Source: Bacilli bacterium
GTDB taxonomy: Bacteria > Bacillota_I > Bacilli_A > ML615J-28 > CAG-698
Length of the DNA stretch: 36,023 nt
Direction of reading: 5' to 3'
NCBI GenBank assembly: GCA_918272565.1
Contig: CAKJYW010000002.1
Span: 108,266 to 144,288, forward strand
Positions 1 through 36,023 of the stretch are shown piece after piece. How positions within the stretch are numbered: position 1 is the stretch's first letter; every line of letters starts with the position of its first letter. A model generated the notes under the pieces. It saw nothing but the letters and a program-made list of their open reading frames with translations. It was not told the DNA's origin and searched no databases. Position numbers and translations under genes: made by a program.

Positions 1-932
1 TCTTCAACACCTTCTAATACTTCTCTACCAGCTGCTTTCCAAGTTGATAAAACGGTATCAAGACGTTCTGTATTACCTCCTAGCTTTGTTGATAAAAGTG
101 GGAAGCTTACAGAATACTTAAGTAGATTAGCAAAATAGTAGTCATTCCATTGCCATACAAAGCTAAATAGACCTACAGTTACAACAGCTCCTCTAGCATT
201 TGGAAGCATGATGCTCCAGAATGTTCTGATAACACCTGCACCGTCAACTTGAGCTGATTCTTCTAACTCAACTGGCAAGTTCTTGAAGAACTGTCTAAAC
301 AAGTAGATGAAAATAGCACTTCTTATACCTTGACCAAAGATAGTCATGATATACATTGATAGAATTGTATTCATTAGCTTAATTCCGAAGAATGATGTAT
401 TAGTATAGAAAAGTACACGTGATACATGCAGTGTTTCATTCGGAACAACCAGTGTAGCAAGTATTATATAGAAAATGATGTTATTTCCCTTGAATTTTAA
501 TCTAGCAAATGCATAACCTGCAACCGCAGCACTCATAACTTGAATAACCATACATACTGTAGAAACAATTACAGTATTAAGTATTGTACTCATTTCTGAG
601 AAACTTGCTGCATTAGTGTCAAAGATTACTAATAGTTCCCAGGCAATCTGGAAGTTAGTTAAACTAATCTTACCAGGAATAAATACTACTTGTGGGTCAC
701 TAATGTCAGTTGGATGACGAAGTGCAACAGACAACTTTTCAAAAATAGGAAGTAAAATTACAAAGCACAATCCAATTAGAATTACTGCACGTAAAATCTT
801 ACCAGCGATTAATAAAGCATTTTTGCCTCTAACTTTACGCTTTGTTGGGTTATTCCAATTTTCTTTGATTTGACTAACATCACCTTGTAATTTTTCTTTA
901 AAAGTAAGCTTCTTAGTATCACTATTCATCAT
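1..932 (-). CDS. Carbohydrate ABC transporter permease, MalG type (3' end outside window)
   Basis: Membrane subunit of a binding-protein-dependent sugar importer, translated from 932 leftward and cut by the window edge after about 310 codons. The N-terminus (MMNSDTKKLTFKEK) is cytoplasmic and is followed by hydrophobic segments including ILIGLCFVILLPIF. The cytoplasmic EAA loop that docks on the ATPase is visible at about residues 227-250 (EESAQVDGAGVIRTFWSIML), which identifies the family. The start ATG overlaps the stop of the upstream permease by about 11 bases, so the two are translationally coupled. It is the second MalG-type protein in this operon; the other is at 7639-8634. The substrate cannot be read from the sequence; the operon context suggests an oligosaccharide, possibly containing N-acetylhexosamine. 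Confidence 0.9.
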   Translation of the reverse strand, partial: MMNSDTKKLTFKEKLQGDVSQIKENWNNPTKRKVRGKNALLIAGKILRAVILIGLCFVILLPIFEKLSVALRHPTDISDPQVVFIPGKISLTNFQIAWELLVIFDTNAASFSEMSTILNTVIVSTVCMVIQVMSAAVAGYAFARLKFKGNNIIFYIILATLVVPNETLHVSRVLFYTNTSFFGIKLMNTILSMYIMTIFGQGIRSAIFIYLFRQFFKNLPVELEESAQVDGAGVIRTFWSIMLPNARGAVVTVGLFSFVWQWNDYYFANLLKYSVSFPLLSTKLGGNTERLDTVLSTWKAAGREVLEGVE

Positions 933-1938
933 AATAGAATACCATCCTACTTATTAATAACACTACAATTGCTATTATCAAGATACTCGAGATACAGAAT
1001 AGTAGTGACATCGCCGCATGGACTCCGTAGTTAGTCAAGTTACCAAGTCCACCAGAGAATGTGACATTGCCTGCTGTCTTAAACCTGTTAATTGTCTTTA
1101 GGATATCACTCCTTAAGAATGAGTCTACAACGGTATAAACACCAGCTGTAAGCATCAGTGGAGATACCATTGGGAATGTAATCTTCCAGAAGATTTCATA
1201 TTGAGTTGCACCCTCAATCTTAGCAGCCTCATACAAATGTTTAGGAACAGATTGAATACCTGATAAGAAAATCAAGATCTGTACACCTGAATAAGAAATA
1301 ATACTAAAGATTGATTTAGATGCATTTGACAAGAAATTAACAGCTTGAACTGGCAAATTAGCTTTCGTCAAGAACTCAGTGAAATTAAATACCGCACTGA
1401 ATACATCTCTATTTTCACTTTCCATAGCCTCAGTTATAGCTTCACCTGTGTTCATCGCAACATCGATTGCTTGAGAGTTGAAGATAACTGGCATGAAGAA
1501 TACGGCACGAACGAATGCTCTTCCTCTAAATTTACTGTTTAATACAACGGCCATAATCAAACTAAAGATTAGGATTAGAGGAACATCAAGCAATGTTGAA
1601 CCAAATGAGCTTAACATTGTTTGTTTGAATGTAGCATGTTCATTCCAAATATAACGATAGTTATCAAATCCAACCCACTCAGTTACTACACCAATGAATT
1701 GGTTTGTTTCACTATTAGTACCAATGTTTTTAACATTTGAAAAACTATAAACGATAGTAGTACAGAAAGGAATTAAGAAGAAATAAACAAAACCAATCAT
1801 TAGAGGGATAATAAAGATAATACCCCAAATAGCTTTACGTTTATCATACTTAACTCTTGTTGTGAAGAAATTGTTGATTGCATTGAATAGCCATACAAAT
1901 GGGAATGCAATCTTGGATAATATGTTTTTAATTGCCAT
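922..1938 (-). CDS. Sugar ABC transporter permease, MalF type (second pair)
   Basis: Integral-membrane permease of about 338 residues. After a cytoplasmic N-terminus come several hydrophobic segments (GIIFIIPLMIGFVYFFLIPF near residue 45). The EAA loop (LYEAAKIEGATQYEIFWKIT) lies around residues 240-260 and ends in FPMVSPLMLTA, the usual ATPase contact. I chose the ATG at 1938 because AGGAAGGAG sits seven bases upstream; a TTG at 1959 would extend it by seven residues with no better ribosome site. It carries a polar insert (roughly residues 155-195, many Glu, Asn and Asp) between hydrophobic segments, longer than in the other MalF-type protein at 8634-9611. The 3' end overlaps the MalG-type gene at 932; the 5' end overlaps the DUF5696 stop by a few bases. 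Confidence 0.9.
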   Translation of the reverse strand: MAIKNILSKIAFPFVWLFNAINNFFTTRVKYDKRKAIWGIIFIIPLMIGFVYFFLIPFCTTIVYSFSNVKNIGTNSETNQFIGVVTEWVGFDNYRYIWNEHATFKQTMLSSFGSTLLDVPLILIFSLIMAVVLNSKFRGRAFVRAVFFMPVIFNSQAIDVAMNTGEAITEAMESENRDVFSAVFNFTEFLTKANLPVQAVNFLSNASKSIFSIISYSGVQILIFLSGIQSVPKHLYEAAKIEGATQYEIFWKITFPMVSPLMLTAGVYTVVDSFLRSDILKTINRFKTAGNVTFSGGLGNLTNYGVHAAMSLLFCISSILIIAIVVLLISRMVFYYDE

Positions 1939-1939
1939 A

Positions 1940-4900
1940 TTATGCTCCTTCCTCAACAATGATGTACCAGTTAGCTGATATAGCTTGACCAGTCAACTTA
2001 TCTTGATATACTGCATCATCAAAGTTAATAATCAATGTTAAACCATTTTCATAAACTACTTTAACAACGTTATCTGTTAAATATTCATGAGAAACAAGTC
2101 TACTTTCATAAATACCAACTTCGTTAAGTTGTTTATTAAGTTTAATAATCTTATGTTTCCAGTTAATATAATATGTACCATATAGGTCAGTATTATAAGT
2201 ATCAAGTAATATCTTAGTATCTTCAGCACTTAATTCAAATGATAGGTTAGAACCTGTTTCTAGAGCTTTTAGGAAGTACCATTCAGGTGCATAATCATCA
2301 TTGATATTTACTGCTTCACCACTATAATCGAATAAGCCACTAACAACTAATTGATATAGAGGGATAGAGTAGTCAATGCTTGGATACATTGTGGCTACCA
2401 TTGGAACGTCTTTAGCTACATTAATATATGGGAATACGTAGTCAAATGGTTTAGAAACCATGATGTTTCCAACCTTAGCTTTAACATCAGCTAAGACATC
2501 TTGTTGGTAAAGAAGACTTGTTTCAGCGTAAGTTAAGTGTTTAGATGAATAATCACCGATACACATATTACCAATTGCTGAAGTAGTCAAACCACCAAAG
2601 TTATATTTACTAATACTCTTAATGAACTTATTAACATAAGATTCATAGAATCTTGGAGATAGAAGTGAGTAACCATGTCTCTTAGTGTCTGCTAGACCAG
2701 TTGCAGCTACAAACTGTGCGATTGTTGAATAGTCAGCAGTAATACTCTTTGGAGAGTATTTCAATTGTCCATAAGGATAATCAAATCCACTACCATATCC
2801 AACTTTTAGTTCAGGATAGAAATTATATCCTTTAGATTTTAGGTAACTAGATAAATCTTTCAAATCACTAGCACCACCTAAGACTCTAGCAGCTTTAGGG
2901 TTACCAGTAATTTCAGGACTCATGCAGTCTTGAGTCCATGCCTCATATCCAACATCGAAGTTTTGAACTCCGTTTTCCGCTAATTCCTCCAAAATTTCTT
3001 GTGCTTGTTTAAATGTTGTTAAAGAATATTTCTTATCATAAACATAACCAAGTGTTAAAGTCTTCTTTTCAAAAGCACCTAGGAATGTAACTGTTGGAGT
3101 ATGAGTTGTAGTCTTATCTCCATCTTCTCTTAATCCTTCATCGTAATATTTATCTAGTAAATATTCACGATAAACTCTAGCCACATCAACATATGACAAT
3201 TCATCTTCACCTAAGAAACGATATTCGTATTTGATATCACCAGGATAAATATCGGTTGTCCACTTATTGAATGTAGATCCATATGATAATGATACTGTCT
3301 CATATGTTCTTAAGTCAGTAATGAAACGAGCATAGTTATAAGATGTAGTTTGAGCCTCACGCAAGAAGTCAGCTTGAATCCAACTCATTGAAGCACCTTT
3401 ATCAACTATCGCTACAACGCCACGTTTCTTAGTTTGATCTAAGAATCCATACATTGCAAGCATAACAGTTTGTGATTGAGCTCCACGTTCTTGCTTAGGG
3501 ATTGTCATATCATCACCATATATTTGTTTATAGTAAGTTGAAGCATTTTGAACGTCTTTAACGCTGTTAAAGCTAATGATTGCTCCACTACCATCAGGAA
3601 CAATGATTTGACCAGTACTTGTCTTGTCATTATTAACTGTGAAATATGGCAATAATTCTAATTGATAAATTCGAGAATCAGATAATTCTTCTATTGAATC
3701 ATTTAATGCGGTAATACTAAATCCTTCATCAGTAAGTCTGAAACGCAGTGCAACTTTGAATCTAGTTGACTTACTTTCTTCAGTATGACCGAACAATTCG
3801 TTTTGTTCCATAGCAAGTTCTTGAGTAAATCCAGCTTGGATTGGATCGCCGTTTTCATCAAATAAGAAACGTCCATCTTCATCTCGAGATTGGAATCCAC
3901 CAATCTTGAACTTGCTTAACTCACCATCACCTTTATAATCGTAATAAACATCACGATTGATACGTTTAGTTGAGTCATAGATTTGATAATAATTCTCTTT
4001 AGTTTGATTTCCAGCTGCATCGTATTCATTGATTGTATACATATACTTTAGTAAGTTAGAAATAATAATACTAGCTTTACTTGCTCTAAATCTAAATACT
4101 TGAGAACTATTTTCAACATATTGTGTAGGATAGATATTTAATCTATCTTCAGGAGCACTCTTACCATCTTCAAAAGACTTTAGTTCATAAACTGTATTAC
4201 CATAAATGTAGTTGATAATAGAGTAGTTTGTGAATGGGTTAGCTGTACATGGAGAGTATCCTTCTTCACCTTCTATAGCATAAGTGTTGTAATCAACACC
4301 AATCTTTAGTTTGATTCTACCTTCCGCATCTGCAAGTCCATCTAGGTTCCAGTAACCATAACTCTTACCTTCAGTATCGAAAGCTTCTGTTACAGAATAT
4401 CCTTGTTCTTCAAGGTAAGCTGCACATTCTTTAGAATATGTAGCACCTTTTCCAGAATATCTAAATACGATATCTAAATCTTCTTGTTTTAAGAATTCTG
4501 TATCAGTAGGATTATAGAATACTAAGTTTCCTCTAAATAAACTATCGTATGTAGCACGATCAAATTCACTTGGGAAGTAACTACTAACGTTAGTGAAGTT
4601 ACCAATTTCATAAAGGATATCAACACCATCTTCTAAATAGTTAACTGAATAGTGTCTTTCTGTTAAACCAGTGATACGGTTTTCGTATTGAACACTATTT
4701 GCCCAACTAGAAAGGTCAGTTGAGTTGATAGTACCATTTTCTAGATAATATCTAAGCAAGAAATTTGACTTTTCTGTAGCTACATCACTTGTAGAGTCGG
4801 CAGTTTCATAAACAACTTTACATTGAGCTAGATTAGGGCTGTCTGGAGCTTTACATGAACTATTTAATGCGATTTTAACAATTGTTGTCTTTTCATCAAA

Positions 4901-5122
4901 GAACATTGTATATGTTCCATTGTTATAGATTTCAATTGAACTATCTAGTTCAGAGTCGCCTCTTTCAGCGTATGATTCGAAGTCATCAGCTCTGAATTCT
5001 TCGTTATCATAAATCATATCTGCTCTTGCCTTTAATCCACCTAGGAAATAAAGGCCCAAAATTAAACATATTGCTACTACTAGTACGGCAATTAATAAAT
5101 ATCTAAATTTTAATATCTTCAT
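1940..5122 (-). CDS. DUF5696-family membrane-anchored surface protein (glycosidase-like)
   Basis: A 1060-residue protein with one N-terminal hydrophobic anchor (about residues 8-30) and no lipobox, so most of it should face outward. The N-terminal half is beta-rich. A central block with PDGSGAIISFN and later RVYREYLL, FDVGYEAWTQDCM and GYNFYPELKVGYG resembles the TIM-barrel-like region of DUF5696 proteins. These are known to me mainly as large proteins encoded beside sugar ABC transporters in Bacillota; their activity is undescribed as far as I know. The family assignment is from recall of motifs, not a search. GGAGGGC seven bases before the ATG supports the start. It lies between the Yip1 gene (11-base gap) and the second permease pair, implying a role in binding or trimming the imported glycan. 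Confidence 0.72.
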   Translation of the reverse strand: MKILKFRYLLIAVLVVAICLILGLYFLGGLKARADMIYDNEEFRADDFESYAERGDSELDSSIEIYNNGTYTMFFDEKTTIVKIALNSSCKAPDSPNLAQCKVVYETADSTSDVATEKSNFLLRYYLENGTINSTDLSSWANSVQYENRITGLTERHYSVNYLEDGVDILYEIGNFTNVSSYFPSEFDRATYDSLFRGNLVFYNPTDTEFLKQEDLDIVFRYSGKGATYSKECAAYLEEQGYSVTEAFDTEGKSYGYWNLDGLADAEGRIKLKIGVDYNTYAIEGEEGYSPCTANPFTNYSIINYIYGNTVYELKSFEDGKSAPEDRLNIYPTQYVENSSQVFRFRASKASIIISNLLKYMYTINEYDAAGNQTKENYYQIYDSTKRINRDVYYDYKGDGELSKFKIGGFQSRDEDGRFLFDENGDPIQAGFTQELAMEQNELFGHTEESKSTRFKVALRFRLTDEGFSITALNDSIEELSDSRIYQLELLPYFTVNNDKTSTGQIIVPDGSGAIISFNSVKDVQNASTYYKQIYGDDMTIPKQERGAQSQTVMLAMYGFLDQTKKRGVVAIVDKGASMSWIQADFLREAQTTSYNYARFITDLRTYETVSLSYGSTFNKWTTDIYPGDIKYEYRFLGEDELSYVDVARVYREYLLDKYYDEGLREDGDKTTTHTPTVTFLGAFEKKTLTLGYVYDKKYSLTTFKQAQEILEELAENGVQNFDVGYEAWTQDCMSPEITGNPKAARVLGGASDLKDLSSYLKSKGYNFYPELKVGYGSGFDYPYGQLKYSPKSITADYSTIAQFVAATGLADTKRHGYSLLSPRFYESYVNKFIKSISKYNFGGLTTSAIGNMCIGDYSSKHLTYAETSLLYQQDVLADVKAKVGNIMVSKPFDYVFPYINVAKDVPMVATMYPSIDYSIPLYQLVVSGLFDYSGEAVNINDDYAPEWYFLKALETGSNLSFELSAEDTKILLDTYNTDLYGTYYINWKHKIIKLNKQLNEVGIYESRLVSHEYLTDNVVKVVYENGLTLIINFDDAVYQDKLTGQAISANWYIIVEEGA

Positions 5123-5133
5123 AACTTGCCCTC

Positions 5134-5886
5134 CTAGAAGTACCTCAAGGTTATCTCACGATAGATCGTATAGACAAACCCGTACATTTTTTGGACTAAG
5201 TCGAAGCACAAAATACCAATAAAGCAAATAACAAGTAAAGCAACAGCTGTTCCTATAAGTGATAATATACATTTAAGTAGACCATATTCATGAATTGAAA
5301 TGAATCCAAAGAATGCCATATAGCACATAAAGAATACGCCTAATGCTTGAATTAATGAATAAATTGCTTGTTCTTGTTGACTTACTACGTTACTAACGAA
5401 TAAACCAACAAATTTAGCCCATGCTAGAGGGAACAAAGAATAACAAATCATCATAAAGATTTCTTTCATTTTTCCTTTTCCATCAAATAATGTTGTAATA
5501 CTCCAGTTAGAAACAGTAACTAATGCGATTGGAGCAACAACATAAGCAATTTCAGCAAACAATTTTAATTCAGTAACATCAACTTGCTTAACAATAAAGC
5601 CTGAATATTGATATTCCATTATACTTAAGAATGCCACAAACACACCAAATGTGATAGCAACACTCATCTTGCCTCGCTTTTCACGTTTGAACTCTTCCCA
5701 TCCTTTTAGTGGATGAAAGACAATAAATAGTGGGAATTTAATGAATTCTTCTTTAAACCACTTTAAGAATTTCAAAACTTTCTTTAAAACTTTCTTAAAT
5801 TTTGATTCTTCTTTTTGGTTTTCTTGGTTTGATTCATTAACTACAGGTTCTTCAGTTGTGATTACATTATCTAGTTTCTCATCCAT
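5134..5886 (-). CDS. Yip1-family polytopic membrane protein
   Basis: About 250 residues. A charged N-terminus rich in Glu and Lys is followed by a Pro/Phe segment (FIVFHPLKGWEEFKREKRG), then five hydrophobic segments over roughly residues 75-240, the layout of bacterial Yip1-domain proteins. Function in bacteria is not established. The ATG at 5886 is preferred over the one at 5901 because AGGTGA stands five bases before it. That start overlaps the propeller/TPR gene by eight bases, indicating translational coupling. Its position between two large surface proteins and two permease pairs suggests a membrane assembly partner of the transporter; this is inference. Confidence 0.72.
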   Translation of the reverse strand: MDEKLDNVITTEEPVVNESNQENQKEESKFKKVLKKVLKFLKWFKEEFIKFPLFIVFHPLKGWEEFKREKRGKMSVAITFGVFVAFLSIMEYQYSGFIVKQVDVTELKLFAEIAYVVAPIALVTVSNWSITTLFDGKGKMKEIFMMICYSLFPLAWAKFVGLFVSNVVSQQEQAIYSLIQALGVFFMCYMAFFGFISIHEYGLLKCILSLIGTAVALLVICFIGILCFDLVQKMYGFVYTIYREITLRYF

Positions 5887-7624
5887 CGATATCACCTGCA
5901 TCCTTCACTGCTTTCTTATAACGAATGTTCTTATAAACGTTGTAACCAATCTTAGCTAGTACCGCAACAACAATAACACTCATAACCCATGGGAAGTAAG
6001 TCTTAATAATATCGTCACGATAATACTTATATGCTTTAGAGTAATAAGAAACGCTAAATCCTGTCTTGAAGTAGCTCATTGCATCCAAGTAACGTTCTGC
6101 TTCAAGGTAAGTTTTACCTACACCTACGTAAGCAAGTTCGTAGTTAGGATTTTGGTTAATAACGTTTTGCCATTCTTCACTTGCTTCTTCGCTTCGACCA
6201 ATAGCATGAAGTTTAACAGCCTTATTAATTAGGGCTCCTACTTCAGTTGGAGTGAAACGAATGACAGCACGATTGTTCTTTTCTAGTACTAGTAGGTTAT
6301 CGCCTTGATAACTTACCGCAACTGGATTTACAAGGTTAGTAAGTTCAACACCACTACCAGCAGAGATATAAAGAAGGTTACCTTCTTTATCATATGTAAA
6401 TAGTCTTCCACCCTTAGCATCAACTACTGTATACATTCCATAGTCGTTAACCGCAATACCAGTGAATTGGCTTCCACCTTTTTTGTTACCAACTAGAATT
6501 GTAACTAAGTCACCTTTAGGAACAGAATAACCATTACGTACCAAAACATCCTTACCAGCTTGATTAATTCTCTTAATCATTGATTTATCATCAGTAGCAC
6601 CAGTTTGAGAGTTTGTTGTTGGACGGCTGACAGTATAGATGAATCCTTGAGAGTCCATTGCGAAGTTCTTAAACTCTGTTTGAAGAATTGAAGTCATTTG
6701 TTGACGTTGTTCTTCTGTTGCAATATTACGCCACAATGCATCCCAGAAAGATAGAGTAGTGTAGTTAACACCAACGAATCTCATGAATTCACCTTTGTTA
6801 CTAAGTAGAACGATACCTTCATAAATACCATCACTGATAACGTAGATTCTACCAGCAGTATCAGTTAATACTTTAGTTGGTGAGAATGTCTTACCAGTAA
6901 ATACCGCATCAGTTGGACCGCTAACTACTTGAACAACTTTGTATGTATCACTTTCAACAATCACGATTTGGCTATTACCTGTGTCGCATAAGAAGATTAA
7001 ATCTTCAAATTCGTTTTCGATGATTACGTTGTTTTCATCTCTAGCAGCACGTTTTGCACGGTAAACACCACTAACCTTGAATAGTTTGATGTACATCTTT
7101 TGATCGTCGGTACGACTTTCATATGGAGTTTCCTTAATTGATTTAATCTTTTCATAAGAATAAACACTAGTTAAAGGACTACTTGAAGCAGATCCTGTTG
7201 AATCAACTCTTGTTTTCATCTTACTTAATTCAAGATTAGTAAATCTATCAGGGACAACTTCAAATTGACTAATCTTTTCGATGAAGTTCAAATCTTCATC
7301 AAATTTAAACAATGTGTTATAACAAATGTTTGTGTCTTTATCGATACTTGTTGAACTAGATACGATGTAGATTGATTCCTCATTAGTATCTGGATCAGTG
7401 TAGATGTATAAATCTTCTGGAGAGTTAAACTCTTTTTCGTTGATCTTTCCACCCCAAGCAGTAGATAAGACGTTATAAACACCATCGATTGTAGCAGAAT
7501 ATCCTGGAGGTGATGAAATTACTTGTCCATCATGTGAATAAGTATATCCTGCTTTGAAATTTAAGCCGGTAACTAGTAGCATTATCGCTACTACAAAAAT
7601 TGCTATTCTTCTTACATGCTTCAT
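5879..7624 (-). CDS. Membrane protein with NHL-like beta-propeller and TPR repeats
   Basis: A 581-residue protein. Residues 5-25 form a signal or anchor helix. Residues about 50-470 contain repeated short strands of the NHL/gluconolactonase type (LYIYTDPDTNEESIYIV, GRIYVISDGIYEGIVLL, GFIYTVSRP, GMYTVVDAKGGRLFTYD, NLLVLEKNNRAVIRF). Residues about 475-535 hold one or two TPR units (SEEWQNVINQNPNYELAYVG, YLEAERYLDAMSYFKTGF). A C-terminal helix (WVMSVIVVAVLAKIGYNVY) would place the tail in the cytoplasm. The likely topology is therefore an external propeller held by helices at both ends. No enzymatic residues can be assigned. AGAGGT precedes the ATG. It follows the first permease pair by 14 bases and overlaps the Yip1 gene. 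Confidence 0.72.
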   Translation of the reverse strand: MKHVRRIAIFVVAIMLLVTGLNFKAGYTYSHDGQVISSPPGYSATIDGVYNVLSTAWGGKINEKEFNSPEDLYIYTDPDTNEESIYIVSSSTSIDKDTNICYNTLFKFDEDLNFIEKISQFEVVPDRFTNLELSKMKTRVDSTGSASSSPLTSVYSYEKIKSIKETPYESRTDDQKMYIKLFKVSGVYRAKRAARDENNVIIENEFEDLIFLCDTGNSQIVIVESDTYKVVQVVSGPTDAVFTGKTFSPTKVLTDTAGRIYVISDGIYEGIVLLSNKGEFMRFVGVNYTTLSFWDALWRNIATEEQRQQMTSILQTEFKNFAMDSQGFIYTVSRPTTNSQTGATDDKSMIKRINQAGKDVLVRNGYSVPKGDLVTILVGNKKGGSQFTGIAVNDYGMYTVVDAKGGRLFTYDKEGNLLYISAGSGVELTNLVNPVAVSYQGDNLLVLEKNNRAVIRFTPTEVGALINKAVKLHAIGRSEEASEEWQNVINQNPNYELAYVGVGKTYLEAERYLDAMSYFKTGFSVSYYSKAYKYYRDDIIKTYFPWVMSVIVVAVLAKIGYNVYKNIRYKKAVKDAGDIDG

Positions 7625-7638
7625 AATAGTACCTCTTA

Positions 7639-8634
7639 TTATTTCATACCAGAATGTTGCATTGTTTCCATAACGTTACTTTGTGAGAAGATGAAAACTG
7701 CAATAGGTACGATAATCATAATTAGTGCTACGGCGTTAAGCGTACCAGTTCTTGCAACACCGGCTGATGCAATCTGGTTGATAGCGTAACTTAGCATCTT
7801 GTAATCTTCACGATAAATGGTAGTTGTTCCACCTGTGTTCCATAAGCTTTGGAAGTTTAAGATAATTAAAGTAATCCAAGCAGGTTTAACAAGTGGCATA
7901 ACGATTTGTAAATAAATTCTAAATTCACTAGCACCATCTAGTTTAGCTGACTCAATGTAGTCCATACTAATACCATTCATGAACTGTCTCATTAAGAATA
8001 GTCCCATTGATCCCCCAACAACCGGTAAAATAATTGACCAGTGGGTATCAATTAATCCTAAAGAGTTCAAGATGATATAGTTTGGTGTTGCTGTAACGCT
8101 TGATGGGAACATTAATGAATAAACAATCAAATTGAAGATAAATGCTCCACCAGGAACACGGTACTTACTTAATACATACGCACACATTGAGGCGATGATT
8201 ACGTGACCGAATGTACCTAGGATAGTTACATACACTGTGTTAAACAAATATCTAGAGAATGGAACAAGTGAAGTTCCAAGAACAACCGCTAAATCGGCGA
8301 AGTTATTCAAAGTCGGATTTCTAACGAAGATGTTAGGAGGGAATTTGAATATTTCATCTAGTGGCTTAAATGCATTATTAACAATCATGATTAATGGTAA
8401 GATTGATAAAATACCACAGAATGCTAAGAATACAAACAAAGCGATATCTCCACCTAAACTACGATTGATACGTTTTTTCTTCTTAGAATGTCTTCTAATC
8501 TTTAAATCAGAAATCTCAGCGAAAGGACGACTGTCAATATGACGAGCCTTCTTTAGGTTCTGCTTCTCTTTTCTACTTAACTCAAGATTTTGGGTAGTTT
8601 CTTCATTAAGTTGTTCTGCTTTTGTTTTAGCCAT
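7639..8634 (-). CDS. Carbohydrate ABC transporter permease, MalG type (first pair)
   Basis: A 331-residue membrane permease. A long basic cytoplasmic N-terminus (about 65 residues, Lys/Arg-rich around KIRRHSKKKKRINRS) precedes the first hydrophobic segment, ALFVFLAFCGILSILPLIMI. The EAA loop is YIESAKLDGASEFRIYLQIV with MPLVKPAW immediately after, at about residues 218-245. It forms a pair with the gene at 8634-9611, whose stop it overlaps (TAATG). Such MalG proteins pair with a MalF partner and need a separate MsmK/MalK-type ATPase, which is not encoded here. Confidence 0.92.
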   Translation of the reverse strand: MAKTKAEQLNEETTQNLELSRKEKQNLKKARHIDSRPFAEISDLKIRRHSKKKKRINRSLGGDIALFVFLAFCGILSILPLIMIVNNAFKPLDEIFKFPPNIFVRNPTLNNFADLAVVLGTSLVPFSRYLFNTVYVTILGTFGHVIIASMCAYVLSKYRVPGGAFIFNLIVYSLMFPSSVTATPNYIILNSLGLIDTHWSIILPVVGGSMGLFLMRQFMNGISMDYIESAKLDGASEFRIYLQIVMPLVKPAWITLIILNFQSLWNTGGTTTIYREDYKMLSYAINQIASAGVARTGTLNAVALIMIIVPIAVFIFSQSNVMETMQHSGMK

Positions 8635-9611
8635 TATGAACCTACCTTTCTAATCAATTTTCTGATTAAACTATTTAAACCAATTGATGCGATAAATAGT
8701 AATGTTGCGATAGCTGATGCATAACCTAACTCAAAACGGTTTGAAGTATAGTCACTTAAGTGGTTAACAATTGTATGACCAGCATATTGAACTGAAGGGA
8801 AACCGCACAGTGCAGTAGTTACAGCACCTACACCTAAAGTGTTTGAAATCTGAATAACGGCACTAAATAGTAGTTGGTCTTTAATTGATGGTAGAGTAAT
8901 GAACCATAGTTCTTGCCAACGGTTCTTAATACCATCGATTGCACCTGCTTCGTAAAGCTCTTTATTAACACTCTTTAAACCAGCAATCAGTGTTAAGAAG
9001 TTAACACCCATGCTCATCCAAAGTTGTACCGCAATTACAATCGGTAAAATGTATTTAGCATTTCTTAACCAAGTGATTGGTTCATGGATGATTTGCAACT
9101 TCATTAAAATTGAGTTTGCCCATCCATAGTAGTCACTTGAGAAAATCAAAGCCCAAATTGAAATCGCACCAGTTAGAGCAGGAGCGTAGAATACGAATGT
9201 AACTACAGCTCTTAAGTGACGAGGAAGTTCGTTAATTAACCAAGCGAATACGAAGGAAATCATATATCCACCAGGACCAACAATAACGGCGATAATCAAT
9301 GTATTTTTAATAGCTGTGATGAAGATTGGGTCCTCTAAGAACAAATTCAAATAGTTTTCCCAACCCATCCATCTAGGAAACTCTAACATGTTAAAGTCTG
9401 TAAAGCTCAAGATAAAACTCATGAAAACTGGTAAGACTGTAAATGTAAAGAACAAAAGAACATAAGGGAACATCATTAGATACAAGAATCTATCAAGGTA
9501 AATCTTTCTACGAAGAGGTTTCTTACGACTCCAAAGATCTACTCTTTTTCTAAAGTCTTGGAACTTTTCTTTAAAAGATTTCTTCTCTTCTTTTTGAACT
9601 GTTTGTTCCAT
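8634..9611 (-). CDS. Sugar ABC transporter permease, MalF type (first pair)
   Basis: A 325-residue permease with a Lys/Arg-rich cytoplasmic N-terminus (about residues 1-45) and six predicted hydrophobic segments beginning FLYLMMFPYVLLFFTFTVLP. The EAA loop is LYEAGAIDGIKNRWQELWFI followed by TLPSIKDQLLF, around residues 215-245, and would contact the ATPase. The start is supported by AAGGAG, which overlaps the end of the solute-binding-protein gene (stop TAA, then ATG four bases on). It sits directly after the binding protein, the usual order for a CUT1-type importer. Confidence 0.92.
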   Translation of the reverse strand: MEQTVQKEEKKSFKEKFQDFRKRVDLWSRKKPLRRKIYLDRFLYLMMFPYVLLFFTFTVLPVFMSFILSFTDFNMLEFPRWMGWENYLNLFLEDPIFITAIKNTLIIAVIVGPGGYMISFVFAWLINELPRHLRAVVTFVFYAPALTGAISIWALIFSSDYYGWANSILMKLQIIHEPITWLRNAKYILPIVIAVQLWMSMGVNFLTLIAGLKSVNKELYEAGAIDGIKNRWQELWFITLPSIKDQLLFSAVIQISNTLGVGAVTTALCGFPSVQYAGHTIVNHLSDYTSNRFELGYASAIATLLFIASIGLNSLIRKLIRKVGS

Positions 9612-12600
9612 TATTTACTCCTTTCTGGATCAGCAACCTTCAAACCGAACTCTTTACGTTTACGAGTAATTTCACCATTGATCAAAGTGATATATTCAGT
9701 AAATGTTTCACGTGGGTTAGCATCGTTATTGATAACTTCACGAATAGAGTTTTCAAGGTTACGACCAACATAATATCCTCCTGGAACTTCAGGAACACCG
9801 AATGTAATTTCCCATTGAGAAAGTAAGATATCGCGTTCTGTCTTGCTCCAAGATAATAACTTAAAGGCTTCAATATTAGCAGTATTATGACGAGCAGCAG
9901 CACCCATGATTGATTCTAGTTCACTTGCATATGAGTATTGTACATCAGTAGATGTCCACCACTTCAAGAATTCCCAACTAGACTTGTAATCATCAGATTG
10001 TTGCATAATGATTGCATCAGTACCTGATGCAACACCTCTATTATCAAGGTAAGTAGTTGTTGTTCCATCATCATTTTCGATTGTACGGTATGTACCAGGA
10101 AGTGGAGCGAATGACCATTTACCAGTGATATCAGGTGCGAATACTGTTAATGTATTAAATAGAGTGTATGATGCAATACCAATTGGCATTTCACCAGTAC
10201 GGAAACGGTTTGTGAAACTTGCACTTAAAGCGAATGAATAATCAGTGAAATAACTACACCAATCTTCAAAGGCTTGAAGACCAATTTCAGTATCAAACAT
10301 TGATGCAGTAGCATCATCTGTATAGAATTGACCACCACGTTGATACAAGAAGATCGCATACATTGTTGAACCAGCACCTTCAAGTGGCATGTAGAAGTCA
10401 AGGTTAGAAACTTGTAATTCAGTTACAAGTGACTTAACATCGTCCCATGTCTTAGGTACTTCCCAGTTGTTCTCTTCGAAAATATCAGTACGATAGAATA
10501 AGATATAGAATCCACCAGTATTAGGCATTCCATAATATCCTCCGCTATCGTTTTTCTCTAGGTATAGAGGAACCCATGAACTATATTGGAATCTAGCATA
10601 TTCTGGATAGTCAAATTTAGTGTAAATTGTGTAATTTTCTGGATGACGCTGGCAGTTACCGGCTGCTTCGTTTTCTGGTGTACAAATACCACTTACTTCA
10701 TGGAAGTCAGGTTGACTACTTACATCATATACCGCACCACGAAGCGCGTAGTTAACAGCTAAACCAGCACTAACGTTAATAGCTACATCTGGTCCAATAC
10801 CAGCTAAAGTTGCTGGTAACAATACACCCGGAGCTAAAACTTTAAGCACTACATTAATTCCTGTATCAGGAATGAATGTTGAGTCAATCAAGTTCTTAAT
10901 AGCGTTGGCTTGTTCACGTCCAGTAGAATCACTTGTTAAATACCAAACTTCAATTTCTTTTTCAAATCCTTCAGTTGATGTTACACCAATTGATTGATAA
11001 TCAAAGAAGAATGAACCAAAGAATCCACGAATGCTAAACCAGAAATTCTTAAACCAGTTTGCATTAGCTTTTGGTAATTCTACATTATCACTATGAACCC
11101 ATAAACTTTCGATTGTTAATGTTTGGTCACGAATATCTAAGATCCATGTACCTAGGGCTGATAGGTTAGTTTTGAAGTTTGCTAATTCTTTTGTAACATT
11201 CCAAGGTTTAGAAGCAAATCCACCAACATCTTTTCCATCGACGATTCCACCAATCTCTAGAACTAACTTATCCAAAGAGTTATTTAAGCTACTCTTTTCA
11301 CCAGTTAATTCTGTAAGACGTTTACTTACATAATTAAGTGTAACAGCAGAATCAGAGAATACTTTAACCATGTTTCTACCCTTAGCATCAGGTGCGATAC
11401 TTGGGTTATCACCATATAGGTTATATTCTTGATATTGGTCAGGGTTAGCAGTTGTACGAGCAATAATCTTTAAATAAAGAGTATTCAAGTCATCAACAAC
11501 CTTTTGAACATCACTTATTAATTCACCATAATCACCAATTGTTGCTTGAAGTGAAACAGTGTTTTTACCTTTTTCTAAGTAGAAGTAATAATATTCACCA
11601 TTTGTATCACCGATAGTAATTACTTGATATTTACTACTGTAATAGAAACGAGCATTATTAGCTTCTTTAAATGGAACTTCACCATTGATTAATACTTTTC
11701 TTCCAGTAAACAAACCACGAGATAAGTTTTGTTTTGCTCTGAAAGATATTTGGTAAAGTCCAGATTCTGGAACATCCATTTCCCAAGTAATCCAATCACC
11801 AACAGTTGACCATCTTGTTCCACCAATTGTGTTGTATTTAGTCTTAACTGGATCAGATGGAGTGTTAAGAGCACTTGTTCTATCAGCTAAAGGATATAAT
11901 GTTGGGCTACTTCTTTCAACTGAGTCTTGAGCTTCAATCTTTTGAGAGAAGTCTTGAACTTTCTTATCATCCTTATGAGTAGTAATGTAATCTTCATAAG
12001 AAGGAGTTTCTTGAATAGAAGTAAGTTCAATTCCAAAGATTACTAAGTTTTCTCTTAGTGAAAAGAAAGAAATAGTATTTACTCCTTCATGGAAGTAGAC
12101 AAGATATGGATTAGAAATGAATCCAGTATCATCAATTAAATACTCAGTTCTTTCTTTAAAGATTTCAACTTGAGCAGGCTTTAAGTCATTACCATTAATG
12201 TCTTGCTTAGTTTCTTCTTTATCATGCCATAAACGATAGAATGTTACTGTGTCAAAATTAGAAAATGGAACAGTGCCATTAATATAGATTTGACGTTCAG
12301 CATTACTACCTCCACCTTTTGGTAGATAATAGTCAACTAATAAGCAATACATTCCTGCTTCAGCTACATTAACTTCCCAAGTAACAGTTCCTTCACTACC
12401 TGTGTAATATCCTGTTTTACCAGCATATTGATAATTGTTATCAAAGTCGATACCATCTTCGCTAGCTACGCCATTTAGGATATCAACATTAACTGGAGTA
12501 GAAGGGTTAGGGAAATTCAAATACTTCCAGTAATCTTTTAGATCAAATTCATCCAAACGGTTCTCGTTAACACCAGCTTGGATCTTTAGATAGTCTTGAT

Positions 12601-12769
12601 AGCTTCCATCAGGAATCTCAAGAGCAAGTTGTTTTGAGTTACTAGTGATTCTTCCACTTTGATAACTCTTAACAATGCCATTAACTAACAAGGCTACTAG
12701 ACCTAAAAGTATTACTACTAAAACCACTTTCCCAGCAATTTTAGGATTATACTTTAATTTCTTTTTCAT
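9611..12769 (-). CDS. Giant membrane-anchored solute-binding protein with two carbohydrate-binding-like domains
   Basis: A 1052-residue protein, more than twice the length of ordinary sugar-binding proteins. Residues 14-32 form a single hydrophobic anchor; there is no lipobox Cys, unusual for a Gram-positive binding protein. Two similar beta-sandwich segments follow, around residues 95-255 and 295-440. They share the pattern GxxVTWEVNVxxxGxY...INGxxPF (YINGTVPFSNFD and LINGEVPFKEAN), resembling CBM6/CBM35-like modules. From about residue 610 the sequence becomes a family-1 extracellular solute-binding domain (EIEVWYLTSDSTG, LPATLAGIGPDVAINVSAG, YGMPNTGGFYILFYRTDIFEENN, WEFLKWWTS). The modules probably pre-bind a polymer and the C-terminal domain delivers a fragment to the permeases. 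ATGA overlap with the GH20 gene. Confidence 0.9.
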   Translation of the reverse strand: MKKKLKYNPKIAGKVVLVVILLGLVALLVNGIVKSYQSGRITSNSKQLALEIPDGSYQDYLKIQAGVNENRLDEFDLKDYWKYLNFPNPSTPVNVDILNGVASEDGIDFDNNYQYAGKTGYYTGSEGTVTWEVNVAEAGMYCLLVDYYLPKGGGSNAERQIYINGTVPFSNFDTVTFYRLWHDKEETKQDINGNDLKPAQVEIFKERTEYLIDDTGFISNPYLVYFHEGVNTISFFSLRENLVIFGIELTSIQETPSYEDYITTHKDDKKVQDFSQKIEAQDSVERSSPTLYPLADRTSALNTPSDPVKTKYNTIGGTRWSTVGDWITWEMDVPESGLYQISFRAKQNLSRGLFTGRKVLINGEVPFKEANNARFYYSSKYQVITIGDTNGEYYYFYLEKGKNTVSLQATIGDYGELISDVQKVVDDLNTLYLKIIARTTANPDQYQEYNLYGDNPSIAPDAKGRNMVKVFSDSAVTLNYVSKRLTELTGEKSSLNNSLDKLVLEIGGIVDGKDVGGFASKPWNVTKELANFKTNLSALGTWILDIRDQTLTIESLWVHSDNVELPKANANWFKNFWFSIRGFFGSFFFDYQSIGVTSTEGFEKEIEVWYLTSDSTGREQANAIKNLIDSTFIPDTGINVVLKVLAPGVLLPATLAGIGPDVAINVSAGLAVNYALRGAVYDVSSQPDFHEVSGICTPENEAAGNCQRHPENYTIYTKFDYPEYARFQYSSWVPLYLEKNDSGGYYGMPNTGGFYILFYRTDIFEENNWEVPKTWDDVKSLVTELQVSNLDFYMPLEGAGSTMYAIFLYQRGGQFYTDDATASMFDTEIGLQAFEDWCSYFTDYSFALSASFTNRFRTGEMPIGIASYTLFNTLTVFAPDITGKWSFAPLPGTYRTIENDDGTTTTYLDNRGVASGTDAIIMQQSDDYKSSWEFLKWWTSTDVQYSYASELESIMGAAARHNTANIEAFKLLSWSKTERDILLSQWEITFGVPEVPGGYYVGRNLENSIREVINNDANPRETFTEYITLINGEITRKRKEFGLKVADPERSK

Positions 12770-14619
12770 AATGTTCCACCTCTCAAGTTTCTACTTGTTA
12801 TTAAAACAAATTCAATAAAATCTTCTATTCTCTTCTTGCTTAAAGCAAAATCGCTTCTCTTATTACGAGCCATCCAAAGCTCTTCTCTTTCTTTAACCAA
12901 ATCAAGTGCTAAAATCTCATCAAGATATTTTAGCTTCTTATCAACTCGCACTTCATCACTATAAGCCATCATAAGCTTATAGATTGCCATAACGAGTTTA
13001 ATATTTTCTTTAATCTCACGAACAATTAGTTTTGCGTCTTTGCACTTTAGTTTAAGCATCTTAAGTTCTTTAAGTTTTTCTTTAAAGAAATTATCTAAGA
13101 TATTAAACTGATTTAAACTAATCAAATAACCTTTGTTCTTAGTTTTAAAATATTCTATAGGATCACTTTCACGAGTAGCAAACGTTGACCACATGAATGT
13201 GTAGAATGCTTCTGTTCCGTTTGATTGGTGATGATTTTCATAATTACAATATCTACCTAATGAAAGGAGCATCTCGCCAATTAACTTGCTTTCATCTTTA
13301 AAGATTTCTTCATTTAATACTTTCTTAGCATCAAGTAGCAACCCTTCAGAATTATTCCAACAGCCTAGTCCAAAATAAACCATTTCAGGGTAACTAATAG
13401 GCTGAAATTGTAAATGACCAAAATCACCCCAGTCAGTTAATACTGACCCTAATGCATCGTATTTAACGCTAGCATCAATTGCATTTTTAATGTTTTCTAG
13501 TGCGGCATCAGTTCTACCAAAGAATGAACACCAACTGCTTGTTCCTGGAGCTGAGATATATGTTGTATCTAGGCTCTTTAATAGCTTAAGGTTTTTATCG
13601 AATGGGCTTAATGCATCATATCCCCAATCCATAAAGATCATATCTTTAGGAAGCATATGAAGCAAATCCCCATGTTTTATTAAAACATCCATCCAAATTA
13701 GTGGTGTTTTATTATATTTTCTAATCTCTTCAACAACTTTCAAAGTGTAATCAATATAAACTTTTCCAAGTCCCTCTTTTTCAACAAGTTCTTTTGATTT
13801 ACCTTTTCCCAGTTCAAATGGTTCATCAAAATTCATATTGAAATATTTAGAATTAGATAGAGGTAACATCTCACTATATAAATCTTTAACGAGTTCTAAA
13901 GACTTAGGGTTATTAGGATCTAAGGTTGTAGCTTCCCTTTGCCTACCCCATAGATATATTCCACCAGGGCACTCCGCTAAATCCTTAAATTCATCGAGTG
14001 CTAACCAATCACCCATGTGACCAAATCCATTTTCATTAGGAACTAAGTCAATAGCGTTATTATTACAATATTTTTCTAATTCCTTAAATTCCTCTTTAGT
14101 GATATAAGCATCATCTTTTTGATATCTCTTATATTTCTCATATTCAAAAGATAACCCTTCAACATAAAGCTCAAAATGATTGTATTTAAGCAATGCTAAT
14201 ATATCAACAATCCTCTTTAGTTCTTCTAATTTAGTAACCTTATTACGACTAATATCGTAAGTAAAGCCTCTAACAGCAAGTGTTGGGTAGTCTAAGATAC
14301 TAGCTTCAACAAGCGTTTTTTCTTTTAAAATGTAATAAAGAGAAACTGTAGCATAGAATGCTCCTTCATCTGTTGCTGAATAGATATAAATCTTTTCATC
14401 TTTGATTTCAATCTTATATTCTTCTTTAGCTAATGAAGCATCAACCAAATACAAAAGATTACTGTTTTTCTTATTTGAAACTTTAGTTTTATAAAAAGAT
14501 TTTAGTTTTGTAAAAGCGTTTACTCTTTCAACTTCAAAAAAAACGGACAACTTTTCTGGCCTTAAAAAGCTATTTTGACCGTATTTTATTTGTTTAACTT
14601 TCGGGTAAATTTGATACAT
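12766..14619 (-). CDS. Family 20 glycosylhydrolase (beta-N-acetylhexosaminidase-like)
   Basis: A 617-residue enzyme. Residues 1-105 look like the GH20b accessory domain; the TIM barrel begins at about residue 110 (DYPTLAVRGFTYDISRNKV). The catalytic Asp-Glu pair of GH20 is visible as D265-E266 in NMNFDEPFELG, matching substrate-assisted hydrolysis of terminal N-acetylhexosamines. The C-terminal 200 residues are helical. There is no signal peptide, so it probably acts in the cytoplasm on imported oligosaccharide. It is the first gene of the transporter operon, about 60 bases from the -10, with GGAG ahead of the ATG. It overlaps the binding-protein gene (ATGA). The exact sugar specificity cannot be read from sequence. 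Confidence 0.87.
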   Translation of the reverse strand: MYQIYPKVKQIKYGQNSFLRPEKLSVFFEVERVNAFTKLKSFYKTKVSNKKNSNLLYLVDASLAKEEYKIEIKDEKIYIYSATDEGAFYATVSLYYILKEKTLVEASILDYPTLAVRGFTYDISRNKVTKLEELKRIVDILALLKYNHFELYVEGLSFEYEKYKRYQKDDAYITKEEFKELEKYCNNNAIDLVPNENGFGHMGDWLALDEFKDLAECPGGIYLWGRQREATTLDPNNPKSLELVKDLYSEMLPLSNSKYFNMNFDEPFELGKGKSKELVEKEGLGKVYIDYTLKVVEEIRKYNKTPLIWMDVLIKHGDLLHMLPKDMIFMDWGYDALSPFDKNLKLLKSLDTTYISAPGTSSWCSFFGRTDAALENIKNAIDASVKYDALGSVLTDWGDFGHLQFQPISYPEMVYFGLGCWNNSEGLLLDAKKVLNEEIFKDESKLIGEMLLSLGRYCNYENHHQSNGTEAFYTFMWSTFATRESDPIEYFKTKNKGYLISLNQFNILDNFFKEKLKELKMLKLKCKDAKLIVREIKENIKLVMAIYKLMMAYSDEVRVDKKLKYLDEILALDLVKEREELWMARNKRSDFALSKKRIEDFIEFVLITSRNLRGGTL

Positions 14620-14681
14620 TTAAACACTCCAACGTATTTATTTAGAGGCAGTAGCGATACTATCCCCTTATATACTAACTT

Positions 14682-14710
14682 ATTATATCATTTAGAGATT
14701 TCATTTACAA
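14682..14710 (-). promoter_or_regulatory. Sigma-A-type promoter of the glycan-import operon
   Basis: On the minus strand, TTGTAA (14705-14710) is followed after exactly 17 bases by TATAAT (14682-14687), a near-consensus vegetative promoter. The start point would be about 14675, leaving a leader of about 55 bases before the GH20 ATG. The leader contains GTATATAAGGGGATAGTATC; no clear catabolite operator was recognised. Confidence 0.75.
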
Positions 14711-14818
14711 GGCGATTAGAGAAAAAATAAGGCCCCATTTTTAATTTTTTTGGTAATTATGCTTTCTATATATAAGGCGTCTCTTTTCTTTTCTAAATAA
14801 TTATTTCCTATATAAAGC

Positions 14819-14853
14819 AAAAAAGATAACTCTTAAAAGAGCTATCTTTTTTG
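14819..14853. terminator. Rho-independent terminator of the seven-gene scavenging operon
   Basis: A 12-bp stem (AAGATAGCTCTT pairing with AAGAGTTATCTT with one G-U pair) and TTTT loop are followed on the minus strand by six T. It lies just after the stop at 14865 and separates this operon from the glycan-import operon. T runs on both sides make it potentially bidirectional. The remaining intergenic DNA (14711-14818) is AT-rich with no gene seen. Confidence 0.85.
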
Positions 14854-14864
14854 AGTTATCCATT

Positions 14865-16160
14865 TTATATTTCTTTAGCGTCTTTAGTCCATAGCTTCTT
14901 TAGCTCTTCTCTACCTTTAATTAACACATCATTATCTTCTTTAACAAATGAAGAATAAGTAAAGAACATTGTTCCACTAACATTAGGTAGAGTTTGATTA
15001 AACCTTAGTTGATTAGGAATCTCATTAACATCTTGCCAGTTACATGGTCCACCATAGCGGTAAATGCCTTGTCCCATATAAAGTTTACAATTTGTTTTTT
15101 GGCATGCCTCACTCCACCAAACTGCTAAATCAGCGTACTTAACTTGTGAATATTCGTTTCCATCTTTATCGATTTTAGTGTTATCAAAATCAAAATAGTT
15201 TTGAGGAGTAACGTAGTCAATCCAGCCTTTTTCCATCCATTTGTAGACATCAGCGTAAAGGTCACTATAGCATGATAAGCATGATTCATGGTTATTAGAG
15301 CCATATTCCCAGAATTTCTCGTTCTCAATTCCCTTAGTATTAAACTTAGAATTAGTTCTTAAGATTCCAAAAGGACTAATACCAAATTCAACTTTACGAG
15401 GAAGCTTAGCTAGCTTATTATGAATCATTTCAATCATCTTATCGACGTTACCACGTCTAAAGTCACTTAGTGTCTTATAGCCACTATCTTTATATTTCTT
15501 ATATTCATCATTATCTCTAATAGGATCATATGGATAGAAATAGTCATCAATATGAACTGCTTTAATATCGTATTTTTTTGCTATCTCAATTACACTATCA
15601 CTAACAAATTCCATAACCTCACTTGATGCAGGGTCTAAAATTAATTTACTATCCCTACTCATAATTACTAAATCTTTTCTTAGTCTAGCAAAATTGTTAG
15701 GTGCTAATGTGTCTAGATATTCTTCTTTAGTAACTCTTAAATCATCTAACTTCACACCACTAACACGATAAGGATTAATCCACGCATGTGTTGTGATTCC
15801 TTTCTTTTTAGCCTCAGCTACAAAATAGCCAAAAACATCAAATCCAGGATCTTTCCCTTGAACTCCTGTAATAACACTACTCCAAGGATTCATCTTAGAT
15901 TCATACAAAGCATCTGATGTTGGACGAACTTGGAAAACAACAGTATTTAGATGAAATTCTTTGCATTTATCAATTACACCATCTAAATATTTTTTGTATT
16001 CTTCTACACTAGTCATCTTAGGAATATCAATATTACCAACTGTAGAGAACCAAACACCCCTTAGTTCTTCTTTTCTTTCTTTGTATTTCCCTACTTCCAC
16101 AACCTTATCAGTTCCGTAATATGTAACATATCCTTTATAACATTTTCTTTTAATCTTCAT
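14865..16160 (-). CDS. Glycosyl hydrolase family 10-like (GHL10/DUF187) protein
   Basis: A 431-residue protein of the GHL10 family (PF02638). The family start motif ELRGVWFSTV is at about residues 32-41. Next come FQVRPTSDALYESKMNPWSS, THAWINPYRVS, LDPASSEVMEFV, KAVHIDDYFYP and the C-terminal WIDYVTPQNYFDF, all typical TIM-barrel segments. The HIDDYFYP Asp/Glu-type strand is where this family places an acidic residue. Most relatives are secreted lipoproteins with a signal peptide; this one begins MKIKRKCYKGYVTYYG with no hydrophobic segment, so it appears cytoplasmic. GGAGATATACGATG overlaps the end of the LD-carboxypeptidase gene. It is the last gene of the operon. The substrate is unknown; a peptidoglycan-derived glycan is plausible from context only. 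Confidence 0.85.
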   Translation of the reverse strand: MKIKRKCYKGYVTYYGTDKVVEVGKYKERKEELRGVWFSTVGNIDIPKMTSVEEYKKYLDGVIDKCKEFHLNTVVFQVRPTSDALYESKMNPWSSVITGVQGKDPGFDVFGYFVAEAKKKGITTHAWINPYRVSGVKLDDLRVTKEEYLDTLAPNNFARLRKDLVIMSRDSKLILDPASSEVMEFVSDSVIEIAKKYDIKAVHIDDYFYPYDPIRDNDEYKKYKDSGYKTLSDFRRGNVDKMIEMIHNKLAKLPRKVEFGISPFGILRTNSKFNTKGIENEKFWEYGSNNHESCLSCYSDLYADVYKWMEKGWIDYVTPQNYFDFDNTKIDKDGNEYSQVKYADLAVWWSEACQKTNCKLYMGQGIYRYGGPCNWQDVNEIPNQLRFNQTLPNVSGTMFFTYSSFVKEDNDVLIKGREELKKLWTKDAKEI

Positions 16161-17067
16161 CGTATATCTCCTCTAATATTTTGATTGTTAAATTATCAGC
16201 ATCAAGCTCAACTTTAGCACCAATTGGTATAGTCACAAAAGGAAATGAATGCCCTGTTGCGAAATTAGAAATTGTTGGTTTGTTAAGTGGCAAAATGTAT
16301 TCATTTATAATATCTTCTACTTTTTGGTTACTGCTTGAAGTGCAGTCTGTAAAATAGCCCAATATAAAACCTTTAGCTTTCTTAAGTTCACCACTTAATC
16401 TAAGAGTTGAAAGATATCTATCAATTCTATATGGTGACTCTTTTACATCTTCGATCAATACTATCTTATCCTCTAAATCAACTTGATATGGTGTACCTGT
16501 AAGAGTGCTAAGTAGTGTTAAATTACCACCAACCACCTTGCCACAAACCTTTCCACCAACCAAACACTTAGCTTGACCATCAGGACTTTTTAAAACTTTA
16601 TCCTTTAAAGGTGCTTCAAGCATATCAAAAAAGGCATCAATTGAGGCAATATTATTGCCAAGTAGCGATACCCCAACAAGCCCATGAAAACTAATTAGGT
16701 CGCTCATTTTATAAAATGAGTTGATTAATACTGTTATATCGCTATAGCCACTAAATATCTTAGGATTACTCCTAACAATATCATAATCAATCTTATCAAC
16801 GATTCTACTTGCGCCATAGCCACCACGCATACAAATGATTGCTTTAATCCTCTCATCACTAAAAGCATCATTTATATCTTTTGATCTTTGTTCATCAGTA
16901 CCTGCTAGGTATCCATATTTATCATAAAATGATGGATAAAATCTAGTTTTATATCCTCTTTTTTCTAATAACTTTTCAAGTTTTTCTTTTTCGATTAATA
17001 CATTATCACCATTATTAAATGATGGATTTAATATAGCAATTGTATCTCCTTTATGAAGTCGCCTCAT
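16150..17067 (-). CDS. ldcA: LD-carboxypeptidase (muropeptide tetrapeptide carboxypeptidase, S66)
   Basis: A 305-residue member of peptidase family S66, which removes the terminal D-Ala from murein tetrapeptides in the cytoplasm during wall recycling. The nucleophile elbow is GYSDIT with Ser109, preceded by the family motif CMRGGYGASRIVD. The Glu of the triad is most likely E206 in LIEDVKESPYRIDR, and the His is H273 in ATGHSFPF; spacing agrees with characterised S66 enzymes. No signal peptide. The ATG shares one base with the stop of the PIG-L gene (TGATG). Other S66 proteins cleave microcin C-like peptides, but the neighbours favour muropeptides. Confidence 0.88.
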   Translation of the reverse strand: MRRLHKGDTIAILNPSFNNGDNVLIEKEKLEKLLEKRGYKTRFYPSFYDKYGYLAGTDEQRSKDINDAFSDERIKAIICMRGGYGASRIVDKIDYDIVRSNPKIFSGYSDITVLINSFYKMSDLISFHGLVGVSLLGNNIASIDAFFDMLEAPLKDKVLKSPDGQAKCLVGGKVCGKVVGGNLTLLSTLTGTPYQVDLEDKIVLIEDVKESPYRIDRYLSTLRLSGELKKAKGFILGYFTDCTSSSNQKVEDIINEYILPLNKPTISNFATGHSFPFVTIPIGAKVELDADNLTIKILEEIYDED

Positions 17068-17756
17068 CAGTCGAAATTAATCCTTTGAAATTTCTGATAT
17101 CCTTCAATATTGAAACATTGAGCATGTTTTGTTTTATTAAGGCATCCACGAACAAAGCTAAGGTGAGTGTAATAATCATAGTATCTAAAGCTTTCTGAAT
17201 TCATTATAAACCAATGTTTCTTAAGCCCTTCGCACCATAAATCGTAACCTTTTGAGCAATCCACCATTAGATATGGATCAAAATCAACTCTATCTTCCCA
17301 GTTTTCACATAGATATACTGGAGCATAACACCTTGCACCCTTTAGTCTATCACCATCATAGACACTTGCTAGGAAAGAAGCGTCTTTAACAATTTTGTAT
17401 GTTGCTTCGTGGTCTTTATGCATACTCTTTTTCCAATGAGTAAATATGACATTAGGACGGACATCACGAATGATTTGAGCAACCTTAAATACAACCTCTT
17501 CATTATATGGAAGTTCACCATCAGGATAATCTAAAACTATTGCCTCTCCTTTTAAAAGGTGGGCAAATTCATTGGCTTCTTTAATTTTTTGAATCTTATA
17601 TTCGCTTGAAGTCATTGTTTTAGGGTTACCACGTTCGCCAGCAGTCAAGGCTAAAGTCACAATCTTATCACCTTTTAAGCTTCTATCAGCTAAAACGCAC
17701 CCACACGTAAGTTCCATATCACCGATATGTCCACCGATTGCTAAAAAAGTTTTCAT
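17067..17756 (-). CDS. PIG-L (LmbE) family deacetylase-like protein
   Basis: A 229-residue protein of the metal-dependent PIG-L fold that usually deacetylates N-acetylglucosaminyl compounds. The metal-binding signature AHPDDxE appears as GGHIGDMEL: H10, D13 and E15 are kept, but the first Asp (the general base in MshB) is Gly12. The second signature is present as HWKKSMHKDHEATYK (HxDH-type). FTHW and YPDGELPYNEE also fit the family. It starts one base after the double-GNAT stop, with AGGA upstream. A deacetylase of GlcNAc or MurNAc derivatives would fit the operon, but the Gly12 substitution makes the chemistry uncertain. Confidence 0.82.
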   Translation of the reverse strand: MKTFLAIGGHIGDMELTCGCVLADRSLKGDKIVTLALTAGERGNPKTMTSSEYKIQKIKEANEFAHLLKGEAIVLDYPDGELPYNEEVVFKVAQIIRDVRPNVIFTHWKKSMHKDHEATYKIVKDASFLASVYDGDRLKGARCYAPVYLCENWEDRVDFDPYLMVDCSKGYDLWCEGLKKHWFIMNSESFRYYDYYTHLSFVRGCLNKTKHAQCFNIEGYQKFQRINFD

Positions 17757-17757
17757 G

Positions 17758-18738
17758 TTATAATTCCTTTCTTAAAATTGCAAATGAGGCAACAATATGA
17801 AGCCCTGCATATAAATAAATATTACGAGCTTTGTTTTCACTACCAGTAAATAGTGTCATAAATTTACCACCATTTTCTTTGCTCTTTTGAACAAAATAAC
17901 AAAACATTGTCTTTCCAAGTCCTCTACCACGACACTTAGGAGAAATTGCAACACCAGACAAACTTGCTCTACCACTTTCTTCAGTGTGGATAGGGCCAGT
18001 AAAGCCAAGTACTTCCCCCTCTTTTTCAACAATTACAATTGGACGAGGATTCGGTCTAGCTAAATTATAATTAATTGAATTTCTAAATCCTTCATTACCT
18101 AAATCATCAAAGAATTCTTTAAATCCATGATGTTTCTTTTCATCATAGATGGTAATAAAATAACAATCTTCTTCGTTCTTTTTAATTAAATCGATGATTT
18201 CTTGTTTCATCTCATATTTAGTTAAATCGATATGAAAAGCATCTTGTTGGCCGTTCATATAATAACCCAAGCTAGATAAAAGGAAATAGAAAGGCGAATT
18301 AATTAAAACAGCTGGAGCTCCCATGTGTTCATGGTTATTATACCCTGGGACATACCACTTAAAATTAACAGGGTTAGCATAAAAGCACCTTACATAGGTT
18401 TTGCCTTTTTGTTTTAAAAACTCTTCTAACTTTTTTAAGATTTTCGTTCCATATCCTTTTCTTTGGTACTCTTTTTTAATAACAACACAAGTGATATAAC
18501 CTGGAGTTTCACTTGGAGCTAGCCCTCTATTATTATAATTAGCGTTACCAAAGCCAACGAGCGTTTCATTATCATATAAAACTAAGAAACCTTCTTTATC
18601 ATATGTAGGTATCTCAATGAATTTCTTTTTAAATGATTCAACTGTCAAGCTTTCATAAATTGAAGCTTTCGCAACTTCTTCATTCCATAGATCAACAACT
18701 TTTTCAATATCACTATCTTCCATCAATCTAAGAAGCAC
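17758..18738 (-). CDS. Tandem double GNAT-domain N-acetyltransferase
   Basis: About 326 residues with two acetyl-CoA-dependent GNAT modules. The first has TCVVIKKEYQRKGYGTKILK (a Q/R-x-x-G-x-G/A pyrophosphate loop) and the second has GVAISPKCRGRGLGKTMFCY. The segment between includes a family-specific stretch (YVPGYNNHEHMGAPAVLINS). I place the start at GTG 18738 because GGAGGA lies seven bases upstream inside the end of the serine hydrolase gene; the longer reading from TTG 18762 has no ribosome site. The acyl acceptor is unknown; an amino sugar or an amino acid/peptide are both possible in this operon. Confidence 0.85.
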   Translation of the reverse strand: MLLRLMEDSDIEKVVDLWNEEVAKASIYESLTVESFKKKFIEIPTYDKEGFLVLYDNETLVGFGNANYNNRGLAPSETPGYITCVVIKKEYQRKGYGTKILKKLEEFLKQKGKTYVRCFYANPVNFKWYVPGYNNHEHMGAPAVLINSPFYFLLSSLGYYMNGQQDAFHIDLTKYEMKQEIIDLIKKNEEDCYFITIYDEKKHHGFKEFFDDLGNEGFRNSINYNLARPNPRPIVIVEKEGEVLGFTGPIHTEESGRASLSGVAISPKCRGRGLGKTMFCYFVQKSKENGGKFMTLFTGSENKARNIYLYAGLHIVASFAILRKEL

Positions 18739-19816
18739 AGTTTCTTCCTCCAAAATGAGCAATTATATAATTACCAAGTCTTCCTCTAAATGGGATAATC
18801 TTAGTGTTTTCTCTTGTTGGGTGAACACGGTTTGCTAGCATTGTAAAACCAACTTTATTGATTCTATCGATAAAGACATTTGTTCCAGTAAAGCCTGTAT
18901 GTAATATCGTTTCTTTGCTTGCTAAGTCACCAGCACTACAGTAGTCTCCTTTAACAATCCAGCCTAAGCCTCTTTGATTAGTATCTAAGCTAACACCTTT
19001 AGCTTCTTTTACTTGAGGAGTAAACATAAGGTCGACTGTGGCAGGTGATAAGAACATTTTACCTTTATAAACGCCATTATTTAAAACCATTTCAATGAAA
19101 TGAGAAATATCTTTTACAGTAGAGAATAGCCCAGCATGACCAGCTACCCCACCTAACCAGTATGCGCGCTCATCATGCACTTTTCCTCTAACTACGCCAT
19201 GACAAACGATATCGTCTCTATCTTCAGTCGGTGCGCACCTTTTAGCATCAACTGGGTTATAAGTTGTATCATACATCTCAAGTGGATCAAAAACTAACTC
19301 TTTCGCAGCTTCGTTTAGTGGTTTACCAGTAACTGCCTCAACTATAAATCCAAGTAAAATGTAACCGACATCACTATAAACTATTTTAGTATTCTTTTCA
19401 TATGATACTTCTGTAGCATATATTAAATCGATTGCCATATCATATGAAGTGATTGTGGAACCTTTAGTTACACTACTAGGAAGACCAGATGAGTGAGTCA
19501 TCAAATCCCAAATAGTGATATTATCATACATAAATCTAGGTAGATATGTTTTAACACTATCATATAATCTAATCTTACCAGCTTCTAATAGCTTATATAA
19601 ACATGTAGTAGTTGATAAAACTTTAGAGCATGATGCCATATCGTATAATGTATCTATATCATTAACTTCTTCTTTTGGAAGTAATGCTTTTTTACCGTAG
19701 GACGCAAAATATTTATCATCTTTAGTTACTAATCCAATATTACAACCAGGAAAAGCACCATCACTAATGGCATCGTTAATTAGTTTATCAAGTCCTGCTA
19801 AATATTCTTTATTCAT
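18728..19816 (-). CDS. Beta-lactamase-fold serine hydrolase (class C/esterase/D-peptidase type)
   Basis: A 362-residue penicillin-binding-protein-like hydrolase. The nucleophile motif SxxK is S62-C-S-K65 in YDMASCSKVLSTT, the second motif is YSD (canonical YxN) in KIVYSDVGYILLG, and the third is HTG in ILHTGFTGTNVF. No signal peptide is visible, so it appears cytoplasmic, unlike classical PBPs. Relatives include EstB-type esterases, AmpH-like and D-aminopeptidase-like enzymes. In this operon an activity on D-Ala-containing peptides is plausible but unproven. Its 3' end overlaps the double-GNAT gene and its start overlaps the dipeptidase end by eight bases. Confidence 0.87.
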   Translation of the reverse strand: MNKEYLAGLDKLINDAISDGAFPGCNIGLVTKDDKYFASYGKKALLPKEEVNDIDTLYDMASCSKVLSTTTCLYKLLEAGKIRLYDSVKTYLPRFMYDNITIWDLMTHSSGLPSSVTKGSTITSYDMAIDLIYATEVSYEKNTKIVYSDVGYILLGFIVEAVTGKPLNEAAKELVFDPLEMYDTTYNPVDAKRCAPTEDRDDIVCHGVVRGKVHDERAYWLGGVAGHAGLFSTVKDISHFIEMVLNNGVYKGKMFLSPATVDLMFTPQVKEAKGVSLDTNQRGLGWIVKGDYCSAGDLASKETILHTGFTGTNVFIDRINKVGFTMLANRVHPTRENTKIIPFRGRLGNYIIAHFGGRNCAS

Positions 19817-20717
19817 CGCTCTCTCCCTTTATATAAAGTAAATCTTTGTATTTGTTATAGAAATTACTCCATGTAATCTTATTAATATCTTCTTCACTAT
19901 ATCCACGTTCTCTCATAGCATCTACTATCCTATAAACAAGGGTTGCATTAGCTACATCCATGATATTATCATTACCATAATCGCTCAAATAATCCATGAA
20001 ATCAAAGCCAAAGCAAACATTATCTACACCCATAAACTTAATAGCGTAATCTAGGTGATTAATGAAATGGTAAACATCTTGTTCGTCTTTATTCTTGCTA
20101 ACAAAATTATTAGCTAGTGTTAACCCAAATAAACCATTTGCTTTCTTAAGCTCAATCATCATTTCATCAGTCATGTTTCTAACATGATCACACAAGCTTC
20201 TACAACATCCATGTGAATAGATTAATTTATCATAGCCTTTACAATAATCTAATACTTCAAAGAAACTCTTGTGATTTAAGTGAGCTAGGTCAACAATCAT
20301 TCCAAGTTCCATCATTCGAGATAGTAGCTTCTTTCCATCTTCTTTTAATCCCATCTCAGGATTACTCTTAGCACCTGTAGCATAGATGTTTTCTTCGTTC
20401 CATGTTAACATCGCATGACGGAAGCCCATCTTATAAAGGACATCGATATCTTCCCACTTCTTTAAGTTTCTGCATCCTTCAATTCCTAAGATTACATTAA
20501 ATTCTTTAAAATCGCTTAAATCAAGTTCATTTAATGCAATTTTACAAGCATTGATTAAATCAAAGTCATATGAAGAATACATTGTCCAAATAGCACCTCT
20601 AACTAAACTATTCTTTAGTTGAGGAACATGGAAAGATGTAAATCTATTCTTTTCTCCTTGTTCATATCGATTATATAAATCAAATAACATATCACTATGA
20701 GTATCAAAGAATTTCAT
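19809..20717 (-). CDS. Possible internal start: separate M19 dipeptidase product
   Basis: ATG 20717 lies in frame inside the fused gene and is preceded by AAGGAGGAAAAA, one of the best Shine-Dalgarno sites in the window. It begins exactly at the first residue of the dipeptidase domain (MKFFDTHSDM). Translation from it would give a 302-residue protein, close to the usual size of short M19 dipeptidases. It is listed as an alternative product of the same frame, not an extra locus. M19 enzymes hydrolyse dipeptides, including ones with a D residue, using a binuclear metal site. Confidence 0.55.
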   Translation of the reverse strand: MKFFDTHSDMLFDLYNRYEQGEKNRFTSFHVPQLKNSLVRGAIWTMYSSYDFDLINACKIALNELDLSDFKEFNVILGIEGCRNLKKWEDIDVLYKMGFRHAMLTWNEENIYATGAKSNPEMGLKEDGKKLLSRMMELGMIVDLAHLNHKSFFEVLDYCKGYDKLIYSHGCCRSLCDHVRNMTDEMMIELKKANGLFGLTLANNFVSKNKDEQDVYHFINHLDYAIKFMGVDNVCFGFDFMDYLSDYGNDNIMDVANATLVYRIVDAMRERGYSEEDINKITWSNFYNKYKDLLYIKGESDE

Positions 20718-22019
20718 TTTTTCCTCCTTAAAGACACATGTATTAACTAAATCAAATACTTCTTCTCTCCTAATTGCTACACTTACCTTATCATTATTAA
20801 CAAAGATACAAGCCCCACGTGTTAAACCATTATAATTCATAGACATAGAGTAGCAATAAGCTCCAGTTGCATAAACTACTAAAGTGTCGCCTTCACTAAC
20901 TTCACCAAGTTCAATATCAGTAGCGATGATATCTCCACTTTCGCAACATTTCCCAACAACATCACATAAATATTTCTTATCATTTTCCATATGATTAGCA
21001 ATATCAACAGTGTATTTTGCTTGATATAAAGCAGGGCGAATATTATCTCCCATCCCTCCATCAACAAACACATAACGTTTTTTACCGTATGTCACTTTGC
21101 TACCATTGCTTTTATATAATGTTACTCCGTTATCTCCTATTATGCTCCTGCCTGGTTCAATCATAATCTTTTTTAGATTGCTATTATTACCAAATAGTGC
21201 CTCTAGATTCTTGACTGTATCAGTTAGCATCTCTTTTAAGTTTATCTCTTTATCACTATCAAGGTATTTAATACCAAAGCCTCCACCTAAATCTAAGACT
21301 TTAACCTTTTCTAAAGTTTCTTTTTCAAATTCCATAATAAATTCATACATCTTTTTGCCTTCTTCAATGAAAGCAGTGCTTTCATTGATTTGGCTACCAA
21401 TATGAGCATGGAATCCATCAAAGATGATCTTATCATTAGTTTTATATAAATCCATCATCTTCTTTAGTCTATCTAAATCATAGATAGATTCACCAAACTT
21501 ACTGTTTAGAGCACTAGTTACAATGTATTTGTGAGTGTGTGCTTCAATTCCTGGGTTCACTCTAATTAAAGTGTGGATTTCTTTTTTAGTGTTTTTAGCT
21601 ATCTTTAATAATCTAGTTAGTTCTTCTAAATTATCAATAACGATATATTCAACACCTAAATCGATTGCCATCTTTAATTCTTCATCGCTTTTATTATTGC
21701 CATGAAGAATAATTCTGTTTTTGTTAAAGTGGCTTCTTTCAACTAAGAACATGTCCCCACAACTAACAGCATCGATTCCAAAATCATATTCTCCTAAAAT
21801 ATCACATAGATATGGAGCTAAGAATGCTTTAGATGCATATACTACTTCACATTCAAAGATATCACTCTTAAAATATTTTTTAAATGTATCGAGCTTTTCT
21901 CTTAAACCAGCTTCATCAAAAACATACAAAGGTGTTTTATAGATATTAGCTAGATCAGTCGCTTTAAACTTTCCAATATATAAATTATTGTCTTTTATAG
22001 TCATTGATTTTGTCTTCAT
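19809..22019 (-). CDS. lysA: Diaminopimelate decarboxylase fused to an M19-family dipeptidase
   Basis: A continuous reading frame (741 residues from ATG 22034; numbering here uses that). Residues 15-435 are a complete PLP-dependent DAP decarboxylase: PLP lysine K69 in VVYASKAFL, GFHAHIGSQI, LDLGGGFGIKY, MIEPGRSIIG, the catalytic Cys-Glu-Ser in VVGKCCESGD, and GAYCYSMSMNYNG. Residues 440-741 are a renal-dipeptidase/M19 domain with metal-site motifs THSDM (H446, D448), ILGIEGCRN, VDLAHLNH and YSHGCCRSL. ATG 22019 is preferred because GAGG lies six bases upstream. The joint is only about five residues (FKEEK), and the bases coding it form AAGGAGG directly before ATG 20717, so the dipeptidase may also be made separately. 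Confidence 0.9.
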   Translation of the reverse strand: MKTKSMTIKDNNLYIGKFKATDLANIYKTPLYVFDEAGLREKLDTFKKYFKSDIFECEVVYASKAFLAPYLCDILGEYDFGIDAVSCGDMFLVERSHFNKNRIILHGNNKSDEELKMAIDLGVEYIVIDNLEELTRLLKIAKNTKKEIHTLIRVNPGIEAHTHKYIVTSALNSKFGESIYDLDRLKKMMDLYKTNDKIIFDGFHAHIGSQINESTAFIEEGKKMYEFIMEFEKETLEKVKVLDLGGGFGIKYLDSDKEINLKEMLTDTVKNLEALFGNNSNLKKIMIEPGRSIIGDNGVTLYKSNGSKVTYGKKRYVFVDGGMGDNIRPALYQAKYTVDIANHMENDKKYLCDVVGKCCESGDIIATDIELGEVSEGDTLVVYATGAYCYSMSMNYNGLTRGACIFVNNDKVSVAIRREEVFDLVNTCVFKEEKMKFFDTHSDMLFDLYNRYEQGEKNRFTSFHVPQLKNSLVRGAIWTMYSSYDFDLINACKIALNELDLSDFKEFNVILGIEGCRNLKKWEDIDVLYKMGFRHAMLTWNEENIYATGAKSNPEMGLKEDGKKLLSRMMELGMIVDLAHLNHKSFFEVLDYCKGYDKLIYSHGCCRSLCDHVRNMTDEMMIELKKANGLFGLTLANNFVSKNKDEQDVYHFINHLDYAIKFMGVDNVCFGFDFMDYLSDYGNDNIMDVANATLVYRIVDAMRERGYSEEDINKITWSNFYNKYKDLLYIKGESDE

Positions 22020-22026
22020 AATTGCC

Positions 22027-22587
22027 TCACACATTATACCTATTTTTATTATATAAAATATTTAATACTCCACTCTTCTTTTCTCCTAATGCCGTATCAA
22101 ATATAAGTTTCTTAAATGGTTTAAAACCGCATTTTTCTTGAACTCTTCTGCTTCTATCATTTTCGTCAAAGTGCCCACAAGTAATAAAATCCAACCCTTC
22201 AACATTAAATAAATAGCTGATTACTTCTTTAACAGCTTCCGTCATTATTCCTTGCCCCCAATAGGCACGACTTAAAACAAATCCAATTTCCCGACCCATT
22301 AGGTCATTAAGTTCTGTTAATTTTTCATCATTATATTTATCAACTCCAACTGAGCCTACGACTTTATTATTAATTACAATAGCAAAAGTGTGCTTTCCAT
22401 TAATGAATTTAGCTAACCTATCTTTAGATTCATCAATTGAAGCATGATGAGCCCATCCAGCAGCCTCACCTACCCCTTCAACTTTTGCATATTCATACAA
22501 ATCATCAAGGTCGCTTTGTTTAAAGGCACGAAGAGTTAACCTCTCTGTTTTTAATACAATTTTTGATATATCAATTTCTTTATTCAT
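22027..22587 (-). CDS. GNAT N-acetyltransferase (RimJ/RimL type)
   Basis: About 186 residues. The N-terminal LKTERLTLRAFKQSDLDDLY and the later REIGFVLSRAYWGQGIMTEA are the typical first strand and acetyl-CoA-binding region of the RimJ/RimL-like acetyltransferases. ENDRSRRVQEKCGF matches their conserved N-x-x-S-x-x-x-x-E-K-x-G-F motif. I use ATG 22587; a GTG at 22602 would add five residues. It is the first gene of the scavenging operon, and its stop is seven bases from the preferred lysA start. Acceptor unknown. Confidence 0.85.
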   Translation of the reverse strand: MNKEIDISKIVLKTERLTLRAFKQSDLDDLYEYAKVEGVGEAAGWAHHASIDESKDRLAKFINGKHTFAIVINNKVVGSVGVDKYNDEKLTELNDLMGREIGFVLSRAYWGQGIMTEAVKEVISYLFNVEGLDFITCGHFDENDRSRRVQEKCGFKPFKKLIFDTALGEKKSGVLNILYNKNRYNV

Positions 22588-22635
22588 ATTAACACCAACC
22601 ACAAATATTTTACCATTTATTGCGTTATTTTGCTA

Positions 22636-22676
22636 TAAAAAAGATGCCATTAAACTTATTATGTTTAATAGCATCT
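22636..22676 (-). terminator. Rho-independent terminator after rubrerythrin
   Basis: On the minus strand GATGCTATTAAAC pairs with GTTTAATGGCATC (13 bp with one G-U) around a seven-base loop and is followed by TTTTTT. It begins seven bases past the rubrerythrin stop. The promoter for the next operon must lie downstream of it or in the short gap before 22587; a TAAAAT at about 22604 is the best -10 seen, without a convincing -35. Confidence 0.88.
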
Positions 22677-22682
22677 ATTATT

Positions 22683-23216
22683 TTAATAATTTTCTTTTCT
22701 TACTTCAAAATAGCTTTTTGGATGAGCACAAACAGGGCAAACTTCAGGAGCTTTCTTTCCAATAACTAGATGTCCACAGTTTCTACATTCCCACATTACT
22801 TCTTCGCTCTTTTCAAATACTTTTTGCATTTCAATATTATTTAGTAATGCAAGGTAGCGCTCTTCATGAGCTTTTTCAATTTTAGCTACTCCTCTAAATT
22901 GTCTAGCTAAATCTAAGAATCCTTCCTCTTCAGCTTCACGAGCAAACTTATCATACATATCAGTCCATTCATAGTTTTCACCAGCTGCAGCTGCCTTTAA
23001 GTTATCAGTAGTTGATCCTAATTCACCTAATGCTTTAAACCACATCTTAGCATGTTCTTTTTCGTTTTCAGCAGTCTTTAAGAAAATTTCAGATATTTGT
23101 TCATATCCTTCTTTTTTAGCAACTGATGCAAAGTATGTGTACTTGTTACGAGCTTGGCTTTCACCAGCAAATGCTTCACGCAAATTCTTTTCAGTTTTTG
23201 ATCCTTTTAATTCCAT
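22683..23216 (-). CDS. rbr: Rubrerythrin
   Basis: A 177-residue non-haem iron protein of peroxide defence in anaerobes. Residues 1-135 are the four-helix diiron domain, with ligand motifs [26 protein letters not shown] and IEKAHEERY. The C-terminal rubredoxin-like knuckle has two CxxC pairs (CRNCGH at about residue 142 and [11 protein letters not shown] near 158). Length is typical. AGGAGGAAAATATATG overlaps the end of dusB by ten bases, so it is translated from the dusB transcript. It suggests an anaerobic or microaerobic host. Confidence 0.95.
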
Positions 23217-24184
23217 ATATTTTCCTCCTCTTTTAGATCCTTAATAAATTGATAAAACTCATTCTTAGTTTTTAAACTAACAATCCTCATCTTTAACTCT
23301 TTAGCTTTTTTAAATCCTTTAACATAATAATTAGCTAAAGTTCTCATCTCTAAAACAGCATTCTTTTCGCTCTTTATCTTTAACATTTCATTAAATTGAT
23401 ATTCCATCATATCAATCTTTTCTAAAGAAGTTGGTGCTGCTTTTAGCTTTTCACCGTTAAAATAATCAACTAAATCACGAATAAACCAAGGGTTTCCTAT
23501 CGTGGCACGACCAATCATTATTGCATCACACCCCGTATATTCTATCATCTTCTTGGCATCTTCTATTGTTTTAATATCCCCATTACCAACTACTGGAATT
23601 GAAACTACCTCTTTTACCATCTTAATATAATCGAGGTTTACTTTACCATGATACATATCACTTCTAGTTCTACCATGAATTGTAATCATCTTAGCTCCAG
23701 CAGCCTCAGCCATTTTAGCTACTTCAACGCAATTTATATTATTATGATCAATCCCTGCTCTAATTTTAACAGTTACTGGTTTAGATGTGGCGCTAACTAC
23801 GGCCTTAACTATTTCATAAACCTTCTTAGGGTCTTCTATTATAGCACTACCAGCCCCCGCTTTTAATACTTTTCTAACAGGGCATCCCATATTAATATCT
23901 ATTATATCAATATCATCTCTTTTATCAAGCATTAGTGTAGCGTTATGCATATCAGAAGCGTCTCCACCAAATAACTGGATAGCTACCGGATGCTCTTCGC
24001 TACTAGTATTAGTTAATTCCCAAGTCTTGTCATTTTCATAAAGCAAGCCCTTAGCACTAATCATTTCACTAAATACTAATGAAGCTCCCATTTCTTTATA
24101 GATCTTACGATAAGCGATATTAGTATAACCAGCAAGTGGTGCTATTATTATCTTATTTTTAAGTTCGATATCTCCAACTTTCAT
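23207..24184 (-). CDS. dusB: tRNA-dihydrouridine synthase
   Basis: A 325-residue flavoenzyme reducing uridine in tRNA D-loops. Family motifs in order: [16 protein letters not shown] near the N-terminus, VAIQLFGG, then [20 protein letters not shown] with the catalytic Cys, [30 protein letters not shown] and [15 protein letters not shown]. The arrangement is DusB-like. The ribosome site AGGTGA lies six bases before the ATG and only a few bases past the T run of the SRP RNA, so expression must come from read-through or from a promoter within the RNA gene. Confidence 0.93.
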
Positions 24185-24195
24185 GCTTCACCTAC

Positions 24196-24316
24196 AAAAA
24201 AGATCTCACCTTAGGACTCCAAACCCACATAACCAGTTAAGCTTAAGGCTGCTTCAATCACGACCTGACCTGGTTCACTGCCAGCTATTGGATGTGGAGA
24301 CCTAAAATGAGATCTC
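24196..24316 (-). ncRNA. ffs: Small bacterial SRP RNA (4.5S-like)
   Basis: About 120 bases, minus strand. The two ends form a long helix: AGATCTCATTTTAGG-TCTCCA at the 5' side pairs with TGGAGTCCTAAGGTGAGATCT at the 3' side. The apical part contains ACCAGGTCAGGTC, then GTGATT, then GAAGCAGCC and later AACTGGT, matching the Ffh-binding domain IV (GGUC...GAAGCAGCC). Six T follow the 3' helix and make it its own terminator. The location next to tadA matches Bacillus. The tip differs from the common GGAA tetraloop. Confidence 0.9.
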
Positions 24317-24320
24317 CTTA

Positions 24321-24349
24321 ATTATACATTATTTTTAATTATTTTTCAA
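24321..24349 (-). promoter_or_regulatory. Strong promoter of the SRP RNA
   Basis: Minus-strand TTGAAA (24344-24349), a 17-base spacer ending in TG, and TATAAT (24321-24326) with a TG-type extension. Transcription would begin at about 24314-24316, exactly where the SRP RNA helix starts. The promoter lies inside the end of tadA. Confidence 0.88.
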
Positions 24350-24787
24350 TCTTTTTTCCTTAAAGAACTGTTTCATTAAATCGCTTGCTTCTTTTTCTAA
24401 TACGCCTCTAGCAACTTCCACTTCATGGTTTGATTTATAACTTTCTAAAACGCTAGTTGCACCAAACTTTTCTTCCTTAGCTCCGTAGACTACTCTTTTA
24501 ATACGCGCTTGTAATATTGCACCAAGGCACATAAGACATGGTTCGATGGTAATGTAGATTGTGGCATCGGGAAGAATCTTTGTTCCTAACTTCTTGCATG
24601 CTTTTTTTATCGCATTAATTTCTGCGTGACATGTAGCGTCTTTCTTTGATTCTTTTGTGTTATGTGCTTTTATGATAGTTTCCCCACTTACAATAACTGC
24701 CCCAATTGGAACCTCATCTTCATTATATGCTTTTTTTGCTTCATTTAGTGCAAGGCGCATATAGTGTTTATCTAAATCTTTAATCAT
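24335..24787 (-). CDS. tadA: tRNA adenosine(34) deaminase
   Basis: About 150 residues, converting A34 of tRNA-Arg(ACG) to inosine. The zinc site is complete: HAE in [13 protein letters not shown], where Glu is the proton shuttle, and PCxxC in [20 protein letters not shown] and [13 protein letters not shown] are also typical. I take ATG 24787 ([14 protein letters not shown]) because it overlaps the thymidine kinase stop as ATGA; the longer reading from 24823 adds twelve residues from inside that gene. Related dCMP or guanine deaminases lack this exact set. Confidence 0.94.
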
Positions 24788-25374
24788 TTCTTCTTTCCAG
24801 GAACATCGTGACAATGACGACATCTAGCTTCATATTGCTCTTTAGCACCAACTAAAACAATTGGATCATTATAATCAGCAGGTCGTCCATTGATGATACG
24901 TTGTGTACGTGTTGCGGGGGCACCACACACTTGGCAGATTGCGGTTAACTTTGTAACTTCTTCAGCTCTAGCTAGTAACTCTGGCATTACACCAAATGGC
25001 TCACCTCTAAAGTCTTGGTCCAAACCCGCCACAATTACTCTTACACCTAAATCTGCATAATGTTCACATATATTAATTACTTCATTATCTAAAAATTGCA
25101 CTTCATCAATTGCAATTGCATAAGGAAGATTATCTTCTTTTATATATTTGTATATATCTTTTGCTTCTTTTATTTGAACTGATTTAACTCTACGATTATT
25201 GTGACTTACAACTTCTGTATCGCTATATCTATTATCAATTCCCGGTTTAAAGATAATAACATTCTTCTTTGCATATTCAATTCTACGAATTCTACGTACA
25301 AGTTCTTCTGTTTTACCAGCAAACATGCACCCACAAATCACTTCAATTGATCCAGCTTTTGACTCTAAATCCAT
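24784..25374 (-). CDS. tdk: Thymidine kinase (type II)
   Basis: About 196 residues. The P-loop is [12 protein letters not shown] near residue 15, the Walker B/lid region is [12 protein letters not shown], and the substrate loop [13 protein letters not shown] is intact. Zinc-ribbon cysteines are seen as CQVCG and CRHCH. It phosphorylates thymidine for dTTP salvage. ATG 25374 is preferred to 25392 because AGGGG stands eight bases upstream. It overlaps tadA by four bases. The start is divergent from the RhuM genes. Confidence 0.95.
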
Positions 25375-25392
25375 AATTAATCCCCTTAACAA

Positions 25393-25610
25393 ACTATTAT
25401 TTCTTATATTAATTATATTACATTTTATTAAATTATTAAACTATTATTTGTTTATTGTTTTTAATTATTAATAATCTTTCGCCATTAATAGTTCATCTCG
25501 AGTAAGAAGGATAGTCTTAAAATGAAATTTCACCATTCAATTTTAAAGCTTTTTTTTCAACTCCCTAAAGAATAATAAGTATATTTGGTTTTTTTATAAA
25601 TAATGAAATA
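25393..25610. other. AT-rich non-coding DNA between tdk and the RhuM pair
   Basis: No gene was seen in this stretch. TATAAT occurs on the minus strand near 25413 and may belong to the tdk promoter, but no matching -35 is convincing. A terminator-like hairpin on the plus strand is listed separately. Confidence 0.5.
25516..25558 (+). terminator. Imperfect hairpin with T tract (possible relic terminator)
   Basis: CTTAAAATGAA pairs with TTCAATTTTAAAG with two single-base bulges around a nine-base loop, followed by CTTTTTTTT. No plus-strand gene ends just before it, so it may be a remnant of a deleted gene or end antisense transcripts of tdk. Confidence 0.4.
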
Positions 25611-25650
25611 AAAAAGCACTATTATTAAATATTATATAAGCGAAAGGATA
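25611..25650 (+). repeat. Duplicated RhuM leader, copy 1
   Basis: The leader begins AAAAAGCACTATTATTAAAT and continues TATTATATAAGCGAAAGGATAA. The same block with a few substitutions lies exactly 457 bases downstream, in front of the second RhuM gene. It contains an AT-rich -10-like TATTATATAA and a weak AAAGGA ribosome site 13 bases before the ATG, a long spacing. Confidence 0.75.
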
Positions 25651-25661
25651 AGAATAGATAA

Positions 25662-26042
25662 ATGATTCAACAGGAAAAATATGATTTAATCAAATTTATT
25701 GATGGAAACTTTAGTTTAGATGTAAATGTATCTCCTAATGAAGATACTGTATGGTTGACACAATCTGATATTGCTTTACTATTTGTTAAAGATAGGAAAA
25801 CAATAAATAGGCATATTCAAAACATACTAAAAGAATTGGAACTCGATGAAAAATCAGTATGCTCAAAAAAAGAGCATACTGCCAAAGATGGTAAAGTTTA
25901 TACTGTTAGAATTTATAATTTAGACATGATTATAGCAATAGGATATAGAGTAAAATCTTATCGTGCTATCAGTTTTAGAAGATGGGCTACATCCATATTA
26001 AAGGAATACCTATTAAAAGGTCATATTATTAATGAAGATTAA
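25662..26042 (+). CDS. Short RhuM-family protein (N-terminal domain only)
   Basis: 126 residues matching only the conserved N-terminal RhuM domain: FSLDVNVSPNEDTVWLTQSDIALLF, a helix-turn-helix-like KDRKTINRHIQNILKEL, then SVCSKKEHTAKDGKVYT, YNLDMIIAIGYRVKS and FRRWATSILKEYLLKGHI. It ends at HIINED, precisely where the neighbouring copy at 26119 continues into a further 150 residues. RhuM proteins are poorly understood, often carried on pathogenicity islands and prophages; DNA binding is inferred from the fold. It may be a functional short regulator or a truncated duplicate. A perfect 10-bp hairpin lies within codons 65-74. Confidence 0.78.
   Translation: MIQQEKYDLIKFIDGNFSLDVNVSPNEDTVWLTQSDIALLFVKDRKTINRHIQNILKELELDEKSVCSKKEHTAKDGKVYTVRIYNLDMIIAIGYRVKSYRAISFRRWATSILKEYLLKGHIINED
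25855..25881. repeat. Perfect 10-bp inverted repeat inside RhuM copy 1
   Basis: CAGTATGCTC and GAGCATACTG flank a seven-A loop. It encodes SVCSKKEHTA. The equivalent place in copy 2 also holds a perfect hairpin of different sequence. Confidence 0.85.
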
Positions 26043-26067
26043 AAGATATTATATAAAAAAAACAATT

Positions 26068-26107
26068 AAAAAGCACCATTATTGAATATTATATAGGTGA
26101 AAGGTTA
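26068..26107 (+). repeat. Duplicated RhuM leader, copy 2
   Basis: AAAAAGCACCATTATTGAAT followed by ATTATATAGGTGAAAGGTTAA, collinear with copy 1 at an offset of 457 bases. The ATG-to-ATG offset is also 457, so leader and gene were duplicated as one unit. Confidence 0.75.
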
Positions 26108-26118
26108 ATAAACAATAT

Positions 26119-26958
26119 ATGAATGATAAAGAAAAATACGAACTAATCAAATTCACAGATGGAAACTTTAGTTTAGATGTGAAAGTATCACCTAATGAGG
26201 ATACTGTATGGCTAACACAAAAAGAAATGTCTCAATTATTTAGTGTAGATAGAACAAGAATAACTAGACACATTAGTAATATTTTAAAAGAAAATGAATT
26301 ACCCCAATCAGTATGTGCGGAAAACGCACATACTGCTTCTGATGGGAAAACATATATTACGACTTATTATAATTTAGACATGATAATTGCAATTGGTTAT
26401 CGTGTCAATTCTAAAAGGGGTACACAGTTTAGAAGATGGGCTACTTCCATATTAAAGGAATACCTATTAAAAGGTCATATTATTAATGAAGAAAGATGCT
26501 TGTCTTGTACTAGTAATATCATAGATTTACAAACTAAATATAATGCTATTAATAATAAAATAAAGGAAATTGAAGAATCTCTTTTTGAAACAAACGATAA
26601 ACTTATTTATGAAGGAGAATTGTTAGAACCTATCACTTTCTTAAGAAAGCTCTTCTTCTTGGCAAAAGACAATATCATTATCACTGATTTCTATGCTGAT
26701 AGTTTCTTATTGACACTACTTAAGGATATCAAAGTCCCTATTACAATCATCACATCAAGTGAATCATATTTGAATAATATGGATATACCAAATAATATAA
26801 GCATTGTTCATAATGATAACATCCATGGTCGCTATATATTTATAGATCAATATATTTATGTAATGGATAATTCATTTAATTCAATTGGTAAGAAAAGATT
26901 TGTTATTGTGAAGTTAGAAAACATTAATAAAGAAATGATATTAAAAGGCATTATATAA
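26119..26958 (+). CDS. Full-length RhuM-family protein with degenerate HKD-like C-terminus
   Basis: 279 residues. Residues 1-122 repeat the RhuM domain of the preceding gene (FSLDVKVSPNEDTVWLTQKEM, VDRTRITRHISNILKENE, SVCAENAHTASDGKTYITTY, FRRWATSILKEYLLKGHI). Residues about 123-160 are helical with CLSC. Residues about 165-279 resemble the C-terminal module found in many RhuM proteins, with the phospholipase-D-like sequence NIHGRYIFIDQYIYVMDNS followed by FNSIGKKRFVIV. Many relatives read HDR where this has HGR, so phosphodiesterase activity is doubtful. It has the same weak, long-spaced ribosome site as its neighbour. Possible roles are mobile-element or defence regulator; no function is established. 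Confidence 0.82.
   Translation: MNDKEKYELIKFTDGNFSLDVKVSPNEDTVWLTQKEMSQLFSVDRTRITRHISNILKENELPQSVCAENAHTASDGKTYITTYYNLDMIIAIGYRVNSKRGTQFRRWATSILKEYLLKGHIINEERCLSCTSNIIDLQTKYNAINNKIKEIEESLFETNDKLIYEGELLEPITFLRKLFFLAKDNIIITDFYADSFLLTLLKDIKVPITIITSSESYLNNMDIPNNISIVHNDNIHGRYIFIDQYIYVMDNSFNSIGKKRFVIVKLENINKEMILKGII
26309..26335. repeat. Perfect 11-bp inverted repeat inside RhuM copy 2
   Basis: CAGTATGTGCG and CGCACATACTG enclose a GAAAA loop and encode SVCAENAHTA. The inner stem bases differ from copy 1 on both arms, so pairing is kept by compensatory differences. Confidence 0.85.
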
Positions 26959-26998
26959 AGAATAGACGCAATCAATTTTGTCAATTTCATCATATTTT

Positions 26999-27024
26999 GC
27001 CACAATTTGTTTTTTATTGTGTTT
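26999..27024 (+). terminator. Weak terminator candidate after the RhuM genes
   Basis: CACAAT pairs with ATTGTG across a nine-base T-rich loop, followed by TTTATTATA. The stem is only six pairs. The rest of 26959-27104 is AT-rich with no gene seen. Confidence 0.35.
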
Positions 27025-27104
27025 ATTATAACACTATTGTTTTATTAATCTTTTGAATCAATTATATTAAATTGCTAACCCAATTAAAACTATTCAAATA
27101 ATCC

Positions 27105-27133
27105 TTGACATTTCGCCCTATTTTTAGTATAAT
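27105..27133 (+). promoter_or_regulatory. Consensus promoter of rpmE
   Basis: TTGACA (27105-27110), a 17-base spacer, and TATAAT (27128-27133): both hexamers match consensus exactly. The start point is near 27140, giving a leader of about 50 bases. The leader includes TATGGTT and AACTATG, which could form a small weak hairpin. Confidence 0.92.
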
Positions 27134-27191
27134 ATTCAAGGAAACTTACTATGGTTGTCTAATATATAACTATGGCGGAAGGAGAAACAAA

Positions 27192-27404
27192 ATGAAAAAA
27201 GGAATTCATCCAGCTTATCACAAAGTAACTGTTACTTGTACTACATGTGGTAACACATTCGAAACTGGTTCTACTCTTAAAGAACTACGTGTTGATACTT
27301 GCTCTAAGTGTCATCCATTCTACACTGGCGAACAAAAATTTGTAGCTGCTGCAGGTAGAGTAGAAAGATTCAATAAACGTTTAGAAAAGAAAGAAACTAA
27401 ATAA
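27192..27404 (+). CDS. rpmE: 50S ribosomal protein L31 (zinc form)
   Basis: 70 residues starting [10 protein letters not shown], with GGAAGGAG upstream of the ATG. The zinc-binding C+ version is shown by [13 protein letters not shown] and [15 protein letters not shown], which supply four cysteines. The C-terminal basic helix [15 protein letters not shown] is typical. A longer reading of the frame from 27105 would include the promoter and is not real. It is a single-gene transcript between its own promoter and terminator, facing away from tdk. Confidence 0.97.
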
Positions 27405-27414
27405 TTGATAAATT

Positions 27415-27440
27415 AACAGTATTTAAATACTGTTTTTTTA
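27415..27440 (+). terminator. rpmE terminator
   Basis: The palindrome AACAGTATTTAAATACTGTT begins eleven bases past the stop and runs into a T tract. Confidence 0.9.
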
Positions 27441-27464
27441 TTTCTTATAAATCTCTTATGCAAA

Positions 27465-27523
27465 CAAAAAAGTGCCAAATTGGCACTTTTATTTTTTTAA
27501 AAGGTGCCAAAACGGCACCTTTA
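27465..27523 (-). terminator. Two tandem hairpin terminators after lemA
   Basis: Reading the minus strand, AAGGTGCC-GTTTT-GGCACCTT comes first (27501-27521) and AAAAGTGCC-AATTT-GGCACTTTT second (about 27467-27490), the latter followed by six T. Both have eight- to nine-pair GC-containing stems. They terminate the lemA operon and, in reverse, could back up the rpmE terminator. Confidence 0.85.
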
Positions 27524-27528
27524 TAACT

Positions 27529-28113
27529 TTAGAATTGTACTTTTGGAGCTTCTCGTTGAACTTCATCAGTAACATTGAAGAATTCAGCTGGCTTAAATCC
27601 AAAGAATTTAGCTACAATCAAACCAGGGAATTTTTCAACCATATTGTTATATCCCATAACAATATCATTGTAAAATTGACGAGTATAACTAATCTTGTTT
27701 TCAGCATCTTTAAGATCATTCATCAAAGTCTTAAAGTTTTCGTTTGCTTGAAGTTGAGGGTATTGTTCAGTAACAACTAATAATCTAGAAATTGCTCCAC
27801 TCAAACCTTTTTCAGCTTCAGCCATACCTTTAACATCACCTTTTTGACTAGCTGATTGGTATAAGCCTCTTGCTCTAGCAAACTCACCATAGATTGCTTC
27901 TTCGTGTTTTGCATAACCTTTAACAGTTTCAACTAAGTTTGGAATCAAATCGAATCTACGTTTTAATTGAACATCGATTTGGCTCCATGCGTTCTTTACT
28001 TTATTTCTTGCTACAACTAATTTGTTATATCCAGATATCATTGCGATAACTAAAATAACTACTAGAAGTAATAATACTCCACCAATAATCCAACCAACAA
28101 AACCTAAAAACAT
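27529..28113 (-). CDS. lemA: LemA family protein
   Basis: 194 residues. One N-terminal membrane helix (residues about 5-28, IIGGVLLLLVVILVIAMISG) is followed by a long helical domain with the family signature YNKLVVARNKVKNAWSQIDVQ, then RRFDLIPNLVETVKGYAKHE. The C-terminal part has NVTDEVQREAPKVQF. LemA proteins are membrane-anchored with the helical domain probably outside; the biochemical role is unsettled. AAGGAGGT precedes the ATG. It is the last gene of its operon, directly after its common partner DUF2207. Confidence 0.95.
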   Translation of the reverse strand: MFLGFVGWIIGGVLLLLVVILVIAMISGYNKLVVARNKVKNAWSQIDVQLKRRFDLIPNLVETVKGYAKHEEAIYGEFARARGLYQSASQKGDVKGMAEAEKGLSGAISRLLVVTEQYPQLQANENFKTLMNDLKDAENKISYTRQFYNDIVMGYNNMVEKFPGLIVAKFFGFKPAEFFNVTDEVQREAPKVQF

Positions 28114-28140
28114 ATATTTACCTCCTTGTTTTTATCTTTT

Positions 28141-30093
28141 TTAACGGCTTCTTCCACCGCCACCACCGCCACCGAATGATGATCCACCACTGAATCCTCC
28201 TCCGTGACCATGGCCACCACTAGAACCACTTTGAGCAGCAGCAATAGTAGATATTGATCTAGTCTTCGCTTCAGTATATGTGTGACTTAAAGTATTATAA
28301 ATAAAGAAATTATTTCTTCTATAATAATAGCCACGCATAAATGTAGCACTGCTATCCTCTTCAGGTAATTCTTTTAATTTAACCCTAAGTTGTGCCATTA
28401 CTTTATCACTAATACCAAGAGATGTAGCATATACCAAATAATGCTCCCAAATAATAATACTAGGCATAGGATAATCTTCAAAATGACTAAACTCTTCTAA
28501 GAATTTCTTAAATGCATTCCACTTAGCAAATTCTTCATTACCATATTTGCTTCTTTTCTTGATTGTTGAAAGGTAGATAACATAAATTAATAGCATTGCC
28601 CCAACAACAATATAATTAATCATTGCTTCAATATTTAGAAAAGCAGAAATGATAAAGAACAAAACAAGTAATAATATCAAGCAAACACTATAGAATCCAT
28701 GCTTGCTAGTAGCTTTTTGTCTAGCATTCTCGAAATAGTTCTTCTTTCCATATTGGTTTTTAACATCTACTTGGAACTTATTACCAAATGAAAGTAACTT
28801 ATTAGCTTCACTTTGCTTCTTACCAAACTTCTCAATATCTTTAGTATTTACTTTCTTTCCGTCTCCAATAACACCAATAAAGAAATCAATTACTTCTTTC
28901 TCGTGACCTTCTAGTGAATTAACATTAACTCCCTCATTTAATTCTATATCAAAATCAGGATTATCACTAGTAATTTCATATCCTTTATCACTTAGGGTAA
29001 GTACTTTTCTATTGATTAAATCAAGCAAAGTAGCTGTTACGTCTTGATCTTTAGTCTTACCAAAGTTCATTAAGAAACCAACATCAGCAGGTTTAATCTC
29101 ACTTGGTGGCTCTCTTAAGTACTCTTTATCAAACATCGCTTTATATTCTTTATCAAACTTAACATATGTATAATAAATCATAAAAGCAGTAGATAAAACT
29201 GATAGAATTGTTAAAGCATTGATAATCATTGCGGCTACATATTGCCTATTTGATTCTTTAGCTAACTTCATTTCATAGTCTTTAACTTTATTTAAACTAA
29301 GTCCACTAATCTTGTGAGATTCATCAATATTACTAACAAGTTCACTAGGAAAAGCAACTCTAACTTCTAGTTCATCACTATCTTTAACTCTTCTTCCGTA
29401 GATAGCTACATTTTGGTTATCTATAATTTTAATATTACCATTACTAGTTCCATGTCCCCAAGAATAGATATCATCTTTAGTGAAGGTATTAGAAGGTAAG
29501 TGAATTTCAATTGTTACACTTTTAACTTTTGCTTCAGTGTATTTGAAAAACACCCAGTTAAGTTCACTAAAATCATCGTAACTAGTTACAGCGCCATTAA
29601 TTGTATAAGTATAAGTGAAGGCTTTTGTTCCTTTCATTTTCTCTTCACCTAAATTAACAAACAAAGATTCACAAGTAGATGAATAAGGATCACATGTAAT
29701 CTTATCTCCTCTTTCATCTCTATCTCCATTAAAAGAATAACCAACTGTGTAATCAGTTCCTTGCTCTAACACCCTATCTTCATCTAAATCGATCACTTCA
29801 ACACTAACACTTGCTTCATCAAAGCTCGATTTATCACTACTATAATCTAGGGATCTAACTAAAGGGTTATTACTATGATTCTTATTATAAGGGATATCAC
29901 GGAATCTAACACTATAACCACTTGGATATTTAATAATCCAAGTTTCTGTCACTTCCATATTTCCATATGAATCGATATTAACCTTAGCATCATATGATTT
30001 TATTTTAATGTTTTGTCCTGTTAGTAACACTGCTAGTCCAAAAGTACCTAGCATCAGCAAAATAAAAAATATAATCCATTTTACATTCTTCAT
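28141..30093 (-). CDS. DUF2207 membrane protein with Gly-rich tail
   Basis: 650 residues: N-terminal hydrophobic segment (5-25), an extracellular beta-rich domain to about residue 280 (IKSYDAKVNIDSYGNMEVTE, YTINGAVTSYDDFSELNWVF), a membrane helix near 285-308, a cytoplasmic region with REPPSEIKPADVGFLMNFGK, further helices near 470-515, and a low-complexity end of Gly, Ser and His. The final Gly run with Arg-Ser-Arg is typical of this family (PF09972). It overlaps the pseudouridine synthase stop (ATGA). Its pairing with lemA is widespread and suggests a shared membrane complex; function is unknown. Confidence 0.92.
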   Translation of the reverse strand: MKNVKWIIFFILLMLGTFGLAVLLTGQNIKIKSYDAKVNIDSYGNMEVTETWIIKYPSGYSVRFRDIPYNKNHSNNPLVRSLDYSSDKSSFDEASVSVEVIDLDEDRVLEQGTDYTVGYSFNGDRDERGDKITCDPYSSTCESLFVNLGEEKMKGTKAFTYTYTINGAVTSYDDFSELNWVFFKYTEAKVKSVTIEIHLPSNTFTKDDIYSWGHGTSNGNIKIIDNQNVAIYGRRVKDSDELEVRVAFPSELVSNIDESHKISGLSLNKVKDYEMKLAKESNRQYVAAMIINALTILSVLSTAFMIYYTYVKFDKEYKAMFDKEYLREPPSEIKPADVGFLMNFGKTKDQDVTATLLDLINRKVLTLSDKGYEITSDNPDFDIELNEGVNVNSLEGHEKEVIDFFIGVIGDGKKVNTKDIEKFGKKQSEANKLLSFGNKFQVDVKNQYGKKNYFENARQKATSKHGFYSVCLILLLVLFFIISAFLNIEAMINYIVVGAMLLIYVIYLSTIKKRSKYGNEEFAKWNAFKKFLEEFSHFEDYPMPSIIIWEHYLVYATSLGISDKVMAQLRVKLKELPEEDSSATFMRGYYYRRNNFFIYNTLSHTYTEAKTRSISTIAAAQSGSSGGHGHGGGFSGGSSFGGGGGGGRSR

Positions 30094-30764
30094 AATTTCA
30101 CTACTTTCTGAAATAGTTCACTACTTGGTTCCACTTTAAATTCCATCATTTCCTTTGTTATTGGATGAGGGAAAGATAGATAATAGCAGAATAATCCAAT
30201 ATCATCATTATAATTAATACCACGATAGCCATATTTATAATCATTTATTAATGGGTGGTTATTTAAAGCAAATTGGCTTCTAATTTGATTGAATCTTCCG
30301 GTTATTAAATTAACACTAACTAGGCTAAAGTCTACTTCATCTAATTTAAAAGTCTTAATTAGTTCATATTCTAGCTCTGACTCTTTACCATTATCGCTTT
30401 CTTTAGCTACTCTATCAACCTTTTCTAATTTATTAATAAATTTACCACTTTCAACTTTACCTAAGCAAATAGCGTAATATTTCTTAATAAATTCGTGATT
30501 TCTAATTGCTTCACTTAAGCGACTAGCACCTTTAGAAGTCTTAGCTAAAACCATTACACCACCGACTCTTCTATCAAGCCTATGCACTAACCCCAAATAA
30601 ACATTACCTGGCTTTTGATATTTCTCTTTCAAATATTCTTTAACAATCGTTAATATATCAATATCATTAGTGTTATCTTTTTGTGATAAGACATCTTTAG
30701 GCTTAATTATAACAATTATATGATTATCTTCGTATAAAACCTTCAATTCACTAATTTTCATCAT
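30090..30764 (-). CDS. RluA-family pseudouridine synthase
   Basis: About 224 residues. The catalytic Asp lies in the family motif HRLDRRVGGVMVLAKTSKGA, preceded by LYEDNHIIVIIKPKDVLSQ and followed by KKYYAI and LITGRFNQIRSQFALNNHPL, the usual RluA order. There is no S4 domain, so it is a short RluA/RluC-like member; whether it targets rRNA or tRNA cannot be told. ATG 30764 is used because it lies at the overlap with the preceding gene; the longer TTG reading has no support. Confidence 0.9.
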   Translation of the reverse strand: MMKISELKVLYEDNHIIVIIKPKDVLSQKDNTNDIDILTIVKEYLKEKYQKPGNVYLGLVHRLDRRVGGVMVLAKTSKGASRLSEAIRNHEFIKKYYAICLGKVESGKFINKLEKVDRVAKESDNGKESELEYELIKTFKLDEVDFSLVSVNLITGRFNQIRSQFALNNHPLINDYKYGYRGINYNDDIGLFCYYLSFPHPITKEMMEFKVEPSSELFQKVVKL

Positions 30765-31518
30765 ACGCTTCTTCAATTAATGGAGTAATCTTCTCTACAT
30801 CTTTTTCGCTTTTTATAATAAAACTCTTAAATTTATTATCTATTTTTAAAACAACATTAAGTCCATTTAAATAATAAACATACATGAAGTTTTTAATTCT
30901 ACGGTAAGATGCACATCCATTTAAATACGATTTACATAATTCATCTCCATATGAATAGGCAACCTCATCAACCAAACGATATAATTTATTAATATTATCG
31001 TCATCAGTTAACTTAACATCACTAGATACAAAATTCTGATAAATCTTTTCTAAAACAATTATGTCTTTATCAACTAAAATACATTTAATTAAATCAATAT
31101 CAAATGGTAGGAAAGTAATAGCTTTGCCATCATATGAATTAAAGTCTTCCCCAATAACAATAAGTCTTGGATCATATATTAATTCTTTAGCTTCATCTCC
31201 TAGTTTTTCTTTAAATAAAACTTTGATTTTACCTAAATTATTTCTAATATAATCAAGATATTCTAATCCTTTGTGGATTGTAGGGGAATTCTTACCTTGA
31301 TGGTATTCAATTACTACTAATCTTTTGTCTTCATCATATCCAAATGATTCTACTATCTCACCATTTTTTCCTGTAATATTGATATTACTAAATATTACTT
31401 CAACTCCAAGTAAGCTTAAAGAATTTGCTTCAATTAACTCTTGAAGGTTACTTTTTGTAACACTAGTAATCTTAAGTTCTTTTTGTTTTTTTAGATTATA
31501 TAGACGTATATCACTCAT
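30751..31518 (-). CDS. DUF5655/NucS-like-fold protein with altered active site
   Basis: 255 residues. The layout resembles proteins with an N-terminal PD-(D/E)xK nuclease-like domain (ANSLSLLGVEVIFSN, GEIVESFGYDEDKRLVVIEYH, GLEYLDYIRNN, PRLIVIGEDFNSYD) and a C-terminal DUF5655 domain (SYLNGCASYRRIKNFMYVYY, VVLKIDNKFKSF). In relatives the nuclease strand reads GRIDxLG...VIIEYK; here the Asp is missing and the Lys is His. So the N-terminal domain may bind nucleic acid without cutting. Assignment is from recall of the motifs. AGGTGA precedes the ATG. Confidence 0.65.
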   Translation of the reverse strand: MSDIRLYNLKKQKELKITSVTKSNLQELIEANSLSLLGVEVIFSNINITGKNGEIVESFGYDEDKRLVVIEYHQGKNSPTIHKGLEYLDYIRNNLGKIKVLFKEKLGDEAKELIYDPRLIVIGEDFNSYDGKAITFLPFDIDLIKCILVDKDIIVLEKIYQNFVSSDVKLTDDDNINKLYRLVDEVAYSYGDELCKSYLNGCASYRRIKNFMYVYYLNGLNVVLKIDNKFKSFIIKSEKDVEKITPLIEEAYDEN

Positions 31519-31527
31519 TTACGTCAC

Positions 31528-31740
31528 CTACTCCCATTTATGAAATTTACCTTCTCTTTCGCGCTTAGCTTCCTCTGTTTCTTCTTCTTTTTTATCAAAC
31601 CCAAACAAGAGAGGGGTATAGAAAAAGACTAGTGGAAACAAAATCATCAGGGCAATAATTAGCACCACCCCTTCAAGGGTTACAAACGCCACAACAATTC
31701 CTGCGATAATCGCAAGTAATATTAGCCACCTTTTCCACAT
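31528..31740 (-). CDS. Small membrane protein of unknown function
   Basis: 70 residues: two hydrophobic segments (LILLAIIAGIVVAFVTL and VVLIIALMILFPLVFFYTPL) separated by a tight turn, then a charged tail (KKEEETEEAKREREGKFHKWE). No family recognised. There is no clear Shine-Dalgarno; it starts 11 bases after the YcxB-like stop and may depend on translational coupling. Confidence 0.65.
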   Translation of the reverse strand: MWKRWLILLAIIAGIVVAFVTLEGVVLIIALMILFPLVFFYTPLLFGFDKKEEETEEAKREREGKFHKWE

Positions 31741-31751
31741 AGTCTATTATT

Positions 31752-32555
31752 TTACTCTATTTCGTCGCTTGAATTGTTAGATTCTTCAGCGTTATTTTCT
31801 TTACTACTCTCTTCAGTACTAACTTCAGCTTCTTCAAGTTGAATATCTTCAGTTTGTTCTGCTTTAGCTTCTTCGCTAGCAACTGTGTTTTCTTCTAATA
31901 CTTCTACTTCAGTTGCATTAGTCTTATTTTCATCAGTTTCTTCAACTTCTTCTTCAATAACAGGATCAATATAATTGATTTCTGGAATTGGGCGTTTAAC
32001 GATTTCCTTATCAACTCTCTTATAAGGCTTAGTTTCGCACTTTTCTTTAATAAGTAAAGAAAGTTCATCTAAGTCACCTTCTAAGAATGCTTCTAAATTC
32101 TTTTCTAAGATAATAGGAGTATTGTTATTGATAAATAAGAAATAATAACCAGGAAGTTCGATGATTTCACTAACAAATGCCCAATCGTAATCTTGAGGTT
32201 TATTAGGTCTAGTACAAACTGTAATAGTTATCTTTTCATCACTCAATTCAATTTCTTCAGTTAGTAAAGGTCTAGTTCTAAAATAGTTTCTTAAATGTTT
32301 GTCTAGATTTCTTTCGATTGTGGCCATTTGGAAAATAGTGTAAGCAGTAATTAAACCAAAAGCAACAGGCCAAATATAATTAGGACCACTTTCTTGTTTA
32401 AAGCTAGAGATAAACAGATATGATCCAAATCCTAATGATAAAACAATTAGTACGATATAAATAAGCATTGTCTTTCTTTTGTATTTCATTAAATACAAGT
32501 TCAAATACTTCATTGTTTTATAATCAAATTTTGTTTGCATCTTAATATTATTCAT
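31752..32555 (-). CDS. YcxB-like membrane protein with acidic tail
   Basis: 267 residues. Two membrane helices (about residues 30-50 and 60-80) in MLIYIVLIVLSLGFGSYLF and IWPVAFGLITAYTIFQM are followed by a soluble domain with ITITVCTRPNKPQDYDWAFV, SEIIELPGYYFLFINNNTPI and ILEKNLEAFLEGDLDEL, which resembles the YcxB-like domain. Residues about 195-267 are Glu- and Ser-rich low complexity. GGAGG lies seven bases before the ATG. First gene of the operon ending in lemA. Confidence 0.75.
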   Translation of the reverse strand: MNNIKMQTKFDYKTMKYLNLYLMKYKRKTMLIYIVLIVLSLGFGSYLFISSFKQESGPNYIWPVAFGLITAYTIFQMATIERNLDKHLRNYFRTRPLLTEEIELSDEKITITVCTRPNKPQDYDWAFVSEIIELPGYYFLFINNNTPIILEKNLEAFLEGDLDELSLLIKEKCETKPYKRVDKEIVKRPIPEINYIDPVIEEEVEETDENKTNATEVEVLEENTVASEEAKAEQTEDIQLEEAEVSTEESSKENNAEESNNSSDEIE

Positions 32556-32578
32556 ATTATTCCTCCATCACTTAGATT

Positions 32579-32587
32579 ATTATAACA
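32579..32587 (-). promoter_or_regulatory. Extended -10 element of the YcxB-lemA operon
   Basis: TGTTATAAT on the minus strand, 24 bases before the ATG. No good -35 is seen 17 bases upstream; the TGn extension may compensate. Confidence 0.6.
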
Positions 32588-32657
32588 TAAAACATCCTTA
32601 AAATATATAGATTATTATGACAATTAATGAAACAATATTTTATTTTTTGTTATATTT

Positions 32658-32666
32658 TGTTATAAT
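32658..32666 (+). promoter_or_regulatory. Extended -10 element of dppA
   Basis: TGTTATAAT on the plus strand, identical to the divergent element 70 bases away. The -35 region is T-rich without a clear TTGACA. Confidence 0.6.
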
Positions 32667-32692
32667 AGGCTTAAATTAGGAGGAATAAAAAA

Positions 32693-33493
32693 ATGAAAAT
32701 ATTTATGAGTGTTGATATTGAAGGAGTAAACGGAATCTGTTCTTGGGATGAAACAGAATATGGTGAAGCAAGGTATGCTGAATTTAAAGCAGAACTTCAA
32801 AAAGAAGTAAATGCCGCTTGTAGAGGAGCTTTAGCAGCTGGAGCAACAGAAATCGTAATCAAAGATGCCCACGATAGTGCTCGTAACCTTGACTGTCTAG
32901 ATTTACCAAAAGAAGCCAAACTTCTTCGTGGTTGGGTAGGTTCTCCTTGCTCAATGATGGCAGGACTAGATGAAAGCTTTGATGCGGTAATGTTTGTGGG
33001 ATACCATTCACCATCTAGATCAAACGAAAACTCACTATCTCACACAATGAATACAACAAGAGTATTTGAAGTAAAAATCAATGGAATCCAAACAAGTGAA
33101 TTCTACATCAACTCTTTATATGCTTCATATTTAGGTGTTCCAACAGCTTTCTTAAGTGGTGATAAACACTTAACTGAAATTGTTAAAGAACAAAACGAAA
33201 ATATTGAAACAGTTGCTTCTAAAGAAGGTGTTCACGGTGGAGTAATCAGTAAGCATCCATCAATCACATGGGCTGAAATTGAAGAAGGTGCTAAGAAAGC
33301 ATTAAAGAAAGACTTATCAAAGAACCTTGTTCCACTACCAAAGAAATTCAAGATTGAAATCCAATATAAGAGACACAACGATGCCTACAACGCATCATTC
33401 TTCCCTGGATGTAAATTAGTTGCTACTGACAAGATCTTATTTGAAACTAATGACTATTACAAAGCATTAGTAATGTTTAAGTTCTGTCTATAA
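32693..33493 (+). CDS. dppA: D-aminopeptidase (M55 family)
   Basis: 266 residues. The binuclear zinc ligands of Bacillus DppA can be placed: D8 and E10 in MSVDIEGVNG, H60 in KDAHDSARN, H105 in GYHSPS and E136 in TSEFYIN. H117 in LSHTMN matches the catalytic His. DppA releases N-terminal D-residues from D-Ala-D-Ala-type peptides. Length and order are typical. GGAGGAAT lies upstream of the ATG. Transcribed alone, divergent from the YcxB operon. No dpp transporter is next to it, unlike in Bacillus subtilis; it may complement the muropeptide genes of 14865-22602. Confidence 0.94.
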   Translation: MKIFMSVDIEGVNGICSWDETEYGEARYAEFKAELQKEVNAACRGALAAGATEIVIKDAHDSARNLDCLDLPKEAKLLRGWVGSPCSMMAGLDESFDAVMFVGYHSPSRSNENSLSHTMNTTRVFEVKINGIQTSEFYINSLYASYLGVPTAFLSGDKHLTEIVKEQNENIETVASKEGVHGGVISKHPSITWAEIEEGAKKALKKDLSKNLVPLPKKFKIEIQYKRHNDAYNASFFPGCKLVATDKILFETNDYYKALVMFKFCL

Positions 33494-33522
33494 AAAAGAC
33501 GCTACATATGTAGCGTTTTTTA
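33492..33522. terminator. Bidirectional terminator between dppA and the aspartase-like gene
   Basis: ACGCTACATATGTAGCGT is a perfect 18-base palindrome with an A run before and a T run after, so it works for both converging genes. Confidence 0.9.
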
Positions 33523-34623
33523 TATCTCTAAATTTTCAATAACTTTTTCTCTTATTGTTCTAATAGTTCTTCTTACTAGATTACTGCTTTCAAACAAACA
33601 AGCAAAAATCATTGGTTTATAGATGTTTGAACCAACATCATCAGCTTCAACACATCTAGCAATAGTCATATCATTACCACTGATATAGAATGATATTTGT
33701 TTAACAATATCTAATACTATTGTATTATCATCAATTGGTAAATCTTGGACTTTAGGAAGTTTTAAAGTTCCGCTTTTGATTGTAGCTTTTAAGTCTAGAG
33801 CGCACTTACTTAAGTTAAACATCAAACTCTTTAGTAAGGTTGAAGCATTCATGAATCCTTCTAAGTTATGATTTGCATCAAAATTAAGCTTAGATGGAGT
33901 GAATTTCTCAATTGCACTAACACTCAAATATTCAACAAACTTTTCAACATATTTACTCTTATTAATTCCACTAGGTAAATTCTTACCATAGTCAACATCT
34001 CTTAGTGCTGATAAACCTTTATCTAGTTGCTTGATATCTTTTGACAAAGTAACTGATATTGATAAAAGTTGTTTACCAACATCTTTTTCTTCTAATTTGT
34101 TCTTACTAACAAATGTTTTATAAGCATTAACAAGCTTCTTGCCTTCAGTTTCAAGCTTCTTAAGAAGTCTTATAGCCGCAATCTTACCAGCCAAAGTGAT
34201 TACCTCATCATTAGATTCAAACATTCTAACATCATCTAATGATACTTTATCATAAATTCCTTTTTCTCCCCCAAGCATTTCATTAGCACGATTGGTAATT
34301 ACTTCGATAGCATTTGCTTCCATTCCATAGCCATACCCATCTTGGATAGAGTCAGTGATAAACTGACCATGAAGCCTACCATTTAGGATTTCATCAGCGC
34401 TCATACAAATAGCATCGCACTTCTCTTTATCTAATAATCCAAAATCAAAATTAGTTAAAGCTTGTGCTTTTTTTATGTTAGCTAGTGCTTTAATGTTTTG
34501 TCTACATATTCCATGCTTAGTAATTTCAAAAGTCTCTTTAGATCTTAAAGTATTAATCCCATAATAAGCTTCTTGAGGAATAATCTTTTCACCCAAAGTA
34601 TCTTTTTCAATACGATATCTCAT
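33520..34623 (-). CDS. Aspartase/fumarase-superfamily protein lacking catalytic motifs (probable pseudoenzyme)
   Basis: 367 residues against about 470 for true aspartases. The N-terminus is clearly aspartase-like: YRIEKDTLGEKIIPQEAYYG, INTLRSKETFEI, IKKAQALTNFDFGLL, ITDSIQDGYGYGMEANAIEV and ITNRANEMLGGEKG. But QGGAGTSTNMN is QDGYGYGMEAN, the SQSTND motif is reduced to FESND, the GRTH motif is absent, and the mobile loop GSSIMPGKVNP with the catalytic Ser is replaced near residues 290-300 by LPIDDNTIVLD. Later ISGNDMTIARCVEADDVGSN keeps the family's end. So ammonia-lyase activity is unlikely. GAGGAGGAG at the end of the metal-binding lipoprotein gene serves as its ribosome site; the two are one operon. 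Confidence 0.8.
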   Translation of the reverse strand: MRYRIEKDTLGEKIIPQEAYYGINTLRSKETFEITKHGICRQNIKALANIKKAQALTNFDFGLLDKEKCDAICMSADEILNGRLHGQFITDSIQDGYGYGMEANAIEVITNRANEMLGGEKGIYDKVSLDDVRMFESNDEVITLAGKIAAIRLLKKLETEGKKLVNAYKTFVSKNKLEEKDVGKQLLSISVTLSKDIKQLDKGLSALRDVDYGKNLPSGINKSKYVEKFVEYLSVSAIEKFTPSKLNFDANHNLEGFMNASTLLKSLMFNLSKCALDLKATIKSGTLKLPKVQDLPIDDNTIVLDIVKQISFYISGNDMTIARCVEADDVGSNIYKPMIFACLFESSNLVRRTIRTIREKVIENLEI

Positions 34624-34629
34624 AAAACT

Positions 34630-35610
34630 CTACTCCTCCTCATTAACCTTAGGTAAAGCCTTAATCAGAGTCTCTAAATTCTCTCTCATAATGATTAAAT
34701 AAGTAATACCATCTTTTAATTCTTGTGTTGTGATTGTTCCTAAATGATGAAGGCTAAGTTCACTAGCATCAAGTTCTTTTAAGTATTGATCAAACATCGC
34801 TGATTTAGTTTCATTTTTTGTTGAAATGATGTACTTAATGTGGGCTTCTTTTGCTTGACTTACCTTTTCTAAGAACTCTTTTGTTCCTACTTCATTACTT
34901 TCATTATCGTTAAGTAATTTAATTCTATTAATTCCATAACGATAAGTCCAATAAGCGTAAGCATCATGGTCAACCATAATTGTCTTATTTAAGATGTTCT
35001 CATCACTCAACGCTTCAATAAATTCATCATTTAAAACTTCTAATTCTTTTATTAATTCACTAGCATTAATTCTAAATAGTTCTTCTCTATCAGGATAAAT
35101 TAACACTAATTCTTCAAGCATCGCTTCAGTCATCTTAATCATATTAATTGGATCTAGCCAAACATGAGCATCATATATACTATGCTCATCTTCTTTTGCT
35201 CCGCTTTTTGTGTCTTCTACTCCATGAGAATGACTTCCATCAAGCTCAACTAGATCAACATAATTACTTAATTCAACGCATTTTACGTTTTTAAATGTGG
35301 AAGTTAAAGCGTTAGTAATAAAAGGTTCTAGTCCTAACCCAACATAAAAGATAACCTTGCTTTCAGTCATTGAAACAATTTGCTTAGGAGTAGGCTCATA
35401 ATCATGAACCTCAGCTCCTCTTGGATAAATAGTATCAACAGTAATCTCGCTCATTTGTGGGTCAAGTGGATCAACTTTAACGATTTGTGTTGCAATATAT
35501 TCTAAAGGATATACTGTAACATAAATATCAGCGCTCTTATTTTGTTTACATCCTACTAAAGCTAGCAACATACAAGCAATAATAAATATTAATATTTTCT
35601 TAATTTTCAT
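34630..35610 (-). CDS. Metal ABC transporter substrate-binding lipoprotein (ZnuA/TroA type)
   Basis: About 326 residues. The lipobox ALVGC follows the hydrophobic segment ILIFIIACMLLA, so it is a lipid-anchored binding protein. Cluster A-1 features follow: VTVYPLEYIATQI, PRGAEVHDYEPTPKQIV with a metal His, a His-rich stretch (SHSHGVEDTKSGAKEDEHS), DAHVWLDPINM, and VDHDAYAYWTYRYGI. These fit Zn or Mn binding; the His-rich loop favours zinc. No permease or ATPase gene is adjacent. ATG 35610 is taken; a GTG at 35619 would add three residues and neither has a strong ribosome site. Confidence 0.92.
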   Translation of the reverse strand: MKIKKILIFIIACMLLALVGCKQNKSADIYVTVYPLEYIATQIVKVDPLDPQMSEITVDTIYPRGAEVHDYEPTPKQIVSMTESKVIFYVGLGLEPFITNALTSTFKNVKCVELSNYVDLVELDGSHSHGVEDTKSGAKEDEHSIYDAHVWLDPINMIKMTEAMLEELVLIYPDREELFRINASELIKELEVLNDEFIEALSDENILNKTIMVDHDAYAYWTYRYGINRIKLLNDNESNEVGTKEFLEKVSQAKEAHIKYIISTKNETKSAMFDQYLKELDASELSLHHLGTITTQELKDGITYLIIMRENLETLIKALPKVNEEE

Positions 35611-35623
35611 TTTCTTCACGTAT

Positions 35624-35658
35624 AATTAATTAAACAATTATTATTTATTTAATTAATT
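35624..35658. repeat. 11-bp inverted repeat upstream of the metal-binding lipoprotein gene
   Basis: AATTAATTAAA and TTTAATTAATT separated by 13 bases, directly before the gene. It could be a metalloregulator site, but is very AT-rich and does not match the Zur or MntR boxes I know. Confidence 0.4.
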
Positions 35659-35703
35659 GACTCCTTTCATTTGATTTTGGTTATTTCATCCAGTTATAGA
35701 TGA

Positions 35704-35709
35704 TATAAT
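35704..35709 (+). promoter_or_regulatory. -10 element of the IS110 non-coding RNA
   Basis: Perfect TATAAT; 17 bases upstream only a weak TTATTT is seen. The predicted start (about 35715) coincides with the first base of the closing helix of the predicted RNA. In IS621 the -35 is supplied by the other end when the element circularises. Confidence 0.6.
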
Positions 35710-35713
35710 AAAT

Positions 35714-35882
35714 TGCACTGTGGATCTTTCTCTGTTTTTTTAAGGCACTATTTGACCTTTCTGAGGTGATTACTACCACAGTCTTTTTTCTAATGTTAAT
35801 TCGGTTAATTAGAGCACTATTGACTCTTTATGATGAACGTGAATACATGATTAGAGAACCTTCTGTGGATGACTCAGTGCAT
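35714..35882 (+). ncRNA. Candidate IS110 bridge RNA
   Basis: About 168 bases between the -10 and the recombinase. TGCACTG (35714-35720) pairs with CAGTGCA (35875-35881) as a long-range closing helix. ACTGTGG (35717-35723) can alternatively pair with CCACAGT (35776-35782). A hairpin CTAA..TTAA-TTCGG-TTAATTAG sits at 35790-35812. Two loop regions share a parallel sequence, GCACTATTTGAC at 35745 and GCACTATTGAC at 35814, reminiscent of the paired target- and donor-binding loops described for IS621. Size and position fit; no search was run. Confidence 0.62.
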
Positions 35883-35908
35883 AAATATATTTTTTGGAGG
35901 TGTTGCAC

Positions 35909-36023
35909 ATGACATTTTTTGTTGGCATAGATATTGCCAAGTACAAACACGATTGCTTCATCATGGATGAAGAGGGTTGTGTTATTAGAGATTCTTTCTC
36001 TTTTTCTAATGATTCAAGTGGTT
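35909..36023 (+). CDS. IS110-family transposase/recombinase (5' fragment)
   Basis: First 38 codons only. MTFFVGIDIAKYKHDCFIMD carries the DEDD-fold opening strand with the first catalytic Asp in GIDIAK and the H-D that follows, typical of IS110 recombinases. GGAGGTG lies seven bases before the ATG. The remaining catalytic residues and the serine domain lie outside the window. Confidence 0.9.
   Translation, partial: MTFFVGIDIAKYKHDCFIMDEEGCVIRDSFSFSNDSSG

Follow-up and report, generated by a model that had tools for sequence, protein, structure and literature searches.

A lysA–M19 dipeptidase gene fusion in an apparently wall-less lineage of the Bacilli and its possible role in lysine salvage from foreign peptidoglycan

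The window, meaning the whole 36,023-nucleotide stretch of DNA analysed here, belongs to a MAG of a Bacilli bacterium (G000; 47 contigs, 1,690,413 bases, 97.4% complete, 0.15% contamination). On its minus strand, a diaminopimelate (DAP) decarboxylase continues in frame into an M19 dipeptidase:

19809–22034, minus strand: lysA::M19 fusion gene, a single uninterrupted open reading frame of 741 amino acids from ATG 22034
20742–22034, minus strand: DAP decarboxylase (LysA) half, residues 1–431
20718–20741, minus strand: linker TCVFKEEK joining both enzymes
20723–20729, minus strand: internal Shine-Dalgarno sequence AAGGAGG, 5 nt before ATG 20717 (Met440)
19809–20717, minus strand: M19 dipeptidase half, from Met440

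The two halves of the fused protein

The sequence-only reading of this DNA had described LysA and M19 enzymes joined without a stop codon, each complete by its motifs, and both descriptions hold. The LysA half reaches 408.3 bits against the TIGR01048 equivalog (cut-off 297.9; residues 13–431), and the M19 half reaches 188.3 bits against PF01244 (cut-off 26; residues 511–727); the N-terminal HxD motif (H446-x-D448) lies shortly before that match. The LysA motifs are intact, comprising the PLP lysine K69, HIGSQ 211–214, EPGR 293–296 and CESGD 364–368. In the M19 half, the metal ligands H446, D448, E519, H585 and H608 and the catalytic D678 are all present, with roles assigned by comparison with renal dipeptidase and a structure alignment. 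Residues K69, H211, G250–252, E293–R296, C364–E365 and Y393 of LysA, and H446, D448, E519, H585, H608, R619 and D678 of M19, are invariant among the 12 fused proteins known from this family. Moreover, the charged and catalytic ones among these residues are also invariant across wall-less genomes (13 for LysA and 12 for M19).

A structure model (12 rows; pLDDT 81, pTM 0.58) confirmed the LysA fold; no M19 match appeared among the top 50 structure matches of this model, in which the domain packing is unreliable. The structure matches of the M19 half include bacterial and human renal dipeptidase. With regard to selection, dN/dS is approximately 0.04 in both halves for the wall-less pair G013/G015 (dS is near saturation and the values are approximate), and 0.07 when the M19 part of the present genome is compared with that of G023 (an approximate value, dS being high). 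As judged from codon comparison, these values show purifying selection on both halves, and both look like complete and active enzymes. The true start is probably ATG 22019 (736 amino acids) rather than ATG 22034, because the relatives begin at M[KR]T.S and GAGG precedes ATG 22019.

Spread of the fusion and its internal start

The search for the same fusion in relatives, which the sequence-only reading had proposed, returned 12 fused genomes from six genera, all within one small wall-losing family of the class Bacilli (28 family genomes searched). These are G000, G024 and G025 (g1), G013–G015 (g10), G019 and G020 (g13), G010 (g7), G002 and G003 (g3), and G018 (g12). In seven others (G011, G012, G026, G027, G001, G008 and G009), lysA and M19 are separate genes that adjoin or overlap, and in another family of the same order the two genes lie apart. 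The named relatives are 'Acholeplasmatales/Mollicutes' MAGs. At the thresholds used, no fusion was found outside the family among 395 genomes of the class and 392 of the phylum; two candidates, LysA in open frames of 707 and 681 amino acids in G282 and G288, proved to be separate lysA-dapF-dapA genes with an intervening stop. With the fusion common to six genera and present in 12 genomes, neither a recent stop loss nor an assembly error, the two alternatives raised earlier, describes it. In a tree of LysA plus M19, the fused proteins occupy two positions; one common fused clade is rejected (p-AU 0.0018), and the fusion probably arose at least twice; one fusion followed by later fission is possible.

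The DNA of the linker reads AAG GAG GAA AAA ATG, and its AAGGAGG is indeed placed for ATG 20717 at the first residue of the dipeptidase, as had been noticed from the sequence, with a spacing of 5 nt. An internal in-frame AGGAGG-N4-9-ATG occurs in only 7 of the 1130 genes of at least 150 amino acids in this genome, some of them probably through wrongly assigned starts, and Lys and Glu are encoded there less often by AAG (32%) and GAG (16%) than by the alternative codons. The placement of a Shine-Dalgarno motif right where the two domains meet is therefore not due to chance. In the unfused relatives, the Shine-Dalgarno sequence and ATG of the separate M19 gene lie at the same site; AAGGAGG-ATG is thus a start inherited from a dipeptidase gene that was once separate. 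A stop before this ATG, which the earlier reading had thought worth seeking in relatives, is present, for example, in the unfused G011 (TTT TAA AAG GAG AAT TTT ATG, in the same frame), and absent from the 12 fused genomes.

Such a start could serve to make two products on purpose, the fused enzyme and a free dipeptidase from ATG 20717. This proposal of the sequence-only reading stands in part, and as a purposeful arrangement it is somewhat less likely than not: AAGGAGG at 5 nt is a strong start, and Shine-Dalgarno sequence plus ATG are kept at the joint in the present genome, G024, G014 and G015; however, the joint of the congener G025 reads AAAGAAGAAAAGGTA, with neither Shine-Dalgarno sequence nor start, G013 has ATA in place of ATG, which weakens or abolishes the internal start, and the Shine-Dalgarno sequence is missing in g3, g7, g12 and g13. 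These losses indicate that the fused group does not generally require a free dipeptidase. The internal Shine-Dalgarno/ATG is partly a relic of the ancestral separate gene, and some free dipeptidase may still be made in the present species.

Gene surroundings and the missing wall genes

The fused gene lies in a cluster of the following genes:

23207–24184, minus strand: DusB, conserved upstream neighbour of the cluster
18728–19816, minus strand: serine hydrolase (PF00144), most like PBP4B/YfeW, always adjoining lysA/M19
17758–18762, minus strand: double GNAT acetyltransferase
17067–17756, minus strand: PIG-L type N-deacetylase
16150–17067, minus strand: S66 LD-carboxypeptidase (muramoyltetrapeptide carboxypeptidase family)
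14865–16160, minus strand: GHL10 glycosyl hydrolase of the DigH family
12766–14619, minus strand: GH20 beta-N-acetylhexosaminidase
7639–12769, minus strand: ABC importer, with a large solute-binding protein and two permeases

The order DusB-LysA-M19-SerHyd-(GNAT)-(PIG-L)-(S66)-GHL10-GH20 recurs in relatives with and without the fusion and with and without wall genes, although certain genomes lack individual members, and no evident signal peptide was seen in the proteins from DusB to GH20 (N-termini judged by eye). YfeW-type genes presumably have a role beside murQP, in keeping with the gene order seen in E. coli. Directly beyond the low end of the window lie NagB and a NagZ-like GH3, the latter with a score of 205.6, slightly short of the NCBIfam cut-off of 207. 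Elsewhere in the genome, NamZ-MupG-AnmK-MurQ are encoded on contig C44 and Opp permease components on C22, and every enzyme family of the MurNAc catabolism NamZ-MupG/NagZ-AnmK-MurQ-NagB is present. By gene content, the set amounts to a pathway that handles murein sugars and peptides in the cytoplasm, and since walled relatives also have the cluster, it would have begun as ordinary wall recycling. No enzyme cleaving D-Glu-DAP was found in the genome (NlpC/P60, considered as the missing step, is absent, and MpaA has no match), nor was a secreted murein hydrolase in a search for the NlpC/P60 family.

No lysine riboswitch was found at the cluster. The only RNA match in the window is a small bacterial SRP RNA (24211–24302, minus strand) upstream of DusB, in a position conserved in relatives. 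Within the cluster, positions 16150–17880 stand out in the comparison with a related MAG, L062 (Tener_01): PIG-L and S66 are 92–99% identical (mostly 96–99%) and the flanks mostly 67–87%, with a dS of 0.12 for PIG-L and about 1.2–1.6 for its neighbours. This 1.7-kb PIG-L/S66 block looks, from the sequence, to have been recently recombined; a dN/dS of 0.80 for S66 was a frame artefact and was set aside. Furthermore, consecutive open reading frames on the plus strand at 25662–26042 and 26119–26958 match the start of Virulence_RhuM, as in a broken or duplicated gene.

The whole genome was queried by tblastn with E. coli K-12 proteins. MraZ, RsmH, FtsZ, DapF and Asd gave matches, and no match was found for MurA, MurC-G, MraY, FtsI, FtsW, RodA, MrdA, DdlB and FtsA, nor for DapA, DapB and DapD. 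As a control, the same queries matched FtsI, MurE, MurF, MraY, MurD, MurC and Ddl in pieces of the genome of G024, a congener. Profile searches covering 43 genomes of the order gave the same picture: the present genome has no PBP transpeptidase and only one weak Mur_ligase_M match (2.2e-10), where most walled relatives have 5 to 9; this domain also occurs in folylpolyglutamate synthase. DapA and DapB are absent from it and from 40 of the 43 genomes, with positive controls, and DapF is found at 233 bits (cut-off 115). In G024, ftsI is flanked by a permease and a Na/Pi-type transporter, and in contig C14 of the present genome these two neighbours are directly joined, 38 bases apart (30986 to 31024), which argues that the loss of wall genes is not an assembly gap. 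The organism thus appears to be wall-less and unable to make DAP, as far as the gene content of draft assemblies, mostly MAGs, can tell.

That the fusion or the missing wall genes result from an error of assembly or binning seems hardly credible. Nearly all records with readable titles are MAGs; nevertheless, the same fusion recurs in 12 independent assemblies, wall genes are gone inside contiguous syntenic blocks, Mur ligases and PBPs give concordant counts over the 43 genomes, and the present genome is 97.4% complete with 0.15% contamination.

Loss of wall genes seems to have occurred repeatedly in this small order of 43 genomes, even inside the genus of the present organism, whose MraZ and RsmH are retained at G000:C14:24361-25727 with the rest of the division/wall cluster gone. 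The walled genomes, including G024 and G025, also lack DapA and DapB, and the MurE motif of G024, DSPR, is closer to the DAP type; the DAP of the walled relatives' own wall may be scavenged too. One genome, G016, has no PBPs, with DapA and DapB side by side and no match to DapF, and could be contaminated.

In the order, 14 genomes devoid of PBPs keep LysA without DapA and DapB, nine of which have a completeness of 90% or more. The same fusion and cluster also occur in the congeners G024 and G025, whose gene content is that of walled bacteria, suggesting that the wall was lost recently within the genus. On these grounds the LysA/M19 pair might be a leftover of recycling of the organism's own wall, kept by inertia after the loss; however, the wall-less genera g10, g13 and g12 retain the pair with intact catalytic residues, the low dN/dS in G013/G015 comes from wall-less genomes, and DapF is retained though DapA and DapB are gone, and such inertia appears improbable. 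Four wall-less relatives (G017, G021, G022 and G023, of which G017 and G023 are incomplete genomes) show no LysA, so the salvage route would be dispensable.

Proposed function and relation to known systems

The reading that we favour, with a probability of roughly 0.7, is that the fused protein is a bifunctional cytoplasmic enzyme that salvages lysine from the DAP of other bacteria's peptidoglycan; its activities, the import and the foreign origin of the DAP are inferred. Fragments of peptidoglycan would be imported, and the muropeptides would be trimmed by products of the same cluster, namely the glycosidases and the S66 LD-carboxypeptidase. The M19 half would then split a wall-derived dipeptide, most likely meso-DAP-D-Ala, given that M19 enzymes accept a D-residue at the second position. 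The freed meso-DAP would be decarboxylated to L-lysine by the LysA half, and DapF, encoded elsewhere in the genome, would turn LL-DAP into meso-DAP. The in-frame joining of two overlapping operon genes would have produced the fusion, which may hold both activities at a fixed ratio and couple dipeptide cleavage to decarboxylation. The idea that the release of wall dipeptides is coupled to the formation of lysine, already suggested by the sequence-only reading, fits the gene surroundings; what that reading missed is that the wall in question would be that of other organisms, because this one appears wall-less and unable to make DAP. The odds appear about even for a broader proposition, in which the wall-less lineage depends on other bacteria's peptidoglycan for lysine and peptidoglycan is food and a lysine source, not structure.

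M19 enzymes such as Sco3058 and renal dipeptidase act on L,D-dipeptides. Their substrate range, together with the renal dipeptidases among the structure matches, would also suit a M19 half that acts on L-Ala-D-Glu in place of a missing L-Ala-D/L-Glu epimerase route, with the fusion reflecting operon neighbourhood more than substrate hand-over. No YcjG-like epimerase was matched in the genome, although a distant epimerase could escape tblastn with a single E. coli YcjG query, and the gene order is conserved even where lysA and M19 are unfused. The repeated fusion to LysA, and not to other cluster members, better fits a DAP-releasing step, and the L-Ala-D-Glu role seems rather unlikely.

If the proposed salvage of DAP from foreign peptidoglycan is right, the locus would be a case, open to test, in which bacteria without a wall feed on peptidoglycan by means of a fusion of two enzymes that apparently originated on more than one occasion. 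The natural series from separate to overlapping genes, to fusions with a relic start and fusions without one, bears on how operon genes become one protein. In the largely open-access literature that was searched, no relevant report was found of a fusion of LysA to M19 or another dipeptidase, nor of a DAP decarboxylase in Mollicutes or DAP-to-lysine salvage in wall-less bacteria.

The protein shares with LysA (TIGR01048) its whole length, score and catalytic residues, and differs by the added C-terminal dipeptidase and a genome without DapA and DapB. With the M19 dipeptidases (renal dipeptidase, Sco3058, Lmo2462 and GliJ) it shares the family score, metal ligands and catalytic Asp, whereas its N-terminal part is shorter, it lies behind LysA and no signal peptide was seen. 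The aspartokinase-LysA fusion (NF006515) is likewise bifunctional and contains LysA, but its partner, aspartokinase, catalyses a biosynthetic step; the present protein scores 192.7 bits against this model (cut-off 802) and has no kinase domain. A complete DAP pathway to lysine would need DapA and DapB, which have no match in the genome.

With regard to wall recycling, Gram-positive MurNAc recycling serves a cell with its own wall (PMC5061867, PMC6262408). This genome likewise encodes NamZ, MupG, MurQ, a NagZ-like enzyme and a YfeW-type hydrolase; however, the Mur ligases, MraY and PBPs needed for reuse in an own wall were not found in it, and LysA::M19 and DapF would lead to lysine instead. 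Tannerella forsythia, a MurNAc auxotroph, scavenges wall parts of other bacteria for its own wall (PMC5790795); living on others' wall parts would be common to both, whereas reuse in an own wall is not, as no wall genes are found here. Finally, wall loss in Mollicutes is described as accompanied by the loss of asd, dapB, dapF, lysA and mur genes (PMC3313985), whereas the present lineage, though devoid of wall genes and of the first steps of the pathway, keeps the final two steps to lysine.

What the first reader, a model, noticed from the sequence alone, without database searches (positions are those of the whole stretch)
35690..36023. Candidate bridge RNA upstream of an IS110 recombinase
A perfect -10 is followed at the right distance by an RNA whose ends pair (TGCACTG/CAGTGCA) and which ends just before the recombinase ribosome site. 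Inside are two loops with parallel GCACTAT-TGAC sequences. This matches the position, size and two-loop logic of the IS621 bridge RNA (established knowledge), but the sequence is not one I recognise.
Basis: partly seen in the sequence, partly recalled or inferred. Interest (0 to 1): 0.7.

Follow-up and report, generated by a model that had tools for sequence, protein, structure and literature searches.

The report
Bridge RNA aimed at ribosome-binding sites
The sequence is the left end of a small jumping gene whose guide RNA appears to recognise the start codon and ribosome-binding site of bacterial genes, so the element lands just in front of genes rather than inside them.

Summary
The element starts earlier than stated, at 35617. 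About 80 related elements, mostly from Bacillota, carry the same RNA. All four guide segments are predicted to pair with DNA as in IS621: donor guides covary with each element's own ends, target guides with its own flanks (0 of 20,000 permutations each). The 'parallel GCACTAT-TGAC' motifs are hairpin tips, not guides.

The new part is the target. The right target guide (GAGGTGA) matches the Shine-Dalgarno sequence. The hypervariable left guide matches the start codon and spacer of the neighbouring gene, and aligns better counted from the start codon than from the core. In 54 of 73 loci an ORF begins 4-12 nt from the junction (random: 221 of 3000). The window's copy splits the Shine-Dalgarno of a znuA-like gene; its probable right end lies on contig C39.

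This is a new variant of a known kind, inferred from sequence, not tested in cells. A conserved left-end AGAAAGGA that might replace the lost Shine-Dalgarno is an open idea with mixed evidence.

The parts
35608..35616 (-). left target: start codon (CAT on +, ATG on -) of the znuA-like ORF and its 6-nt spacer to the core
   Evidence: sequence; ORF 326 codons from this ATG
35617..35618 (+). core dinucleotide CA, left boundary of the element
   Evidence: multi-copy genomes, alignment of left ends
35621..35626 (+). TATAAT; with TTGACT of the right end on C39 it forms a promoter with 17-bp spacing in the circle
   Evidence: spacing 17 in 60 of 64 junctions, and in C39+window
35624..35658 (.). left-end inverted repeat (hairpin)
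   Evidence: covariation in 36 relatives; folds better on the inward (+) strand
35661..35668 (-). conserved CTCCTTTC; read towards the znuA-like gene it is GAAAGGAG, Shine-Dalgarno-like
   Evidence: function open
35701..35709 (+). extended -10 (TGATATAAT) before the RNA
   Evidence: sequence; region conserved in relatives
35714..35881 (+). bridge RNA, ends deduced from P1; true ends not mapped
   Evidence: alignment and covariation
35714..35717 (+). P1 5' strand TGCA, pairs with 35878-35881
   Evidence: all four pairs have two-sided changes
35718..35723 (+). P2 5' strand CTGTGG, pairs with CCACAG 35776-35781; closes the target loop
   Evidence: 99.6% paired, one two-sided change
35732..35740 (+). 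left target guide (CTGTTTTTT); TGT opposite the start codon, then TTTTT opposite TTTCT
35742..35759 (+). P3 hairpin at the tip of the target loop, holds the first GCACTAT-TGAC motif
   Evidence: helix 4
35763..35769 (+). right target guide GAGGTGA, complementary to T[CA]CCTC
35803..35809 (+). left donor guide GGTTAAT, matches right end AGTTAAT on C39
35811..35827 (+). P4 hairpin at the tip of the donor loop, holds the second GCACTAT-TGAC motif
   Evidence: helix 5
35837..35843 (+). right donor guide ACGTGAA, complementary to TTCACGT at 35615-35621
35896..35902 (+). ribosome-binding site of the recombinase
   Evidence: sequence
35909..36023 (+). IS110 recombinase, first 38 codons, cut by the contig end

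Best explanation
The region is the left end and bridge RNA of an IS110-group insertion sequence. The RNA's donor loop is predicted to pair with the two ends of the element's own circle (left donor guide with the right end, right donor guide with the left end). Its target loop is predicted to pair with a translation-initiation region: the right target guide GAGGUGA pairs with the strand opposite a Shine-Dalgarno sequence, and the left target guide pairs with the start codon and the next few nucleotides. The DEDD/serine recombinase then joins circle and target at a CA (or CT, TT) core, so the element lands inside the Shine-Dalgarno with its left end facing the gene. Shown by sequence: boundaries, guide-DNA covariation, RNA structure, target context, junction promoter. 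Inferred: that the RNA is made, binds the recombinase and directs recombination.
For: Boundaries from multi-copy genomes. RNA covariation. Guides against own DNA with permutation controls: left target z 11.4 on 73 loci, right target z 13.1 on 66 and z 7.9 within donor-guide groups, right donor z 9.5 on 73, left donor z 12.9 on 74. Compensated variants such as L065, L089, L095, L062. Start codon and ORF at the junction in 54 of 73 against 221 of 3000; Shine-Dalgarno match of at least 5 nt in 61 of 70 right ends against 281 of 5000. Junction promoter spacing 17 in 60 of 64. Catalytic D, E, D, D in 81 of 81 and S in 80 of 81 recombinases.
Against: No RNA or activity data. Some copies fit poorly: Oribacterium L081 and L085 share one guide and match their flanks weakly; 10 of 73 loci lack CAT at 2-11 nt. 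Permutations do not remove all relatedness. The left guide's register to the core varies by 0-3 nt, which I did not see described for IS621. The window's right flank is on another contig, and the link C2-C39 is inferred.
Confidence: 0.9

Rival explanations
1. The region is a conserved leader that regulates recombinase expression (attenuator or mask of the ribosome site) and has no guide function.
For: It lies directly upstream of the recombinase ribosome site and is highly conserved.
Against: A regulator would not covary with the element's far end or with the chromosomal flanks of each copy. Its fastest evolving part is the one that matches the flank.
Confidence: 0.03
2. The guides are real, but the position in front of genes reflects survival: insertions elsewhere were lost, and the preference is for AT-rich intergenic DNA with a CACCTC-like site.
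For: Insertions inside genes would be selected against; all loci are survivors.
Against: The right target guide is the Shine-Dalgarno sequence itself and varies only within it; the left guide carries UAU or UGU in 55 of 73 and matches best when aligned on the start codon.
Confidence: 0.05
3. Add-on A: the left end carries its own Shine-Dalgarno (AGAAAGGA) that serves the gene whose site was split, brought near the start codon by the hairpin.
For: TCCTTTCT exact in 50 of 73 left ends, mean conservation 0.91 against 0.46 next to it; about 14 nt to the ATG with the hairpin looped out, 51 loci; remnant L019 keeps this part before an intact ORF.
Against: The hairpin is more stable on the opposite, inward strand (mean -12.1 against -10.2 kcal/mol, inward lower in 47 of 60) and has 55 of 796 G-U pairs there against 13 of 758 outward. 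Distance of 14 nt is long. No remnants shown in 395 genomes.
Confidence: 0.35
4. Add-on B: the hairpin and the following pyrimidine stretch act on inward transcription, silencing transcripts that read in from outside while junction transcripts, which start inside the hairpin's 5' arm, escape.
For: Inward strand bias of the hairpin; the junction -10 lies at the hairpin's 5' arm.
Against: No T-run after the stem in the window copy; does not explain the conserved TCCTTTCT.
Confidence: 0.4

Closest known systems
IS621 bridge RNA and recombinase (IS110 group; PMC11208160 and PMC11208158, sections or passages read)
   Same: RNA in the left end upstream of the recombinase; target loop before donor loop; 5' side of each loop pairs with the bottom strand and 3' side with the top strand; circle junction; DEDD plus serine residues.
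   Different: No separate 5' stem-loop: the RNA's own ends pair. Core is CA, CT or TT instead of CT. Target is start codon plus Shine-Dalgarno; the left guide's distance to the core varies. Recombinase about 390 aa against 328 in the solved chain.
ISCro4 (solved structure 9t56)
   Same: Best sequence match of a relative's recombinase (L017) to a solved chain, E 5.1e-11.
   Different: Only two separate stretches align; its RNA and target were not examined here.
seekRNA of IS1111 and ISEc21 (PMC11187229, passages read)
   Same: Non-coding RNA selects the target; junction promoter formed in the circle; ISEc21 has the RNA upstream as here.
   Different: In the IS1111 group the RNA is usually downstream; targets described in the passages are attC and REP sites and short linear sites, none a ribosome site.

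Membership tests
IS110 group with bridge RNA | IS110 recombinase (DEDD domain and Tnp domain with serine) | tested here: met
   Window fragment PF01548; relatives NF033542; D, E, D, D 81 of 81, S 80 of 81. The window itself holds only the first 38 codons.
IS110 group with bridge RNA | structured non-coding RNA in the left end, about 150-250 nt, left end longer than right end | tested here: met
   RNA about 168 nt by pairing; left end 292 nt in the window, right end mostly about 90-130 nt in relatives
IS110 group with bridge RNA | donor loop complementary to right and left ends across the core | tested here: met
   in the window right donor guide 7 of 7 with 35615-35621, left donor guide 6 of 7 with the C39 right end
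IS110 group with bridge RNA | target loop complementary to both flanks of the insertion site | tested here: met
IS110 group with bridge RNA | promoter formed at the circle junction | tested here: met
   by sequence only
IS110 group with bridge RNA | RNA bound to recombinase and required for recombination | not testable with these tools
   needs an experiment
[quoted passage not shown]
   the ends pair with each other and the core is mostly CA
IS1111 group | long non-coding region downstream of the recombinase | tested here: not met

The most novel reading that the evidence does not exclude
A lineage of IS110 elements uses its bridge RNA to recognise translation-initiation regions as a class: one guide reads the Shine-Dalgarno, the other is anchored on the start codon with a flexible distance to the core and evolves fast over the spacer. 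The left end then presents its own Shine-Dalgarno (AGAAAGGA) so that the gene in front of which it lands keeps being translated.
Probability: 0.3. Interest if true: 0.85.

Novelty: new variant of a known kind. Interest (0 to 1): 0.68.

Why it matters
It gives a natural family of bridge RNAs with a readable target code: dozens of related RNAs, with a hypervariable left target guide, each sitting beside the site it matches. That is a ready data set for the rules of target recognition, including how strictly the guide must be in register with the core. It also suggests a mobile element that uses two near-universal gene signals as its address, which would let it find sites in front of many genes without breaking coding sequences.

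Tried and rejected
Rejected: the parallel GCACTAT-TGAC motifs as guides (they are tips of P3 and P4). Rejected: a left boundary near the RNA's own -10 (multi-copy genomes and aligned left ends put it about 90 nt further left). Weakened: outward Shine-Dalgarno with a hairpin bridge; I expected the hairpin to be better on the outward strand and found the reverse. Weakened: CCACAG with the 3' CTGTGG copy as a second conserved helix (87.4% paired, one two-sided change). Led nowhere: exact 23-nt scan of genome contigs (none); plasmids (none); Rfam (no RNA family at the finding); search for left-end remnants in 395 genomes of the class (4 places in 2 genomes; one has a full-length recombinase, the other three run into the end of the fetched stretch, so no remnant was shown); left ends in 8 named genomes (15 places, all covering at least 253 of 284 query bases).

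Rows dropped: of 88 loci in my working set, the left-end tests use 73. L059, L078, L096 and L023 were dropped by hand because their left-end call was unreliable; the others had no left end found or too little flank. The right-end tests use 64 to 74 for the same kind of reason. L021 was read but not used in the tests. L016 was added to the guide tests with guide strings taken from its own sequence.

Full report
What is in the window. The window ends where contig C2 of its genome ends. The last 115 bases encode 38 aa of an IS110 recombinase (PF01548, E 3.7e-7); no other piece of that domain was found in the genome.

Relatives. A blastn search of 150 genomes gave matches in 12, the window's own included, several of them only 26-60 bases long. 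A profile of three complete recombinases then brought 80 loci from GTDB genomes (the best 80 of 214) and one from IMG/VR. Hosts named in the titles are mostly Bacilli, Erysipelotrichaceae, Lachnospiraceae and other Firmicutes, with a few others such as Smithella. The region upstream of the recombinase aligns over the whole RNA in nearly all of the 84 distinct sequences compared.

Boundaries. Three copies in Kineothrix alysoides and four in Oribacterium sp. P6A1 have (nearly) identical sequence in different places; the shared sequence begins at TCACGTATAAT and ends at TTTGTCACCTC. Comparing guides and ends across the set puts a two-base core at CA (CT or TT in some): left end = core+CGTATAAT, right end = TTGACT..ATAGTTTGT+core, and the CCTC after it belongs to the target. 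In the window the core is 35617-35618.

The missing right end. A right-end pattern has one exact match in the own genome, near the end of contig C39. C39 ends with the last 32 aa of a recombinase, the right end AGTTAAT, the core CA and CCTCTATCATTC. The window's left donor guide GGTTAAT fits this right end. Before the insertion the site would have read tttgaatgatagaggtg|AAGAAAATGAAAATT: a stop codon, a Shine-Dalgarno, a short spacer and the ATG of the znuA-like gene (the gene name is recalled from its sequence, not from a search). The ORF ending at that stop codon stands directly before the znuA-like gene in relatives G006, G008, G011, G012, G017, G021 and G023, but is separated from it by about 0.8 kb in others such as G001, G004, G005, G010 and G019. 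Uninterrupted leaders in six relatives carry GGAG-, AGGA- or AAGGA-type sites. The middle of the element, roughly 0.9-1 kb by comparison with relatives, is missing from the assembly.

RNA structure. On 40 RNAs picked for diversity from 83, RNAalifold gives 21 pairs in five helices. Counted on that alignment: 95.2% of cells paired, 12 pairs with two-sided changes, 56 such cells against 16.3 in shuffles; slid versions pair 27-45% of cells. Alignment and structure come from the same data, which favours the structure. The ends pair (P1), a second helix CTGTGG/CCACAG closes the target loop, and each loop ends in a hairpin. A donor-loop closing stem (TCTAAT/ATTAGA) appears in the window's own fold but not in the consensus.

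Guides. For every usable locus I extracted four segments and compared them with the locus's own DNA and with DNA dealt out anew among loci. Left target guide: 73 loci, best of three registers, 9 nt, own 5.78 against 4.53 (z 11.4); control registers shifted the other way gave z 0.5. Right target guide: 66 loci, 9 nt, 6.95 against 5.12 (z 13.1), and against 5.92 when permuted only among loci with the same donor guide (z 7.9); the first six bases are exact in 50 of 66. Right donor guide: 73 loci, 6.47 of 8 against 5.52 (z 9.5). Left donor guide: 74 loci, 6.64 of 7 against 5.82 (z 12.9), though the first four of its seven positions are narrowed by the motif used to find the right end (all). Each gave 0 of 20,000 permutations at or above the own value. 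The strands fit the IS621 rule read in PMC11208160 (5' side of a loop with the bottom strand, 3' side with the top strand).

The target. In gene sense the right end is GAGGTG, GGAGATG, GGAG, GGAGTG, GGAGAA or GAAAG: at least 5 nt of the extended Shine-Dalgarno in 61 of 70 loci against 281 of 5000 random 9-mers. A CAT lies 2-11 nt to the left of the core in 63 of 73 loci against 1029 of 5000 random positions. In 66 of 73 a start codon lies 2-13 nt away, ATG in 63; in 54 of 73 it opens at least 60 codons or runs to the contig end (these at 4-12 nt), against 221 of 3000 random positions on a random strand. So the element inserts inside Shine-Dalgarno sequences with its left end towards the gene.

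Start-codon anchor. Three registers of the left guide carried signal, and they are those that put its UAU (51 of 73; UGU 4) opposite a CAT 4, 5 or 6 nt from the core. Aligned on the CAT, the five bases after it match at 3.35 of 5 against 2.00 (55 loci with CAT at 4-7 nt, z 10.6); aligned on the core the best single register gives z 6.1 on the same loci. I read this as a guide held in register with the start codon, with slack before the core. It is an inference from sequence; the structural basis is unknown. Against a strict rule: Kineothrix copies with one guide have three different spacers, and Oribacterium copies L081 and L085 match poorly.

Promoters. Joining right and left ends gives TTGAC-17 bp-TATAAT (or TATTAT) in 60 of 64 junctions, and 17 in the C39+window junction: a promoter that would exist only in the circle. 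A second -10 stands just before the RNA (35701-35709).

Left-end module. Behind the junction -10 lies a covarying hairpin (34 two-sided cells against 11.4 in shuffles, 36 loci), then TCCTTTCT, exact in 50 of 73 and conserved at 0.91 on average against 0.46 for the next 31 columns; the window has TCCTTTCA. Read towards the target gene this is AGAAAGGA, complementary to the 16S tail (recalled), with a median of 14 nt to the ATG if the hairpin is looped out (51 loci). L019 keeps only this part and the first bases of the RNA before an intact ORF. Against it: the hairpin is more stable and has four times as many G-U pairs on the inward strand (60 hairpins), so it seems selected in inward RNA. I leave this open.

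Recombinase. Full-length relatives are 386-394 aa except two (81 sequences). The two tested match NCBIfam IS110; L017 matches solved IS621 and ISCro4. D, E, D, D are invariant in 81 and the serine is kept in 80 of 81. Residue roles in IS621 are from passages of PMC11208158.

Print. Searches: bridge RNA + IS110 + Shine-Dalgarno (0 papers); IS110 family + ribosome binding site + target site; bridge RNA/IS110/target specificity (listing); insertion sequence/Shine-Dalgarno set (listing); bridge RNA/ribosome binding site/IS110/start codon (listing); seekRNA/IS1111/IS110 (listing); IS110 + Shine-Dalgarno (listing); bridge recombinase (listing). In PMC11187229 the one 'ribosome binding' passage concerns a cargo gene. 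In PMC11208160 'start codon' does not occur; 'ribosom' occurs twice, and the passage shown is about tRNA. In what I read no IS110 element aimed at ribosome sites is described; supplementary target lists, subscription papers and bioRxiv were not covered, so such targets may be listed there.

Verdict. A new variant of a known kind.

Noticed in passing
L016 1969-2270 (G042:C4): A 91% identical copy of the left end and RNA without any recombinase: it jumps from just after the ribosome site to at most a few bases of right end, between a start codon and AAAGGAG. An RNA-only derivative.
   Followed up: partly
L019 about 2340-2500 (G116:C79): Remnant with only the left end, hairpin, AGGAAGGA and the first bases of the RNA, directly before the ATG of an intact ORF.
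   Followed up: partly
window 35863-35868: A second CTGTGG near the RNA's 3' end could pair with CCACAG instead of the 5' CTGTGG; L068 changes all three copies together. A possible switch between two folds.
   Followed up: partly
window 35896-35911: The recombinase's own GGAGGTG-TTGCAC-ATG resembles the target site; whether elements avoid inserting into themselves was not looked at.
   Followed up: no
window 24211-24302 (-): Bacterial small SRP RNA (RF00169, 42.9 bits), the only Rfam family above its cut-off in the window.
   Followed up: no
G001, G004, G005, G010, G019: About 0.8 kb separates the 166-aa ORF from the znuA-like gene in these relatives, while they are adjacent in others; content not examined.
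   Followed up: no
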